Source: Roseivirga sp.
Lineage (GTDB): Bacteria; Bacteroidota; Bacteroidia; Cytophagales; Cyclobacteriaceae
Assembly: GCA_021404565.1 (NCBI GenBank)
Contig: JAAWWF010000001.1
Location: 248,001 to 312,000 of the forward strand
Reading direction: 5' to 3'
Length of the DNA stretch: 64,000 nucleotides
The notes beneath the pieces were generated by a model. The model worked only from the letters and a program-made list of their open reading frames with translations. It was not told the origin of the DNA and did not search any database. Positions 1 to 64,000 of this stretch are shown piece by piece. How positions within the stretch are numbered: position 1 is the stretch's first letter; each line of letters opens with the position of its first letter. Both the position numbers and the translations under genes were made by a program.

Positions 1-2214
1 AAGGTTGGCAATCAAAACGAGCTTTAGAAAGTCTTTGGAAAGCACCGCCACCAAACCGGATACCTGGGCACCCAATACCTTGCGAATGCCGATCTCCTTG
101 GTTCTGCGCTTCATCATAAAGGCTGTAAGACCAAAAAGCCCCAGGCTACCAATGACGATTGAAAGCAATGAAAAGCTGGTAAAGAGCTTAAGAAAGCGAT
201 CTTCAGAGGCATAATGCTCAGCAATATTCTCATCCAGGAAGCTATAATCAAAGGGCCTGTCGGGAGCAAATTCAGTCCACTTGTCTTCTAAAAAAGCAAC
301 GGTTTGTCTCGTGTTTTCGGGAGAAATACGTACCTCCATCCAGTTCAGCCCGGTAGTGATTTCAGAGCTCAGTGAAAAGACCACTGGCCGGATTTCATTG
401 TGCAGTGAAGCAAAGTGAAAGTCTTTCACCACCCCGATTACCTTGGCATTTTTACGGGTCCATGTGGTGAGGTCGTAAGCCATGCCCTGAATTGAAGTAC
501 CCACCGGATCTTCCATCTGGAAGAACTTTACAGCGGCCTCATTGAGCACATAGGCCTCAGTGATATCAGTGGGGTGTTCCCGGTCGAAAGTACGCCCTGC
601 GATCATGGTGGTACCCATGGTTTCGAAAAAATCATACGACACGACTACAGTCGGAGCATTGATACGTTCCTCAGCACCATCAGGTATATAGCCTCTCCAT
701 CCCCCTATTCTGTTAGCGGGATGACTGCTGGTAGCAGTTACATTCACCACTCCCGGATTTCGTAAAAGCTCTTCTCTGAACACATCATATTGAGCAGCCA
801 TCTCTCCGGTTTGAATGGGTATCAACACCACTTGCTCCTGATCAATACCCAGGTCCATGTTGCGGAGAAAATTAACCTGATTGAGGATGATAAAAGTGGA
901 AGCAATGAGAATGGCCACGATAAAAAACTGGAAAACTACCAGTCCGTTTCTGAGATTAAAGCTACCCTTTCCTTTACTCAGTGTACTGCCTCTCAAGGCC
1001 TCAGAAGTCTGCATTTTCAGCAAGAACAAGGCAGGGAAGCTACCGGAGATCAACCCGATGACCACACCAACTCCAAAAAGTGCCGCGGCCAGGATGAGGT
1101 CCTGAAAGAGCTGAAATTCATAAGCTTTTCCTGTCAGTTGATTGAAGGAAGGCATCGCCATTTCTATCAGAATCACGGATAATACACAGGATACCAATGC
1201 CACCAAAAGTGACTCTGCCTGGAATTGTAAGACCTGGGAGCCTCTGCCAGCTCCAAAAACCTTTTTCAGCCCCACCTCTCTGCTGCGCTGAAATGAGCCT
1301 GCCATTGACAGGTTGATATAATTGATACAGGCAAGCAGTAAAATGACTAAAGCCGTAGCTGTAAAGATGGTTACAGCTGATTTGCTACCATTGGCCTGAA
1401 TCTCACCCGTCATATCAGAGTTGAGGTGAATGTCTTCCATGGCCTGCAGCGTGTAGTTATGCTCATCAAAACTATCGCTGTATTTATCATTGAGAAAGGC
1501 GTTGATCCTGCTTTGTAAGTTTTCTGTTTCAATGCCATCGGCCAGTTTGAAATAGAGATAGTGACTGGTACCATTAAAGATTCTGTACACCCAGGGACCA
1601 TACCACTCGATGCCGGTACTTAAGGGCAGAAATAACTCTGCTTCAAAATGAGTATTAGCCGGTAAATCTTTTACAATGGCTGCCACTTTGAAGTCCATAT
1701 CATTGATTCGCAACACCTCTCCAAGGCCGTTTTCTTCTCCAAAATGGCGTTTGACTGTACTTTCCGTGAGGACGATAGAATTGGGTTCCCTGATGGCAAC
1801 CGCAGGATCTCCCGCTACAGCTTCAAAGCTGAATAGATCGAAGAAGGACGAATCCGCCATTACGATGTTTTCCTGCTGAATGTGCTGCGAGCCCCGACTT
1901 ACGAGCAGTGACCAAAAATCAAATCGAGAGGCAGCTTCCATTTCAGGAAAGTTGGCTGCCAGCACAGGCATCAATGGGTAAGTGGTAATAACCGAAAGCG
2001 TTTTTGTATCTCCACCTTGATTGTAGGCTCCGGTGACACGATAAATCCGTTCTGAGTCTTCGAAGTGCTGGTCATAACTCAGTTCATCACGCACAAAAAG
2101 GACGATCAGTACGCAGGCAGCAAGTCCTACAGATAAGCCAGCTATGTTGATAGAAGTGTAGAGTCTGTTTTTCCAGAGATTTCGGAAAGCTACTTTGAGA
2201 TAGGTTTTCAGCAT
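1..2214 (-). CDS. FtsX/MacB-type ABC transporter permease A (3' end outside window)
   Basis: Read directly from the minus strand: ATG at 2214-2212 opens a frame with no stop up to the window edge (738 codons visible). The protein has an N-terminal membrane segment (about residues 20-42), a first periplasmic MacB-like domain, a four-helix FtsX block containing SREVGLKKVFGAG, a second periplasmic domain, and the start of a second FtsX block containing RRTKEIGIRKVLGAQ. Its relatives here are about 780-800 residues, so only about the last 50 residues, with the final membrane segments, are cut off. In this family the permease couples ATP hydrolysis by a separate ATPase to periplasmic or envelope transport; the substrate is unknown. 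It is separated from permease B by 263 bp and has its own promoter block, so it probably starts a transcription unit that continues leftwards. Confidence 0.9.
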   Translation of the reverse strand, partial: MLKTYLKVAFRNLWKNRLYTSINIAGLSVGLAACVLIVLFVRDELSYDQHFEDSERIYRVTGAYNQGGDTKTLSVITTYPLMPVLAANFPEMEAASRFDFWSLLVSRGSQHIQQENIVMADSSFFDLFSFEAVAGDPAVAIREPNSIVLTESTVKRHFGEENGLGEVLRINDMDFKVAAIVKDLPANTHFEAELFLPLSTGIEWYGPWVYRIFNGTSHYLYFKLADGIETENLQSRINAFLNDKYSDSFDEHNYTLQAMEDIHLNSDMTGEIQANGSKSAVTIFTATALVILLLACINYINLSMAGSFQRSREVGLKKVFGAGRGSQVLQFQAESLLVALVSCVLSVILIEMAMPSFNQLTGKAYEFQLFQDLILAAALFGVGVVIGLISGSFPALFLLKMQTSEALRGSTLSKGKGSFNLRNGLVVFQFFIVAILIASTFIILNQVNFLRNMDLGIDQEQVVLIPIQTGEMAAQYDVFREELLRNPGVVNVTATSSHPANRIGGWRGYIPDGAEERINAPTVVVSYDFFETMGTTMIAGRTFDREHPTDITEAYVLNEAAVKFFQMEDPVGTSIQGMAYDLTTWTRKNAKVIGVVKDFHFASLHNEIRPVVFSLSSEITTGLNWMEVRISPENTRQTVAFLEDKWTEFAPDRPFDYSFLDENIAEHYASEDRFLKLFTSFSLLSIVIGSLGLFGLTAFMMKRRTKEIGIRKVLGAQVSGLVAVLSKDFLKLVLIANL

Positions 2215-2221
2215 AGTACTA

Positions 2222-2231
2222 AGGGTTAACC
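2222..2231 (-). promoter_or_regulatory. GGTTAACCCT site in the leader of permease A
   Basis: On the minus strand GGTTAACCCT ends 7 bases before the ATG of permease A. The same sequence forms half of the perfect 16-bp palindrome at 22246-22261 in front of the response-regulator gene. This suggests a shared binding site, but it is a short motif and the link is inference. Confidence 0.3.
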
Positions 2232-2286
2232 ACTAAAACTCGATGGCTTGGGTTGTTTGAATTCCCTATTTACTATTCAAGTCTTA

Positions 2287-2299
2287 TACCAAAGTTAAA
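2287..2299 (-). promoter_or_regulatory. Promoter block of permease A
   Basis: The minus strand reads TTTAACTTTGGTA, which contains TAACTTTG, a perfect match to the Bacteroidota -7 consensus TAnnTTTG, 76 bases before the ATG. The block recurs before permeases F, H and I. A clear -33 TTG at standard spacing is not seen. Confidence 0.5.
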
Positions 2300-2352
2300 C
2301 TATTGAAAATCAGACACTTAAATACCAGTTAATTATATACTCTGATCGCCTC

Positions 2353-2377
2353 CGAACTTTACTGTTCGCTGGCGGAC
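2353..2377. repeat. Intergenic hairpin repeat, copy 1
   Basis: A 25-bp element related to those at 14460-14484, 19433-19457 and (inverted, shorter) 21996-22013. Its core GTTCGCTGGCGGAC can fold into a 5-bp stem with a CTGG loop. It lies between the stop of permease B and the promoter of permease A. No U-tract follows on either strand, so it is not a textbook intrinsic terminator. Confidence 0.55.
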
Positions 2378-2477
2378 TGCTGATATTCATAACACTAAGA
2401 CTCAGTGATTTAGACTCTTAAACAGAGGGGGCTAGTAGTTCGACCACTCAAAGTGGCCGGACGACCAGGGCTGCCGA

Positions 2478-4853
2478 TCATTCGTATCTTAAAGTATCGA
2501 CTGGGTTTTGTCTTGCAGACCTGAAAGTGATGGAAGAAACTGTGAGCCAAACCACCAGGAAGGTGGCAACCGTGGGAAGAATAAACAGCCAGGCCGTTAT
2601 CTCCATTCTGTTGATATAGTCCTGCAGAAACAGATCGATGATATAATAGGCAATGGGCACTGAAAGTAAAATAGCCAGCAGCAAGAGCCTCGTAAAGCCC
2701 TGGTTGAGCAGTATGACCAGTCTGGAAACAGACGCGCCCAATACCTTACGGATGCTGACTTCCTTTTTCTTCTGGCTTGCTGTGAGTCCTACCAGCCCGA
2801 GCAGTCCCATGATAGAGACAGCAATGGCCAGGCTGGAAGCATAGTTCAGGGTCTGACTCCAAAGGGCCTCTTTCTTATAAAGGTTTTCATTATAAACATC
2901 CATGAAAGTGTACTGAAAGGGTTCTTCAGGAAGCAGACTTTTCCAGGTAGTTTCCAGATCTGCCAGTATACCCGGCAGGTTACCCGACTGGTACTGGATA
3001 AAGACATTGTTCAGGAAAAAGTTGTTACCCGCGCGGGGATTAGCTCTCAACAAAAGGGCACGATCTGGAATTTTTGCCGAAAAAAGCTGATAGTCCGCCA
3101 TTACTCCCACAATTCGAAACTGACCATCCAGCATGGTACTGCCCACCTGATAATCAGGCCCGAGAATTTCCATGGTTCGCTCATTCACCAAAACATTGGC
3201 GATGGCCGGATCTTCGATCAATCTGTCAGCAGCCGTTAGTCCGCGACCTTCGAGCACTTTTACTCCAAGTGTTTTTAGATAGTCTGGTGTGGCATATCCC
3301 GTAATCATCAAAACCTTCTCTCCTTGCTCATTCTCAACCCAATTCGCTTCATTCAGGTCATTCGCTGCTCCTACTGAAAGAATACCCGAGTTGGCTTCCA
3401 ATGCTGCTTTGAACCGAAGCGCAAGGGCCTCCGAGTCGGTGGTGGGAAGACTCAAGCGAATCAGATTTTCATCATTATAGCCCTTGTCTTTCTCTACCAG
3501 AAAATCATGTTGCCTGTTGAGACTTACAGTTACCGTAATGAAAACCATGGCCAGTAAAAACTGGAAGGTCACCATGAACTTGGTGAGGAAGCGCTTTCCT
3601 CCCAGCTGCACATGTCCTTTAAAAACCCTGACAATGCGAAGTCTGGAAAGTATCAAGGAGGGGTAAATAACTGACAATAATGACGCCAGCAAAACTCCTG
3701 CGAAAGAGATGAGCAGCAGGCCCTGATCATCTAAGATGTTTCGTGTAAAATTCTTCTCGGTTATCCGTTCGAAAACCGGCAAAGCCAATTCTGCCAGCAC
3801 CACTCCAAACAGGAAGGCAACGACACAAATAATTACTGCTTCGGCTAAAAACTGCGAAACCAGCTGTTTTTTCCTGGCTCCGATGGTCTTTCTTACCCCC
3901 ACTTCTTTCGCCCTGCGCGTAGAATTGACAATAGTGAGATTGGCAAAGTTAAAACAAGCGATAATGAGAATGAGCACAGCGATTCCTGAGAGGATGTACG
4001 ACTGCCTGATATCTGCTGAATTGCTTCGGGAGTTCCAATGTACCTCACTGAGCGGAAGCAATTCATTATGGCTCTGCTTCGCATAGGCGGCAACCCCTTC
4101 GTCACCCGGGTTGCTCGCCCAACGGACGTCCCTCATTTTATCAATTACCGTCTGCAAATCTGCACCTTCCTGCAACTCAATAAAAGAATCGGCCGGGGTA
4201 ATAAACCACAACCCCAATGACTGAGCATTGCGAATAGTTTCAAATTTGGTCCAGGGTAAGATCACATCAAAATCGAACGAAGAATTGGAAGGATGATTTT
4301 CAATTACGGCCGTGACAATGAAATCTTCAAAACCCTTGCCCACATTCATGTTTAGCGTCTGGCCAACCCACTGCGTTGCGCCCAAATACTTTTTGGCTGC
4401 ACGCTCCGTAAGTACAACCGATGACAGGTTGTTTATATCATTATCGAAGGCTCCTTCAACAAGCTTAAAATCAAAAACCCTGAACAGGCCATCATCTGCA
4501 AAAACCATTCGTTTTTCATCAAATAACTCTTCAGAAGCTCTTACTGCCGCACCCTCCTTCCTCAATCGGGTAAAGTGCTTTATTTCAGGTATTTGGCGGG
4601 CATAAGCCTCTGCAGCCGGGTAGCAGGAAGCCTGCATTTCCTTTCTCTTTTCCTGGCGCGTGGATACCGTGGTAATTCTGTAAATCTGATCAAAGCTTTC
4701 GTGTTGTCTGTCGTAGGTCAGTTCATCTTTTACAAACATAGAGATGAGCAAACAGGAAGCGATGCCTATGGCCAGACCACCAATATTGATCAAAGCATAG
4801 CCCTTATGTCTGAAGAGATTACGAATACCGGTTTTGAAGTAGTTTTTGATCAT
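2478..4853 (-). CDS. FtsX/MacB-type ABC transporter permease B
   Basis: 791 residues, normal length for the family. Membrane segment at about 20-42 (INIGGLAIGIASCLLIS), first periplasmic domain, FtsX block with RRAKEVGVRKTIGARKKQL, second periplasmic domain about 450-670, and a final FtsX block with KKKEVSIRKVLGASVSRL before two more helices; it ends RQNPVDTLRYE, close to the family ending NPVxALRxE. The SIRK in place of GIRK in the last block is a small departure from its neighbours. It is the last gene of the tight run F-E-D-C-B: only 3 bp separate it from C, so the two are surely co-transcribed and probably translationally coupled. Permease function by family; partner ATPase and substrate unknown. 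Confidence 0.92.
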   Translation of the reverse strand: MIKNYFKTGIRNLFRHKGYALINIGGLAIGIASCLLISMFVKDELTYDRQHESFDQIYRITTVSTRQEKRKEMQASCYPAAEAYARQIPEIKHFTRLRKEGAAVRASEELFDEKRMVFADDGLFRVFDFKLVEGAFDNDINNLSSVVLTERAAKKYLGATQWVGQTLNMNVGKGFEDFIVTAVIENHPSNSSFDFDVILPWTKFETIRNAQSLGLWFITPADSFIELQEGADLQTVIDKMRDVRWASNPGDEGVAAYAKQSHNELLPLSEVHWNSRSNSADIRQSYILSGIAVLILIIACFNFANLTIVNSTRRAKEVGVRKTIGARKKQLVSQFLAEAVIICVVAFLFGVVLAELALPVFERITEKNFTRNILDDQGLLLISFAGVLLASLLSVIYPSLILSRLRIVRVFKGHVQLGGKRFLTKFMVTFQFLLAMVFITVTVSLNRQHDFLVEKDKGYNDENLIRLSLPTTDSEALALRFKAALEANSGILSVGAANDLNEANWVENEQGEKVLMITGYATPDYLKTLGVKVLEGRGLTAADRLIEDPAIANVLVNERTMEILGPDYQVGSTMLDGQFRIVGVMADYQLFSAKIPDRALLLRANPRAGNNFFLNNVFIQYQSGNLPGILADLETTWKSLLPEEPFQYTFMDVYNENLYKKEALWSQTLNYASSLAIAVSIMGLLGLVGLTASQKKKEVSIRKVLGASVSRLVILLNQGFTRLLLLAILLSVPIAYYIIDLFLQDYINRMEITAWLFILPTVATFLVVWLTVSSITFRSARQNPVDTLRYE

Positions 4854-4856
4854 CGC

Positions 4857-7208
4857 TTATTGGTTTCTTAATACAGAGGCTGGGTTTTTACGGGAGTTGA
4901 GGAATCCGTGAATGCTGAGCAACAGTGTAGCCAGCAGCAAAATGGAGATTAGTGCAAAGCCGAAGTAAGGAACAGTGGAGTCGATGCGATAAGGAAAATC
5001 GTCAAGCCACTTATTGATAAACATATAGCTCAAAGGAACTGATGCAGCCATAGCGATAAGAATCAGGGTCATAAACCTTCGGTTCAGGGTTGAAATAAGG
5101 TTCATATAGCTGGCTCCCAATACTTTTCTGATCCCGATTTCTTTTTCCCGAAGCTGGCTCTCAAAGGTGGACAATGCGAAGAGACCAAGAAAGGCCACGA
5201 CTGCCAGAAACAGGGTAAGTACATCAAAGATTTTTACGAGATTTTCCTCCCGTGTATAAGAGCCGGCAAAAAAGCTGCTGATCTCTTCATAGACAAAAGG
5301 TTCGTCCGGGGCGAACTCATTCCAAACCTCCTCTACCTGGGTTAACACGGCCTCTCTATCTCCCTCTCTGAACCTGAACTGGAGATTGCCAAGTTCAGTA
5401 GCATTATACACGATCATGGCCGGAGAAATCTTATTTTTGGCTGAACGGAACAGAAAATCTTTCATGACACCAACGATGGTCATACCAGCAATTTTTTTAC
5501 CTATGGGATCTTCCCAACCCAGGCTTTTCAAAGCTGTTTCATTCATCAGTGTGGCTCCTTTTAACTCGGATGCCGACACTCCGCTAAAATCAGTACCTGC
5601 GATTATTTCAAGTTCAAAAAGTTCATTAAAGTCTTTGTCAGCCACTCCGTAAAAAGGAGATAGATTAACCTCATTTCCTTCTTCGTCTTTCTCTATAAAC
5701 AAGACCGAATTGAGATCAGGCATGGGAGAACCACTTACTTTCGAGATTTGTGGAATCTTCTCCAGCTCGGCTCTCAGCTCCTTGTATTTACCATAAACCG
5801 CATCGTTTCGCAGGTCAAGACTCAGGATGTTCTGGGCATTATACCCCAGGTCCATATTGACCATATGCTCTGCCTGCCCTCTGATGACCAGCGCCCCGGA
5901 AAGTAAGCCCGCACAGATGAGAAATTGTAATACAACCAGTGTCTTTCTAAGAAAGCTCACATTCGACTTTGGATTGTTGCCCTTTAACACCGTGGACAGG
6001 TTAAAAGTACTGGCGGTAATAGCCGGATAAATACCTGAGATCAGTACCACTAACAGCAACAACACCATAGGTAAAATGGCCACTTGCGGATCGTTGAGAA
6101 TATTGATATCGAGCTCTTTCCCGATCATGGCATTGATACTGCCAAGGCTCAGCTCCAGAAAGATCAAAGCGACTACCAGGGCCAGCAAAGCCAGAAAAAA
6201 GGTCTCTGCCATCTGGCTCAGTACCAGTCGCGAACGGCTGGCACCTATGATTTTTCTCACACCAATCTCTTTCGCCCGTGCGAAGGAGCGTGCAGTGGTT
6301 AGGTTGATATAATTGAAGCAGGCAACCACCAAAATCAACACCCCGACTACTGAAAAGATGTAGATGTATTTCATCTGCCCTCCAAACATATTCTGCTGGC
6401 TGTTTCGCATCAAAGAGGCACCCATGTAAAGCTCTGAGAAACGGGCAAATTCATACATTTCGCCATACTCCTTGGCTTCATGTTTTTCAAGCAAGCGTAT
6501 TACATCAGCTTTTAGTTTTTCAGGTGTATAGCCCTCCTGTAGCTGAAAGTAATTCAGTCCGGAGCCGGTCACCCAGCTATCTTTAGCTCCCACATAAGGC
6601 ACAGCGGAAAAATCAATGGGAAGAATAAGATCAAAACGAAGATGCGACTGGCTGGGAATGGGCTTCAGCACCCCCGTGACCTTGTAAGTCCCTTTATCTT
6701 CTATCTCAATCAGCTCCCCTATTGGATTTTCTTTGCCAAAGTGTTTCCGGGCCAGCTTATCAGAGATCACCACACTTTTTCCCGGCTCCAGTGCAGTTTG
6801 CTCATCCCCCAGCTTCAAACCAAAATCGAACATGCTGAACAGCGCTGGCTGGGAGTAGAATAATTTTTCAGTCTCAAAGCGGTCACGCCCTATCAGGTAG
6901 TGTGCTGTTTCTGCCAGGCTGATGTTTACTGCATTCACGACTCCCGGGCTCTCTTCCTTCAGCCCCTCTACAATATTGATGGACGGGAAGAGATTGAACA
7001 CGGCTCCATTACCACGGTTGAACTCAATACGTGCCCGGTAAATATCATCCCCGTTTTCATGCCATTTGTCATGCAGAAGCTCATCTCTTACATAGAGGGC
7101 CGTCACCAGAAAGCAGAACATGCCAAGGGTAAGTCCGGCCAGGTTAACACTGGCAAAAAAGCGTTCTCTTTTGAGGCTTCTGAAACCGAGTTTGATAAAT
7201 CTGAGCAT
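4857..7208 (-). CDS. FtsX/MacB-type ABC transporter permease C
   Basis: 783 residues with the family layout: first helix near 20-42 (AGLTLGMFCFLVTALYV), FtsX block with FARAKEIGVRKIIGAS, and last block with LREKEIGIRKVLGASYMNL. Both copies of the KEIGxRKxxGA signature are intact. Unlike the other members it has the first-helix sequence GMFCFLV and ends KNPASVLRNQ. It lies 11 bp downstream of D and 3 bp upstream of B within the five-gene unit F to B. In this family these signatures follow the membrane helices on the cytoplasmic side and may contact the ATPase (inference). The substrate cannot be told from sequence. Confidence 0.92.
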   Translation of the reverse strand: MLRFIKLGFRSLKRERFFASVNLAGLTLGMFCFLVTALYVRDELLHDKWHENGDDIYRARIEFNRGNGAVFNLFPSINIVEGLKEESPGVVNAVNISLAETAHYLIGRDRFETEKLFYSQPALFSMFDFGLKLGDEQTALEPGKSVVISDKLARKHFGKENPIGELIEIEDKGTYKVTGVLKPIPSQSHLRFDLILPIDFSAVPYVGAKDSWVTGSGLNYFQLQEGYTPEKLKADVIRLLEKHEAKEYGEMYEFARFSELYMGASLMRNSQQNMFGGQMKYIYIFSVVGVLILVVACFNYINLTTARSFARAKEIGVRKIIGASRSRLVLSQMAETFFLALLALVVALIFLELSLGSINAMIGKELDINILNDPQVAILPMVLLLLVVLISGIYPAITASTFNLSTVLKGNNPKSNVSFLRKTLVVLQFLICAGLLSGALVIRGQAEHMVNMDLGYNAQNILSLDLRNDAVYGKYKELRAELEKIPQISKVSGSPMPDLNSVLFIEKDEEGNEVNLSPFYGVADKDFNELFELEIIAGTDFSGVSASELKGATLMNETALKSLGWEDPIGKKIAGMTIVGVMKDFLFRSAKNKISPAMIVYNATELGNLQFRFREGDREAVLTQVEEVWNEFAPDEPFVYEEISSFFAGSYTREENLVKIFDVLTLFLAVVAFLGLFALSTFESQLREKEIGIRKVLGASYMNLISTLNRRFMTLILIAMAASVPLSYMFINKWLDDFPYRIDSTVPYFGFALISILLLATLLLSIHGFLNSRKNPASVLRNQ

Positions 7209-7219
7209 AGTATTGATGT

Positions 7220-9613
7220 TTATTCGGTTCTAAGGGCTTTAATTGGATTGGAAATCGCGGCTTTTATCGATTGAAAAGAAACAGTCAATAATGCTACCAA
7301 GGCAGTAGATATTCCTGCCAGGAGAAAGAGCTGCCAACCGATATCCACTCTGAAAGCAAAGCCTTCGAGCCACTTGTTCATGGCGTAATAAGCCAGTGGC
7401 CAGGCAATGACATTGGAGATAAGAATGATGCGAATATATTCTCTGGACAGCATCAGGATAATTCTGGAAATATCGGCTCCAAGCACTTTACGAATACCAA
7501 TCTCCTTAGTCTTCTTTTCTGCCATATATGATGCAAGACCAAAAAGCCCGAGGCAACCGATGGAAATGGCCAGAGAGGTAAACACCAGAATGATGTTGCC
7601 CAGACGTTGCTCGGCTTCATACATTTCCTGAATAGTTCCATCCAGAAACCGGGGCTCGAAAGGACGCTGAGGATTCAGCTCGTCCCACCTCTGTTCCATT
7701 TGTGCCAATACAGGTTCCATGCGCTCCGTATTGACTCTGGCGAAAAGCAGATTCTTATAATCATCAGGCCCTGTGTATATAGCAATGGGATCAATTTTTT
7801 CATGCAGACTGGCGAGGTGAAAGTCCTTTACCACTCCCACAATGGTGCCCATCATATTTTCATAAAGACCAAACTTCTTCCCAATGGATTCTTCCGGAGT
7901 CAGGCCCAGTGCCTTCACCCCTGTTTCATTCATCAGATAGAAAATCTCTGTTTTCCAGTTCGATTTTTTTTGATAGCCTTCACCCGCAATCAGTTCCAGA
8001 CCAAAGGTTTCCAGAAAATCCTGATCACCATTCATGCCCCTGAATGATATGGTAACGTCCTTAGGCAATCCTTCCATCACGGCTGTCCAGCCCGATTGCA
8101 CGTTGCTGATCATATTATTGGAATAAGTCACATAATCAACACCGGTGATCGTTTCGAAACCGGCTTTCAAGGGTTCAAAATTATTTCTGGTGGTCCGGTC
8201 CGGTAGCTTCATGTACACAATCTGCTCGGCATCATAGCCCATTTCCTTGGATTGCATAAAGTTCAGCTGATTGTAAATAATCAGCGTACCCACGATGAGG
8301 AAGACACTTACTGTGAATTGTACTATGACCAGAACTCTTCTGAACAAATTACCTCCTTTTACCTGATGCGTACCTTTGAGCACTTTTACCGGCAGGAAAG
8401 AAGAAAGGAAAGCTGCCGGATAGCTACCGGAAACGAGGCTGACAAACAGGATGAAGCCCACCATACCCGGCATGAAATAGGGATCGCTGAAATACAGAAT
8501 ATCCAGCTGGGTGTTGGCCATTTGATTAAAGCTCGGCAACAGTATCTCTGCCAGCACCACTCCCAGTACTACCGCTAAGGTAGTAAGCATTAAAGTCTCT
8601 GCATAAAACTGAACGATCAGCTGGCGTCTTACCGCCCCGAGCACCTTTCTTAAACCTACCTCCTTGGCTCTGCGCTCCGACTTGGCAGTGCTCAGATTGA
8701 TATAATTGATACAAGCGATCAGCAATATAAAAGCGGCAATCGCCAGCAGAGAGTAGATCAGACTCTTGCTCACTTTCTCAGGATAATCGGCTCCTAAAGA
8801 AGTGTTGAAATGCATTTCGGTGATGGGCTGCGTCTCGTAAAACATGGTGGTACCCGAAGTTTTCAACTGCTCACCTATATCATCATCCAATATCTTGTTC
8901 AACTTAGCCGTGTAAGTCTCCTCAGTCACATTATCATTGAGCACTACATAAGTGAAGTAGTTCATGGGAAACCAGCCATAACTCTCCAGTTGTCTGCCGA
9001 GCGTTCCTGCGGAAATCACAAAATTGAATTTCAGGGAGGTATTACCCGGAATATCTTCTATCAGGCCCGTGATCTTATAGTCTCGGCCATTAGCATTTAA
9101 TACCTCGCCCACTATATTATCTGCGCGGTTAAAGTATTTACGGGCGGTAGATTCTGTCAATACCACTACGGAGGGTTCGGCCAGTGCGGTTGCCGGGTCT
9201 CCTTCCAGAAAACGATGCTGGAATACCTTAAAGAAGCTTGAGTCGGCATAGAACACTTCTGTTTCTGTAAAAACGTTGTCCCCGCTTCTGGTTAGAATTT
9301 CTCGCCCAACCCGCCAGTCAAAGATCAATGTGGCCAGGGCTGTTTCCGGTATCTGGTTCAGCGAAACCTCCGTAATCTCCTTTGGCGTGATGGCAATTTT
9401 ACGGGCATCACCCGAAGTTTCGTAATGGGTGGTCACCCTCAATATCTTGTCTGATTCGGGGTAAAACTTCTCGTAAGAGGCCTCATTCTGTACATAAAGC
9501 AGAATGATGATGCAGGCCATAATGCCTACTGACAGTCCTGCAATATTGATGAAAGAATAACCTTTTTGTCTGCCAAGGTTTCGGGTCGCTATGTTAAGGT
9601 AGTTTTTGAGCAT
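7220..9613 (-). CDS. FtsX/MacB-type ABC transporter permease D
   Basis: 797 residues. First membrane helix in NIAGLSVGIMACIIILLYV, then a periplasmic domain, FtsX block with RRAKEVGLRKVLGAVRRQL, second periplasmic domain, and last block with KKTKEIGIRKVLGADISRI; it ends ISNPIKALRTE. Its sequence around both signatures is the closest of the nine to the general Bacteroidota permease pattern and to A. It belongs to the GA subgroup of this array (GA after the first RKxx). It lies 19 bp downstream of E and 11 bp upstream of C, so it is in the middle of the F-to-B unit. Family function is clear; specific role unknown. Confidence 0.92.
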   Translation of the reverse strand: MLKNYLNIATRNLGRQKGYSFINIAGLSVGIMACIIILLYVQNEASYEKFYPESDKILRVTTHYETSGDARKIAITPKEITEVSLNQIPETALATLIFDWRVGREILTRSGDNVFTETEVFYADSSFFKVFQHRFLEGDPATALAEPSVVVLTESTARKYFNRADNIVGEVLNANGRDYKITGLIEDIPGNTSLKFNFVISAGTLGRQLESYGWFPMNYFTYVVLNDNVTEETYTAKLNKILDDDIGEQLKTSGTTMFYETQPITEMHFNTSLGADYPEKVSKSLIYSLLAIAAFILLIACINYINLSTAKSERRAKEVGLRKVLGAVRRQLIVQFYAETLMLTTLAVVLGVVLAEILLPSFNQMANTQLDILYFSDPYFMPGMVGFILFVSLVSGSYPAAFLSSFLPVKVLKGTHQVKGGNLFRRVLVIVQFTVSVFLIVGTLIIYNQLNFMQSKEMGYDAEQIVYMKLPDRTTRNNFEPLKAGFETITGVDYVTYSNNMISNVQSGWTAVMEGLPKDVTISFRGMNGDQDFLETFGLELIAGEGYQKKSNWKTEIFYLMNETGVKALGLTPEESIGKKFGLYENMMGTIVGVVKDFHLASLHEKIDPIAIYTGPDDYKNLLFARVNTERMEPVLAQMEQRWDELNPQRPFEPRFLDGTIQEMYEAEQRLGNIILVFTSLAISIGCLGLFGLASYMAEKKTKEIGIRKVLGADISRIILMLSREYIRIILISNVIAWPLAYYAMNKWLEGFAFRVDIGWQLFLLAGISTALVALLTVSFQSIKAAISNPIKALRTE

Positions 9614-9632
9614 GGTATGTTGAGTTTTGAGC

Positions 9633-11978
9633 TTATTCTGTTCTTAATGCCTTCACCGGGTTTTGCCTTGCCGATTTAAAGGATTGATTCAATAAAATCA
9701 GCCAGATCATAAGCACAAGCCCTATCAGGGGTGCCAGATAAATGGTTATGTTCAATTGAATTCTGTTGGCGAAACCCTCTACCCAGGAGTTCATGATAAG
9801 ATGCACGGAGGGTAAAGCAATCAGGGCTACAATAACAATGAGGGTGGTAGTGCCCTTGTTGAGGAGCCAGATAATATTGCCGATTTTGGCTCCCAGCACC
9901 AGCCTTATACCGATCTCTTTGGTGCGTTGCTCCGCTATGTAAATAGACAGACCAAGTATACCCAAGCCTGCTACGAAAATGGCCAGGATACTGAAAACCG
10001 TAAACACCCGGGACAGTCTCTGTTCTTTGTCATACTTAGCAGCAAAGTCGTCATCGAGAAAACTGTAGTCAAAGGGGTATGATTCAGAAAAGGTATTGAA
10101 GGTTTCTTCAATACCTTTCAGGACATTTCTTACATCGCTGCCTGCCACTTTGATAAAGGCATGCTCGAAACCGTCTGGCTTGGCCAGGATCATCAAAGGT
10201 TCTATGGCGTCTTTGGCACTACCAAAAATGAAGTCATCAGTAACACCACTCACCTTATAGCTGAGAATTTTCTTTCCGAGGGGCTCATCCCAGTTAAATT
10301 CCTCCGCGGCACTTTCATTGACAAGCATAGCACGCTCGTTCAACTGGTCGTTCTGCTGGTTAAAATCTTCGCCCTGAGAAAGCTCTATACCAAGATTGGA
10401 AAGGAAGTTTTTTTCCACGGTCATCAGTCTTATGGGCATTCTCTCACTGGTACCCTCTGGCTGTACATAGAAACTGCTGCTCTGAGAAAAAACGTGAAAG
10501 GCGGCTCCTGTCACATCTCTTATGGCCGGGTTTTGGGATAGCTCTGCTTTAAAGGCCTGGTAGTTTTTCTGGAGCCCTTTGTCTTTCAGGCTTACCGAAA
10601 TCACCTGATCATCGTCCAGCCCCTTGTCTACCCGCTGCATATGTTTAAACTGTTGAAAAATAATGAGTGTGGTGGTCATCAGGCCCAGGCAGGTGAAAAA
10701 CTGGAACCCCACCAACACCTGACGAAAGGAGAAGCTCTTTTTCGTTCTGGTCTTACCCGCAAGAATTTGCACCGGGTTGAACCTGGACAGGTATAGAGCC
10801 GGGTACAGTCCGCTAATTATCCCTACCAGACAGCCCGAGCCCAGCATAAAAGAAAGCACCGTTGGGTCCAGGTAGTTGATGTCCAGCGGTTTGCCTACCA
10901 GCTCCGTAACAAATGGCAGAGACAGCTCTGCCAGGCATACGGAAAGAACGAGTGCAGCAAAGGAGATCAGCAAGGCTTCTACCAGAAACTGCCTTACAAT
11001 CTGAGTACGGTTGCCTCCTACTGTTTTGCGAATTCCCACCTCCTTTGACCTTTTGTTGAGCCGGGCTGTAGCCAGGTTCATATAGTTGACCGAGGCTACA
11101 ATCAGGATGAGCACCGCAATCGCCAGGTACAATTGCACATACTGTTTGTTTCCCTTCTTGCCATATACATTCAGGTCAGAAAAATATATTTCGGGCAAAG
11201 CCAGAAGCTTACCGTATTGGTTCTGATGTGGATTCAGGGTTTCCCTGATTTTAGGCTCAACGCTGGCAGGATCGATAGTTTCATCTGATAGTTCAACATA
11301 AAGCCTGAAAACACTTAAAAAGCCCCAATCAAAAACACTCTTATCTCCCCAACCTTCAAAAGGCTTATTGGCCCGTGCAAAAGATATCACATAGTTAAAA
11401 TCGAGGTGCGTGTTTTCCGGCAGGTCGCGAAAAACATCCTTGATCAGAAGTTCTCCTACATCTACGATCTCCACTGTCTGACCAATGGCTTGTTCAGAGG
11501 TGCCAAACAGCTTTTCTGCTTCTGTTTCTGAAATCACCACTTCATCAATCGATAATTGAAGATCACTGCCCTTGGTTGACAGTAAAGGGAAGTCAAACAA
11601 ATCGAAAATCGCGGCATCAGCATAGACTACCTTGTCAATTAAAAATCGTTGATTGCTGACTTTAGCTACTTTCTGAGACTCCTTAAAAAGCCGTGCAAAT
11701 TTGGTAATCTCAGGAATCTGCTCCGCTAAAAGCGGACCTGCCGGAGCCTGGGTAGCCCCTTTGTAGCCATCACTCAGGTGATTTGAGTCTGCCAGATAAA
11801 CCTGATGAATCAGGTCTTTCTTCGAATGAAACTCGTCATAGCTGAACTCTTGCTGAACGAAAATGGTAAGCAGCATGAAACAGGCCATACCTACAGCCAG
11901 TCCCATCACATTGATCAATGAATATACCTTGTTATTCGCAAGGTACCGGAAAGAAGTTCTGAGGTAGTTTTTGAGCAT
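9633..11978 (-). CDS. FtsX/MacB-type ABC transporter permease E
   Basis: 781 residues. The first helix is in INVMGLAVGMACFMLLTIFV; the first FtsX block carries RSKEVGIRKTVGGNRTQI, with GG where A-D and H have GA. The last block reads AEQRTKEIGIRLVLGAKIG. Just before it is the stretch SFLDDDFAAKYDKEQRLSRV, nearly the same in F, G and I. These shared features group E with F, G and I as the more recently duplicated members. It lies 23 bp downstream of F and 19 bp upstream of D, in one operon. It ends RQNPVKALRTE. Confidence 0.92.
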   Translation of the reverse strand: MLKNYLRTSFRYLANNKVYSLINVMGLAVGMACFMLLTIFVQQEFSYDEFHSKKDLIHQVYLADSNHLSDGYKGATQAPAGPLLAEQIPEITKFARLFKESQKVAKVSNQRFLIDKVVYADAAIFDLFDFPLLSTKGSDLQLSIDEVVISETEAEKLFGTSEQAIGQTVEIVDVGELLIKDVFRDLPENTHLDFNYVISFARANKPFEGWGDKSVFDWGFLSVFRLYVELSDETIDPASVEPKIRETLNPHQNQYGKLLALPEIYFSDLNVYGKKGNKQYVQLYLAIAVLILIVASVNYMNLATARLNKRSKEVGIRKTVGGNRTQIVRQFLVEALLISFAALVLSVCLAELSLPFVTELVGKPLDINYLDPTVLSFMLGSGCLVGIISGLYPALYLSRFNPVQILAGKTRTKKSFSFRQVLVGFQFFTCLGLMTTTLIIFQQFKHMQRVDKGLDDDQVISVSLKDKGLQKNYQAFKAELSQNPAIRDVTGAAFHVFSQSSSFYVQPEGTSERMPIRLMTVEKNFLSNLGIELSQGEDFNQQNDQLNERAMLVNESAAEEFNWDEPLGKKILSYKVSGVTDDFIFGSAKDAIEPLMILAKPDGFEHAFIKVAGSDVRNVLKGIEETFNTFSESYPFDYSFLDDDFAAKYDKEQRLSRVFTVFSILAIFVAGLGILGLSIYIAEQRTKEIGIRLVLGAKIGNIIWLLNKGTTTLIVIVALIALPSVHLIMNSWVEGFANRIQLNITIYLAPLIGLVLMIWLILLNQSFKSARQNPVKALRTE

Positions 11979-12001
11979 GATACTTTGTTATTTTGAATTG
12001 A

Positions 12002-14359
12002 TTATTCGATTCTTAAGGCGTTTACCGGGTTTGCATTGGCCGACTTATAAGACTGATAGAAGAGTATGGACCAGATAATCCCCAGCAGTGCCAGAAGTGG
12101 TAAAATGAAATGAAATGGATTTAAATCTATTCTGTAAGCGAAACCATCGAGCCAGCGCTCTGTAAAATGATACACAGCCGGAATAGTAGCCAGGGCCACA
12201 ATGAGTACCAGTATAGTGATGCCACTGTTGAGCAACCAAACCACCTGAGCCAGTCGCGCTCCCAACACCTTTCTGATGCCTATTTCTTTAATTCTGGACT
12301 CTGCAATGAAGATTGACAACCCCAACACACCCAAGCCTGCTATAAAAATGGTAAAGATGCTGAAGAGACCGAAAACCTCGCCTAAACGTTTTTCTTTTTC
12401 ATACTTGGCGGCAAATACATCATCCAGAAAGGTGTAATCAAAAACATGATCGGCATCAAAATTCTGGAGCGTCTTTTCAATATGCTTCAGGCCCGCGCCT
12501 ACATCCCCTACCATTCTTAGGTATAAGTAGTCATCAGCATCGCTTTTCTGCATAATTACTGTGGGCTTGATCTCGCTTTTGGCTGATTCATAGATAAAGT
12601 CTTTAACCACACCAACGATTTTATTCTCGCCCAGAAGTTTTTTGCCCAGTGGCTCATCCCAGCCAGCCTCTCTTACAAAAGCCTCGTTTACCAGTACGGT
12701 ACTCTGTATCTCGCTTTCTTGTAAATCCGCAAACAGGCTGCCCTGAACAGCTTCAACCTCCAACATTTTGATTAAACCCGACTCTACGCTCATCAAAGAA
12801 GAAGATATTTCCTGATCATCATTCACAGATATGCCCATAGTTACAGCACCACCAGACAGCGGACTGATATTGGCTCGCATAACATCTTCTATATTTGGTG
12901 ACAGTTTAAGTTCGTTCTTGATACTGACTGCAGATTTTTTGAGCACCTTGTCCAGCTCGATGATCAACATCTGATCAGTATTAAAACCCATATCAATATT
13001 GCGCATATGCTGATGCTGCGAGAAGAGGATAAAGGTCGATGAGATCAGTCCCAGGCAAATAGCGAACTGTACACCTACCAACACTTTCCTGAATATACTT
13101 TTGTCTTTTCCGCTACCCCCGATAAGGTTTTGCTTGGCAGAGAATTTAGAGAGATAGAAGGCAGGATAAAGACCGGAAACCAGGCCTACCAGCAAGATGG
13201 TGCCCAACAGGTAGAAATAGGTCAAAGGGGCCGTATAGTCAATATCCACCACTTTGTCGGTGTAGTTATTGAAGTAGGGCATCGCCATCTCAGCCAACAT
13301 AAGTCCAACGACCAGGGCAAATGTGGTAATGGTAAGTGACTCCACCAGAAACTGGAAAACCAGCTGATTTCTATGCCCTCCGATGGTCTTTCTGATTCCC
13401 ACCTCTTTGGCTCGCTTAGAAAAGCGCGCAGTGGAAAGATTCATATAATTTACCACAGCAATCAGCAGCAGAATAAGACCTACCGCTACAAACAGCTTGA
13501 GCTCTTTCATATCCCCTTTATCTCTGAAATAACCAGGGTTATACTCACTCAGGTAGATATCTTCCAGTTCCATTAATTTAACTTCCTTCTCGCCCGTATG
13601 TGGCAGCATAAACTGCTGGATTTTCAACTCCACGGCTTCTACATCAATTGGGCCTGTCGTCTGATAATAAGTTATATAGGCGCTTACCTTTCCCCATTTC
13701 ATCACATCCATGCCGGGCATGTTAAACCCTGATCCATAAAAGAGCAACTCATTGGCATGGTCAAAAGACATGAGCATTTCAAAACCCAAATGAGAGTTTT
13801 CAGGCATGTTTTCAAAGACCCCGATTACCTCGAGTTTTTCCAGATCCGGAATCTCAATAATTTTGCCTATGGCCTCGTCCACACTCTCGTATAACCTGAG
13901 AGCCTCTTCTTTAGAGATCAGAATCTGCTGTTTTGAAAACACCTTGCCTGGCGCATTACCTGCGATGATGTTGATATCAAATATGTCGAATGTGCTCGCA
14001 TCGGTATAACACAAACCTTTGACCTCAAAAGACTTTTGATCAGTTATTATCTTCAGGGAGGTTTTTCCAAAACGAGTAAAATTTGTAATCTCCGGTACAC
14101 TCGCCATCACCTCAGGTCCCATGGGGGCCATGGTGGTATAACTGAATGGCCCTTCTACCGCAGCGCTATCGGCCAGGTACATCTGATAGATATTTTCTTT
14201 ATTAGTCTGAAAGCTATCAAAGCTCAATTCCCGGTTTATAAAAAGAGATAGCAGGATAAAGCAGCAAAGTCCCATGGAAAGTCCTAATACATTGATCAGG
14301 GAGTATACTTTGTGCTTGGTAAACTGACGCAGTGCAATGCGGAGAAAATTGAGAATCAT
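12002..14359 (-). CDS. FtsX/MacB-type ABC transporter permease F (first gene of five-gene unit)
   Basis: 785 residues. First helix in INVLGLSMGLCCFILLSLFI; first FtsX signature KRAKEVGIRKTIGGHRNQL (GG subgroup); last block SRIKEIGIRKVLGARLAQV; ends NANPVNALRIE. The stretch DDVFAAKYEKEKRL before the last block is almost shared with E and G. It begins the F-E-D-C-B unit: a 172-bp spacer separates it from the stop of G, and a strong -7-like promoter block lies 38 bases before the ATG. Permease role by family; no ATPase lies in the unit, so one must be supplied from elsewhere. Confidence 0.92.
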   Translation of the reverse strand: MILNFLRIALRQFTKHKVYSLINVLGLSMGLCCFILLSLFINRELSFDSFQTNKENIYQMYLADSAAVEGPFSYTTMAPMGPEVMASVPEITNFTRFGKTSLKIITDQKSFEVKGLCYTDASTFDIFDINIIAGNAPGKVFSKQQILISKEEALRLYESVDEAIGKIIEIPDLEKLEVIGVFENMPENSHLGFEMLMSFDHANELLFYGSGFNMPGMDVMKWGKVSAYITYYQTTGPIDVEAVELKIQQFMLPHTGEKEVKLMELEDIYLSEYNPGYFRDKGDMKELKLFVAVGLILLLIAVVNYMNLSTARFSKRAKEVGIRKTIGGHRNQLVFQFLVESLTITTFALVVGLMLAEMAMPYFNNYTDKVVDIDYTAPLTYFYLLGTILLVGLVSGLYPAFYLSKFSAKQNLIGGSGKDKSIFRKVLVGVQFAICLGLISSTFILFSQHQHMRNIDMGFNTDQMLIIELDKVLKKSAVSIKNELKLSPNIEDVMRANISPLSGGAVTMGISVNDDQEISSSLMSVESGLIKMLEVEAVQGSLFADLQESEIQSTVLVNEAFVREAGWDEPLGKKLLGENKIVGVVKDFIYESAKSEIKPTVIMQKSDADDYLYLRMVGDVGAGLKHIEKTLQNFDADHVFDYTFLDDVFAAKYEKEKRLGEVFGLFSIFTIFIAGLGVLGLSIFIAESRIKEIGIRKVLGARLAQVVWLLNSGITILVLIVALATIPAVYHFTERWLDGFAYRIDLNPFHFILPLLALLGIIWSILFYQSYKSANANPVNALRIE

Positions 14360-14393
14360 AATGCAATCTTTGATCAGTTCTTTCCAAGAGCCG

Positions 14394-14406
14394 TACCAAA
14401 GTTAAA
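14394..14406 (-). promoter_or_regulatory. Promoter block of permease F operon
   Basis: The minus strand reads TTTAACTTTGGTA, identical over 13 bases to the block before permease A, with a perfect TAnnTTTG element 38 bases before the ATG. It should drive the five genes F to B. Confidence 0.55.
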
Positions 14407-14459
14407 CAACTCGTAATCAATACCTTAACGAGACATCAATTAAAACTTCTATCCGCTCA

Positions 14460-14484
14460 CGCACTGTACCGTCCGTCAGCGGAC
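14460..14484. repeat. Intergenic hairpin repeat, copy 2
   Basis: A 25-bp element matching copies 1 and 3 (CGCACTGTACCG then the hairpin). One base beyond it a perfect 6-bp stem CGTCCG/CGGACG closes on a TCAG loop. It lies between the stop of permease G and the promoter of F. There is no U-tract on the minus strand after the stem. Confidence 0.6.
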
Positions 14485-14531
14485 GCCTTTATTTCTTTAT
14501 GAGCTCATGGCACAAGAATATGCACGGTTTA

Positions 14532-16883
14532 TTATTCAGACCGAAGAGCCTCCACAGGGTTCAAACGGGCGGATCGGAGCGATTGATAAAGCAAAATGCC
14601 CCATACCACTATCAGGAGTGACAATAAGGGGGTGAAGAAATAAAGCAGGTTCAGATCGATTCTAAAGGCGAATCCCTGAAGCCAGACAGTCATAACATAA
14701 TATGCTAAAGGCAGGATTATAACAGCTACGCCCAAAATCAACAATGTGATGTCTCCATTTAGCAGCCAAACGATACGATTAATACCGGCACCGAGCACCT
14801 TCCTGATCCCGATTTCCTTGGTCCTGGTTTCAGCGATAAAAATCGACAACCCAAGTACACCCAACCCTGCAATAAACAAGGTCAGCATACTGAAAGCCGC
14901 AAAGGCTTCCCCTAGCTTCTTCTCCGATTCATATTTAGCAGTAAACTCATCATCCAGAAATCGGTATTCAAATGGATGATCAGGGGAAAACTCATCGAAA
15001 ACATCTTGAATAGCAGTCATAGCGTCAGAAATATTCCCATTAATACGGATGTAAGCACATTCAAAATCTCCCTCTTTTCCTTCGTGAATCATCATGGGTG
15101 AAATTACATTTCTGGCTGATCCGTAGATAAAATCCTTGACAATTCCTGTTACCCTAGATTCCATCAAGGACTGGCTGAGTGGGGTCTCCCACCCGGTGGC
15201 TCCAACCGCAGCCTGATTTATGATCACTGACCTTTGGCGATCACTCTCTTGCTGCTCCGAAAACAGAAGTCCCTCTTCCTTTTCTATTTCCATCAGATCG
15301 AAGAAATTCTCTTCTACCCGCACCCAGGTAATCAACATATCTTCCTGCCCCTCTACATCAGTCTTAATAAAAAACTCTTCGCCAAATACATTAATCGAAG
15401 CCCCGGCAACCCCCATCACCTCAGGGTTGGTCAATAGTTCATTCTTGAAACTGAGGTATGAAGCCTGTAGGTTTTTGTCCTTTAATGGAAGTACCACCAA
15501 AAGCTCCTTATTCAAACCTGTATCTAACTTACTGATATGGGCGTGTTGTTGGTAAACCACCGCGGTAACAACCATTAAACCCAGACAGGTGGCAAACTGA
15601 AAGCCCACCAGCACTTTTCGGAATACTCCGCTTTTTTTACCTGAATACCCTTTATTCAAGCCTTGCTTAGGACTAAATGCAGATAAGAAGAGTGAGGGAT
15701 AAATGCCGGCAATTGTTCCGACAAATACGGTAAAACCAATAAAAATGACGTAAGTGGAAATGGAGGAATAATCTATCGTCAGTTCCATACCCAGGTAGCT
15801 ATTGAAGAAAGGAATCACCAGTTCGAATAGGCAGAGTGCTGCAATCGATGACACCATTACCAAGGCGATCGATTCGGCTAAAAACTGTAAAATCAACTGC
15901 GAACGACCTCCCCCGACAACCTTTCGCACTCCTACTTCTTTCGCCCTTTTAGAAAAGCGTGCCGTTGTGAGGTTGGTATAATTCACAACTGCCACAATGA
16001 GTACGATTATCCCTATCAATAGGTACAGATTAAGGTAACGATCGTCTCCTTTTGATTTGAAATAGCCCTCGTTTCTATCAGAAAAATAAACCTCTTCCAA
16101 GGGTATCAGTGTGATTTTTCTTTCAACATGTGGCTTCATTGCTCCTTCCATTTTGCCTTCGAGCAACACAAGGTCCTCTACAGCCTTTTTTGTTTTGATA
16201 TAGGTAGGATAGCCACCTGCACTCCAGCTTAGAAAATTGAAGTTGGACCCTGTTTCAAAGTGCATCAGGCCAGCAACATGATCAAAGGAAATAAGGTAAT
16301 CGAAAGCCAAATGTGTGTTTTGAGGCAGGTCATTGAAAACTGCCTTTACTACGAACTTACTATAACCTGGTATCTCAAAAGGTTCACCCGGAGCACTATC
16401 TGCAGAACCATACAGCTTTTCTGCCGCTGACCTTGAAATGAGAATATCGCTTTTGTTCAATTCAACCGATTCAGCAGATACCTTTAAAAACTCCAGATCG
16501 AAAAACCGGAGTGTCGCCACATCTGTGCTATGCAATTGAGGAATAATGAACCGGTTACCATTTGCCTTTGCCAGTACATTTTTGCTCGACTTAAACCTGG
16601 TAAAGTCCTCTATTTCAGGAACCATTTCTGCAAATAGCGGACCAGCGGGAGCCAGGATTAAACCGGAATGTTCGAATCTGTTTTCTGCATCAAAGTCTGC
16701 TTGAACCTGATAAATCAAGTCTTTGTTTTTCTGAAAACTATCATAACTCAACTCGTACTTCACCAACAAAGCGAGCAGGATGAAACAGGCCATCCCCAGT
16801 GACAAGCCAAAAACATTAATGAATGCACTTACCTTATTTTTTGTATGGTGCCTTAAAGACTGCTTTATGAGGCTGAAAATCAT
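14532..16883 (-). CDS. FtsX/MacB-type ABC transporter permease G
   Basis: 783 residues. First helix in NVFGLSLGMACFILLALLV; first FtsX signature KRAKEVGVRKVVGGGRSQL (GG subgroup); last block TRTKEIGIRKVLGAGINRI; ends RLNPVEALRSE. The sequence before the last block, FLDDEFTAKYESEKKLGEAF, shows close kinship with F. It follows H by 36 bp and is probably the second gene of an H-G unit; a hairpin repeat follows its stop. All helices and both signatures are intact, so it should be functional. Substrate unknown. Confidence 0.92.
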   Translation of the reverse strand: MIFSLIKQSLRHHTKNKVSAFINVFGLSLGMACFILLALLVKYELSYDSFQKNKDLIYQVQADFDAENRFEHSGLILAPAGPLFAEMVPEIEDFTRFKSSKNVLAKANGNRFIIPQLHSTDVATLRFFDLEFLKVSAESVELNKSDILISRSAAEKLYGSADSAPGEPFEIPGYSKFVVKAVFNDLPQNTHLAFDYLISFDHVAGLMHFETGSNFNFLSWSAGGYPTYIKTKKAVEDLVLLEGKMEGAMKPHVERKITLIPLEEVYFSDRNEGYFKSKGDDRYLNLYLLIGIIVLIVAVVNYTNLTTARFSKRAKEVGVRKVVGGGRSQLILQFLAESIALVMVSSIAALCLFELVIPFFNSYLGMELTIDYSSISTYVIFIGFTVFVGTIAGIYPSLFLSAFSPKQGLNKGYSGKKSGVFRKVLVGFQFATCLGLMVVTAVVYQQHAHISKLDTGLNKELLVVLPLKDKNLQASYLSFKNELLTNPEVMGVAGASINVFGEEFFIKTDVEGQEDMLITWVRVEENFFDLMEIEKEEGLLFSEQQESDRQRSVIINQAAVGATGWETPLSQSLMESRVTGIVKDFIYGSARNVISPMMIHEGKEGDFECAYIRINGNISDAMTAIQDVFDEFSPDHPFEYRFLDDEFTAKYESEKKLGEAFAAFSMLTLFIAGLGVLGLSIFIAETRTKEIGIRKVLGAGINRIVWLLNGDITLLILGVAVIILPLAYYVMTVWLQGFAFRIDLNLLYFFTPLLSLLIVVWGILLYQSLRSARLNPVEALRSE

Positions 16884-16919
16884 ATAATTGGGTTTTAGGT
16901 CAGGTTATGTTTGTGAGCA

Positions 16920-19334
16920 TTAGTTATCTCGGATGATTTCTGAGGGATTTGTGCGGGCCACCTTAGCAGAATACCAGCCCGATGATAAGAGTGTACAAAG
17001 GATCAGCGTCAATCCGGTAAAGACATAGACCCAATTGGATGGAGCCACTCTGAAGGCAAATTGGTTTATCCAACTATCTGAGGCCAGTTGTACCATGGGA
17101 ATGGCTATAAGACTCGAAATGATCAGAATAATAAAGAATGTTTTGCTCTGTAAAATGAAAAGCTGCCCAAATGAGGCTCCGAGAATCTTTCTTATTCCCA
17201 CTTCCTTCAGCTTTTGTTTACCATAGAAAACTGACAATGCGAAAACTCCGGCAAAGGCAATGATACATACTGCCATCGCCAAAGCACTTGTCATTGATTT
17301 CATTTTTAGCTCCGATGAGTAAAGCCTTTTATGCTCATCTTCCAAAGCGGTGATTCTGAAGGGTTCAGAGGGTTCATATTTCCACCAAAGGGCGTTGAGC
17401 TTATCAAACAACAGCTTTTGATCAACATTATCGTTTACTCTGATCGAAAAGAAGCTTGCAGCATTGACATTGATAAGAGGTACAAAAACCAGGGGCACAA
17501 AGTCATTTTTGACTGAGGTAAGATGAAAATTCTTGACACTCCCGGATTGAATCATGAAGTTCATGTTTTCGGCACCTTTAAAATGAGGCAGAATTTTCCC
17601 CGCTACATTATCACCAAAGCCATTTATTGCGGCTTCATTAAGTACAACGACCCTGCCATCGGTACAAAAAAGCTCTGATATGCTTTCACCAAAAGAGGTT
17701 TCGATGTTGTAGAAATCAAAAAAGTCGCATTGAATGCCTGCCATAAGAATTGACTGCTCCACTTCTCCACCTTCGAGCTTTTTACTTCGAAGTGCGTTCT
17801 TTCTTAGTACCGACACGGGATGAACATCCGACAGAGTAACATCCAGTATTTCAGGCATGGCCATCAGTTCGTTTTCGAAGTTTTGCATAACACTCCGATC
17901 ATTATCCCTGGCATAATTCCAGGAACTATTCATCACCAGTCGATTCTCGAAATCAAAGCCCAGGTCTTTAGACAGCATAAAATCTATCTGCCTGTTCATA
18001 AAGAATGTCAGTGCCAGCATCACGAAGGTGATAACAAACTGAAAAGACATCAATAAGTTCTTAACAGAGTACCTGGAGTTGCCCAGGTTCAGCCCCGATT
18101 TAAACAGACTCATTACCTTAATGTTAGAAATCAATATGGACGGATAGAGTCCGGCAATCAAACCCACTCCCATGGCGATAGCAAATAGAATCGCGTAGCT
18201 ACCTATACCAAGCCCGGCCTGCTCCAGATCACGTCCCACAAATCGTTCAAAATCAGGCTGGAACAACTCCATAAATACCAATCCTACAAAAAATGCCATG
18301 GCAGAAAGCAGCAGGGATTCCATCAGTGATCTCTTAATGATCTGCATTTTATGAGCTCCTATGATCTTATGGACAGCCACTTCGCGAGTGCGGCTCAATG
18401 CCACAGCCAATGAGATATTACCGAAATTGGCGATGGCCACCAACAGTAAACCAATCGAGATAGCTATCAGCCAGGTCATTAGTCTCTCATCGGCCTGCTC
18501 TTTGAACTGAGGCATATAATCCGATGAAGTAAAATGATAATCCTGAATTGGTTCCAATATGTATTCCTCTACACCGGAAACGAGTACCTTCTTATCTCTT
18601 GCCAGCGTAGTCAATTGCTCTGCCAAAGTAGCCTTATCTGTTCCGGGGTTGAGTTTTAGAAAAGTCTGGAAGAGGAGCATCATAGGATGGTTGAAGTGCT
18701 GCTCATAGTCAGGGCTTACCTTGAGAGTTTGTAAAGAGATGACAAATTCAGGGCTAATTGAGGTATTAGAGGGGAAGTCTTTATAAACGCCTACAACTTC
18801 CAATTCACTATCTCCAATAAGCAGTAGTTTACCTATGGCATAAGTGCCCTCAAAGTACTTCTCAGCTACCTTTTCACTGATGAGCACCGTATTAGGCCTT
18901 TCCAACTGCCCCCCATCTCCCAATTGCACCTTCAAACCGAACATGGCGATAAATGACGACTCAGTATATACGAGTTCCTTCTCCTCAAAAGCCAGGTCAT
19001 ATCGGTCTTTTGATCTTACCAGCTCACTATTGTAGGCAAAAAGTCCCCGGGCAATTTCCTCTACTGCAGGAAAAGCTTCTTTGACGCCCTCGGTACTGAC
19101 ATATGAGAGGTTCGAATGAACAGACATAATATCCGAATTCATACCATCCATTACAAGGCGATGCAATGTCTCACTTTCCGGGTAGGCTGTATCAAAACTT
19201 ACCTCATGAGACACATAAACATAAGTCATAAAGACACAGCATAGCGCCACTCCAAGTCCCAGCACATTGATCCAGGTATAGACAAGATGCTTTTTTAAAC
19301 TACGCGTAGCAATGATGAAATTAGTCTTGAACAT
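16920..19334 (-). CDS. FtsX/MacB-type ABC transporter permease H (divergent member)
   Basis: 804 residues, the longest and most divergent of the nine. First helix in VLGLGVALCCVFMTYVYVS; the first FtsX signature reads SRTREVAVHKIIGAHKMQI, where the others have KEVGxRK, so the conserved glycine is replaced by alanine and the arginine by histidine. The last block, KLKEVGIRKILGASFGQL, is normal. It ends TNPSEIIRDN rather than NPVxALRxE. It is first in the probable H-G unit, with a promoter block 36 bases before the ATG. It may have a different partner or a structural role in a mixed complex, but that is inference. Confidence 0.9.
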   Translation of the reverse strand: MFKTNFIIATRSLKKHLVYTWINVLGLGVALCCVFMTYVYVSHEVSFDTAYPESETLHRLVMDGMNSDIMSVHSNLSYVSTEGVKEAFPAVEEIARGLFAYNSELVRSKDRYDLAFEEKELVYTESSFIAMFGLKVQLGDGGQLERPNTVLISEKVAEKYFEGTYAIGKLLLIGDSELEVVGVYKDFPSNTSISPEFVISLQTLKVSPDYEQHFNHPMMLLFQTFLKLNPGTDKATLAEQLTTLARDKKVLVSGVEEYILEPIQDYHFTSSDYMPQFKEQADERLMTWLIAISIGLLLVAIANFGNISLAVALSRTREVAVHKIIGAHKMQIIKRSLMESLLLSAMAFFVGLVFMELFQPDFERFVGRDLEQAGLGIGSYAILFAIAMGVGLIAGLYPSILISNIKVMSLFKSGLNLGNSRYSVKNLLMSFQFVITFVMLALTFFMNRQIDFMLSKDLGFDFENRLVMNSSWNYARDNDRSVMQNFENELMAMPEILDVTLSDVHPVSVLRKNALRSKKLEGGEVEQSILMAGIQCDFFDFYNIETSFGESISELFCTDGRVVVLNEAAINGFGDNVAGKILPHFKGAENMNFMIQSGSVKNFHLTSVKNDFVPLVFVPLINVNAASFFSIRVNDNVDQKLLFDKLNALWWKYEPSEPFRITALEDEHKRLYSSELKMKSMTSALAMAVCIIAFAGVFALSVFYGKQKLKEVGIRKILGASFGQLFILQSKTFFIILIISSLIAIPMVQLASDSWINQFAFRVAPSNWVYVFTGLTLILCTLLSSGWYSAKVARTNPSEIIRDN

Positions 19335-19366
19335 AGCTGTTTTTTCAACTACTCAGCCAATTATCG

Positions 19367-19379
19367 AACCAAACTTAAC
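19367..19379 (-). promoter_or_regulatory. Promoter block of permease H operon
   Basis: The minus strand reads AGTTAAGTTTGGTT, with TAAGTTTG matching TAnnTTTG, 36 bases before the ATG of H. It aligns with the blocks before A and F. Confidence 0.5.
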
Positions 19380-19432
19380 TATCTGACTTTAAGTAAATTA
19401 GTACAATAATTATTCAACAATTTGCTCGTTAA

Positions 19433-19457
19433 CGCACTTTACCGTCCGCTGACGAAC
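19433..19457. repeat. Intergenic hairpin repeat, copy 3
   Basis: Aligns with copies 1 and 2 (CGCACTTTACCGTCCGCTGA then CGAAC); the end folds as GTCCG/CGAAC with a G-U pair. It begins 12 bp beyond the stop of permease I, with the palindrome CGTTAACG at its left edge (19427-19434). Confidence 0.6.
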
Positions 19458-19468
19458 AACAAGATGGA

Positions 19469-21847
19469 CTAATCTGATCTCAAGGCATTGACCGGGTTCG
19501 TTCTGGCAGCGGAAAGCGATTGATAAATCAATATACCCCAGGCAAATAAGACTAATGCCAGGATTGGGATAATGAACGAAAGTGCATCCAGTGAAACACG
19601 ATTGGCAAAGTCATCAAGCCAGGCCGACATATAGTAGTAGCTAACGGGTAGGGCCAGTAATGCTGCAAGAATGATAAGTTTGGTGATATTGGTATTAAGT
19701 AACCATACAACATTGAAGGTACTTGCTCCCAATACACGCCTGATACCAATTTCTTTCATTCGCTGCTGAGCTAAAAAGAGAGACAAACCCAGCATACCCA
19801 GGCCAGCTATAAACACCGCTAATATGCTGAAGGTTGTAAATACTCTCTTAAGCCTTTGTTCGGAGGCAAATTTAGTAGCGAACTGATCGTCCAGGAAGGT
19901 ATATTCAAAAGGGTAATTGGTAGCAAATTTGTCATAAACGACTTCAACACTTTCTAATGACGCTTGCATATCGCTGCTGTTGAGTTGTAAATAAACCTTC
20001 GAAAAATTAGCCTGTTCAGCCATAACCATCAGAGGTCTGACCTCCCTCTTAACCGAACCATAGACAAAATTGTCTAACACGCCTACAACAGACATGTCCA
20101 TTAGTTTCTCTTTCAGAGGATCAGTCCAGCCAAATTCTTCTACAGTGGCCTGATTCACCAATATTTTGTTCTTGTTATCGGCTGGTGTTTGTGCATTAAA
20201 AGCACTTCCCTGTAGTATTTCAATTCCCAGGTTTTCAACAAATCCAGGCTCCACCATCATCATGGTTACCAAGACCTTTTTTTCCGGATCTTTTCCGGCC
20301 AGTTGCATCAAGGGTGCCTCTCCATCGAATGCCGAAAAGACAGATCCATTCACGAAATTCACATTTGGGTCTTGCAGCAGTTCAGACTTTATAGCACCGT
20401 AATTTTTCTTTACTCCATCATCTTCAATGTTGACAGCAATCACTTGCTCAGTGCCAAAACCTCTGTCGATAGTAGTGATATAGTTAAACTGCCGCAACAC
20501 AATACCTGTAATAGTAATAAGTGAAAGGCAAACGAAGAACTGGAAACCTACCAATAACTGGCGCACGTAGCCTCCGGATTTGCCCCTTAGAATTCTCCCT
20601 TTTAAGGTCTCCAAAACCTCCAGCTTAGACAGGTACAGCGCAGGATACAAACCCGAGATAGCTCCTACGATAACCGCAAAACCAGTAAGTCTTAAGTAGG
20701 TGAGCGGATTCTGATAATCTAATGAGATATCAGAACCGGAGAAGTCTCTAAACCATGGTAAACTTATCTCCAGAAAACAGACACTCAATACAATAGAAAT
20801 AGCTGTTAAGCACACAGACTCAGAGATAAACTGAGCAATTAACTGGGACCGAAACCCACCCAGACTCTTTCTCACGCCTACTTCTTTAGATCTTTGGCCG
20901 TACTGGGCTGTGGCAAGGTTAGCATAATTCACAATGGCTAAAATCAGTATTATCATACTGGTCAGTATATAGAGAGACAACCCACTGCGGTCACCAGCTT
21001 TACCAAAAAAACCAGGATTCAATTCGGAGAAATAGATTTCCTCCAAAGGCAACAATTTTACTTCATAATCCTTCTCAAAGTGTGTCTTTAGTAAAGAAAC
21101 AATCTTGGTTTCAATGGATGATAGCTCCTCAGAAGGTGCATCCAGCTTTAAATAAAGTGGAAAGACATTGAGAGTTCTCAGGTCATAACTCAACTCCTGA
21201 CCGCCCACTCTTAGGTTTGATAAATCATGGATGGCCGTTACATTTTCGAATGAGATCAGCACATCAAAGTCCATATGACTGTTGGAAGGCATATCATGAA
21301 ATACACCCGTTACCTGAAAATCTCCCAGGTCCGTCACTCCTACGGTTTTTCCTATTGCTCCATCAGTCTCACCAAAAAGTTTAATCGCCTCAGACTCAGA
21401 AAGAATCATATCCCTGGATTCAAACCTCACCTTTGCCGCCTGGTCATGGATAAAACTTAACTCAAAGGTTGTAAAAAGAGATTTATCAGTGTAGAAGATT
21501 TCATCATACAAAAATCTTTCCCCATCTACCTTAAGTACGCGATGACTCCAGCTACCAAACCTCACCGTAGCCTCAACTTCGGGAATAGACTCCTCTATGA
21601 TTTCAGCAATAGGAGCCATGGTAGCATAAGAATACCTGAGCTCGCCAAAACGATCATCTCCCAAAAACACCTCGAATACCTGATCAGACTCCTCTATATG
21701 CTCGTCAAAGCTGAATTCACGTTCTACATAGAGCATGATTAGCATAAAACAGGTCATACCAATGGCTAATCCGAAAACATTAATGATGGAATAAAGCCTG
21801 TTTTTTCTAAGCCGCCTTAAGGCCATATTGACATAATTCCTGAACAT
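19469..21847 (-). CDS. FtsX/MacB-type ABC transporter permease I
   Basis: 792 residues from the ATG at 21847-21845. A longer frame starting at 21889 exists, but the chosen start gives MFRNYVNMALRRLRKNRLYS, which matches the starts of all its paralogues. First helix in NVFGLAIGMTCFMLIMLYV; first FtsX signature QRSKEVGVRKSLGGFRSQL (GG subgroup); last block QQRMKEIGIRRVLGASTFNV; ends RTNPVNALRSD. It is the member nearest the divergent two-component genes and has its own promoter block 73 bases upstream. The 134-bp spacer to H contains another promoter block, so I is probably a single-gene unit. Confidence 0.92.
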   Translation of the reverse strand: MFRNYVNMALRRLRKNRLYSIINVFGLAIGMTCFMLIMLYVEREFSFDEHIEESDQVFEVFLGDDRFGELRYSYATMAPIAEIIEESIPEVEATVRFGSWSHRVLKVDGERFLYDEIFYTDKSLFTTFELSFIHDQAAKVRFESRDMILSESEAIKLFGETDGAIGKTVGVTDLGDFQVTGVFHDMPSNSHMDFDVLISFENVTAIHDLSNLRVGGQELSYDLRTLNVFPLYLKLDAPSEELSSIETKIVSLLKTHFEKDYEVKLLPLEEIYFSELNPGFFGKAGDRSGLSLYILTSMIILILAIVNYANLATAQYGQRSKEVGVRKSLGGFRSQLIAQFISESVCLTAISIVLSVCFLEISLPWFRDFSGSDISLDYQNPLTYLRLTGFAVIVGAISGLYPALYLSKLEVLETLKGRILRGKSGGYVRQLLVGFQFFVCLSLITITGIVLRQFNYITTIDRGFGTEQVIAVNIEDDGVKKNYGAIKSELLQDPNVNFVNGSVFSAFDGEAPLMQLAGKDPEKKVLVTMMMVEPGFVENLGIEILQGSAFNAQTPADNKNKILVNQATVEEFGWTDPLKEKLMDMSVVGVLDNFVYGSVKREVRPLMVMAEQANFSKVYLQLNSSDMQASLESVEVVYDKFATNYPFEYTFLDDQFATKFASEQRLKRVFTTFSILAVFIAGLGMLGLSLFLAQQRMKEIGIRRVLGASTFNVVWLLNTNITKLIILAALLALPVSYYYMSAWLDDFANRVSLDALSFIIPILALVLFAWGILIYQSLSAARTNPVNALRSD

Positions 21848-21916
21848 AGTTTTATCATTTTGTGAGTGATGTGAAATGGGTTTCCCCAAAATTTGTCACA
21901 TCTTTACCAAAAGCTA

Positions 21917-21931
21917 TACCAACACTTAACC
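21917..21931 (-). promoter_or_regulatory. Promoter block of permease I
   Basis: The minus strand reads GGTTAAGTGTTGGTA, one base longer than the blocks before A, F and H. Upstream, TCTGAT then CAAT also align with the region before A. It lies 73 bases before the ATG. Confidence 0.4.
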
Positions 21932-21995
21932 AATTGTATATCAGATATTTAATTAAAAAAAGCAGGATTCAACATGATCAAGTATGGACTATGAT

Positions 21996-22013
21996 GTCCG
22001 TGAGCGAACAGTC
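21996..22013. repeat. Intergenic hairpin repeat, copy 4 (inverted, short)
   Basis: The reverse complement reads GACTGTTCGCTCACGGAC, matching copy 1 at 15 of 18 positions. It lies in the spacer between permease I and the response regulator, in opposite orientation to the other three copies. Confidence 0.45.
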
Positions 22014-22141
22014 CCATTTGCTTGTCCACAAATGAAAGATTTCTTTTGTGCCACAACCTCCACTACTGGCTTATGTCACTTCAGTAATCAAAAACTACTG
22101 AATTCAATTCGGATCGGTTATCTTAAGGCTGACGCTTAACA

Positions 22142-22149
22142 GGTTAACC
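22142..22149. promoter_or_regulatory. GGTTAACC palindrome
   Basis: Perfect 8-bp palindrome at the left edge of the cluster of inverted repeats before the response regulator. It shares its core with the 16-bp palindrome at 22246-22261 and the site at 22315-22324. Confidence 0.35.
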
Positions 22150-22152
22150 GCA

Positions 22153-22180
22153 ATTATGCAATATCGTACTATTGCATAAT
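22153..22180. repeat. Perfect 11-bp inverted repeat (ATTATGCAATA / TATTGCATAAT)
   Basis: Arms at 22153-22163 and 22170-22180, with a 6-base spacer. No T-tract follows, so it is more likely a protein-binding dyad or mRNA hairpin than a terminator. Candidate binding site for the adjacent response regulator (inference). Confidence 0.6.
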
Positions 22181-22186
22181 CTGACG

Positions 22187-22244
22187 ATTTGAAAATCAAC
22201 TGATTGGTTGTAAACTGACGCAATCCAAATGGTGATTTTCAAAT
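22187..22244. repeat. Perfect 12-bp inverted repeat (ATTTGAAAATCA / TGATTTTCAAAT)
   Basis: Arms at 22187-22198 and 22233-22244 around a 34-base spacer. The distance between arm centres is about 46 bases, near four to five helical turns, which suits cooperative binding of two dimers. Inference. Confidence 0.55.
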
Positions 22245-22245
22245 A

Positions 22246-22261
22246 TCAGGGTTAACCCTGA
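22246..22261. promoter_or_regulatory. Perfect 16-bp palindrome TCAGGGTTAACCCTGA
   Basis: Self-complementary over all 16 bases. The half site recurs at 22315-22324 (CAGGGTTAAC) and at 2222-2231 before permease A. Probable operator or activator site. Confidence 0.55.
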
Positions 22262-22314
22262 CAAAATGCTGATTATCAGTATTTTCATCAGCTATTCTTT
22301 TATAATAAATAATC

Positions 22315-22324
22315 CAGGGTTAAC
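22315..22324. promoter_or_regulatory. CAGGGTTAAC site close to the response-regulator start
   Basis: Repeats ten bases of the 16-bp palindrome and ends 18 bases before the ATG. Its position suggests feedback control of the regulator gene, if it is a binding site. Confidence 0.35.
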
Positions 22325-22342
22325 GCAAGACTCACAACAACA

Positions 22343-23716
22343 ATGAAAACAGGACGCATACTTATTGTAGATGATAATGAAGACCTGCTCAAAGCAGCGA
22401 GGCTCTTTCTTAAAAGGCATTTTGGACAGATCGATTTAGAAAAAGATCCCACACTGCTGCCCGACCTGTTGAAAAACGAAACCTATGATGTAATTCTCCT
22501 GGATATGAACTTTACCCAGGATGTGAATAGTGGGCAGGAAGGCTTTCACTGGCTGGACAAAATCCTGGAAGTAGACCCTGCAGCTGTAGTTGTGCTGATC
22601 ACAGCTTTCGGCTCCGTAGATCTGGCGGTACGGGCCATAAAGGCAGGTGCCTCAGATTTTGTGATGAAGCCCTGGGAGAACGAAAAGCTCCTGGCTACCA
22701 TGCTTTCTTCCATGAAGCTGAAGTCGACAAAAGAAGAGATAGAACTGCTAAAGGATACACAGCATCAACTCAACCTTGAACTCGATAAGAAATTTTCGGA
22801 AATCATTGGTCAGAGCCCTGCTATGATCAAGGTGTTCGATACGATTGACCGCGTGGCCCAGACCGATGCCAATGTGCTGGTACTTGGCGAGAATGGAACA
22901 GGTAAGGAACTGATTGCCAGATCGCTGCACCGCAACTCTAACCGATCGAACAAGCCCTTTATCAGTGTAGATTTAGGTGCCATCTCAGAAAACCTCTTTG
23001 AAAGCGAGCTCTTCGGCCATACCCGTGGCTCGTTCACCGATGCCAAAACAGACCGTGCCGGTCGCTTTGAGATAGCCAATGGTGGTACCCTTTTTCTGGA
23101 TGAAATCGGTAACCTTTCCCTGCCTCTACAGGCCAAATTACTCACCGCTATTCAGAACAAGCGCATCAACCGGGTGGGCTCCAACAAGACCATTGAGGTG
23201 GATATCAGATTAATCTGTGCCACCAATATGCCCCTGTATGAAATGGTGCAAAACAGCGAATTCCGACAAGATCTGCTCTACAGAATCAACACCATTGAGC
23301 TGCGCCTGCCAGCCCTGCGCGAGCGCATTGACGACCTGCCATTACTCGCGGAGCACTACCTGGCCGATTATGCCCGCAAATACAATAAAGACATTTACAA
23401 ATTCAGCGAGGCTACCCTGAAACGACTCGAGAAATATCACTGGCCCGGTAATGTGCGTGAGCTGCAACATGCCATTGAACGAGCCGTGATCATGAGTCGT
23501 GACAACATTTTGCAGCCCGAAGATTTTTTCTTCAATGCGCAGCCGGTAAAAGAAAAAGAAGACATTAACCTGGAGCAGTTCAACCTGGAAGATGTGGAGC
23601 GCATTCTGATCAGAAAAGTGCTTGCCAAGCACAACGGAAACATCACCCATGCTGCCCAGGAGTTGGGCCTCACCCGTTCTTCACTCTATCGCAGACTCGA
23701 GAAGTATGGGCTTTAA
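22343..23716 (+). CDS. Sigma-54-dependent response regulator, NtrC family
   Basis: 457 residues in three domains. Receiver, about 1-125: acidic pair D10-D11, phosphoacceptor D54 (ILLDMNF), T87 and K109. AAA+ domain, about 154-380: Walker A GENGTGKE at 182-189 and Walker B LFLDE ending D253-E254. C-terminal Fis-type helix-turn-helix, ending AAQELGLTRSSLYRRLEKYG. The sigma-54 contact loop, usually GAFTGA, is GSFTDA at 229-234; the D is common in Bacteroidota relatives as far as I recall, the S less so. It should activate sigma-54 promoters when phosphorylated by the kinase encoded immediately downstream, whose ATG overlaps its last codons. The natural inference is control of the divergent permease array, but the permease promoters seen look like ordinary -7 elements. 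Confidence 0.95.
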   Translation: MKTGRILIVDDNEDLLKAARLFLKRHFGQIDLEKDPTLLPDLLKNETYDVILLDMNFTQDVNSGQEGFHWLDKILEVDPAAVVVLITAFGSVDLAVRAIKAGASDFVMKPWENEKLLATMLSSMKLKSTKEEIELLKDTQHQLNLELDKKFSEIIGQSPAMIKVFDTIDRVAQTDANVLVLGENGTGKELIARSLHRNSNRSNKPFISVDLGAISENLFESELFGHTRGSFTDAKTDRAGRFEIANGGTLFLDEIGNLSLPLQAKLLTAIQNKRINRVGSNKTIEVDIRLICATNMPLYEMVQNSEFRQDLLYRINTIELRLPALRERIDDLPLLAEHYLADYARKYNKDIYKFSEATLKRLEKYHWPGNVRELQHAIERAVIMSRDNILQPEDFFFNAQPVKEKEDINLEQFNLEDVERILIRKVLAKHNGNITHAAQELGLTRSSLYRRLEKYGL

Positions 23717-25061
23717 CAGATTTCGATTATTTGTACTTATCCGGGTGATCATACTCTTTCTGACAGTGGCTGCCTTCGTGTACCTTATCTTCTTTGATCG
23801 GAAATATGTCACTACGGTGGTCACTGGCTTCCTCATTCTCTTCGAGGTTTTTGAGCTGTTCAACTATATAGAAAGCACCAACAAAAAGTTGAAGCGATTT
23901 TTTGATGCCATCAAGTACAATGACTTCAATATGGGCTTTACTCACGACAACAAGCTGGGTAAAACCTTCAAGGAGCTCAATATGGCCTTTAAAGATGTAG
24001 TGGATGCCATACTCGCTGAGCGCAAAAAACGGGAACAGTTTTTTCAGCAGCTCAACGTGGTGGTCGAAAATATAGGCACCGGTATTATCTCTATTGACGA
24101 ATCGGGCAAGGTAACCCTCATCAATCGGGCAGCCCTGGGCCTCCTGGGTCTGGAAAACCTGCGAAAGGTAGAAGACCTTAATACCAAATCTCCGGCACTG
24201 GCCAAGGTGCTGATGAAGATGGAAGGCAGCCTGCACCGGGCTACCTATAAAAACGAAAAAGGTCAGGAACTGGCCATCAAAGAAACCCGCTATAAGCTGG
24301 GCAATGACTCTTTCAGGCTACTGGCCTTCCAGGACATTAAGGAAGAACTGCAAGCCAAAGAGCTGGAGGCCTGGCAAAACCTGACCAAGGTATTGAGGCA
24401 TGAGATTATGAACTCCATCGCTCCCATTTCCTCTCTCACCTCCACCCTCAGCGATATACTGAATGAAGACCTGGTGAAAGAAAACGGCATCAACCGGGTA
24501 ACCGAAGAGAGCTTGGAAGACCTTACTGAAGGCCTCAGCACTATCTCCGGTCGCAGTCAGGGGCTTATCGACTTTGTAAATGCCTATCGTGATTACACCA
24601 GCCTGCCCACACCCGATAAGCAGCCGATGGAAATCAATACCATTACCCAGGAAGCCATTTTTCTCCTGAAAATAGACTTTGAAGAAAACAATGTGGCCCT
24701 CACCTATAGCCCTGCCAAAATCGACCTGAACATTACCCTGGACCAGCAATTGATCCAGCAGGTATTGATCAACCTGATTAAGAACGCACGCGAGGCGGTG
24801 CAGGGTAAACCTGATGGCAAAGTATTGGTGAGCACAACCAAGCGCAACTCCAACGTGGTGGTTCAGGTCAGCGACAATGGCCCGGGAATTACCGAGGAGG
24901 CCAGAGAAAAGATCTTTATGCCTTTTTTCTCCACCAAAAATCGTGGGTCCGGTATCGGGCTAAGCCTCTCTAAGCAGATTATGCAAATGCATGGAGGGGA
25001 GATTCTGCTGGAAACCGAGCTCGGCCAAGGCTCTACTTTTTCAATGGTATTTCCTTCTTAA
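23706..25061 (+). CDS. Membrane sensor histidine kinase (NtrB-like), partner of the upstream regulator
   Basis: 451 residues from the ATG at 23706, which overlaps the end of the regulator gene by 11 bases; a longer frame from 23622 would run far into that gene. Two helices at about 8-30 and 34-54 form a hairpin with almost no periplasmic loop, so the signal is probably sensed in the membrane or cytoplasm. A PAS-like domain follows at about 112-215, then the phosphoacceptor H232 (RHEIMNSIAP), the N-box N360 (LINLIKNAREAV), the D-box SDNGPGI with D390, and the glycine-rich GSGIGLSLSKQI near 414-425. It should phosphorylate D54 of the regulator. The overlap implies translational coupling. Confidence 0.95.
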   Translation: MGFNRFRLFVLIRVIILFLTVAAFVYLIFFDRKYVTTVVTGFLILFEVFELFNYIESTNKKLKRFFDAIKYNDFNMGFTHDNKLGKTFKELNMAFKDVVDAILAERKKREQFFQQLNVVVENIGTGIISIDESGKVTLINRAALGLLGLENLRKVEDLNTKSPALAKVLMKMEGSLHRATYKNEKGQELAIKETRYKLGNDSFRLLAFQDIKEELQAKELEAWQNLTKVLRHEIMNSIAPISSLTSTLSDILNEDLVKENGINRVTEESLEDLTEGLSTISGRSQGLIDFVNAYRDYTSLPTPDKQPMEINTITQEAIFLLKIDFEENNVALTYSPAKIDLNITLDQQLIQQVLINLIKNAREAVQGKPDGKVLVSTTKRNSNVVVQVSDNGPGITEEAREKIFMPFFSTKNRGSGIGLSLSKQIMQMHGGEILLETELGQGSTFSMVFPS

Positions 25062-25307
25062 GCGGGATTATTAGTTAATGGTTATCTGTGATTAGTAAAT
25101 AGTGAGAACGCTGGAGGTCTGTGCCATACCCAGATCGGCACTTATAGGTCAGATCAGTTTTTGAGGTAATAGGGTTAGGTAATCCGATCAACTCCTAATT
25201 TATTCGTATAGACCACGAAAAATGCCCGAAAGAAATTCTTTTAAGAAGTTTTAAAACCTTTTCCAGGATCCCCCGACTCTTCTCTTAAAAATCTTAAAAG
25301 ACCCAAA

Positions 25308-26237
25308 ATGATCAGGTTTTTAAAAAAGGCAATCCTCTACACATTCGCTTTCTTATTACTACTTACAGTCACAGGATATATCTATCTCTATGTGCTCCCA
25401 AAAGGACCCAAAGTAACTGAGGTGAGCCCTATAGCGCACGGAGAAGATTACTTCGTGATGTATGCATATAAAGACAGTCAGAGAAAGTCCATCAAGGTAC
25501 GAACCTATAAACCTGAGCAGTGGAGCAACGGACAAAAGATCGTTTTCGTCATGCATGGCGGTGGAAGAAATGCCAAAGACTATCTGAGAGCCTGGACAAG
25601 AATGGCGGATGAACACAATCTGCTGATCATTGCACCCGAATTCGCCAGTAAGTTTTCCGACATTACCACCAACGACTACCAGGAGGGTAATCTGTTCACC
25701 TTTTTCGGCACCCGGAACCCGAGGGAAGAGTGGGCCTACACTGTTGTCGAAAACGTCTTTGATCATATCAAATCGGCCAATGATATCTCCAATGAGCATT
25801 ATGACATTTTCGGCCATTCTGCCGGAGGGCAGTTCGTGCACCGCATGCTAATGCTGCTGCCAGAAGCCCGCATTGAGACGGCCGTAGCCGCGAATGCCGG
25901 CTTCTACACCTTTCCTGACGAAAGCCTGAAGTTCCCATATGGATTAAGACATTCCGGCACCGAATCAGAGTCACAAATGCAGCAGGCTTATCAAAAGAAG
26001 CTGATCATCCTGCTGGGAGAATTAGACAATGATCCGGAACTTGGCATTTTCAGAACCACAGAGATGGCCATGCAACAAGGAGCTCACAGATTGGAAAGAG
26101 GATCAAGGTTCTACAAAGCCAACAGAGATCTGGTCGCTAAAAACAAATGGATATTTAATTGGGAAATCGATACCGTAGCCAATGTAGGACACGATTACAG
26201 AAAGATGTCGCAGAATGCCATCACGTGGTTAAAATAA
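25308..26237 (+). CDS. Membrane-anchored alpha/beta-hydrolase (esterase/depolymerase-like)
   Basis: 309 residues. One N-terminal helix (about 9-30) acts as an anchor or uncleaved signal. The hydrolase core has the oxyanion-type HGGG at 83-86, the nucleophile elbow GHSAGG with S171, a likely acid at D240 or D242 (LGELDND), and H295 (VGHDY). This resembles polyhydroxybutyrate-depolymerase or LpqC-like esterases that act in the periplasm. The substrate cannot be assigned. The gene stands alone, 246 bp after the kinase gene, and converges on a glycosidase gene; a hairpin follows its stop. Confidence 0.8.
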   Translation: MIRFLKKAILYTFAFLLLLTVTGYIYLYVLPKGPKVTEVSPIAHGEDYFVMYAYKDSQRKSIKVRTYKPEQWSNGQKIVFVMHGGGRNAKDYLRAWTRMADEHNLLIIAPEFASKFSDITTNDYQEGNLFTFFGTRNPREEWAYTVVENVFDHIKSANDISNEHYDIFGHSAGGQFVHRMLMLLPEARIETAVAANAGFYTFPDESLKFPYGLRHSGTESESQMQQAYQKKLIILLGELDNDPELGIFRTTEMAMQQGAHRLERGSRFYKANRDLVAKNKWIFNWEIDTVANVGHDYRKMSQNAITWLK

Positions 26238-26288
26238 TCTTAAAGCGAGTAGGTAAATCCGTAACCTGATCAACCTCGGCATCTCCCC

Positions 26289-26311
26289 CCTATTCGTTTG
26301 CAACGAGTAGG
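26289..26311. terminator. Hairpin between convergent genes
   Basis: CCTATTCGTT and AACGAGTAGG form a 10-bp stem with one G-U pair around a TGC loop. It lies between the stops of the esterase and glycosidase genes. There is no clear T-tract on either strand, so a terminator role is uncertain. Confidence 0.35.
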
Positions 26312-26343
26312 CGGAAAACAGCATTTATAATGCTGATATCCAC

Positions 26344-27681
26344 TTACCCTGTCACATAAAACGGAATATTCGCATGGGCGGTGTGGTCGTTGGTATCATC
26401 CACGTAGATGAATAGTCGATAAGCCCCCTCCTCTTTGGGAGCAAGGAATTCAACACTGGCCCCGGGCTCACTGGTGATCAGTCCTTCAATCTTAGCCGGT
26501 ACCTCTTCCGCATCTCCACCGGTAGCACTGGTCTGGCTCTCCTTCATAATCTCCCAGCGATAGGTCAACACATCATTTTCAGGATCAGTCACATCAATAA
26601 CCGCATTATACTGCTCACCTGCCGAGAGCTTGATATTATCCGTGGCTACTTTTGATTCCAGGGTAAAGTCATTGATCCGGGGCGTTCGGTTGGCCGGCCA
26701 TTCATCATTCCATACATAGTGCATCATATCAATAGACTCTGTCTCCCGTCCATCAGGCATAAACATTCCAAACCAGGTAGGTGTTCTTTCCTGCTTTTGG
26801 CCCCAAAGAAATACATAGGAGCCTATACATTGCTCTTTTTGCGACAGTATGGCCTTATTATAACGATTGAGATAAAAGTCTGCCTTTACAGAGCTGTTGT
26901 TCTCAAAAGGCGCCCCCCATTCGGTATTGCCTACTTCCCAGTAACCGGTAGCGCCCCATTCTGTTACCATTAAGGGGCCTTCCCAGCCAGACTCTTTCAG
27001 CAATCTCGGCAAAATCTCTACCTCGGCATACATCTGCACACTCAGGATATCGAGGTCTGGTGCCCTCTCCTGAATAAGATGAACAAACTCTCTATTCATC
27101 CCCGCCAGCGAGGTAGTCGTCAGGTGGTTTGGGTCAATCTCATGGATCATTTTTGAAATCTCGTTCACAGCGTCCCACACCTTAGGATTTTCCGAGTGAT
27201 GATTGAGCTCATTGCCAATCCCCCAGATGATCAGGGCCGGATGATCTTTCAATTCCATCACCTCTTTTCTGATGCGCTCCAATTGAGCTTTTACAGCAGC
27301 CTCATCATCATAATCAAAGCCGAGTCGTTCGCGCCCTACATCAATCCCCATCGTCACCTTCAAACCGTACTTCTGAGCATCATCCAGCACTGCCTTACCC
27401 GATCGTTGTCCATTATCTGTACGCCAGGTCCTGAAAGAATTAGCACCATGTGCTGCCAGCTTGGGAATGCTACCAAATTCCAATCCTGCTCCCTGAATAA
27501 AGAAAGGTTCTCCATCCAATAATAGCTGATAACCATTAGACCCCTTTTCAATAGTAGCCTTTGTAATGCTCGTTTGGTTCTCGCTTTGCCCTTTGTCAGA
27601 ACAAGCCATCAGCAGAGAAAAGCAGAAAAAGGTCAGTAAACAGAAGAGGCGGGTATTAGGATGTCGGTAGGTCATTTTCAT
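26344..27681 (-). CDS. Glycoside hydrolase family 2-like TIM-barrel lipoprotein
   Basis: 445 residues. A lipoprotein signal ends at the lipobox LLMAC (C27). The TIM barrel, about 50-325, has the expected two acids: E158 in WGIGNELNHHSE (acid/base) and E241 in MVTEWGATGYW (nucleophile). A C-terminal beta-sandwich-like domain (about 335-445, TDPENDVLTYRWEI) resembles PKD or Ig-like modules. It lacks the two N-terminal sandwich domains of classical GH2 beta-galactosidases, so it is a short GH2/GH5-like enzyme anchored in the envelope, acting on an unknown glycan. It is a single gene with no SusC/D pair beside it. Confidence 0.8.
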   Translation of the reverse strand: MKMTYRHPNTRLFCLLTFFCFSLLMACSDKGQSENQTSITKATIEKGSNGYQLLLDGEPFFIQGAGLEFGSIPKLAAHGANSFRTWRTDNGQRSGKAVLDDAQKYGLKVTMGIDVGRERLGFDYDDEAAVKAQLERIRKEVMELKDHPALIIWGIGNELNHHSENPKVWDAVNEISKMIHEIDPNHLTTTSLAGMNREFVHLIQERAPDLDILSVQMYAEVEILPRLLKESGWEGPLMVTEWGATGYWEVGNTEWGAPFENNSSVKADFYLNRYNKAILSQKEQCIGSYVFLWGQKQERTPTWFGMFMPDGRETESIDMMHYVWNDEWPANRTPRINDFTLESKVATDNIKLSAGEQYNAVIDVTDPENDVLTYRWEIMKESQTSATGGDAEEVPAKIEGLITSEPGASVEFLAPKEEGAYRLFIYVDDTNDHTAHANIPFYVTG

Positions 27682-27938
27682 ACTGAGTTTCGGGTATAAG
27701 ATATTAAATAACCTCAGAAAAAGCTGAAGGTATGGCCCATATGCCCCATGACAACGTTTGTTATGCTGCGAATAGGAGCGAGAGCCCTATAACCACACCC
27801 GTTGATGAATTTTTGTAGTAAGTCTTATAACCAAACTCGGGTTCAAAGTCCTCATCTATTATTTCACAATTGAGTCCAGAGTACCTGTATTGGAAACATC
27901 GCTCCTTCTATCACCCCACTCTAGGTAAAGCAATAAGC

Positions 27939-27956
27939 TATCACTACTTTGTGATA
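27939..27956. promoter_or_regulatory. Small inverted repeat TATCAC-N6-GTGATA
   Basis: Perfect 6-bp arms 17 bases before the start of the EthD-like gene. It could be an operator, but such short repeats are common by chance. Confidence 0.25.
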
Positions 27957-27973
27957 AATTGAAACAGACAACC

Positions 27974-28279
27974 ATGGTAAAACTAGTAGTGATGTATGGT
28001 CACCCGGAAAGTCCGGAGGCATTTGAAAAGTATTATAGCGAAACCCACCTGCCCATAGCAGCACAAATTCCGGGCGTAGTGAAAGTAGAATTGACCAAAT
28101 TTGTAGGCACCCCGGATGGCTCCGCAGCCTCGGAATATCGCATGGCAGAGGTGTATTTTGATTCGTTGGAATCGTTGCAGACCAATATGGGAGGTGCAGA
28201 AGGTCAGGCGGCAGTCAATGACATCCCCAACTTTGCTACCGGTGGTGTGAACGTAATGATTGGCGAAGTGGCCGGTTAA
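27974..28279 (+). CDS. EthD-family small protein
   Basis: 101 residues from the ATG at 27974; a TTG five codons upstream is possible but less likely. MVKLVVMYGHPE, then AFEKYYSETHLPIAAQIPG, is the typical EthD / ferredoxin-like dimeric barrel pattern, with the conserved HLP near residue 26. EthD relatives assist degradation pathways or act as small oxidoreductase-like proteins; no specific reaction can be assigned. A degraded-looking frame follows directly in the same phase. Confidence 0.8.
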   Translation: MVKLVVMYGHPESPEAFEKYYSETHLPIAAQIPGVVKVELTKFVGTPDGSAASEYRMAEVYFDSLESLQTNMGGAEGQAAVNDIPNFATGGVNVMIGEVAG

Positions 28280-28615
28280 TTCTCAAACCCTATCTCCTCA
28301 GAGTCCCTAAATGATGATTCTGAGGAGGTTGAAAATAAAGAGTTGGAGTTATTACCTGGCAGTATATATAATCCAGAAATGGATATAAACTTGAATGCTA
28401 CGTTGATCATTATGGTCCTTGCTGATAAGCTGAGCTTAGATGTTGGAGACAAGATGGATTTGTCTTACTAAAAAGTGGTAACGGTGGTTGGTGTCTTTGT
28501 CAGCCATGAGGAAGATCACAAGATCATCGCCACTGAAGCAGCAAAACAAGCTCTCTCAACCTGAGTGGTTTATAACCAAAACCATCATAATGGTTGTCAT
28601 ACATTGAATAAATCA
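28280..28615 (+). pseudogene. Possible decayed reading frame after the EthD-like gene
   Basis: There is no intact gene in this spacer of about 335 bp. In the phase of the EthD-like gene, the frame stays open from its stop at 28277 to a TAA at about 28469, then continues for about 30 codons to a TGA at about 28562. The predicted text has protein character on both sides of the stop: KLSLDVGDKMDLSY, then KVVTVVGVFVSH and HKIIATEAAKQALST. That suggests a short gene broken by a nonsense mutation. No good start or family match is seen, so this is a weak call. Confidence 0.25.
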
Positions 28616-29832
28616 TGAAAAGCTTCTGTACACTACTCCTCTTAGTTTTGGCCTTGACCAAAATACATGGTCAGCAAGAAAAGTTTCAGGCTTTGTTGGA
28701 CAGCGGGAAACTCGAGTTTTCAAAAACTCCTGATCAGCAAGACTATCAAAAGGCACTCTACTTTCTTGAGAAGGCCATAGAAATCCAGCCGGATAATTCA
28801 GAAGCGCTTTACCATTTGGGCTACGCATACAGTCGTCTCAATTCTCAGTATGGTAGTGATATCATAGATATGAATTTGAAATTACTCATCAGGAGCAGCA
28901 AACAGTTTGAAAAAGTAATTCAACTCACACCAAACTATACGGGCGACCTTGTAGTCCTTGATCCCTATTCAAAGATATCAGCCGAATGGGGGTCTATGGC
29001 TCTGAAACACTTATATAATGATAAAAAAGACTCCGCCATATGGGCTTTCAAAGAAGGAAAAAGAAGAGGGGGATTTGGCGAATTCTGGCTGAAAAGACAA
29101 GAAAAGATGCTGGGTTCCTGTAGCCCGAATGCAATTCTGTTTTCTCCTGGTGATAACATCACATTTCCCATAATGTATTTACAAACAGTGAACCAATACA
29201 GGCAGGATGTAAAAGTCGTTGACATGGGACTTTTGTCATCACAGTGGTATCCAAAACACCTTACTGACAAAAATATCGTTGCTTTTGACCTTTCAGAAAC
29301 AGAACTGGATACACTCCAATATCTGGCTTGGTCAGATTCAACAATAACCATCCAGGACTTCTCATGGTTGGTGAAACCGACCTACTACGATCAGTATCTT
29401 TTACGTGGTGATTTATTGCTTTTGAGCTTAATTAGAGAAAACCTCTTTAACAGCGACATATACTTTTCACAGGGTACATCAGACGAAAGCCTAATTAGTC
29501 TGGCAGGCTTATTAAGCGAGGGCTTATTCATTCAGAAACTTGAACCTTCGGCCGCTACGTCACTATCACTGGACGAGTTTAAAAAAGCTGCCACGAATGC
29601 CTTGATGCTTTTTGAGCATTTAAACATGAATAGTGATGATCAAGTTTTAATATTTGACTCACTTCGCATTTTGATTTTCCTAAAAGCCTATCTATATGCA
29701 GAAACTGACGAAATATCCAATGCCCGTGAGGTAATGAAGTTATTAGAAGAAAAGGCTTACCTGGATGAATTACCATTTCTGGATACAGGGTTAAACAGTT
29801 ATTTTCAAACACTCAAACTGAAAGTACGCTAA
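28615..29832 (+). CDS. Secreted TPR-like protein with a DUF2723-like motif
   Basis: 405 residues. Signal peptide at 1-20 (MKSFCTLLLLVLALTKIHGQ). Helical TPR-like repeats follow at about 40-110 (ALYFLEKAIEIQPDNSEALY and ALYHLGYAYSRL). Residues 173-212 (AILFSPGDNITFPIMYLQ, then VKVVDMGLLSSQWY) resemble the segment ILFTNGDNDTFPLWYLQ that I know from the C-terminal part of DUF2723 membrane glycosyltransferase-like proteins of Bacteroidota. There are no transmembrane helices here, so it is not a full DUF2723 protein. The role is unknown; the motif may be a ligand-binding module. Confidence 0.6.
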   Translation: MKSFCTLLLLVLALTKIHGQQEKFQALLDSGKLEFSKTPDQQDYQKALYFLEKAIEIQPDNSEALYHLGYAYSRLNSQYGSDIIDMNLKLLIRSSKQFEKVIQLTPNYTGDLVVLDPYSKISAEWGSMALKHLYNDKKDSAIWAFKEGKRRGGFGEFWLKRQEKMLGSCSPNAILFSPGDNITFPIMYLQTVNQYRQDVKVVDMGLLSSQWYPKHLTDKNIVAFDLSETELDTLQYLAWSDSTITIQDFSWLVKPTYYDQYLLRGDLLLLSLIRENLFNSDIYFSQGTSDESLISLAGLLSEGLFIQKLEPSAATSLSLDEFKKAATNALMLFEHLNMNSDDQVLIFDSLRILIFLKAYLYAETDEISNAREVMKLLEEKAYLDELPFLDTGLNSYFQTLKLKVR

Positions 29833-29857
29833 CCCCACTTCGCCACAATGCTTTAAC

Positions 29858-30565
29858 ATGCCTGAAGATAAACCCAGATTGGCCAGACTGGCCTCCATCC
29901 TCACTCAACTTCAGTCAAAAACGCTTATCAACGCGACAGAGCTTGCGGAAAAGCATGGGGTAAGCATTCGGACCATTTACCGCGATATCAGAACTCTGGA
30001 AAAATCCGGCATTCCTGTTGTAACTGAAGAAGGCAGAGGATACACCATTTTAGAAGGGTATAAGCTTCCTCCGGTCATGTTCACCGAAGAGGAGGCCAAT
30101 GCACTTATTACGGCTGAGCAAATCATCAACCGGAATAAGGATCAGTCGCTTTCCGAGCATTATCAAAATGCTGTAACCAAAGTAAAAGCAGTGTTTAAAA
30201 GCACGCAGAAGGAAAAGGCGGAGCTACTCGAAAACAGGTTACAAATAAGAACCAATCAGCAAGAGCTGAAAACCAGTAGCTACCTCATAGAACTTCAGTC
30301 GGCCATTACCAACTACCAGCTCGTACAGCTCGATTATCTGTCTCTGGAAGGAGTCAGAAGCCAGAGAGATATTGAACCCTTTGCCCTTTTCAGCACCCAG
30401 GAAAACTGGCTCCTGGTGGCCTATTGCAGACTGAGAAAAGACTTCAGAGCCTTCAGACTCGATTATATTCAGGAAATCAGACTGAGTGGAGCTGCCTTCG
30501 AACCTCACGATATGACACTCCAGGAATATTTTGAGCAATGCCGGCAAAAACAAAAACACCTCTGA
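29858..30565 (+). CDS. WYL-domain transcriptional regulator (YafY-like)
   Basis: 235 residues. N-terminal helix-turn-helix, about 8-60 (NATELAEKHGVSIRTIYRDI), followed by TLEKSGIPVVTEEGRGY, the standard HTH_11 pattern of this family. The C-terminal WYL domain is at about 130-225 (QENWLLVAYCRLRKDFRAFRL; the signature reads WLL). WYL domains sense small ligands or nucleic acids. It is followed by a GyrI-like gene and a DUF1801 gene on the same strand, a frequent companion set that suggests small-molecule response, but no target is visible. Confidence 0.88.
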   Translation: MPEDKPRLARLASILTQLQSKTLINATELAEKHGVSIRTIYRDIRTLEKSGIPVVTEEGRGYTILEGYKLPPVMFTEEEANALITAEQIINRNKDQSLSEHYQNAVTKVKAVFKSTQKEKAELLENRLQIRTNQQELKTSSYLIELQSAITNYQLVQLDYLSLEGVRSQRDIEPFALFSTQENWLLVAYCRLRKDFRAFRLDYIQEIRLSGAAFEPHDMTLQEYFEQCRQKQKHL

Positions 30566-30619
30566 CATACCCTTGACACTGGTGTGGCTTACGTTTGCAG
30601 TAAATCAAAATGATTATCA

Positions 30620-31078
30620 ATGCAAAACGTAACAATCGAACCGTTCCACATCATTGGAATCGCTATCAGGACAACCAATGAAAACAATCAGGCAGCCGAA
30701 GAAATAGCCGGCCTTTGGGGGCGCTTTTTAAATGACAATATCCTCGAAGCCATTCCCAATAAAGTTGACAATACCGTCTATTCACTCTATACTGACTATG
30801 AAGGAAACCACACACAGCCTTATACAGCCATTCTTGGTTGCTCTGTCATTAGTCTGGATGACATCCCACAGGGTATGGTAGGTAAATCTATCGATCGTGG
30901 CAACTATGTGAAAATCTCTGCCAAAGGTGACCTGACCAAAGGGCTGATCGTAAGAGAATGGACCAAAATATGGCAATTGGAGTTAAACCGGGCCTTTACC
31001 GCTGACTTTGAAGTATTTGACAAAAATGAGAAAAACCCCATGGATGCCAGGGTAGATTTTTTAGTTGCTGTAAATTAG
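30620..31078 (+). CDS. GyrI-like effector-binding domain protein
   Basis: 152 residues. The text MQNVTIEPFHIIGIAIRTTN, then IAGLWGRFLND, then VYSLYTDYEG and RGNYVKISAKG, follows the free-standing AraC-effector-binding/GyrI-like fold. Such proteins bind small hydrophobic or cationic compounds and often sit beside YafY-type regulators. It begins 54 bp after the WYL gene and ends 9 bp before the DUF1801 gene, so an operon is likely. Confidence 0.82.
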   Translation: MQNVTIEPFHIIGIAIRTTNENNQAAEEIAGLWGRFLNDNILEAIPNKVDNTVYSLYTDYEGNHTQPYTAILGCSVISLDDIPQGMVGKSIDRGNYVKISAKGDLTKGLIVREWTKIWQLELNRAFTADFEVFDKNEKNPMDARVDFLVAVN

Positions 31079-31087
31079 CAGAACGCC

Positions 31088-31456
31088 ATGATACGGGAAT
31101 TAGATAATTATTACTTCAACAAATCAGAACCCAACAAGAGCTGCCTTCTGGCCCTTCGTAACATCATTCTCGAACAGGACCCGGCAGTAACAGAAACGAT
31201 GAAGTGGGGCATGCCCGGCTTCTGTTTCAAAAAGAAGATGTTTTGCTACCTGTGGACCGACAAGAAAACCGGAGCACCTTATATGCTCTTTGTGGAAGGC
31301 AAGCACATCGATCACCCTCAACTGGAAACAGGTAAACGCGCCCGCATGAAGATCTTCAGAGTTGATCCGAATCAGGACCTGCCGGTAGAAACCATCAATC
31401 TCCTACTCACCCGGGCCATTGAGCTTTATAAAAACGGCACCATCAAGATCAAATAG
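31088..31456 (+). CDS. DUF1801 (YdhG-like) protein
   Basis: 122 residues. The pattern LRNIILEQDPAVTETMKWGM, then PGFCFKKKMFCYL and a C-terminal TINLLLTRAIELYKN, is typical of DUF1801. Members are small cytoplasmic proteins of unknown function, related in fold to iron-chaperone frataxin-like proteins. It lies 9 bp after the GyrI-like gene and is the last gene of the WYL unit, with a hairpin 12 bp after its stop. Confidence 0.8.
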   Translation: MIRELDNYYFNKSEPNKSCLLALRNIILEQDPAVTETMKWGMPGFCFKKKMFCYLWTDKKTGAPYMLFVEGKHIDHPQLETGKRARMKIFRVDPNQDLPVETINLLLTRAIELYKNGTIKIK

Positions 31457-31788
31457 TCTGTTTCATATAGTCTTAGAGTCTCGCTAAGACTAGAACCCTT
31501 GCGGTCAGATCAATGTATATATCTCATTAAAATAGGCAAGATATTTCACCCACATACTGCCCGGTCTTGGTGTCATCCGGGACCTCCACCACTCACCTCA
31601 AATTCTTCTTGATGAATCAGGCAAACTCTCCGACCATCAACAAACGCTCCACACCCATCAATAAAAACTCAACACTCGTGAGTTCTCTCAAAATTCCCGT
31701 TCAGGATTGACTAAGCTTATAAACGCCTCTCCTCAATACTGTTGGTCGACAGTGAATAAGGTGGGCACCAAGGTCAATTCACTTTTTT
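31457..31788. other. Gene-free spacer of 332 bp
   Basis: Apart from the 9-bp-stem hairpin near its left end, I see no reading frame with protein character, no tRNA and no clear promoter here. Confidence 0.5.
31468..31492 (+). terminator. Hairpin after the WYL/GyrI/DUF1801 unit
   Basis: Perfect 9-bp stem TAGTCTTAG / CTAAGACTA with a 7-base loop, 12 bp after the DUF1801 stop. It lacks a T-tract, so the terminator role is plausible but not sure. Confidence 0.45.
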
Positions 31789-33237
31789 ATGAAAAAACTC
31801 ACAACAAGCATCCTGTTCACTGCCATGTTCTTTGGCGCCTTGCATTTAAAAGCACAGCAAAAAAGCTTTATCCAGGTAAATGCCAGCAAAGCACTCAGCC
31901 TCCTCACCTTCTTAGAAGCTTCTGGTGAAGCACATAAACGCTATCGAGCCTATCATGAATACATAAATGAGCACCTGGGCTCAGACGCTGAATTTCAGCA
32001 GCTGGCCAAAGATTACGAAGACATTTACCTCAACTACCTGATAACCAGAAAAGAATTTCCCAAGTCGCGGTATCACCATAGGGTGAGTGTAAATGACCTG
32101 ATCTGGTCTGCTGCTGCCAACGCGACCAATCTCGATGATTTCAATGTGCGGATTACAGGACTTCTACCCTATATCTCTCAAAACACACTCTATCAGACCC
32201 TTAAAAGGGCTGAGCCCTATTACGATAAGTTGGTTTGGAATCCGGCACAAGCCAGCATAGAAGACATTCAGAAAAAGCTGGCGCCATACCTGCCTGAGTT
32301 CGAACGTATATTCTTTAAAACCAACACCTTCTACCAGTCTGGCTGGACGAAAGACCTGCCATTTAAACTGGCGGTATACCCCATTCCGCTCGCCAACGGC
32401 AATACTACCGCTACTGCCAAAGGGAATGCCCTTATCTGCGGTTTTCTGGCAAAAAGAAAAAATCCTCACAAAGATATTCTGGGAGTAATCATCCATGAAA
32501 TCTGCCATACACTCTATGCCGAGCAACCCGCCCGACTACAAAGGGACATACAGCAATGGTTTGATGAAAACCCTTCAGCTTTTGCACCCATAGCCAACAG
32601 CTACCTGGACGAGGCCCTTGCCACCGTACTGGGCAATGGCTGGGCCAACAAAGAATTGACTGGCGAAATGGACCCCAACCCCTGGTATAACAATCGATAC
32701 ATTGATGGGTTCGCCAGAGCACTTTATCCACTTACCGAAGAGTATCTAAAAGCCGATAAGCCCATCGATAAAGCCTATATTGATCAATCCGTGGTGTTGT
32801 TCGCCAATACCTTTCCTAAAGCAGACAAAACCCCTGCGACCCTGCTTAGCGAAATCAACTTTTACCTCAATGCCGAAAAGGAGGAAGACATTGACAGAAT
32901 TGAAGGCACACTTTATAAGTACTTCAACCCCTTTCCACATGAATACCTGATTCCTATAGACGATCCATCATCCATTGAGAGTTTTGCTGTAAAAAAGCTC
33001 ACCAAACTCATTATTGTGGATAGCAAAAATACACCTACTCTAGCCCTGATCGATCGGCACTTCCCTGATCAGAAGGTTGAGGCAAAAGCCAATAGCATCT
33101 TTTCGTTCAGAGATGAATCCTCTCAAAGTGCTGTAGTCATTATCAATGTGAAGAATCAGGGAATGCTCGAAAAAGCACTGATCCGACTCTCAAAACAAGC
33201 TTATCTGGAATTCGGAGAATATATTATAATCCAATAA
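31789..33237 (+). CDS. Secreted putative zinc metallopeptidase (gluzincin-like HExxH)
   Basis: 482 residues with a signal peptide (about 1-22, ending LHLKAQQ). H236-E-I-C-H240 in GVIIHEICHTLYAEQ is a zinc-binding HExxH motif, and E275 in SYLDEALATVLGNGW, 35 residues later, fits the third ligand of gluzincins. No family name is recognised. It is likely periplasmic or secreted. There is no T9SS C-terminal domain. The gene is alone and ends in a probable intrinsic terminator before a convergent amidohydrolase gene. Peptidase activity is inferred from the motif only. Confidence 0.6.
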   Translation: MKKLTTSILFTAMFFGALHLKAQQKSFIQVNASKALSLLTFLEASGEAHKRYRAYHEYINEHLGSDAEFQQLAKDYEDIYLNYLITRKEFPKSRYHHRVSVNDLIWSAAANATNLDDFNVRITGLLPYISQNTLYQTLKRAEPYYDKLVWNPAQASIEDIQKKLAPYLPEFERIFFKTNTFYQSGWTKDLPFKLAVYPIPLANGNTTATAKGNALICGFLAKRKNPHKDILGVIIHEICHTLYAEQPARLQRDIQQWFDENPSAFAPIANSYLDEALATVLGNGWANKELTGEMDPNPWYNNRYIDGFARALYPLTEEYLKADKPIDKAYIDQSVVLFANTFPKADKTPATLLSEINFYLNAEKEEDIDRIEGTLYKYFNPFPHEYLIPIDDPSSIESFAVKKLTKLIIVDSKNTPTLALIDRHFPDQKVEAKANSIFSFRDESSQSAVVIINVKNQGMLEKALIRLSKQAYLEFGEYIIIQ

Positions 33238-33263
33238 ACCTCTGGCGTCTCATTGGATTGCTT

Positions 33264-33281
33264 AAGGTCTTAGGACCTTTT
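33264..33281 (+). terminator. Intrinsic terminator after the HExxH protein
   Basis: AAGGTC and GACCTT form a 6-bp stem with a TTAG loop, ending in TTTT, 27 bp after the stop. Confidence 0.5.
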
Positions 33282-33297
33282 CGGAGTACCAGTCAAC

Positions 33298-34662
33298 TTA
33301 TCCGCCTGCCAGAAAATCCCTGATCGCCTGCTCAGAAATCCATTTGCCGCGTAGCACTACGCCTGCGCGGTCTTTGGTGGCCCCAATGTTCTCCAGTGGG
33401 TTGCTTTCCAGCAGTACCAAATCGGCTCTTTTACCCACCTCAATGGTACCGACATTGTCTATCACCTTCAGGTAGGTGGCCGGATTAACCGTGGCAGTCT
33501 TCAAAGCCTCATAATTGCCTAGCCCTGCCTCGACAGTATAATTCAGTTCTTCGTGAATACTATACCCGGGAATCACAAAACCAAAACCAGCATCCGTTCC
33601 CAGCATGATCTTTCCCCCCTTATCGAAGATGGCCTTTAGCACCTGCTTGTGATTGATCTCCGACTCCACCGAAGTGGTGGTGCCCTGGGCAAAACCAGAT
33701 TCAAAATTATCTCTCAGCACCTGCGAAATCACCTGATACTCAGGGCTGGCTTTGATTCTGGTCACATCTGCAGTCGAAAGCACATCCACCATGATAGTTG
33801 GTACATGCCACAGATTTCCATTGTTAAGCGACAAATCTATCAGCTCATCCACCCGCTCAGCATTCAGTGTACCCCTGGACATAGTGCCCTGCGATGAAGC
33901 ATAAAGCCCAAAACCTATGAAATGTTCAGTGCTCGTTTGCCCCGACTGGAAAACCCTTCGCGGACCGACCAGGCGCGGTACATGGCCTACCACCGGAATG
34001 TCCTGAAGGGCAGCCTCCGTTATAATCGCCTCGTACACCTCTGGCTCCAGCTTATTATAGGCCTTAATAAAGTCAAAGCCCTCCGCCTTATACTGCCTCA
34101 CCAACTCACGGGCTTCTTCAACGGTAATAACAGGAGGAGTAAATTGCTCAAAGGCCCCATTGGCACCATTCATACCCGGACTGGCCACAAATACTTGTGG
34201 TGCATCCAGGTTCTCTGCCAAAATACGATCCCGCAAAGCCACAAGTCCGGTTGAGCCCCACATCTCTCTGACAGTAGTCACCCCATTGGCTGCGAAAAGG
34301 AAGAGGTCGAGTCCCGTACTGCGGTGATAGTGCATGTCCATCAGGCCGGGAATCAGGTAGCCTTTTCCATCTGCATCTATCACTTCCATACCATCGGGAA
34401 TGCTGATCGTGCCCTGTATACCCAGGCCGCTGATCACATTGTTTTCTATCAGCACCATGTGATTTTCCAGCACCCGATCAGCCGTCATCGGTACCACATT
34501 CACATTGATAATAGCGAAGCTTCCACCGGTAATTTCTTCAGGAGAGTCGATGAGAATAACTTCAGGGTCCTGATCCGGTCCGGGATCAGGCGTTTCATCA
34601 TTTTTACAGCTCAGAAAAAATATAAAACAGAGACAGATCAAGTAGTATTTAGCGATGGTCAT
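33298..34662 (-). CDS. Amidohydrolase-family lipoprotein
   Basis: 454 residues. Lipobox FLSC (C19). The metal-binding set of the amidohydrolase superfamily is visible: H111-x-H113 in LMDMHYHRS, probable carbamylated K200 (FDFIKAYNK), H227 (VVGHVP), H247 (STEHFIG) and D357 (LGTDAGFG). The C-terminal strand ADLVLLESNPLENI completes the composite sandwich. It is closest in style to imidazolonepropionase/prolidase-like secreted amidohydrolases, which cleave cyclic amides or dipeptides; the substrate is unknown. Envelope-anchored, single gene. Confidence 0.88.
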   Translation of the reverse strand: MTIAKYYLICLCFIFFLSCKNDETPDPGPDQDPEVILIDSPEEITGGSFAIINVNVVPMTADRVLENHMVLIENNVISGLGIQGTISIPDGMEVIDADGKGYLIPGLMDMHYHRSTGLDLFLFAANGVTTVREMWGSTGLVALRDRILAENLDAPQVFVASPGMNGANGAFEQFTPPVITVEEARELVRQYKAEGFDFIKAYNKLEPEVYEAIITEAALQDIPVVGHVPRLVGPRRVFQSGQTSTEHFIGFGLYASSQGTMSRGTLNAERVDELIDLSLNNGNLWHVPTIMVDVLSTADVTRIKASPEYQVISQVLRDNFESGFAQGTTTSVESEINHKQVLKAIFDKGGKIMLGTDAGFGFVIPGYSIHEELNYTVEAGLGNYEALKTATVNPATYLKVIDNVGTIEVGKRADLVLLESNPLENIGATKDRAGVVLRGKWISEQAIRDFLAGG

Positions 34663-35101
34663 GGCGCGGTTGATAGATTTACTGAATCAACGCCAGCCAA
34701 ATCAATAGAAACTCGTTTCACAGCCTCAGGGACCAAATTCCACATATCTATGTGAGTTATTGAATCCCCGGCTAATCAGGTCCAGCAGGTGTAAAATCTA
34801 AAAGGCGGACCTGAATCCAAAGGACGTTAAGGCATCACCAACGACCAGCACCTCTCATGCTTCGTTGGAAATCATAAACCCGGATTATGTGTTGGAACTT
34901 CGTAATGAGTAGATCAATCACACAGAATCAGGGAGCTTTATTGTTTTATGCATAGCATCGCTATGGTTAAATCAAAAAGCTCATCTACTTTACTGATTCA
35001 CAGTGAGTTGTCTACGGAATAGATTTCCCAATGCATATTCCGGGTTAAAATCCTGAGGTTCTCGTTCGGCAGCTAAGTCATTATCTGCTAATTTGCCATT
35101 A
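34663..35101. other. Gene-free divergent spacer of 439 bp
   Basis: Between the divergent amidohydrolase and FAD-dehydrogenase genes. It contains a small inverted repeat CATAGC-ATC-GCTATG at 34951-34965. No frame with protein character and no RNA gene were recognised; promoters for both genes should lie here but none is convincing. Confidence 0.5.
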
Positions 35102-38035
35102 ATGAATCTGACTGCGCTTAAAGCCGCTCTCAAAGGCGATCTCTTTACCGATAATACCACCAGAAAGCTCTATGCCACCGATGCCTCGGCCTATAGAGAA
35201 ATGCCTGTAGCCGTGGCCATTCCCGCCAGTGACGATGACATCATAACCCTGGTCAATTTTGCCAGGGAAAATAAAACCTCTCTGATTCCGCGTACTGCCG
35301 GTACCTCGCTGGCCGGACAAGTAGTGGGTGGAGGAATTGTAGTGGATGTATCCATCCATTTTGGTGCGGTGCTGGAAGTAAATGCAGAAGAACGCTGGGC
35401 CTGGGTACAACCCGGTATTGTTCGGGATGACCTGAACCGTCAGCTGGCACAGTACGGGCTTTTCTTTGCCCCGGAAACCTCCACCGCCAACAGGGCCATG
35501 ATTGGCGGTATGATCGGCAACAACTCCTGCGGCTCAAACTCAGTGGTTTATGGTAGCACACGCGAGCATTTGCTGGAGACAAAAACCATACTGGCCGATG
35601 GCAGTCTGGCCTGGTTCGGTCCACTGGACAAAGGTGCTTTTCTCGACCGTTGCAACGGCCTGTCCACCAGCGGAGAGCTTCATAACAGCATCTACTTCGA
35701 AACCCGTGAAATGCTCAGGGACGAAGTGAATCAACTCAATATTAAAAAGGGCTTTCCCAAAGAGAACATTCCCAGGCGTAATACGGGCTATGCCCTGGAT
35801 ATGCTGCTACGACAGGATCCCTTTGAGGCCCAGGGCACCCCATTCAATTTCAGCAGCCTGATAGCCGGTTCAGAGGGTACTTTGGCCTTTGTAACAGCAG
35901 CCAAGATCAAACTCAGTCCGCTACCGCCAAAGCATAAACGACTGGTCTGCATCCATGCACATACCATTGATGAAGCCCTGAGGGCCAATCTGGTCGCGTT
36001 GAAATTTGGTCCCTCGGCCTGTGAGCTGATGGACCACTATATTTTCGAAGCAACCAAACGGAACCCCATGTATGAGCAGAGTCGCTTTTTTGTAGAAGGT
36101 GACCCTAAGGCCGTACTGGTAGTGGAGTTGGCCAGAGCAACGAAAGAAGAAGCAGATAACACAGCCGAAAACCTGATTTATGCCCTCGTTCAGGCACAAC
36201 TTGGCTATGCTTATCCCATTGTATCTGGTAATCAGATCAAAGAGGTATGGAATCTGAGAAAGGCCGGTCTCGGGCTACTCTCCAATGTACCCGGAGATGC
36301 CAAACCTGCTCCTGTAATCGAAGACACTGCGGTAGACGTAGAAGATCTGCCTGCCTACATTGCCGACTTTAACGAAATTCTTGATAAGCATGGACTCTAT
36401 TGCGTGCATTACGCTCATGCAGGTTCTGGTGAACTCCACCTGCGCCCTATCCTCGACCTTAAAACGGAAAATGGCGTAAGGCTTTTTCGCACCATCGCGG
36501 AAGAAATAGCCACCCTGGTACAGAAATACAAGGGTTCTCTCTCCGGTGAGCATGGTGACGGACGCTTGCGAGGCGAGTTCATACCTCAAATGATCGGGGA
36601 GAAAAACTATGAGTTGGTCAAGCGGGTAAAGGCCCTTTGGGACCCACAAAACATCTTCAATCCGGGTAAGATTGTGGATACCCCTCCGATGGATACCTCA
36701 CTACGCTACAAGGCAGGGCAAAAGACACCGAATTTTGAAACAACTCTTGATTTTTCGGAGCATCAGGGTATTCTGCGTACAGCCGAGCTCTGTAATGGTT
36801 CGGGTGACTGCCGCAAGTCCGAACTGAGTGGTGGCACCATGTGCCCCAGCTATATGGCCACCCGCAATGAAAAAGACACTACCAGGGCCAGGGCCAACAT
36901 TCTTCGCGAAATCCTAACAAATTCCAACGATAACAATCCATTTGCGAACGAGGAGATCAAAGAAGTAATGGACCTCTGTCTATCATGTAAAGGCTGCTCA
37001 TCAGAGTGCCCTTCAAATGTAGATATGGCCAAATTAAAGGCCGAATGGCAACACCAGTACTACAAAGACAAGGGCATACCTTTCCGTACCAGACAGATTG
37101 CCAACTTTAGCAAAAGCATGAAACTGGCCAGCAAAGCTCCCTGGGCCTACGACCTTGTTTTTGGTAACAAGCTGACAGGCAACATTGTTAAGTCGGTGGT
37201 AGGGTTTGCCAAAGACCGCAGCATGCCTGACCTGGCCCGGGTTCCGCTCAGCAAATGGTTTAAAAAGCATTTCAAAGCCAGTTCTGCCACCAAACACTCC
37301 ACTGTCTACTTCTTTTGCGATGAGTTTACCAATTACAACGATGCAGAGATAGGCAAAAAGGCAATTCAGCTATTGGATAAACTCGGTTATGAAGTGCAAA
37401 TACCAGATCATGAAGAAAGCGGTCGCACCTACCTTTCCAAAGGATTACTGAATCAGGCAAAAGTACTGGCAGAAAAGAATGTGAAGCTCTTTGCTCCTAT
37501 GATCTCTGAAGCGACACCACTGGTGGGTATAGAACCCTCTTCTCTCCTCACTTTCCGAGATGAGTACCCGAGCCTGTTACGGGGAGAATTGAAAACTCAG
37601 GCCGAAGCATTGAGCAAAAACTGCCTGACCCTCGAAGAATTTCTAGCTAAAGCCATAGAAGACAAGCATTTACATGCAGATCTTTTTACCGAGCCCAAAA
37701 GAGCAGAACAGCTGATCAAAGTCCACGGGCATTGCCATCAAAAGGCGCTGTCGTCAATGGTACCCACCAAAAAAATACTGAGTCTCTTGCCAAACACGAA
37801 AGTGCATATGATCCCATCGGGATGTTGTGGTATGGCAGGCTCTTTTGGCTATGAGGCCGAACACTTTGATGTGTCTATGCAGATTGGTGAGTTAGTGCTC
37901 TTCCCTACAGTGCGGAAACAGGCTGAGGAAGTAATTATTGCTGCCCCGGGTACCAGCTGCCGACATCAGATCAAAGATGGAACGGGCAGAAAAGCCAAAC
38001 ACCCGGTAGAAGTGATTTGGGAAAGGCTCAAATGA
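35102..38035 (+). CDS. FAD-linked oxidase / Fe-S dehydrogenase fusion (YdiJ/Dld-like)
   Basis: 977 residues from the ATG at 35102; a TTG three codons earlier is less likely. N-terminal FAD_binding_4 domain (IPRTAGTSLAGQVVGGGIVV near 65-85), then the FAD-oxidase C domain with YCVHYAHAGSGELHLRP and GEHGDGRLRGEF. Two Fe-S cysteine clusters follow (CNGSGDCRK with TMCPSY; CLSCKGCSSECPSNVDM), and then CCG-type motifs (HGHCHQKAL, PSGCCGMAGSFGYE). This is the architecture of D-lactate / D-2-hydroxyglutarate dehydrogenases of the YdiJ type, which oxidise 2-hydroxyacids and pass electrons to the quinone pool. The exact substrate is not decided by sequence. The next gene overlaps its stop. Confidence 0.92.
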   Translation: MNLTALKAALKGDLFTDNTTRKLYATDASAYREMPVAVAIPASDDDIITLVNFARENKTSLIPRTAGTSLAGQVVGGGIVVDVSIHFGAVLEVNAEERWAWVQPGIVRDDLNRQLAQYGLFFAPETSTANRAMIGGMIGNNSCGSNSVVYGSTREHLLETKTILADGSLAWFGPLDKGAFLDRCNGLSTSGELHNSIYFETREMLRDEVNQLNIKKGFPKENIPRRNTGYALDMLLRQDPFEAQGTPFNFSSLIAGSEGTLAFVTAAKIKLSPLPPKHKRLVCIHAHTIDEALRANLVALKFGPSACELMDHYIFEATKRNPMYEQSRFFVEGDPKAVLVVELARATKEEADNTAENLIYALVQAQLGYAYPIVSGNQIKEVWNLRKAGLGLLSNVPGDAKPAPVIEDTAVDVEDLPAYIADFNEILDKHGLYCVHYAHAGSGELHLRPILDLKTENGVRLFRTIAEEIATLVQKYKGSLSGEHGDGRLRGEFIPQMIGEKNYELVKRVKALWDPQNIFNPGKIVDTPPMDTSLRYKAGQKTPNFETTLDFSEHQGILRTAELCNGSGDCRKSELSGGTMCPSYMATRNEKDTTRARANILREILTNSNDNNPFANEEIKEVMDLCLSCKGCSSECPSNVDMAKLKAEWQHQYYKDKGIPFRTRQIANFSKSMKLASKAPWAYDLVFGNKLTGNIVKSVVGFAKDRSMPDLARVPLSKWFKKHFKASSATKHSTVYFFCDEFTNYNDAEIGKKAIQLLDKLGYEVQIPDHEESGRTYLSKGLLNQAKVLAEKNVKLFAPMISEATPLVGIEPSSLLTFRDEYPSLLRGELKTQAEALSKNCLTLEEFLAKAIEDKHLHADLFTEPKRAEQLIKVHGHCHQKALSSMVPTKKILSLLPNTKVHMIPSGCCGMAGSFGYEAEHFDVSMQIGELVLFPTVRKQAEEVIIAAPGTSCRHQIKDGTGRKAKHPVEVIWERLK

Positions 38036-38469
38036 AAAGGCACCCCAGCTTAATACCGCTCTCCCGTTTTCACCGAAGCGTGCTCTTCCTGGCTCTCGTT
38101 TGTAAAAAGAACGCTCCTCCCGTAAAAGGCTATCCAGAAGATGATGATGGCAAGCGTGATTATGCCTTGACTTTCTATAAAAAGAAACTAAAGCTCCATA
38201 TGGACCTTGAAGAAACAAGGCTCTTTCCGGAAGTTGTCGGCATTAACGCTCAGCTCAAAACCCTGGTGCAAGAGCTGCTGGCCGAACATAAAGCCATAGA
38301 CCAGCTCTTTGCAGAACTCCCAACCACCGGCAATCTTCCAGACACACTCGACAGGCTGGGCATTCTTCTGGAATCTCATGTACGAAAAGAAGAACGCCAG
38401 TTCTTCCAGCTGATCCAGCAGAGTTTGGAGGAGACAGAATTAGTAGAATTGGAAGAACTTTTACACTAA
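38032..38469 (+). CDS. Hemerythrin HHE-domain protein
   Basis: 145 residues from the ATG at 38032, which overlaps the TGA of the dehydrogenase gene (ATGA), so translation is coupled. The likely di-iron ligands are spread over the four-helix pattern: H14 (RFHRSVL), H56 and E60 (LHMDLEETRLFP), H86 (AEHKAIDQLF), H116 and E120 (ESHVRKEERQFF). It should bind oxygen or iron in the cytoplasm. Its tight coupling to the Fe-S flavoenzyme suggests protection or oxygen sensing for that enzyme (inference). Confidence 0.88.
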   Translation: MKRHPSLIPLSRFHRSVLFLALVCKKNAPPVKGYPEDDDGKRDYALTFYKKKLKLHMDLEETRLFPEVVGINAQLKTLVQELLAEHKAIDQLFAELPTTGNLPDTLDRLGILLESHVRKEERQFFQLIQQSLEETELVELEELLH

Positions 38470-38619
38470 AAACACTCATCCACGACCGTCTGGTCATCCG
38501 AAAACACCTCGGATCGATGTGCGGCTGGGATCCAACATCAGCGTGACCATCGGCCAATAAAAACTGTCTTATGCAATATTTAACCCCGATGGTTTTGATG
38601 TTGGTCTCTTTTTCTTTTG

Positions 38620-38653
38620 TTACTTTTCTTTTGGAGATACAAAAGAAAAGTAA
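38620..38653. repeat. Perfect 14-bp inverted repeat (TTACTTTTCTTTTG / CAAAAGAAAAGTAA)
   Basis: Arms at 38620-38633 and 38640-38653 with the 6-base loop GAGATA. It lies in the spacer before the DUF4221-like gene. A very similar spacer element recurs in many Bacteroidota genomes as I recall, so it is probably a dispersed element rather than part of a gene; a reading frame running through it from 38617 is spurious. Confidence 0.65.
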
Positions 38654-38733
38654 GGAGATGGGCGACCTTCCCGGACCATAAGGAACTAAACCTAACAACC
38701 CTCGAGACTTTTCACATTCCGAAAACTGATTCT

Positions 38734-39897
38734 ATGAGAAAGATTCTCTTACCCTTTATCCTTCTTTTCCTGGTTGCCCTACACCAATCCTGTCAACAAG
38801 GTCATGGGCAGCAAGCAGACGGATATCAGGCTACAGCGCCTGTCAGCCAAACTGCTGACAACTACTGGCTACTCACCGACCCGGAAGCAGACATCTACAA
38901 CTACCTGAGAGAGCCGGTAACCATAGATGGCCGGTCCAAGCTGATGATTTTCAATCATCAGCAAAACACCCTGCTTTTTTACGATATAGAAAAGCAGGAG
39001 CTTGAGAAAAAAATCAAGTATGATTTTCAGGGCCCTAATGCCGTGAATGCTGTATTCCCGGGAGGAGGTCTTCATATGATCAGTAAAGATTCCATTCTTA
39101 TCTATAGCCAGCGGCAAGCGACCTTCTATCTTTCTGATCTTAAGGGAAGCATCTACAAAAAGACGCGAATCAAGAATGACAGTATCGGTTTCGGAGCGAT
39201 TGGAACCTATTCCACCCTGGCCCACAGAGGAAACAACGTCTATATGCAGTCGCTGCCTGCTACCGTAGGTGAGTTTAAAACCGACTATGAAAACCGCCCG
39301 AATATGTTTGGTAGCATTGACCTCAATACGGGTTTGACCAAGGAGTTTGTACTCGATTATCCCAAACCATACCAGGGTAAGGATCATTCACAGCAACTCA
39401 AAATGGCCGACATCATCTATAGTGCAAAAGCAGATAAGTTTGTCATCAGCTTCCCACTCTCCTCCGATATCTATGTTACCGACTTTGCCGGCTACACAAA
39501 GACCTATCCTGCCCAAAGCAAACTGGTGGGGACCTCTACGGAAGTGGAAAAAAAGAGAAAAGACATAGGCCCCAATCAGATCAGCGGCCATTACTTCTGG
39601 ATCAATGACCGCTACGGGAAACTGGTTTATGATCCCGTATCCGGTTACTATTTCAGGGAAGCCATGAAAGGACTGGGCGAGCGGGATTATGAAGCCAGGG
39701 AGTTCAATACCCAGAAAGAGATTGTGGTACTCGATGCCAACTTCAGGCAAGTGGCCTCTTTACCCCATCACGGAGGTACCTTTATGTATTATTTCTTCGA
39801 TAAAAATCAGATCTACTGGAACAGGGACTTTATCAAATACAACTTTGAAAGAGAGAATGAAGACACGATTTACTTCGAGCGCAAGCGGTTTTATTAG
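38734..39897 (+). CDS. DUF4221-like lipoprotein
   Basis: 387 residues from the ATG at 38734, chosen because it gives MRKILLPFILLFLVALHQSC, a clean lipoprotein signal; the longer frame from 38617 reads through a dispersed inverted repeat. After the lipid cysteine the protein is beta-rich with spaced aromatic/aspartate strands (LLFYDIEKQEL, GSIDLNTGLTKEF, EIVVLDANFRQV), as in DUF4221 proteins, which probably form a beta-propeller. Role unknown; outer-membrane anchored. DUF assignment is from memory. Confidence 0.6.
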   Translation: MRKILLPFILLFLVALHQSCQQGHGQQADGYQATAPVSQTADNYWLLTDPEADIYNYLREPVTIDGRSKLMIFNHQQNTLLFYDIEKQELEKKIKYDFQGPNAVNAVFPGGGLHMISKDSILIYSQRQATFYLSDLKGSIYKKTRIKNDSIGFGAIGTYSTLAHRGNNVYMQSLPATVGEFKTDYENRPNMFGSIDLNTGLTKEFVLDYPKPYQGKDHSQQLKMADIIYSAKADKFVISFPLSSDIYVTDFAGYTKTYPAQSKLVGTSTEVEKKRKDIGPNQISGHYFWINDRYGKLVYDPVSGYYFREAMKGLGERDYEAREFNTQKEIVVLDANFRQVASLPHHGGTFMYYFFDKNQIYWNRDFIKYNFERENEDTIYFERKRFY

Positions 39898-39950
39898 TTT
39901 CAGTATGCTACTCGTGCATTAGTATCAATAGGTTTACAACATCATTATTC

Positions 39951-40625
39951 ATGAAGTATCTAATTACTTTTCTCCTCTTGCTTGCCACTTTTACTTCAGC
40001 AGCTCAGCTCGCCATTATTCAGGATAAGGACGGCTACACGAATGTGAGAGCTGATAGCAGCCTCAAATCCGATGTACTCTTCAGACTTATTCACGGGCAG
40101 GTCTTTTACGATAATTACGATTCACCGATTCCAAACCCTGATTGGAGACCCGTCACTTTCTCAGAGGGGCCTTCCCCAGGTAACTGCTACAATCCACCCG
40201 GAAAGTCCGGTTTTATGCACAGCAGCCGGATACTTTACCTTCGGGATATCAAATCAAAACTGATCGGGAAGATTTCAGGAGAGCAGGTAACCCTGAAAAA
40301 CGATAGTATTGAAGTTGGCCTTAGTGTAACAAAGGTCTTAAGTCAACCTAAGGCGGAATGTTTATTAGGTATGGATCAGGGTGTTGGCCAGCCTGACAAC
40401 AAAGTCTCATCTATTATTGTCTGTATCAATAATGTACCCGTCTCTATCCCTGCCGAGGCTACCAGCTTTCTTTATCAGGTCGATAAGAATACCATTCAGG
40501 GCTATGTCTATCAAAACCTCATACTCATCACCTCCGGTACCAATTCTGCAGCAGGCCACTACGAATGTGTTTGGGTAATAAAAGACGGTCGTTATTTAAA
40601 ACGCTTCGTCTACTTTGGCCCCTGA
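39951..40625 (+). CDS. Secreted SH3-like domain protein
   Basis: 224 residues. Signal peptide (about 1-18, LLLATFTSAAQ). Residues 20-60 read IIQDKDGYTNVRADSSLKSD, the standard start of a bacterial SH3 domain (dGyvNVRsgps), followed by VLFRLIHGQVFYD. The rest has no recognised family. Such domains often bind peptidoglycan or peptides. It follows the DUF4221-like gene by 53 bp and may be co-transcribed. Confidence 0.65.
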   Translation: MKYLITFLLLLATFTSAAQLAIIQDKDGYTNVRADSSLKSDVLFRLIHGQVFYDNYDSPIPNPDWRPVTFSEGPSPGNCYNPPGKSGFMHSSRILYLRDIKSKLIGKISGEQVTLKNDSIEVGLSVTKVLSQPKAECLLGMDQGVGQPDNKVSSIIVCINNVPVSIPAEATSFLYQVDKNTIQGYVYQNLILITSGTNSAAGHYECVWVIKDGRYLKRFVYFGP

Positions 40626-40663
40626 CAAGCAAAAAGCCCAAAAGAGTGTAAACTGCCTGGCCT

Positions 40664-42562
40664 CTATTTCACCATTGGATCAACAGATTTTACAGCTGCT
40701 CTGAGCTGCTGGTCCGACAATTTATCAATCTGCGGTAGCGTGGGCCGGTCAGCGTCAAACCCCTTAATTTCAGTTCTATGCTCATCCATCCAGGCGACCA
40801 GGGCCTTGATTACCCTGAGGTTTGAGTTGCCATGAGAGGTACCATCTCCAATATTTCTGTTCATAATAGCCCTGAATGAATAGAGGGGCTTCTTTGAAAA
40901 ATAGATCTCAGACAACTTTGCTGTGAACTCTAACTCTTCAGAGTTTTTAGAGTATCCGTTCTTTTTATCGATGGCATGCCTGCCTTCGTGCGCATAAATG
41001 CTGGCTCCCTGTACGATATTCTCCATCAGATTGATAAAGGCAAGCCTCAAGGGCCCATCACTCAGCCCTGTATTCTGTAGCGAGTCCAGCAACTCCCTCC
41101 CTTCATTATAGGTAATGCGAGTGCTTAAACCCGGCAAAAAGGAATAAGGGTTTTCTTTTGCCAGCGCATCATCTTGCACCGTCATTTCTTTCATTCTCTC
41201 TTTAGTTTTCCTGATTTCCACCGAATCAGTCAGCATCAGCCAGGCCCTTGTAGGCCCTGAGGTGTAGGCACTTCTCACCTGAAGAAACGACTCATCATTT
41301 CCTGCCCAGCCTCCGGTCTCTGCCTGACCGTCCCAAAACCATCCTGAATATCCATTAGACACCATATGATCTATAGAGATATACCTGAATTCTGCACTAT
41401 TACCATGTTGACTGATCAGCTTTTTATCGTCAAGCACAATGTGTCCCATATGGAGTCCATAGTAACCATTGGCATTAATGAAAGTGAGAATCGCCTTAAA
41501 TCTCTTTTCCACCTCTTTTACAAAGGCCTCATCTGAAAACTCAGGTTTGCTTCCGCTCCAGATAAGGCTAGCCCACAAACCCTCAGCTTCATTTCTCATT
41601 GCCTTCTTGTACTTCTTTTCCGAGCCTTTTCCTGCAACTGTCTGCAAATAAAAATCGATGGAAACAGCTTCAATTTTCTGTAAGAAATCGTGATACAACA
41701 GAATCTCATTCATCCTTTCTTGTGTAGGCTCGCTGCTGTCATTATGCATTTTATGAACCAAAACGGCATATTCATAAAACCCTGATTCAGCAAGCCCAAG
41801 AATTATATCTTCGGTATATTTCTCTTCACCGGCTACACCTGAATATTGAGATAAGGCCCGTTTAAATTTGTCCACATCTGCAAGCAGAGAAGCATGTACC
41901 TGCTCTATATCAGTCAATCGATAGTACGACATCCAGGCATCGAAAGCCTCCTGCCCTTTTTGCAACAAAAGACTGTAGCCCAAATACAATCCGGCCAGGT
42001 CTACATCCCCGGGCCTGCCGTTTGCCATCTCTTGCAGTAATTCATAGGCATTCTTCAGTTCCTGGTCATCACTGACCACAGCCCCCTTCAATATTCCGAA
42101 CTTATATTTTGCCAGTACATTTTCGCAATAAGCCATCGTTCCACGGTACTTTTCCGTCTCCGATTCACCCAATTCAATGGAGCTACGGCTTGCGGAAATC
42201 GCTTCTTCAAATCTCCCTTCGTCTGCCAGGATGCGTCCCTTTAATCCATACAGTGCACTCAATGACTCTTTCAGGGGTTCAAGAGACTCAAGCATATTAA
42301 AAGCACGGTCACTATTTTGATAGAACAGCCAATCCATCTTGGCGATGAATAGCCCTGCCATGGCGCGATCCTCTTTCCTCTGCTCATGATCATTCCAGAC
42401 ATTGGTAAAAATGGAATAGGCCGTTTTATGGTCCATCTGAAAGTAGGCATTCCGAGCGTCCTGAATGGATTTGTTGTTAGAATCTACCGTGTTTCCACTT
42501 CCAGAATTACAGGAAAAGAGCAGGCCAAAGAAAAGGAAAAAAGTAAAATAGAGTTTAGACAT
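40664..42562 (-). CDS. TPR lipoprotein with a putative HExxH metallopeptidase domain
   Basis: 632 residues. Lipobox LLFSC (C18). Residues 30-300 contain TPR-like helical pairs (ALYGLKGRILADEGRFEEAI). The C-terminal part carries IYAHEGRHAIDKKNG, an HExxH motif at 525-529, with acidic residues 15-18 later (EELEF, 543-545), which fits a zincin site. It is a probable outer-membrane-anchored peptidase; family not recognised. It is divergent from a GntR-type regulator gene with a perfect palindrome between them, so it is a likely target of that regulator. Confidence 0.55.
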   Translation of the reverse strand: MSKLYFTFFLFFGLLFSCNSGSGNTVDSNNKSIQDARNAYFQMDHKTAYSIFTNVWNDHEQRKEDRAMAGLFIAKMDWLFYQNSDRAFNMLESLEPLKESLSALYGLKGRILADEGRFEEAISASRSSIELGESETEKYRGTMAYCENVLAKYKFGILKGAVVSDDQELKNAYELLQEMANGRPGDVDLAGLYLGYSLLLQKGQEAFDAWMSYYRLTDIEQVHASLLADVDKFKRALSQYSGVAGEEKYTEDIILGLAESGFYEYAVLVHKMHNDSSEPTQERMNEILLYHDFLQKIEAVSIDFYLQTVAGKGSEKKYKKAMRNEAEGLWASLIWSGSKPEFSDEAFVKEVEKRFKAILTFINANGYYGLHMGHIVLDDKKLISQHGNSAEFRYISIDHMVSNGYSGWFWDGQAETGGWAGNDESFLQVRSAYTSGPTRAWLMLTDSVEIRKTKERMKEMTVQDDALAKENPYSFLPGLSTRITYNEGRELLDSLQNTGLSDGPLRLAFINLMENIVQGASIYAHEGRHAIDKKNGYSKNSEELEFTAKLSEIYFSKKPLYSFRAIMNRNIGDGTSHGNSNLRVIKALVAWMDEHRTEIKGFDADRPTLPQIDKLSDQQLRAAVKSVDPMVK

Positions 42563-42584
42563 ATTTCAGGTTTTTGAGTTAAGT

Positions 42585-42592
42585 CAAACATA
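42585..42592 (-). promoter_or_regulatory. -7 element of the TPR/HExxH lipoprotein gene
   Basis: The minus strand reads TATGTTTG, a match to TAnnTTTG, 22 bases before the ATG. The -33 region overlaps the palindrome at 42610-42628. Confidence 0.5.
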
Positions 42593-42609
42593 CGGAAGAT
42601 TTTTTAAAT

Positions 42610-42628
42610 TGTTCTATTTTTTAGAACA
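42610..42628. promoter_or_regulatory. Probable operator: TGTTCTA-N5-TAGAACA
   Basis: Perfect 7-bp inverted repeat around TTTTT, between two divergent -7 elements. Its place, directly upstream of the regulator promoter and over the -33 region of the lipoprotein promoter, suits binding by the GntR-type regulator encoded at 42679. Confidence 0.6.
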
Positions 42629-42630
42629 GA

Positions 42631-42659
42631 TTGAAAACCTGATCGTTTGACTATCTTTG
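42631..42659 (+). promoter_or_regulatory. Promoter of the GntR-type regulator gene
   Basis: TTG at 42631-42633 and TATCTTTG at 42652-42659, separated by 18 bases, fit the Bacteroidota -33/-7 promoter. The ATG follows 19 bases later. Confidence 0.55.
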
Positions 42660-42678
42660 AGAATCAGATTCTGGTTAC

Positions 42679-43608
42679 ATGGAATTAGCAAAGGGAAAGC
42701 TGGCAGATATCGCTGAGCATTGTATTTATGAAATAGCCACTGGCAAATGGCCTCCCGGTATGAAACTGCCTTCAGTACGAGCCGGAGAAAAGTCCTGGGG
42801 AGTAAATCGCCTGACGGTGCTGGGGGCTTATCGTGAGCTGGAGAAAATCGGTCTGGTGGTATCTAAAGACCGTAGCGGTTTTTATGTGGCAGAAAATGAG
42901 GCATCTGAAAGCACTGAGGCTAACCTGGTAGCGCTCTATTCCAGGATAAAAAAGCTTATCGGCAAACATTCCGACTTTAACCTGGCCTACACTTTCAGGT
43001 TTTTCAATGCCCTGGCCATTTCAGAATCCAAGACCCATCCTACTCATGCTTTTCTGGAATGCAGCGATCAACAGGCCGGAGATCATGCCAATGAGATTTA
43101 TCAGATGTTTAAGGTCTATGTACAACCCCTTTGCCTGGAGGAGAATTTGCACGAAGGCCCGAATATTCCCGATAGTATTACAACACTGATGACAACCGGC
43201 TTTCATATCAAGGAGGTGATGGAGCTAGGAAAGAAACTTAAGTTGGAGGTAACCAACGTGCCTATTGAAGTTGATCCGGGAGCTTTCAGCAAAGCCCTGG
43301 AATCTACCAAAACAGCAGTGGTGATTGAGTTGGAAGGCAATATGTCTTCCAATATCACACAGGATGTAAAAAACCTGACCGAGAATGTCTCCATTGAGCA
43401 AAAGCTGGTCAAAGATGTTGAAACAGACGTTTCTAAACTTCTGGATGAAGAGAAAAACCAACTCCTCCTCCTTTCACCCAGGGTTTGGGGAAGAGCTTCT
43501 TCTGAAATCAAAAAAGACAAGCGGGTAAAACTCATTCGTTTCAGAATCTCAGATTCTTCCTGGAAAACCGTATCCAATAGTTTGAGGATACCTTTCCGAG
43601 CTGGCTGA
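42679..43608 (+). CDS. GntR-type winged-helix regulator with an unrecognised C-terminal domain
   Basis: 309 residues. Residues 1-75 are a GntR winged helix (IYEIATGKWPPGMKLPSVRA, then LTVLGAYRELEKIGLV and GFYVAEN). In the MocR and FadR groups this would be followed by an aminotransferase or helical FCD domain; the remaining 230 residues match neither by eye. Residues 110-205 look like a ligand-binding alpha/beta fold and the tail is charged. The divergent spacer holds a palindrome that may be its operator, with the TPR/HExxH lipoprotein as target. Confidence 0.75.
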   Translation: MELAKGKLADIAEHCIYEIATGKWPPGMKLPSVRAGEKSWGVNRLTVLGAYRELEKIGLVVSKDRSGFYVAENEASESTEANLVALYSRIKKLIGKHSDFNLAYTFRFFNALAISESKTHPTHAFLECSDQQAGDHANEIYQMFKVYVQPLCLEENLHEGPNIPDSITTLMTTGFHIKEVMELGKKLKLEVTNVPIEVDPGAFSKALESTKTAVVIELEGNMSSNITQDVKNLTENVSIEQKLVKDVETDVSKLLDEEKNQLLLLSPRVWGRASSEIKKDKRVKLIRFRISDSSWKTVSNSLRIPFRAG

Positions 43609-43720
43609 ATTCACTCTGGCCTCTGCACATATCCATCAGCCCCTTGTAAAATCCGCTGACCACGATCTGCTTACCCTGCGGCTGTCAACAACGTTAAGAC
43701 AACCAACCGATCACCTTGCT

Positions 43721-44572
43721 ATGGGATATATGGGTTTTGGTATGAGAAAGGAGGTTTATAAACGTAAACCTAAAAAAGCCTTCAAGAAAGTAAAGGCGGC
43801 CTATACCGCAACCCCAAAAGAAGCCAGTCAAGCCAGTTATAATGCCTCAAAAGCCTATCAGGACATAAGGTTCAGGCCTGCTTACAAACGTCTTTGGTTT
43901 TGGCTCATACTGATTTTGGCGATGGCCAGCGCTGTCTACCTTTACCTTGAGGACACAGTGTTTTCAGAAGCCAGGTGGCAGGAACGAATAGCCCAATTTG
44001 AAGAAACAGGTATTGCTGACCTGTACTTTGAAGATCAGACAACCCTTGACAGCCTGGTGAATTTCGTAAAGCAAAAACAGGGAAAAGTTGCTCATATAGG
44101 TACCTCTTACCATGGAGATATGCTTCTTAGCATACGATCAGCCAACTACCACACCTTATCTAAGGGACAACGAAAGGAAGATCATCATAAGTCTCGGGGT
44201 ATGTCTGTCAATGAAATTCTCGAACCCGAAGTGATAGACGGCAAGCTCTTATACCACATTAATGACTACAAGAAGGTTTATGACCTGTATTGGTCATATG
44301 ATCTGGCAGTCAATAACGTTCGTGATGTCAACACTACCTTTTTAGCGCATCTTAGAACTGAATATTCCGTGTTGGATGACATGCTTAGGAAAGCAACCAA
44401 AACGGGTTATCAGTTGCAGGAACTGGAACATGGCGTTATAGCCAATTTCAGGAGGTTAGGACGTGGATATCTTTTTGCCTTTACCGATAGTCCTGATTCG
44501 TTGAATACAAGAAGCAAGCTAACTGCCATAACTACAGGAGTGTATTGGGCAGACGGTCCTTACGGTTGGTAA
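43721..44572 (+). CDS. Single-pass membrane protein, first of a paralogous pair
   Basis: 283 residues. A basic N-terminus (MGYMGFGMRKEVYKRKPKKA) is followed by one transmembrane helix at 59-76 (WFWLILILAMASAVYLYL) and a 200-residue domain, probably on the outer side of the membrane. It is a paralogue of the next gene: both start MxxMGxxMRK and share EPEVIDGKLLYHI / EPEIINGALRV, VRDVNTTFLAHL / LRDINTTIIAHL and the pattern YDLYWSYDL / YPDFWSYNL. No known family recognised. Confidence 0.75.
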   Translation: MGYMGFGMRKEVYKRKPKKAFKKVKAAYTATPKEASQASYNASKAYQDIRFRPAYKRLWFWLILILAMASAVYLYLEDTVFSEARWQERIAQFEETGIADLYFEDQTTLDSLVNFVKQKQGKVAHIGTSYHGDMLLSIRSANYHTLSKGQRKEDHHKSRGMSVNEILEPEVIDGKLLYHINDYKKVYDLYWSYDLAVNNVRDVNTTFLAHLRTEYSVLDDMLRKATKTGYQLQELEHGVIANFRRLGRGYLFAFTDSPDSLNTRSKLTAITTGVYWADGPYGW

Positions 44573-44611
44573 TTGATACAATACTGGCCAGACTCAAACA
44601 GAAAAGCGGAT

Positions 44612-45469
44612 ATGGACACAATGGGATGGTATATGCGAAAGAGAAGCCGGAAGAGGAAAACTCCGGGTGCCTTTGAGAAACTCAAGCATCTCAACACCCA
44701 CAAAACCCAAGGACTCGAAGGCTTACCTGAAGCGTTTACCGTAGATTCTGGTAAGGTTAGGAAAAGACCTCTTTACCTGACTAAATACTTCTGGTATCCA
44801 TTTATCTCTGTCGTTGTTGCTTTGGCAATCGCATTCGACCTGAGCACGCACAGTTTCTCAAACTCCGTGTTTTTTGGATGGATGGTGGCTGATGATGATA
44901 CTCACGAGTTGGATGAGTATTATGAAGAGCATAAGGCTGGTATGGATAGTGTTTTTCGATTTATTCAAAAAAGGAATGGCAAGCTGGCCGGAATCAGGCT
45001 TAACCAGGAAGGGATCCTGCTGAAGCTCCGGTCTGAAGACTATGAAGAAGTGGGAAAAGGCGTGAATCCGTACTTTTATCACCGTAACTCTACCGATTTT
45101 CATACCAGATATGAGCCTGAAATCATTAATGGAGCTCTAAGGGTAGACACTTATGGCAAGCACAGACTCTATCCTGATTTTTGGTCGTACAATCTGGAGG
45201 CAGCTCGTTTAAGAGATATTAATACCACCATCATCGCCCATTTGGAAACCAGCTATACGGAACTTCATTCCATACTGACCATTCTGGCAAGAGAACATTA
45301 TGAAGTGAATTTGCTCAAAAACACACCTGCTACCTCTTTGCAATTTCATGCCTCTAACTATGAAATTATCATGAGTGACCAGCCTGATAGGCCTGGACAG
45401 GACCCAGGGGTACAGATTGTCGCCAAGTCTCGTTTTTCAGATTTAGCAAAGCAAAGTGGCAGAGAGTAA
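44612..45469 (+). CDS. Single-pass membrane protein, second of a paralogous pair
   Basis: 285 residues from the ATG at 44612. An in-frame TTG at 44573 would add 13 residues, but the chosen start aligns MDTMGWYMRKRSRKRKTPGA with the start of the paralogue. One helix at about 58-77 (TKYFWYPFISVVVALAIAF), then the same outer domain as its neighbour. The two genes are 39 bp apart and likely co-transcribed. Its 3' end faces the TPR protein gene with a 17-bp gap. Confidence 0.72.
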   Translation: MDTMGWYMRKRSRKRKTPGAFEKLKHLNTHKTQGLEGLPEAFTVDSGKVRKRPLYLTKYFWYPFISVVVALAIAFDLSTHSFSNSVFFGWMVADDDTHELDEYYEEHKAGMDSVFRFIQKRNGKLAGIRLNQEGILLKLRSEDYEEVGKGVNPYFYHRNSTDFHTRYEPEIINGALRVDTYGKHRLYPDFWSYNLEAARLRDINTTIIAHLETSYTELHSILTILAREHYEVNLLKNTPATSLQFHASNYEIIMSDQPDRPGQDPGVQIVAKSRFSDLAKQSGRE

Positions 45470-45486
45470 GAATCCGGAAAAAGACC

Positions 45487-46131
45487 TTACTTACAATACT
45501 GGCTCAGGTACTGATTTACCTGTTTGCTCCCCAGCTCACTGGCCTTGCGCCAGTCCTGACAGGACTTTGTATTGTCCTTCAGGTTATAGTAGCAAAAGCC
45601 TCTGTTTACCAGGGCTGAAGTGCTTTCCGGCCTTAGCTTCAGTGCTTCCGTGAAATCAGCCAGGGCCTCTTCATTTTTGTGCTTTTTTACATAGCTGCTA
45701 CCCCGGCTAAAGAAATAGAAGTAGCGAAATTCAGAATCTTCAGGGCTGTACTCGATGGCTTTGGTGTACTCGGCAATTGCATCATCAAACCTCGAACCTT
45801 TTTGGTAAATTTTACCCAGGTAATAGGCCAACTCCTCGTCTTCCAGCGATATCTTCTGAGCAGCCTTCAGGTTCTCAATCTTTTTGGCAGAACTTGCCCC
45901 TTTCCCCTCATAGGCCTTATGCTTTACTATGTATGCTTCTCTGTAAATGGAAGCGGCTTCCAGCGCCTGATCACAGACTTCAATCGCCTTATCGTAATCT
46001 TCCTTGTCCAACAACTTCTGTGCCTGCTCAGTAAGTCCAGTAGCCGTAAATACCAGCTGTTTTTTACCTTCCTGGGCCCATAGACTTACACTCAAAAAGA
46101 TAGAGGATATCAGAACAATAGTTTTTCGCAT
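45487..46131 (-). CDS. Secreted TPR protein
   Basis: 214 residues. Signal peptide (about 1-19, SSIFLSVSLWAQ) and four or so TPR units (DYDKAIEVCDQALEAASIYR, RFDDAIAEYTKAIEYSPEDS, EEALADFTEALKLRPESTSA, ALVNRGFCYYNLKD). A periplasmic protein-interaction scaffold by family; partner unknown. Single gene on the minus strand. Confidence 0.82.
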   Translation of the reverse strand: MRKTIVLISSIFLSVSLWAQEGKKQLVFTATGLTEQAQKLLDKEDYDKAIEVCDQALEAASIYREAYIVKHKAYEGKGASSAKKIENLKAAQKISLEDEELAYYLGKIYQKGSRFDDAIAEYTKAIEYSPEDSEFRYFYFFSRGSSYVKKHKNEEALADFTEALKLRPESTSALVNRGFCYYNLKDNTKSCQDWRKASELGSKQVNQYLSQYCK

Positions 46132-46550
46132 AGCCGGGTAAGATCAGTTGACCACAACTAAGATATCATTAAACCCTGAATAGAACTAAAGATTTAGTAC
46201 AAAAAAACTTCCCCGGAAGTCTATCGATCCAAAACGGACTAATGTTTTTCATCATTCAGCTCATCGCTCCGGTTAATCTGCTACAAACCAGATCAATAGA
46301 ATCAAATGACTTACAGACGACCTTTCCTTTGTAGCTGGCAAGACAAGTCTGATTTTTTTGCGCGGGTAGCTTTCTTTTATGAGCCGTTATTGTAGTAGAT
46401 AAGTAACCAAGTCCACTCTGATTGACCAAAACGCCTAATCAATGATGGTAAACTCGCTGAAATGCTTTGTACTTACCCCTGGAAACTGCAGGCCTGCATT
46501 GACATATTAGTACAACGAACGGATTGATCAACCCAACAAGGAAGCACAAA
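46132..46550. other. Gene-free spacer of 419 bp with an orphan terminator
   Basis: Divergent spacer between the TPR protein and DUF3179 genes. It contains an intrinsic-terminator-like hairpin on the minus strand at 46200-46220 that has no coding gene upstream of it. No other feature was recognised. Confidence 0.5.
46200..46220 (-). terminator. Orphan intrinsic terminator on the minus strand
   Basis: On the minus strand ACTTC and GAAGT pair around a CGGG loop and are followed by a run of seven T. It would end a transcript coming from the 46220-46550 spacer, where no gene is seen. Confidence 0.4.
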
Positions 46551-47615
46551 ATGAAAAGTCGTAATGCAAAAATTTTCACAATCATCTGTATGAGCCTGTT
46601 GACCCTGGCCTGTAATGACTCAGCCCCAAGCATACTGGACCTGGAGGGTGACTGGTTGATTCCACGAAACGAGGTACTTACAGGAGCCGTTACGGATGCG
46701 ATTCCGGCACTGACAGATCCTGAGATGGTGCCGGTAGAAGATGGAGCTTACATAGCTGACAACGAGTTGGTGGTCGGTTATGTCAATGGTACAGATGCCC
46801 GGGCTTACCCTCATAAAATACTCGACTGGCATGAAATCATTAACGATAATGTGAGCGGTCGTGAAATTGCCATCACCCATTGCCCCCTTACCAGAACCTC
46901 TGTAGGCTGGGAAAGAGAGTACAATGGCGTCAGCACTACCTTTGGCGTATCCGGTCTGCTTTATCAAACCAACCTGATGCCCTATGATCGTACCACGCGA
47001 AGCATCTGGAGTCAGCAGGCACTACAATCGGTCAACGGGGCCAACATCGGCACTCAGGCTGAGATCTTTCATGTAGTAGAAACCACCTGGGGCACCTGGA
47101 AAAGGCTCTACCCCAATACTACAGTTGTATCTCTCAATACCGGTCATGATCGGGATTATCAGCGATACCCATACGGGGATTATCGCAGCGCACCCGGCCT
47201 GCTCTTCAGAGTAAACGTGACTGATAGTCGTCTTCCTCAAAAAGAACGGGTACTGGGGATCATCGAAAATCAGGAAGTAAAGGTGTACCAATTCAAATTC
47301 TTCGAAGAAGATCAGATTATCACCGACACCTTTAATGGGGCAAACTTTACCATTATTGGCAGTAAAGACAGCAACATTCTTATGGCCTTTAAAGAGAAGC
47401 AAATTGATGGTGAGGTGTTGGCTTTTGAGCTTATCAATTCATTTGGAAATCCGGTGATCATGCAGGATCAGCTCGGTAATCAATGGAATATATTCGGTAT
47501 GGCAGTCTCAGGACCGAATACGGGGGAACAGCTAGAAATGGCCAATGCTTTTGTAGGAATGTTCTTCTCCTGGGCTCCATTCTACGGATTACCGGAGATT
47601 TACGAGACTGATTAA
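46551..47615 (+). CDS. DUF3179-domain lipoprotein
   Basis: 354 residues from the ATG at 46551, which gives MKSRNAKIFTIICMSLLTLAC, a lipoprotein signal (lipobox LTLAC); AAGGAAG 7 bases upstream is a fair ribosome site. The domain text ARAYPHKILDWHEIINDNVS, then ITHCPLTRTSVGW, is the DUF3179 signature, with its conserved histidine/cysteine pairs (WHE, HCPL). A HDRDYQRYPYGDYR region follows. The function of the family is unknown; the H and C residues suggest metal or heme binding (inference). It ends in a strong bidirectional terminator. Confidence 0.88.
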   Translation: MKSRNAKIFTIICMSLLTLACNDSAPSILDLEGDWLIPRNEVLTGAVTDAIPALTDPEMVPVEDGAYIADNELVVGYVNGTDARAYPHKILDWHEIINDNVSGREIAITHCPLTRTSVGWEREYNGVSTTFGVSGLLYQTNLMPYDRTTRSIWSQQALQSVNGANIGTQAEIFHVVETTWGTWKRLYPNTTVVSLNTGHDRDYQRYPYGDYRSAPGLLFRVNVTDSRLPQKERVLGIIENQEVKVYQFKFFEEDQIITDTFNGANFTIIGSKDSNILMAFKEKQIDGEVLAFELINSFGNPVIMQDQLGNQWNIFGMAVSGPNTGEQLEMANAFVGMFFSWAPFYGLPEIYETD

Positions 47616-47625
47616 ATAGTCATAA

Positions 47626-47659
47626 AAAATGCCGGTCCCTCTTGAGAAGCCGGCATTTT
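47626..47659. terminator. Bidirectional intrinsic terminator
   Basis: AAAATGCCGG and CCGGCATTTT form a perfect 10-bp stem with a 14-base loop, with T-rich ends on both strands. It sits between the convergent DUF3179 and DUF6249-like genes and can serve both. Confidence 0.8.
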
Positions 47660-47701
47660 GTGAAATAAATTTGCCTAATTAGCCCGGAGGCAATCAACAA
47701 T

Positions 47702-48064
47702 TTATTTATCATCCTCCTTTTGGATCTCTCTACGCATAAACACGAAGTAGATAAGAAAGCCTAAAGAGGCAGCCGTAATGACAATACCAAAGGCCATGCT
47801 CGATTCATAGTAGAACCTGCCATATTCGATCAACATCAGGCCTATTCCTGAGAAGAAAAGAATAAGACCCCATTTGAGTGAGCTGTAAAAGCTCTGTTTT
47901 GATCCTTCTTTCAAAAGTTCCATTGATTTTTCGTCCACCAGGCCAGCGTCTATCATACGTTTTCTGAGCCTGTAGCCGGTGATGGCTTTAATAATTGCTA
48001 TTGTGGTAAATCCTGTGAAGCTAAATACAACCACCTGCATCAGCACGATATCCATTCCGTCCAT
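47702..48064 (-). CDS. Small DUF6249-like membrane protein
   Basis: 120 residues with three hydrophobic helices (about 8-27, 63-81, 87-108) and a cytoplasmic segment RLRKRMIDAGLVDEKSMELL between the first two. This matches DUF6249 membrane proteins as I recall them, which often lie next to ECF sigma factor genes in Bacteroidota. It is divergent from the sigma factor gene here (152-bp spacer), so a link to that system is plausible but not shown. Confidence 0.6.
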   Translation of the reverse strand: MDGMDIVLMQVVVFSFTGFTTIAIIKAITGYRLRKRMIDAGLVDEKSMELLKEGSKQSFYSSLKWGLILFFSGIGLMLIEYGRFYYESSMAFGIVITAASLGFLIYFVFMRREIQKEDDK

Positions 48065-48216
48065 AACGTGATTTTTTCAATTGTTATGCCCCTTGAGACA
48101 CAGACTCATTTTGAGATGTTGCAGCAAAATCTGAAATTTTATCGAAATTGTTGCAAATGCATTTTTTTAATACAAATCGGCAACCCTTGCTGAAACTTTT
48201 GTGTCACACCTAACTC

Positions 48217-48777
48217 ATGGATGATCAGTCGCTGGTAAGGAGCATCTTAAATGGTAACACACAGGCATTTTCTTTTCTGATCAGGAAATATGAAAAGCTC
48301 GTATACCATATGGTGCAAAAACTGGTGAATGATGAACCAAGTGTGGAAGAGCTGGCCCAGGATGTATTTATGAAGGTCCATGATAAACTTCCTGGTTTTC
48401 GTTTTGAAAGTAAGCTTTCTACCTGGATCGCTACGATCGCTTACCGTCACACGGTTAATCATCTGAGAAAATCAAAGCGTATGGTGTATAAAGAGTTAGA
48501 AGAAGCGAGTGAGGAAAGGTTTTTCATTACTGAAGAAACCCCTGCTCAGATTTATGAATCGCAGGACACCGGCAAATATGTGCAGGAGCATATTCAAAAG
48601 CTTCCGGCACACTATAGAAATATACTGTACCTCTACCACATTGAGGAGATGACCTACCCTGAGATAGTAGAGATAACCGGGCTACCGGTAGGCACTGTAA
48701 AGAATTACCTTTTCAGGGCAAGGAAGCTTTTAAAGGAGCAATTGAGTAAATTTGTAAAACAAGAGGAGCTGTTATGA
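48217..48777 (+). CDS. ECF RNA polymerase sigma factor
   Basis: 186 residues. Region 2 at about 15-85 (AFSFLIRKYEKLVYHMVQKL, then VEELAQDVFMKVHDKL) and region 4 at about 130-175 (LPAHYRNILYLYHIEEMTYP, then EIVEITGLPVGTVKNYLFRA) are both clear. It should direct transcription of envelope-response genes. Its stop overlaps the start of the next gene (ATGA), which looks like its membrane anti-sigma partner. Confidence 0.93.
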   Translation: MDDQSLVRSILNGNTQAFSFLIRKYEKLVYHMVQKLVNDEPSVEELAQDVFMKVHDKLPGFRFESKLSTWIATIAYRHTVNHLRKSKRMVYKELEEASEERFFITEETPAQIYESQDTGKYVQEHIQKLPAHYRNILYLYHIEEMTYPEIVEITGLPVGTVKNYLFRARKLLKEQLSKFVKQEELL

Positions 48778-49181
48778 ATATTGACAAGGAACTTCGGGAC
48801 CAACAGGCTTTTGATGAAACACCATTTTCAGAAGAAGACAAAAAGCTTTATTCGCTACTCATAAGCGAGTTGGATAAGGATTCGGAAATTGATATAAAGC
48901 CCTCATTTTCTGCCGAGATCATCAGAAAGCTCGAGGCTAAGAAAAGGAAAGAAGCCCTCTGGGAATTTCTCCTTTTCTCTTCGGCCATAGCAGGGGTGAT
49001 CTTCCTGACCATTGCTGCCATCTCCTTTGTGGGGAATGAAACCTCAAAACAATTGGACCTTTTTCAAGACAGTCCCGTTGGCCCTGTCATTGCACTAGTC
49101 GTTCTGATAATTATCTTTCAGGTATTGGATAAGAAATACCTCCGAGACACGCGCATCAAGGGGCGTCTGAAGCAGAGCTGA
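48774..49181 (+). CDS. Probable membrane anti-sigma factor
   Basis: 135 residues. An N-terminal cytoplasmic part of about 60 residues (EEDKKLYSLLISELDKDSEI) could bind the sigma factor; two helices follow at about 64-85 and 102-119. There is no classic ZAS zinc motif. The call rests mainly on the ATGA overlap with the sigma factor gene and the small membrane topology. Its 3' end overlaps the convergent MpaB-like gene by 26 bases. Confidence 0.65.
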   Translation: MNIDKELRDQQAFDETPFSEEDKKLYSLLISELDKDSEIDIKPSFSAEIIRKLEAKKRKEALWEFLLFSSAIAGVIFLTIAAISFVGNETSKQLDLFQDSPVGPVIALVVLIIIFQVLDKKYLRDTRIKGRLKQS

Positions 49182-50259
49182 ACGCCCGGGGCAATCCAAA
49201 TGCTTCTTCACCTTCCTTACCTTCCTTTTGCTGGGAGAAGCGCTTAAGTGAGCTCACATAAGTATCAGGTTTATTCAGGAAGACATTTCTTAGTTTGATG
49301 AATTTAGGAATCGGCCGAAAGAGCCTTTGCTTCAGTACATCCACTTCCAGACCAAGCAAGTTTGCCACGGTTTCTCCTAATAAAAAATGTGAAAAAGCTC
49401 TGCCCTTTCCTTCAAGCTCTGTGCCCCTGGTTGCCTGATCGAAGTAACTCATCAGGGCATTCGTTAAATTGATACCAGCTTCCGATTTTCTGAACTGCCG
49501 TTTGCGAATTTTGCGTTCGAGTACGTTGGCTGCCTTCATCGATTCCGGCAGTAACTCTTCTCTCAGCCCCAGCAGTTTCCCCACCAGGCTCCAGTACCTG
49601 ATATAAGCCAGGCTTTCCTCTCCACTCATATGTCTCGCCATGTTGCGAAGGCCACGCATAGGTATCAGCGAAAACGACAAATTAGTTCCGGCAAGATCTT
49701 CCTGATTGATGGGCCTTCCGAAGGTGTCAGACCAGGATTTATCCTGCGCCACATAGTAGCGGATAGTTGCGTGCATCAGGCGAACTTTCAATATAGAAGC
49801 CAGTCCTTTTCCATTAGCACCGAAAGCATTTGGAGCCATTACATCCAAGACAAATTCGGCTGTCTCCAACAATCTTTTTTCAGGCTCTTCTTTGATTAGT
49901 TTCGAGCGTATCAGCACCTCTGCACCATTAGCTGCGGCATAGCAATATGGCAAGGACAAAAAGCCCAGTAGCAACATCAGATCGGAGCTGTTTTTAGCGA
50001 AAAACTCTTGACCTTTCTTCTGCAATTCCCGATCAGCTAAATCAGTATTTCTAAACACATGCTGCCACAGATTCCGGAAAGAATCAGCAGCACTTTCTGT
50101 GGGTTCATATCGGTTATCAGAAACTGCCACCAGTAACTTTTCAAGTTCGTTTTTTCGGTCAGGGAAGTAAAAGGCGATCACCTGATCGCCCAGGTCGTCC
50201 TGAATATTCCGTGAGTGATCCAGTAATTCATTGGTGTAAGAAATCTCTGTCATTGCCAT
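49156..50259 (-). CDS. MpaB-family (DUF2236) oxygenase-like protein
   Basis: 367 residues. The conserved block VRLMHATIRYYVAQD, then GRPINQEDLAGTNLSFSLIP, is the core of the DUF2236/MpaB family, which includes latex-clearing heme oxygenases. H in LMHATIR and H in ARHMSGEES are candidate heme ligands. The enzyme class is oxidative by family, but no substrate can be named. ATG at 50259, or in-frame two codons later. A 17-bp palindrome lies 78 bp upstream. Confidence 0.82.
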   Translation of the reverse strand: MAMTEISYTNELLDHSRNIQDDLGDQVIAFYFPDRKNELEKLLVAVSDNRYEPTESAADSFRNLWQHVFRNTDLADRELQKKGQEFFAKNSSDLMLLLGFLSLPYCYAAANGAEVLIRSKLIKEEPEKRLLETAEFVLDVMAPNAFGANGKGLASILKVRLMHATIRYYVAQDKSWSDTFGRPINQEDLAGTNLSFSLIPMRGLRNMARHMSGEESLAYIRYWSLVGKLLGLREELLPESMKAANVLERKIRKRQFRKSEAGINLTNALMSYFDQATRGTELEGKGRAFSHFLLGETVANLLGLEVDVLKQRLFRPIPKFIKLRNVFLNKPDTYVSSLKRFSQQKEGKEGEEAFGLPRAFSSASDAP

Positions 50260-50671
50260 ATCAAACTAACGAGAACTCAAATTGATTTGAAATTTATAAA
50301 CAATAATATCATAGGAGTATTCCTCATTATCCGGTATGCTCAAATTTTGAGCACATATAAGAAAACTACATTTAACTTATTTTAAATCAGATCTTTAATA
50401 ATCAATAATACAACTATTACTTCAATTATTTTTCTCAATTTTGACCTATAGACAATCTATACCTGTCCGAAAACAAATCAACAATCTCCAGGTCACTCTC
50501 AATAAAACCTGACATTTCGTCACCCCATATTAATGTCCCTTATCATTAAACCCTGAGGCTTACAAAACATCTACTGTGTACCATTCCTGCCTCTTGGCCG
50601 TTGAATGGTTGACAAGTTTCATAATTGTCTCTATGTTCGCTCCTCAAATCAAAAATCGAAATTACACGGTC
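50260..50671. other. Gene-free divergent spacer of 412 bp
   Basis: AT-rich spacer between the MpaB-like and propeller-protein genes. It contains the palindrome at 50337-50353; a frame extending the right-hand gene upstream to 50576 has no protein character. No further feature recognised. Confidence 0.5.
50337..50353. promoter_or_regulatory. Palindrome TGCTCAA-ATT-TTGAGCA
   Basis: Perfect 7-bp arms around 3 bases, 78 bp before the start of the MpaB-like gene. Operator-like, but no regulator gene is adjacent. Confidence 0.35.
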
Positions 50672-51547
50672 ATGAAAAGATCTATAATCTTCACCCTGCT
50701 CCTATCCATTTTTGCCGGCTTAAAAATGGAAGCTCAGAACCCGCCCAGTACTGACATTTACATTTTCGATTTGAAGGAGGTAAAGCGAAGGGTTAAGATT
50801 ACAAACCCGTGGAATATCACGAACCGTGATGGCTACGATAATCAGCCCTATTTTTACAATGCAAACGAGGTGCTTTTTACCTCTGCTCAGGCCGATGGGC
50901 AAATGGATATTTTCCACTACAATCTGCTGGACAGCACTTCTGAAAATGTGACCAATACACCTAATACCAGCGAGTACTCTGCGCACATGATTTCGCGTAC
51001 CAAGTCCTTTGTGGTGGTGCGCGTGGAAGAGGATAACAAACAACGCTTGTGGCAGTTTCCGCTGGACGGAAAAGAGTCTCCCAAGCTGATGTTCGAAGAA
51101 CTGGAACCAGTAGGCTATCATGCCTGGGCCAGCACTGAGGTGGCCATGTTTATTTTGGGCGACCCTAACAGCCTGATGCTCTCCAGCACCAAGGTACGCA
51201 ACGATCGTAAGCTGGAAGAAAACATTGGCCCTACCATCAAAACAAGAGGCAGAAATTTCCTGTTCTCTAAAAAAATTGAAAAGGGCAACCAGGAGATCTT
51301 TATGATTGCAGGCCGTGGCGATAAGGTCAGAAGAATGACCGTGACTCCCAGAGATGCCAATGACTGGGCCGTTACACCACAAGGCACCTACCTGGCCAGC
51401 GTGGGAAATAAAATCTGGAAAATCAACCCAACGTTTGACAGTGCCTGGTCCGAGATCCTGGACCTGTCGGACCTCGGGATCGAGAACATTACCCGCATTG
51501 CCGTAAGTGCCGATAACACTAAATTAGGGCTGGTAGTAGACCGTTGA
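50672..51547 (+). CDS. Secreted TolB-like beta-propeller protein
   Basis: 291 residues from the ATG at 50672, which gives MKRSIIFTLLLSIFAGLKMEAQ, a clean signal peptide; the frame upstream to 50576 lacks it. WD40/PD40-like repeats follow: NQPYFYNANEVLFTSAQADG, then IFHYNLLDSTSENVTNTPN and TEVAMFILGDPNSLML. Such propellers bind partner proteins or ligands in the periplasm. The gene ends in its own terminator, so it is separate from the actin/bactofilin operon that follows. Confidence 0.75.
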   Translation: MKRSIIFTLLLSIFAGLKMEAQNPPSTDIYIFDLKEVKRRVKITNPWNITNRDGYDNQPYFYNANEVLFTSAQADGQMDIFHYNLLDSTSENVTNTPNTSEYSAHMISRTKSFVVVRVEEDNKQRLWQFPLDGKESPKLMFEELEPVGYHAWASTEVAMFILGDPNSLMLSSTKVRNDRKLEENIGPTIKTRGRNFLFSKKIEKGNQEIFMIAGRGDKVRRMTVTPRDANDWAVTPQGTYLASVGNKIWKINPTFDSAWSEILDLSDLGIENITRIAVSADNTKLGLVVDR

Positions 51548-51563
51548 GCCCTAATCGGTTTTT
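51523..51563 (+). terminator. Intrinsic terminator after the propeller-protein gene
   Basis: ATTAGGGCT (51523-51531) and AGCCCTAAT (51547-51555) form a perfect 9-bp stem; CGG then TTTTT follows. The stem begins inside the coding region and the stop codon is at the base of the second arm. Confidence 0.6.
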
Positions 51564-51686
51564 AAATACAAAAGTTTTTAAGAAATTCGTCCTGATTTTC
51601 GGCAACCACGCGACAATCAATTCGATTTAGTCGTATTATTGCTTTTATTGCGGTTTCAAAAACGAGCCTAACACAAAGAACCTACT

Positions 51687-52742
51687 ATGTTTAAGACCTA
51701 CACGTTCCCTAGTGTATTTGAGGGTAACAATACAGACCTTAGAAATGTATCTCCCGACCTGATCAACGGTATCAAAATATATCATAATGGTGACGGGTAT
51801 GTTATTGGAAACCTGGCTTTAACTGAGGGAGTTTCTCCTCACAGAAATATAAACAGTGCTCCGGACGAATTGGATTATAACATTCTGCTCAAATCAGGGC
51901 TTCTGATAGCCAACCAGCGTTTAGGCAATCCGCTTACCATCACCACTGGCTTCCCTTTTTCTACTTTCCAGTTGTATAAAGAAGTAGCCTCAGGTCTGAT
52001 CAATAACCAGCATGTGATTGAGTACGATGCTGCCACTTACGGTGGAGGCTCCAAGAAAAACGTTCAGGTAGACATAGACAATGTACAGGTGATTCCTGAA
52101 GTAATAGGCTGTGCGATTGCGCTGAGAAAGGGCATGACAAAGGCCAGCGGAAACTTCTTTGTGATGAGTCTTGGCTATGGTACACTGGAAGGTCTGTTGA
52201 GTACTGAGGGAGGTATTGTACAAAGAACATCTCTTTCTACTTATGGCTTGCGTTATGCAGTTAACCTGCTGGAAAAAGAGCTCTCTAAGCAGTATTACCT
52301 CGAATTGAAGACGGAACATCAGATTGATGCAGCTTTCCAGAAGGGTGTGATCTTTCTGAACAGAAAGCGTATTGATATTAAACCACTGAGGGATAAAGTA
52401 CTGAGACAGTATTATGAAGATGTGATCTCTCCTGCCATGAGAAAGGCGTTCAACGATAATGATTTCACCCTCTCTCACGTAATGTACCTTGCCGGAGGTG
52501 GCGCTATGTACCCTGAGCTTGTCAACTGCTTTAAGCAGGAATTCCAGGACATTCTTGATCTGGAAGTAGCTCACGAGCCTCAGGCACTTGCCAGCCGTGG
52601 TTACTGCATTAATTCTTCTCAGCTCAATGGAGGCGTGAAGAGTACCGCTGTAGGACTTGATATTGGTAATGCTTCTACCATCGTATCAATGTTCGATGAA
52701 AACAACTTAAGTTCTGAAACAACCATACCGGCAGATTACTAA
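51687..52742 (+). CDS. ParM-like actin homologue, apparently circularly permuted
   Basis: 351 residues. Actin-fold marks in order: GYVIGNLALTEG (38-48, like the GxxxVGxxA strand of ParM/archaeal actins), TITTGFPFSTF (84-94, like the GLPxS segment), VIPEVIGCAIAL (135-146), phosphate-2-like FVMSLGYGTLEGL (158-170), and adenosine-motif YLAGGGAMYPELV (267-279). The phosphate-1 hairpin that opens other actins (GxDxGxxxTK-like) is absent at the start, which reads MFKTYTFPSVFEG, and an in-frame TAA lies 18 bases upstream, so no N-terminal part is missing. Instead AVGLDIGNASTIVSMF is at 321-336, after the usual end. The phosphate-2 aspartate is replaced by S161. The next gene, a bactofilin, starts 3 bp later, so a filament or cytoskeletal role is likely. 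Promoter not assigned. Confidence 0.8.
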   Translation: MFKTYTFPSVFEGNNTDLRNVSPDLINGIKIYHNGDGYVIGNLALTEGVSPHRNINSAPDELDYNILLKSGLLIANQRLGNPLTITTGFPFSTFQLYKEVASGLINNQHVIEYDAATYGGGSKKNVQVDIDNVQVIPEVIGCAIALRKGMTKASGNFFVMSLGYGTLEGLLSTEGGIVQRTSLSTYGLRYAVNLLEKELSKQYYLELKTEHQIDAAFQKGVIFLNRKRIDIKPLRDKVLRQYYEDVISPAMRKAFNDNDFTLSHVMYLAGGGAMYPELVNCFKQEFQDILDLEVAHEPQALASRGYCINSSQLNGGVKSTAVGLDIGNASTIVSMFDENNLSSETTIPADY

Positions 52743-52745
52743 TTC

Positions 52746-53216
52746 ATGGCAAGAGACTCAGTAGCATCCAACCATTCGGTAAATATTACACAGGTCAAAG
52801 CAGGATCAGTGATCACTGGTAACATGAAGTCCAAACACAGCATTCGTGTAGATGGATATGTCACCGGTGATTTGGTCTCTGAAGAAAAAGTAATCGTAGG
52901 TGCACATGGAGAAATAGGCGGCAACCTGCTCGGTGCCGACATTACTATTGAGGGTTATGTTAATGGCGATGTACTAACCAAGGGTTCGTTACACGTAGCA
53001 CACAAAGCTGTGATCGTTGGTCGAATCTTTTCTAAGGAAATCTCCATAGAAAAAGGTGCAGAACTCAACGGGCAGGTAAGCGTAGGTATGGAAGTAGAGA
53101 TCCCTGACCTGGAAGCCAAAGCGCCTCTGGTTACTAAACCTACCAAGGCCATGGAGACCACAAAAAAAGCACAGAAGCAAGCTTCAGGAGACAACTACGG
53201 TACAGTGGCCTGGTAA
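52746..53216 (+). CDS. Bactofilin
   Basis: 156 residues. The central DUF583 beta-helix, about 14-115, shows the repeating hydrophobic-glycine pattern: GSVITGNMKSKHSIRVDGYV, GDLVSEEKVIVGAHGEIGG, then GADITIEGYVNGDVLTKGSL and AVIVGRIFSKEISIEKGAEL. Flanking tails are short and disordered, ending GDNYGTVAW. Bactofilins polymerise without nucleotide and act as scaffolds for cell shape or polar machinery. No peptidase gene, a frequent partner, is adjacent. It is co-transcribed with the actin homologue (3-bp gap) and its last codons form part of a terminator. Confidence 0.95.
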   Translation: MARDSVASNHSVNITQVKAGSVITGNMKSKHSIRVDGYVTGDLVSEEKVIVGAHGEIGGNLLGADITIEGYVNGDVLTKGSLHVAHKAVIVGRIFSKEISIEKGAELNGQVSVGMEVEIPDLEAKAPLVTKPTKAMETTKKAQKQASGDNYGTVAW

Positions 53217-53228
53217 ACAGGCCTTTTT
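53207..53228 (+). terminator. Intrinsic terminator overlapping the bactofilin stop codon
   Basis: GGCCTG and CAGGCC form a perfect 6-bp stem with a GTAAA loop, followed by TTTTT. The first arm is the penultimate codons and the TAA stop is in the loop. It closes the two-gene cytoskeletal operon. Confidence 0.75.
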
Positions 53229-53261
53229 GACTTTCTCCTTTTCCCCTCCCCTTTCTTATTT

Positions 53262-53269
53262 TATATTTG
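53262..53269 (+). promoter_or_regulatory. -7 element of tyrS
   Basis: TATATTTG matches TAnnTTTG exactly, 21 bases before the ATG, which implies a very short leader. The -33 element is not clear. Confidence 0.5.
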
Positions 53270-53290
53270 CCCCCATAATTTCAGGGTAAC

Positions 53291-54574
53291 ATGAACCAGC
53301 TTATAAACGAATTGCAATGGAGAGGTATGATCCACGATATCATGCCCGGAACCGAAGATCAGCTTTCTAAAGAAATGACAACGGGTTATGTAGGTTTTGA
53401 CCCTACGGCCGATTCATTGCACATTGGTAACCTGGTACCTGTTATGCTGCTTGTACACCTGCAAAGGGCAGGGCACAAACCTATTGCACTGGTAGGCGGA
53501 GCCACCGGCATGGTAGGGGATCCTTCGGGTAAATCTTCAGAAAGACCAATGCTTTCTGAAGAACTCCTGAATCATAACCTCAGCTGCCAGGAAAAGCAGC
53601 TAAGACAATTCCTTGATTTTGATTGCGGTGAAAACTCCGCTGAGATTGTAAATAACTACGACTGGTTCAAAGATTTTAGCTTTCTGGGCTTTATCAGAGA
53701 TGTGGGTAAGCATATTACCGTGAACTACATGATGTCGAAAGACTCTGTAAAAAACAGACTGGAGAGCGGCATGTCTTTTACCGAGTTTACCTATCAGCTC
53801 GTACAGGGGTATGACTTTTTGCACCTATACCAAAACCACAGCTGTAAGATTCAGATGGGTGGTTCTGACCAATGGGGTAATATAGTAACGGGTACTGAGC
53901 TTATTCGCAGAAAAGCCCAGGGCGAAGCCTTTGCCATGACCGCTCCTCTGATCAAAAAAGCTGACGGTTCCAAATTTGGTAAGTCTGAGGGAGGCAATGT
54001 ATGGCTTGACCCGGAAAAGACTTCTCCGTATAAGTTTTACCAGTACTGGCTGAATGCCTCAGATGAGGACGCAGCTAACTTTATCCGCATTTTCACACTG
54101 CTAAGTGAGGAGGAAATAAAGGAACTTGAAGCAGCACATGCTGCAGCTCCTCATACGCGTACCCTTCAAAAGGCCCTGGCCAAAGACATTACCATTCGTG
54201 TACACTCAGAGGCAGATTATGAAATGGCTCTGAAGGCTTCAGGAATACTCTTTGGTAAATCTACTTCTGAAGACCTGGAATCACTTGATGAAGCCACACT
54301 GCTGGCCGTATTTGAGGGTGTTCCACAGGTGACCATAGCCCAGGCTGACTTTGAATCTACTACCAGCCCCATTGAGCTGCTCTCCACGGTCACAGAAAGC
54401 CTGATCTTCAAATCAAAAGGGGAAGCCCGTAAAATGATCCAGGGTGGTGGTGTTGGTATCAACAAGAGTAAAATTCAGGGTATAGACAGTCTCCCGGAGA
54501 TCAATCTCCTTCAAGACAAATACTTCCTGGTACAAAGAGGTAAGAAGAACTACTTCCTGGTGACGGTGGTATAG
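53291..54574 (+). CDS. tyrS: Tyrosyl-tRNA synthetase
   Basis: 427 residues, normal length for the bacterial TyrRS-S form. The catalytic domain has the HIGH-type motif ([14 protein letters not shown]), the tyrosine-binding region [12 protein letters not shown], and the KMSKS-type loop as [10 protein letters not shown]-terminal S4-like RNA-binding domain starts near 360 ([16 protein letters not shown]). It charges tRNA-Tyr in the cytoplasm. Its own -7 element and the terminator before it make it a separate unit from the bactofilin operon. Confidence 0.97.
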
Positions 54575-54677
54575 TAACCGCAAAGAACCATCCAACACAT
54601 ATTCTGATTCTCTGCATCAAAATATATGGTTTTGCTTATAAATTGGGTTATTAAGGTAACTCAACATTAGCAACATC

Positions 54678-55961
54678 ATGAATTTACGTTCTGAGCAGGC
54701 CGGAACACAATGGACTCCAGTCAGGAAGTTCCTCTTACGCTTTGGTTTTCTGTACTGGGTCTTCTACATTTTCCCTTACGGTTTTGAATATCTCAATTGG
54801 CTTACAGCCGATGACATTTCTCCCTGGACAGGTATTACCCAGTGGTTTGGCGAAACCTTTCTCGGCTGGACCTTTAATCCCGAAAGACTGGCTAAGGGCT
54901 TTGATTCCAAATACGACTTTGCCCGCTTTATGCTCTGTGGAGCCTTATCAATCATTTTATCCATCATTTGGTCAATTATCGATTCCAGAAAGCGATGGCA
55001 GTACAGCAGCAAGCTCCACAGCTTGTTGAGGACCATACTGCGCTATCATATCGGCTTCACCTTATTCCTCTATGGCATTGCTAAGGTGTACCTTTACCAG
55101 TTTGGGTACATGGGCCTCGACAGAATGGATAATCCGGTAGGGAATAACAGTCCCATGGGCTTTCTGTGGCTCTTTATGAGCTACTCTCCTACCTATAATA
55201 TTGGTACAGGCCTGATTGAAATGGTGGGCGGAGTATTGCTGCTCTTCAGGCGAAGTACGCTCCTGGGTGCCATCATCAGCTTTGTAGCCATGGCCAATGT
55301 GGTGCTGATTGACATCGCCTATGATGTAACGGTAAAGATGTTTGCCATTCACCTGATGCTGATGGTGATGGTATTGCTGCTGGATGACGCTAAGAGACTG
55401 ATGAATGTGCTGGTACTTAACAGACCTACAAAGGCCTCAAGAGAGGTGCCGCTTATCAGCAACCCCAGGTACCGCATTTCCGGCTATGTGCTGAAGACTT
55501 TGCTCATCGGTTATATTATTATTGCTACACTACAGTTTTCGGGAGGCATCAGAGATACCAGGCTCGACAATAGAAAGCAGGCCATACTGCACAGCAAATA
55601 TGTCGTTGATCAATTCATCATCAATGGCGACACCTTAGCCCCCCTTCGTGGAGACCAGAACCGCTGGGATGAAATGATGATCGGTTCTTCCTTTTCACCC
55701 ACCCGTATGACCATCAAAGATATGACCGGAGGCAACAAGGCATATGTTTACGAAGCTGATACCTTGAAAAAGTCATTCATTTTCTATTCCCGCAGAGACA
55801 GCACAGATCGCTATGAGATGCAGTACACTCAGCCCTCAGAAAAAAGGTTCGTTATGGATGGCCTGCACAAGGGAGACACGCTGCATGTGGAAATGGATAT
55901 CTTCAGCCGGGAAGATTACAGGCTCGGGGCCGGGAAGATTAATTGGGTAAGGGATTTGTAA
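54678..55961 (+). CDS. DoxX-like integral membrane protein
   Basis: 427 residues. About seven to eight helices in the first 290 residues (FLLRFGFLYWVFYIFPYGFE, LCGALSIILSIIWSII, GFTLFLYGIAKVYLY, IEMVGGVLLLFRR, MANVVLIDIAYDV), then a 130-residue soluble tail. The conserved helix pairs resemble the DoxX/SURF4 family seen beside oxidase genes. Role unknown. It follows tyrS by about 100 bp. A 10-bp hairpin follows its stop. Confidence 0.65.
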   Translation: MNLRSEQAGTQWTPVRKFLLRFGFLYWVFYIFPYGFEYLNWLTADDISPWTGITQWFGETFLGWTFNPERLAKGFDSKYDFARFMLCGALSIILSIIWSIIDSRKRWQYSSKLHSLLRTILRYHIGFTLFLYGIAKVYLYQFGYMGLDRMDNPVGNNSPMGFLWLFMSYSPTYNIGTGLIEMVGGVLLLFRRSTLLGAIISFVAMANVVLIDIAYDVTVKMFAIHLMLMVMVLLLDDAKRLMNVLVLNRPTKASREVPLISNPRYRISGYVLKTLLIGYIIIATLQFSGGIRDTRLDNRKQAILHSKYVVDQFIINGDTLAPLRGDQNRWDEMMIGSSFSPTRMTIKDMTGGNKAYVYEADTLKKSFIFYSRRDSTDRYEMQYTQPSEKRFVMDGLHKGDTLHVEMDIFSREDYRLGAGKINWVRDL

Positions 55962-55962
55962 A

Positions 55963-56060
55963 GGTCGAAGCGAGACGCTTCGGCCAGATCAGTATGGCAA
56001 GCAGCGCAATACTGGTCTGACCGATGAAGGTTAATCCGTCTGACCTCCGGTGCTGACGGA
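55963..56060. repeat. Cluster of three hairpins between convergent genes
   Basis: In a 124-bp spacer: GGTCGAAGCG/CGCTTCGGCC with an AGA loop (55963-55985); CAGATCAGTAT/ATACTGGTCTG with one mismatch (55985-56019); TCCGTC/GACGGA (56035-56060). There is no T-tract. Likely mRNA 3' end structures for the two convergent genes. Confidence 0.45.
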
Positions 56061-56085
56061 CCAACACTCACCAGTTACCCAATGA

Positions 56086-56937
56086 CTAATCCTCTCTTGG
56101 GTCGACAATTACCACCTCATCCATTTCCAAAGCACTTACCTGAAAATAGCCCAGGGCACCGTTTGAGAGATTGTTTCTTGGATTGGCCGGTGGCGGACTG
56201 AACATACCACCATCATTGTTGATAATATTGAACAGGTCGTTATAATAGATAAAAGCTTCTCGCGTAATGCTGTACATTTCTACCCTTACCAGATCGTCCA
56301 GGGCAAAAAAACCGGCAATTGGCAGGTCATCGATGGCCTCGCCTATAAACTCGTCCTCGGCAAAGTAGATATCTTCTTCATTGTCTTTAACCAGTTCGTC
56401 ATTGCCATAAAACTTGAACAGGTAGTGATCTACCCTGTCTTGTGGCTCTTCAGCATAAAAAAGCACTTCAAAGAAATGTTCTTCCTCATCGGGATCGGCC
56501 AGTTCGTCTTCATTCACAATTACGACCAGGGAATCAATTTTAGTCACCGGCATCAGAGTTTCCTGAGCAGTATAACTCTCACCATCGACAGTGACCATCA
56601 TGGTGTACGTGTTTCCTACTACTCCTGCATAAGGAGTTTCGGGCAGGTACACTCCATCCAACTCAGGAAGGTTTTCAGGGTTGTGCAGATAACGCACCTC
56701 TCCCCCGGCATTATCATTAACGGTTACCACTGCATTGCTGATTCCATCAGCCAGTCCACCTGAGTAGAAATCTCTCGATCTGGTCAGTTTAATGTAGTTC
56801 AGGTCTGTTGTTGTGGTAATCAGTCCTTCAATTACCAGATTGGTCTCGCTTGGTTCAGTATCTAACCTGACCGTTTTCTCACAGGCAAAAAACCCGACTA
56901 GTAGTAGCGTAAATATGTATTTTGAAATATGTTTCAT
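56086..56937 (-). CDS. DUF4249 lipoprotein, partner of the TonB receptor
   Basis: 283 residues. Lipobox GFFAC (C19). The start CEKTVRLDTEPSETNLVIEG, then TDLNYIKLTRSRDFYSGG, is the DUF4249 pattern, with Ig-like beta strands later (YTMMVTVDGESYTAQETLMP). DUF4249 proteins sit next to short TonB receptors in Bacteroidota and may be their surface-exposed subunit, as SusD is for SusC. It lies 10 bp downstream of the receptor gene and is co-transcribed. Confidence 0.85.
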   Translation of the reverse strand: MKHISKYIFTLLLVGFFACEKTVRLDTEPSETNLVIEGLITTTTDLNYIKLTRSRDFYSGGLADGISNAVVTVNDNAGGEVRYLHNPENLPELDGVYLPETPYAGVVGNTYTMMVTVDGESYTAQETLMPVTKIDSLVVIVNEDELADPDEEEHFFEVLFYAEEPQDRVDHYLFKFYGNDELVKDNEEDIYFAEDEFIGEAIDDLPIAGFFALDDLVRVEMYSITREAFIYYNDLFNIINNDGGMFSPPPANPRNNLSNGALGYFQVSALEMDEVVIVDPRED

Positions 56938-56947
56938 GACCGGTTTC

Positions 56948-59299
56948 TTAGAATTTGATGTTATAAGTGACAGATGGAAGTAGTGGAAAGAGGTAAATCA
57001 TGCGGGCTTCTTTCTGGGTACCGTCACCAATGATTTCTCCGTCTTTATTTTGCGCAACGCGTGTGTACAATGAAAATGGATTCTGACGGCTATAAGCATT
57101 GTAAAGGGCAAATACCCAGGATGTCTCGTATTTCTTATCCTTGTTCTTTCTCGGAGTCAGCGTGGCGCTCAAATCGAGTCTGTGGAAGGCTGGTAGCCTG
57201 TATCCATTGCGTTCGGTAATTACATCGGCTATGTAGCCGTCACCCCACTGATAAGAGCCAGAGGGCACAGTAGTGGGCTTACCCGTACCATAGGTAAAGC
57301 TTCCACCAAAGGACCATTTATCGTTATAATCGTATGTGGCGAGCATATTGAAGCTATGCCTGCGATCGTGATTGGCTAAAAAGGTTCTGCTGAGGTTTAC
57401 CCCATCAATGGTTCTGTCGGCTCTGGACCAAGTATAACTGGCAAAGCCTGTTAGGTCACCTTTTTTCTTCTGAACAAAGACCTCCAGTCCATAGCCAGTA
57501 GCTTCTCCCTGACGGTACTCTGTAGCCAGATCGGTGTTGAAGAAGAGCTGCGCATTATCTGCAAAGTCTGTCACATTATCCATCTTCTTATAGTAAGCTT
57601 CTACTGACACCTCGTAGGTATTGTCTTTAAAGTTTCGGAAATAGCCAGCTGCCACCTGATCGGCCAGCTGAGGCTTCAGATAATAGCTGCTGGGTGCCCA
57701 GGTATTGAAAGGCAGGGGTACAGTACCACTGCTGATAAGGTGGGTATTCTGTACCATGCGGTTATAACTCAGTTTAACAGAGCTTTGCGGGTTCAACATA
57801 TAGCGCATTGAAACCCTCGGCTCAAGATTTACATAAGTTTTGATGGGCTCTAATCTGCCAAAAGAAAGGGTATCAACTCGAGTCGGATTCACATTATCCA
57901 GGTCGTTTTCATACAGGTATACATCTCCCTTACCTACGCTCTGGAAGATGGAGAGTCGGGCTCCATAAATAAATGTCAGTTTATCTGACAGGTTATGTTG
58001 CGCGCCAAGGTAAAAGGCATGGTCGAGCGCATACTCGTTTTGCAGTCGGGTTTCCTTAAAGATCGACCCCTCCTTCGGTATAATCTCTCCGGGGGCAAAC
58101 CTGCGGTAGGTAAAGTGGTAGCCAAAATCGAGCTCAAATTGTGGATTCACATAGTAATTGAGATCATTTTTGAGGCTATACTCCTGCAAGTCTGAGTCCC
58201 AGGTGAAGCCATCGGCTGCACTGCTAGACTCAAGGCCATAATCGAAATTCGAGGCGATCAGGGAGGTGTTGCTGAACAGCTTGTCGTTGAACAGGTGATT
58301 CCAGCGAAAGGTGGCGGTTCTGTTACCCCAGTCGAAGCCAAAGTCATCGCCAAAGCTAAAGTCGTCACGTCCTGAATACAGCGAAAGGAAAAAGCGATTC
58401 TTATTATTAGCTCTCCAGTTTACCTTGGCATTGATATCATAGAAGTACACCAGATTATCATTATCAGCCGCTCTTAGAAAGAGGTCTACATAAGACCTGC
58501 GGGCCGAGATCAGATAAGAGCTCTCGTTCTGCTTGATGGGACCTTCCAGCGAAACGCTGCTGGCCAGCAGACCAATCCCTGCTTCTCCCTCAAATTCCTT
58601 GTTGTTGCCGTCCCTGGTACGTACATCCAGTATAGACGAAAGCCTGCCTCCGAAACGGGCCGGAATCCCGCCTTTATAAAGCTCCGAATCTTTAATAATA
58701 TCTGCATTAAAGACAGAAAAGAGTCCGAATAAATGTGATGGATCATACACAGGTGCTTCATCGATCAGAATCAGATTTTGATCGGCACTGCCTCCTCTTA
58801 CGAAAAAGCTGGAGGTGCCCTCTCCCGCAGAGATAACCCCTGGCAAGAGCTGAATGGTTTTGATAATGTCAGGTTCTCCGAAAAGCGCTGGCAATTTCTT
58901 TACCTGATCTATATTGAGCTCGTTGCGGCTCATCTGAATGCTGGTAACGTTCTCTTCAGGAGCCTTACCAGTGACCACCACCTCTTCCAGTTCAACAGAT
59001 TCTTCTTCCAGAGAAATATTGAGTGAGATGTCTTTGTCCAGCACCACCTGCTGCTCCACAGCTTCATAGCCGATAAAGCTGTAGCGGATTGTATATGTAC
59101 CGGGTGCCAGGGTGAGTGAATAAAAGCCATAGCTATTGGAGATCACTCCGTTTTTAAGCTCCTTGACATAGACCGTTACCCCAAGAAGTTCTTCCCCATT
59201 GGAGGCATCTCTGACATAACCATTGAGGGTGTATTTCTGTTGTGCAAATGCTGCCGCAGCGCATAGCATGACCAGTATTGCGAAAAAAGTTTTACGCAT
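56948..59299 (-). CDS. TonB-dependent outer-membrane receptor (CarboxypepD-type N-terminus)
   Basis: 783 residues. Signal peptide 1-19 (MLCAAAAFAQ). Residues 20-105 form the carboxypeptidase-regulatory-like domain (YVRDASNGEELLGVTVYVKE, then YSFIGYEAVEQ). The plug domain, about 120-225, contains LPALFGEPDIIKTIQLLPGV and GTSSFFVRGGSADQNLILID. The rest is a beta-barrel ending in LPSVTYNIKF. The GEPDIIKTIQLLPGV plug is typical of the group paired with DUF4249 lipoproteins. Substrate unknown. First gene of a two-gene unit. Confidence 0.92.
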   Translation of the reverse strand: MRKTFFAILVMLCAAAAFAQQKYTLNGYVRDASNGEELLGVTVYVKELKNGVISNSYGFYSLTLAPGTYTIRYSFIGYEAVEQQVVLDKDISLNISLEEESVELEEVVVTGKAPEENVTSIQMSRNELNIDQVKKLPALFGEPDIIKTIQLLPGVISAGEGTSSFFVRGGSADQNLILIDEAPVYDPSHLFGLFSVFNADIIKDSELYKGGIPARFGGRLSSILDVRTRDGNNKEFEGEAGIGLLASSVSLEGPIKQNESSYLISARRSYVDLFLRAADNDNLVYFYDINAKVNWRANNKNRFFLSLYSGRDDFSFGDDFGFDWGNRTATFRWNHLFNDKLFSNTSLIASNFDYGLESSSAADGFTWDSDLQEYSLKNDLNYYVNPQFELDFGYHFTYRRFAPGEIIPKEGSIFKETRLQNEYALDHAFYLGAQHNLSDKLTFIYGARLSIFQSVGKGDVYLYENDLDNVNPTRVDTLSFGRLEPIKTYVNLEPRVSMRYMLNPQSSVKLSYNRMVQNTHLISSGTVPLPFNTWAPSSYYLKPQLADQVAAGYFRNFKDNTYEVSVEAYYKKMDNVTDFADNAQLFFNTDLATEYRQGEATGYGLEVFVQKKKGDLTGFASYTWSRADRTIDGVNLSRTFLANHDRRHSFNMLATYDYNDKWSFGGSFTYGTGKPTTVPSGSYQWGDGYIADVITERNGYRLPAFHRLDLSATLTPRKNKDKKYETSWVFALYNAYSRQNPFSLYTRVAQNKDGEIIGDGTQKEARMIYLFPLLPSVTYNIKF

Positions 59300-59572
59300 T
59301 TTAAAAATGAGTTTTTGATGTGTTGTTGTTGATATTTTCTGTTCTCTGAAGCAATCCTTTTGATTACTTCACCTCTGTGACGATCTACCAGAACATCACA
59401 CGTAAGACAAAACAAAAATTCTACCATTATGTCGATTATAAAGAGAAAAGGTTTCAATTATGACCGAAAAACATCGATGAATTTTGGCAATTCATCCATT
59501 AAAAAAGGCATGAGCTCGCGCCCACACCCTTTTACCAATCCAAAACTCTATTCTTAAATTTGCCGCAAGCGG

Positions 59573-62476
59573 CTATTTATCTTTTTTCACCAGCTTTTTA
59601 AGCTCCTGATTCTCTTCTTCCAGTTTTTTAAGCTTCTTATCCATCTCAATCATATATAGGGTAAGCTCTTCTACCTTTTTCAGCAGTGTAGCATCCATAT
59701 TGCCAAGATCAATTCCATTGGCTTCCACCTCTTTCGCGGACGGTACTTCAGGCAGGTGCTTATTATCTTTTACAAATGCTTCCACCTCGCTTAGTGGTCT
59801 GAGTTTAAACTCCGGCTCAAAGACATAGTCTGGCCAGCCTCCCTGAGGAGTAGTAGAAACTCTTACTTTGGTTGATTCAATTTTACCCTGGAAGAGTGCA
59901 TTACCATCTACTTCAAGTTTTGCTGTAGGGGTTACCGTACCAATACCTACGTCTCCCTGATCTGATATATACATTCTGGCCGTACTTGCCGTAAAAAGCT
60001 TGATCCCTCCGTATCCGGAGAGTCTTGCTTCTGCCGATCCAGGCACACTGTACCAACCCAGGGTATAGTGACCAACATCATCTCCCGCATAAGTGAATGT
60101 ATCTCCTCCAGGACTATAGCCCATGGACTTATTCAGCGGGACGTAAATATCTCCATTGACGTGAAGCTTGGAAGCGGCCGTTGCGGTTCCTATCGCCACA
60201 TTCCCTGTCTGAAATGATATATCTGAGGCACTAGCCGCCCAAGGTGATGATGAAACGGAAGCTAGTAAAGGTGAACCATCTGCCAGCAGATACTCAGTTG
60301 CCGCTATTTTACCTCCTACAGTAAGGGCGGAGTTAGCTTCCAGGTTTGTGGTATTAATTCCTATTTTACCCTCCTGAGTGATTTCCATAGCATTAACACC
60401 TGTGCCCCAGTTGTCTCCTGAAGTGGTACCATCTACCATAAACCTCATACCTTTATTAAACCCAGCCTGAAGTTGAAAGGCTCCACCGTTTGTCGTTGGA
60501 GTTATTCCAAACATAGCACCATTCGTGTTGTCTCTTATAGTGATGTATTGATCTTCGTAAGCACTATTTCCAAACTGGGCCACATTCCCATTACCTCTCA
60601 CATCCAGGTTGGTCTCAGGGTTGTCAGTACCAATCCCTACTTCGCCATCCTTTGAAATTCTCATTGCCTCAAAACTGTCATCAGCCCATGCTCCAGATGA
60701 CTTAACTCTAAAAGCCAGGCCCTGAACATCATTATCATTTGCCTCCTGAATAGCCTGTATTTGAGGTCCGTTTAGTTTTCCAATCATGATCGAGCTGATC
60801 ACATCTCCATTTGCCGAACCCGCTCCCTGTACATGAAGATTAGCGTCCTCATCAATCACAGAACCAATACCTACTGTTCCTGAATTGAAGGTAATAGCGG
60901 AGGTTCCTGTAGTACCCCAGGGTGATGATGAAACGGAAGCTAGTAAAGGTGAGCCATCTGCCAGCAGATACTCAGTTGCCGCAATTTTACCTCCAACCGT
61001 TAGAGCAGAATTAGGTTCTAAGGTTGTGGCATTAATACCAACGCTGCCACCATTAATCGTCCTCAGCATCAGGTCTCCTCCCAAATAAGTATCCAATGCC
61101 ATAATTTCATTAGTAGCATCCCAGGCCAATCCTCCTTTAAGTTCGGAGACATTACTGGTGTTTTGCTCGTGGAAGCTGATGTAGGAGTTTTTTTGGTTCG
61201 CTGTTTCAAGAGAGAGTCCCCCGTGATCTGAAGAAAAAACGTGGAGCGTGTTTGTTGGAGAGGTCGTGTTAATCCCCACCTTACCATTGTCGAATTCACC
61301 ATAAATCAAGGCTGTTCTCTGGGAAATGCGCCTATTGGCAACATAAAGTCTCTCCGAATCACTAACCGCTCCAAGCCCTGCCTCATAACCTAGAAACACA
61401 TTGTAACTACCTGTGGAAGAATTATCACCAGCCGAGTTCATGCCAATGGCCACATTTCCAATTCCTTCGAGCCCTCTACCCGCCTTAGAGCCGATTCCCA
61501 CATTATACTGTCCACCTGTATTGTTATTACCAGCTTCGGTTCCTATAAATGTATTCATACCAACAGCGGAGTTATTGAGTCTACCTGCGTGGTAACCTAT
61601 TGCTACGTTCTTATGTGCCAAAGTACCTGAAGAACCTGCCCCATCTCCAATATAAACGTTTTGATCTCCGTTATTGGCAGCACCTGCACCACTTCCTATA
61701 TAGGCGTTTCTCGAGCCTGAAGTATTTCCATAGCCAGCTTGCCTGCCTATGAACATATTATACCCTCCCGTTAAATTAGAACCTCCGGAATTATAACCAA
61801 AAAAAGCATTGTAAGACCCTGTAGAATTAACACGCCCTGAATTCAGCCCAACAAAAGCATTTCTAATACCAGATATATTGTCACGACCAGAACCCGCTCC
61901 TATGAAAGTATTTGAACTCCCACTTGTATTAAATCTTCCCGCCTCTGACCCTAAAAAGGTATTAGCGTTGCCCGTGTTGGTACTAAGGCCAGAAAAAAAA
62001 CCGATAAAAGTATTTTGATTACCAGTGGAATTAGTCAAACCAGCATCCTTTCCAATAAAGGTATTATAATAGCCCGTGGTATTCGCTTGTCCGGTACGCA
62101 ATCCCAAAAAGGTATTATCTCCCGGAGAGGCAAGCAAGCGATTATTCCCAGTCCAAATACCAAAACCATTAGCTATGTTAATGTCACCATTTACAGTTAG
62201 TGGGGCTACAGGTGAAGTCGTATTAATACCAACCCAGCCCTGCTCCCCTATATGAAAAGGAGAACTCGTTCCCGTAAGGTTTCCAGTGAGGTAGCCTATC
62301 TGAAAGCCCGCAAGTCCGGAAACCAATTGCCATGTTTTATTATTTCCCGTATCTGTCATATCAAGCTTGGCATCACCCGACTTTTCAATTTCTACATTGT
62401 CTGTATGGACAATCTGTGCCTGAATAGTAGCAGAGGTAAAAGCACCGACAAGCATTACGAGGAGAATTCTTTTCAT
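59573..62476 (-). CDS. Large surface fibre/adhesin-like protein with 17-residue repeats
   Basis: 967 residues. Signal peptide 1-20 (MLVGAFTSATIQAQ). The head region at 121-370 is built of about fifteen 17-residue repeats of the form NTFIGxxAGxxNTTGxx, as in YadA-like and tail-fibre heads. The middle holds several GINTxxPxxxLxVxG units and a duplicated block starting ALTVGGKIAATEYLLADGSP. The C-terminus (FKLRPLSEVEAFVKDNKHLP, then LLKKVEELTLYMIEMDKKLK) is a coiled-coil tail found on many Bacteroidota surface proteins. It is probably trimeric and exported; adhesion is inferred. No secretion partner is adjacent. Confidence 0.78.
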   Translation of the reverse strand: MKRILLVMLVGAFTSATIQAQIVHTDNVEIEKSGDAKLDMTDTGNNKTWQLVSGLAGFQIGYLTGNLTGTSSPFHIGEQGWVGINTTSPVAPLTVNGDINIANGFGIWTGNNRLLASPGDNTFLGLRTGQANTTGYYNTFIGKDAGLTNSTGNQNTFIGFFSGLSTNTGNANTFLGSEAGRFNTSGSSNTFIGAGSGRDNISGIRNAFVGLNSGRVNSTGSYNAFFGYNSGGSNLTGGYNMFIGRQAGYGNTSGSRNAYIGSGAGAANNGDQNVYIGDGAGSSGTLAHKNVAIGYHAGRLNNSAVGMNTFIGTEAGNNNTGGQYNVGIGSKAGRGLEGIGNVAIGMNSAGDNSSTGSYNVFLGYEAGLGAVSDSERLYVANRRISQRTALIYGEFDNGKVGINTTSPTNTLHVFSSDHGGLSLETANQKNSYISFHEQNTSNVSELKGGLAWDATNEIMALDTYLGGDLMLRTINGGSVGINATTLEPNSALTVGGKIAATEYLLADGSPLLASVSSSPWGTTGTSAITFNSGTVGIGSVIDEDANLHVQGAGSANGDVISSIMIGKLNGPQIQAIQEANDNDVQGLAFRVKSSGAWADDSFEAMRISKDGEVGIGTDNPETNLDVRGNGNVAQFGNSAYEDQYITIRDNTNGAMFGITPTTNGGAFQLQAGFNKGMRFMVDGTTSGDNWGTGVNAMEITQEGKIGINTTNLEANSALTVGGKIAATEYLLADGSPLLASVSSSPWAASASDISFQTGNVAIGTATAASKLHVNGDIYVPLNKSMGYSPGGDTFTYAGDDVGHYTLGWYSVPGSAEARLSGYGGIKLFTASTARMYISDQGDVGIGTVTPTAKLEVDGNALFQGKIESTKVRVSTTPQGGWPDYVFEPEFKLRPLSEVEAFVKDNKHLPEVPSAKEVEANGIDLGNMDATLLKKVEELTLYMIEMDKKLKKLEEENQELKKLVKKDK
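60243..60360. repeat. Direct repeat, copy 2, inside the fibre gene
   Basis: About 118 bp closely matching 60921-61038. The first 60 bases are almost identical and the rest diverges gradually. It encodes the block ALTVGGKIAATEYLLADGSP with its flanks. Confidence 0.7.
60921..61038. repeat. Direct repeat, copy 1, inside the fibre gene
   Basis: Partner of 60243-60360, 678 bp away. The near-identity at DNA level points to a fairly recent duplication or gene conversion. Confidence 0.7.
61367..62116. repeat. 51-bp tandem protein-coding repeats in the fibre gene
   Basis: Repeat starts fall at residues 121, 138, 155, 172, 189, 206, 223, 240 and 257, exactly 17 residues (51 bp) apart, with slightly irregular copies to about 370. 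These are degenerate at DNA level and are a protein repeat, not a CRISPR array. Confidence 0.8.
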
Positions 62477-62675
62477 TAGTTAATATTGTTTGGATTCATA
62501 TGCTTAGTAGGCGGCTGGTAGTAAAAGTGAGCATGCAAATGCATTTATTTTTTGAAAAAATCTGCTCAGGAAATTATCTCTCTCTATATCGCCTTTGATT
62601 CCAGGCCAAGTTTAAACCACATGGCTATGTGAGTAGCGCTATGGGCGTTCTTCGGTTCTCTAATAAAACAGAACT

Positions 62676-63857
62676 ATGCGCACCCGACACATACACTATC
62701 TCCTTTTTATTCCTTTCATTTTTTGTGCCTGCGACAGCGGTGACGGAAACCCGGTACCTGCAGAATTGAGTGCCCCGAAAGCCACTATTACCCTTGTTGA
62801 TGACCCCTTCAATAATGGCGATGGCTCGGACCTGCTGGTCGCTTTTAACAAAGGTTCTGACGAAACCCTGATTTCTGAATACCGGATCATGGTGGTCAAA
62901 AATGAGAATGCCGGTTCTTTTAACCTCACCAGTGCTGAGGCGCTTCCTGATAGCCGGTATGTAGCCGTCACCCCCAACGGCAACGATCAGGAGGTGAGCC
63001 TCAGTGCCAATCTGATGGACGCGGATGGAACAACCATCGCGGAAGGCAGACCCTATGTTGTTTTTATCTTATCAGTAGCCGATGGAGATCAGGCCACGCT
63101 CAATAGTCTTTCGACTGTTTCTTCTGCTATAGAACTGGCACAGCACGCTATCAAAATTACCTATATGGGTAATATGGGGTTTTTAATTTCCGATGGCAGT
63201 AAACAGGTAATTATTGACGGGCTCCATGGCAACCTTACGAGGTGGTACCAGGTACCTCAAACGGCTTTGAACAATCTTCAGTCGGGCAGAGCCCCTTTCG
63301 GACCCTCGGATATTGCTATGACTACGCATGCCCATAGTGATCATTATGCCATCCCGGCTATTAATACCTATCTCGCTTCAAATATCAATGGCCAGTATCT
63401 GGCACCTCCTCAGGCCAGAAGCGGTATAAACGGCAGTCGCGTTGCCAGCCTCAGCCCTGTCTTGCATACCAGCGAGGTATTTACTCATAATGACATCAGG
63501 GTTGAAGTGCTTCATGCCTACCATTTCGATCAGTTTGGTAATGATTTTTCAGGAGTCGAAAACTATATGTATGTGGTAGAAATAGGTGGACTCAAAGTAT
63601 TACATATGGGAGATGTACGCTATTCTGCGGCCAACCTTTCGCCCTTTAATCTGAAAGACAAGGGCATTGATGTGGTTATCATCCCCACCTTCAACACGTT
63701 GATAAGCATGGCTAACAATGATCTTATCAAAGATCAGATCGATCCAAAGCATATTATTGCCACCCACCTGCAATCAACCACAGCGGTTTCGACAGTTCAG
63801 CTGGCTTTTCCACAAGCTGATGTCTTTACACTTCCTTTGGGATTTAAAAGATATTAG
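62676..63857 (+). CDS. MBL-fold lipoprotein (metallo-beta-lactamase-like hydrolase)
   Basis: 393 residues. Lipobox FIFCAC (C18 or C20). An N-terminal fibronectin-like domain (about 30-155, ISEYRIMVVKNENAGSFNLT) is followed by a metallo-beta-lactamase domain at about 160-393: ITYMGNMGFLISDGSKQVII, then MTTHAHSDHYAIP (the HxHxDH zinc motif), LHAYHFDQFG, LKVLHMGDVRY (D) and a last histidine in IIATHLQS. It resembles UlaG/YtnP-like hydrolases with an Fn3-type module for surface anchoring. Substrate unknown. Confidence 0.85.
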   Translation: MRTRHIHYLLFIPFIFCACDSGDGNPVPAELSAPKATITLVDDPFNNGDGSDLLVAFNKGSDETLISEYRIMVVKNENAGSFNLTSAEALPDSRYVAVTPNGNDQEVSLSANLMDADGTTIAEGRPYVVFILSVADGDQATLNSLSTVSSAIELAQHAIKITYMGNMGFLISDGSKQVIIDGLHGNLTRWYQVPQTALNNLQSGRAPFGPSDIAMTTHAHSDHYAIPAINTYLASNINGQYLAPPQARSGINGSRVASLSPVLHTSEVFTHNDIRVEVLHAYHFDQFGNDFSGVENYMYVVEIGGLKVLHMGDVRYSAANLSPFNLKDKGIDVVIIPTFNTLISMANNDLIKDQIDPKHIIATHLQSTTAVSTVQLAFPQADVFTLPLGFKRY

Positions 63858-63862
63858 CGGAT

Positions 63863-64000
63863 TTAGTCTACACCATTTTCAGGAAACTTACCGGTCTTGG
63901 TACGGTAAAAGGCTCTGATGGTTTCAAAGTCTTCTTCGATATTACCAGATGGATAAATGGTGGGACCAATACCTGCCCTTTTTTCCTTGTAGTCTACAAA
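63863..64000 (-). CDS. 3' end of a gene, possibly a lysophospholipid acyltransferase-like protein
   Basis: The last 46 codons of a minus-strand frame, open at the right window edge, with a TAA at 63865-63863. The text KEKRAGIGPTIYPSGNIEED, then ETIRAFYRTKTGKFPENGVD, resembles the C-terminal tail of some Bacteroidota 1-acyl-glycerol-phosphate acyltransferases as I recall, but this is weak; most of the gene lies outside the window. Confidence 0.4.
   Translation of the reverse strand, partial: FVDYKEKRAGIGPTIYPSGNIEEDFETIRAFYRTKTGKFPENGVD

Follow-up and report, generated by a model that had tools for sequence, protein, structure and literature searches.

By the window we mean the whole 64-kb stretch of Roseivirga DNA that was analysed. 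It carries, on its forward strand, a gene for an actin-like protein (ALP) whose phosphate-1 (P1) hairpin stands near the end of the chain, followed directly by a bactofilin gene. The features on which the analysis rests are as follows.

51669 to 51671, forward strand: in-frame TAA that precedes the actin ATG by 18 bases, read from the sequence.
51687 to 52742, forward strand: gene for a circularly permuted ALP, 351 amino acids plus stop, from the open reading frame, the Pfam ALP_N match, and an AF2 model searched with Foldseek.
51690 to 51710, forward strand: strand of residues 2-8 at the new N-terminus, read as canonical beta3 from DSSP of AF2 models with and without the hairpin.
52098 to 52100, forward strand: E138, the catalytic Gln/Glu position in the connect-1 region, invariant in 45/45 members.
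52155 to 52190, forward strand: phosphate-2 region, residues 157-168 (FFVMSLGYGTLE), in which alignments place Ser161 at the position of the usual Asp.
52482 to 52505, forward strand: adenosine motif region (residues 266-273), in which 45/45 members keep G270-G272.
52647 to 52694, forward strand: relocated P1 hairpin, residues 321-336 (AVGLDIGNASTIVSMF), from invariant residues, predicted strands and rotation tests.
52746 to 53216, forward strand: bactofilin gene, 156 amino acids, starting 3 bases past the actin stop (PF04519, E 1.4e-20).

The permuted actin gene occurs once in the Roseivirga genome. Upstream of it, on the same strand, lie genes for a sigma-70-family factor (48217 to 48777), which we read as ECF-like, and for a weakly TolB-like protein (50576 to 51547). 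Elsewhere in the window, eight consecutive open reading frames of 781 to 806 amino acids, all on the reverse strand (2478 to 21889), form what looks like a tandem array of paralogues; the two that were scanned encode MacB/FtsX-type permeases.

Residues 3-141 of the window protein align with positions 17-148 of the 148-position Pfam profile ALP_N (PF17989; E 9.6e-10), and MreB-like Pfam families match less strongly. Nothing at the N-terminus corresponds to profile positions 1-16 and, since the match begins at position 17, the protein enters the actin profile past the P1 hairpin. The initial annotation of this DNA had described both the missing N-terminal hairpin and the in-frame stop upstream of the gene, and both descriptions held: the TAA excludes an N-terminal extension, and no N-terminal copy of the hairpin was found in any of 45 distinct members of the family (83 sequences minus 38 that were identical or nested, a further row of 47 residues at a contig edge, from genome G372, being left out). 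A strict P1 pattern had no match in the 400 bases upstream of these 45 members in the three forward frames, and none of their in-frame extensions holds even a loose P1 pattern. A much looser pattern did yield 16 scattered short upstream matches in 16 of the 45 members, differing in frame and sequence. We read these as chance; taken at face value, they would favour an artefact in which an assembly error, a wrong start or a frameshift hides an N-terminal hairpin. Against such an artefact stand not only the stop codon and the upstream searches but also the repetition of the same order in independent genomes, named Roseivirga isolates included. The conserved order refutes it, and we give it essentially no credence.

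A six-frame scan of the window finds the motif GxDxGNxxT once only, in the final part of the actin open reading frame, within the segment at residues 321-336 where the initial annotation had located its best match to the hairpin. In all 45 distinct Bacteroidota sequences, the window's included, GxDxGN lies inside the last 31 residues and nowhere else, and G323, D325, G327, N328 and T331 are invariant. A looser pattern run over the first 100 residues of the same members gave one match, in L043, and its position at residue 75 is not where P1 lies. Retention of the hairpin in 45/45 members excludes chance as the source of the C-terminal motif. A homologue with a normal N-terminal P1, named beforehand as the observation that would speak against a permutation, was found in 0/45 members of the Bacteroidota family, the normal motif order being seen only in far relatives that belong to other families (partition ALPs).

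The Bacteroidota members span eight families (f1, f34, f36, f39, f41, f52, f53 and f62). With the window genome counted, the permuted actin was matched in 19 of 59 relatives, in 19 of 296 phylum genomes with a single-protein query and in 24 of 395 phylum genomes with a profile query; among 117 genomes of the class of G203, a sample that does not include the window genome, it was matched in 19 (the four genome samples overlap). The weakest family match among those listed from the 395-genome profile search had an E of 7e-138, barring one 47-residue fragment at a contig edge, and the permuted family is therefore discrete. A contig scan with patterns of the window protein alone gave 15 loci at 82-98% identity, 12 of them from Roseivirga. 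When ALP_N was searched in six frames against the 296 phylum genomes, 11/11 matches began at profile position 16-21 (this search recovered 10 of the 19 genomes with a known member and missed the window's own gene); three canonical ALPs used as controls begin at profile position 1 or 2.

We next consider rotation, in which the hairpin is moved to the front of the sequence; the ALP_N comparison was accompanied by controls with a reversed hairpin in front and with a deleted hairpin, and the phrog_691 comparison by reversed controls for two members. Aligned with hhalign against the three canonical ALPs, a profile of ten rows in natural order scored 115.4 (E 7.9e-16) over columns 26-311, residue 2 falling on canonical column 26. 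Once rotated, these ten rows scored 127.9 (E 1e-17) over columns 4-307, with the moved hairpin aligned onto the canonical P1 hairpin from column 4. ALP_N bit scores for the natural, rotated, reversed and deleted forms were 39.3, 42.8, 39.7 and 38.7 for the window protein, 35.9, 41.1, 36.9 and 35.8 for L045, 50.8, 60.0, 52.3 and 50.3 for L040, and 34.1, 42.2, 33.8 and 33.3 for L037. Rotation thus raised the score in 4/4 members (of the 45, these four were tried), the reversed hairpin shifted it by only -0.3 to +1.5 bits, and the alignment started from ALP_N position 1 in rotated rows only. The same four members behaved alike against phrog_691, where rotation raised the score from 68.9 to 71.8 bits for the window protein (reversed control 69.8), from 71.4 to 80.3 for L040 (reversed control 72.4), from 67.1 to 72.6 for L037 and from 71.2 to 73.3 for L045, the reversed hairpin adding about 1 bit in the two members in which it was tried. 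Rotated rows entered the phrog_691 profile at position 6, as against 27, 26, 45 and 52 for natural rows and 24 for reversed controls; two canonical ALPs begin at positions 3 and 5, and the third was matched in two pieces. On PDB sequences the rotated profile brought no clear gain over the natural one, the matches there being summed from separate weak stretches. The prediction that a rotated sequence should score higher was thus borne out against the canonical ALPs, ALP_N and phrog_691, and rotation restored colinear alignment to canonical members, the property by which a circular permutant is recognized. That the permutation is real and conserved is, in our assessment, as good as certain, and the window protein is a topological variant of known actin-like proteins.

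An AF2 model of the window protein, built from an alignment of only 22 rows, reached a pLDDT of 87.2 and a pTM of 0.89 and has the two-domain actin fold, as judged from the model and from Foldseek. The best Foldseek match was pCBH ParM (6ixw, E 1.3e-14); Dh-cParM1 (8x1i), Ta0583 (2fsj), CorM of filamentous cyanobacteria and pSK41 ParM were also among the top matches, and the best 50 of 746 PDB matches at E <= 0.001 were ParM and other actin-like proteins, Ta0583, MreB and Hsp70 kin. The model forms strands at 321-326 and 330-336, in blocks of pLDDT 93 and 84, and the tail (residues 340-351) falls below a pLDDT of 50. In a second model, of residues 1-318 from the same 22 rows and thus devoid of the hairpin, the strand at residues 2-8 turned to coil and the pLDDT of block 1-10 fell from 89 to 67. 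Block 41-50 also dropped, from 75 to 60, and the elements listed between residues 29 and 313 were all unchanged. In the canonical actin fold beta2 pairs with beta3; loss of the 2-8 strand is therefore what would be expected if the hairpin fills the beta1-beta2 slot. These predictions make it very probable that residues 321-336 occupy the normal beta1-beta2 position, and the structural expectation of the initial annotation is in this way supported indirectly. On our explanation, the beta1-beta2 hairpin with its P1 loop has moved from the N-terminus to the C-terminus, leaving a chain that now begins at beta3, and would fold back within the same molecule to its usual place beside the nucleotide, a placement suggested by indirect evidence.

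The model of a monomer cannot tell cis from trans, and a free C-terminal hairpin beside an open N-terminal edge strand could be exchanged, so that each subunit would donate its hairpin to a neighbour in the filament instead of closing its own fold. Such a strand swap is in our view improbable: the linker from helix 298-313 to strand 321-326 is about 7 residues in the model, which is short for a swap, and nothing positive points to it. Equally improbable is the further proposal that the C-terminal hairpin is itself the mechanism, being donated or withheld between subunits in a strand exchange that switches nucleotide binding and assembly, perhaps under the control of bactofilin. If true, it would describe an actin that polymerises by hairpin donation.

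Returning to the reading in which the hairpin closes its own molecule, we examined the rest of the nucleotide site. E138 lines up with the Q of the Dh-cParM1 sequence VLPQ, and we take it to be the position of actin Q137 and ParM E148. Residues 266-273 correspond to the adenosine motif. Connect-1, the adenosine motif and the relocated P1, all motifs by which the actin superfamily is recognized, are present; the superfamily features without a match are a P1 at the N-terminus and the phosphate-2 aspartate. At the phosphate-2 Asp position, the column of which faces the Asp of BiP and of the canonical ALPs in alignments, 41 members carry S, three G and one N, and the surrounding G163, Y164, G165 and E168 are invariant in 45/45. 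With this Asp lost, ATPase activity cannot be assumed, and the substitution suggests that hydrolysis may be slow, altered or absent. Such a loss would also be seen in a decaying pseudo-ATPase, and it could be argued on this ground that the core is a degenerate ALP without a P1 loop and the C-terminal hairpin a decoy or regulatory P1-like tail. We find this very hard to reconcile with P1 residues, E138 and an adenosine-motif GGG that are all invariant, with the improved match to canonical P1 upon rotation, and with a 2-8 strand that needs the hairpin in the model. Our preferred reading is that the retained P1, connect-1 and adenosine motifs, in the context of the fold, would let the protein hold a nucleotide, ATP or a different one, in its cleft and form filaments, which slow, altered or absent hydrolysis would render more static or signal-controlled.

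A second permuted group was found on plasmids. Searched at E 5, the divergent member L046 matched Aeromonas plasmid proteins at E 0.01, being about 23% identical to those of A. hydrophila and A. caviae; nine plasmid records were found in all by protein search. Four distinct proteins were translated, from A. hydrophila pMCR5_045096, from A. media pMC64A and pAeme3, and from Pigmentibacter ruber pGTC16762-3.

L137:2983-4375, L138:2474-3881, L143:2001-3372 and L142:3001-4323: plasmid permuted actin-like genes, annotated as hypothetical (e.g. WP_109422211.1).

None of the four has an N-terminal P1; each finishes with a GLD[IV]GN..LK hairpin and has Q in the phosphate-2 Asp column. The Bacteroidota (A1) and plasmid (A5) groups align colinearly over 303 columns, hairpin included (hhalign probability 98.1), and thus have the permuted order and the cut site in common; the A1 profile scored 115.2 with the canonical group (A6) versus 100.8 with A5. 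A tree of 21 rows, in which the branches are very long, placed all 18 permuted rows on one side (support 87/86). A topology in which the plasmid proteins join the canonical row from Photobacterium was not rejected (p-AU 0.136), and grouping with either other canonical row was (p-AU 0.021 and 0.022). The tree would accommodate one origin of the permutation in the two groups as well as two. Searches of viral contigs found no relative of A1 or of the Aeromonas protein, and the latter had no match in phages at E 1. After each of the four plasmid genes comes a small open reading frame. The gene and this frame share 8 bases in the three Aeromonas plasmids and are separated by 3 bases in Pigmentibacter; in the one frame that was scanned, no Pfam or PHROG family matched significantly. 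A partition system is a natural guess for this pair, in which the small frame may encode the adaptor. As the hypothetical annotations of the plasmid genes illustrate, permuted proteins may be hidden by ordinary annotation. In one of the nine plasmid records, A. media pE31A (L144:2001-2988), the match is partial: it is confined to the C-terminal 59% of the protein, and transposase or insertion-sequence genes lie on both sides.

Compared with known systems, the window protein shares its fold (Foldseek) and a significant ALP_N match with ALP_N, ParM and Ta0583-type proteins, and differs from them in its C-terminal P1 hairpin, its replaced phosphate-2 Asp and its bactofilin neighbour. MreB has the actin fold and is chromosomal like the permuted actin, which matches Pfam MreB_Mbl only weakly (E 0.0081, 15.5 bits against a cut-off of 27). 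A separate MreB-family gene is present elsewhere in the genome (L112, E 1e-124). FcmB, also chromosomal, is described as an actin-like protein of filamentous cyanobacteria, related to partition actins, that sets cell shape with its partner FcmC (PMC12645912); the main text of that article nowhere mentions a permutation. The window protein falls below the NF052678 cut-off for FcmB (E 0.0017, 17.3 bits against 300), and its neighbour is a bactofilin instead of FcmC.

Few folds are as constrained as that of actin, and to our knowledge no natural circular permutant of actin has been described. The initial annotation knew of no described actin family with this order, in agreement with our search of the open-licence literature, a body with few subscription papers and preprints, in which no natural circularly permuted actin was found. 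A conserved permutant implies that the P1 hairpin, N-terminal in other actins, need not lead the chain. Permutation puts both termini at new places on the actin subunit, and the conserved family provides a natural test of the coupling between hairpin and filament.

Bactofilin is a nucleotide-free polymer, and it is the usual neighbour of the permuted actin in Bacteroidota, in contrast to the plasmid ALPs of Aeromonas and Pigmentibacter with their small downstream frame; the pair may thus represent a bacterial cytoskeleton that combines an actin with a bactofilin. At a distance of up to about 1.2 kb downstream, a same-strand bactofilin is present in 15/15 Roseivirga loci (L002-L016) and in 20/27 distant loci (14/20 of L065-L084 and 6/7 of L115-L121); in 11/18 Roseivirga-type loci the actin stop and the next start overlap as TAATG. 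The distant loci without a bactofilin in the stretch examined are three of genus g86 and four of genus g121, one of which (L116) has a sequence that ends about 1.5 kb downstream, and the partnership is therefore not obligatory. PF04519 gave 1-4 matches per genome in 20/20 genomes checked, so that adjacency is far above chance, with the qualification that related genomes do not count as independent. Each of the six unlinked genomes checked has a single bactofilin, on another contig; more than one match was found in 12 of the 14 linked genomes checked, the linked bactofilin being the sole match in G109 and G279. Bactofilin is likely a co-expressed partner of the permuted actin. The initial annotation had mentioned neither this partner nor the altered phosphate-2 motif nor the permuted group on plasmids.

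A competing possibility is that the window protein is a chromosomal plasmid-type (ParM-like) partition protein and not a partner of bactofilin. The phage 'partition protein' family phrog_691 is its best PHROG match (E 8.4e-19) and is matched by 16/22 A1 members, Foldseek finds ParMs, and the small frame next to the permuted plasmid genes is a possible adaptor. Yet the four natural-order permuted actins checked start later in the phrog_691 profile (26-52), with no recognized adaptor adjoining; unlike ParM in plasmid partition, the permuted actin has neither a ParR-type adaptor next door nor a plasmid setting. The window protein had no plasmid or phage match at E 1e-3, bactofilin follows in most of the distant Bacteroidota loci, and in the window a tyrosyl-tRNA synthetase gene comes after the bactofilin. 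We thus regard a partition role as unlikely. A filament-forming cytoskeletal role with bactofilin, to which the fold and the linkage point, is the role towards which we lean. Bactofilins are described as static, non-polar filaments of an accessory cytoskeleton (PMC10259793). From the linkage, the permuted actin and the product of the next gene would probably form a two-polymer module, the actin positioning a bactofilin scaffold on the membrane or cell wall or modulating it there. Taken together, the explanation of a natural permutant that would bind nucleotide, form filaments and work with bactofilin strikes us as likely, the permutation weighing most in this judgement.

The order of genes at these loci shows some variation. 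In two genomes of family f34 a 377-amino-acid gene separates the permuted actin from the bactofilin (L075:7003-8136 and the corresponding place in L076); the one of the two that was scanned encodes a TPR-repeat protein. In genus g133 (f53), 3/4 genomes examined hold two paralogous permuted actins (L071, L072, L073, L117, L118 and L121), which fall into two clades in a tree and each have their own downstream bactofilin.
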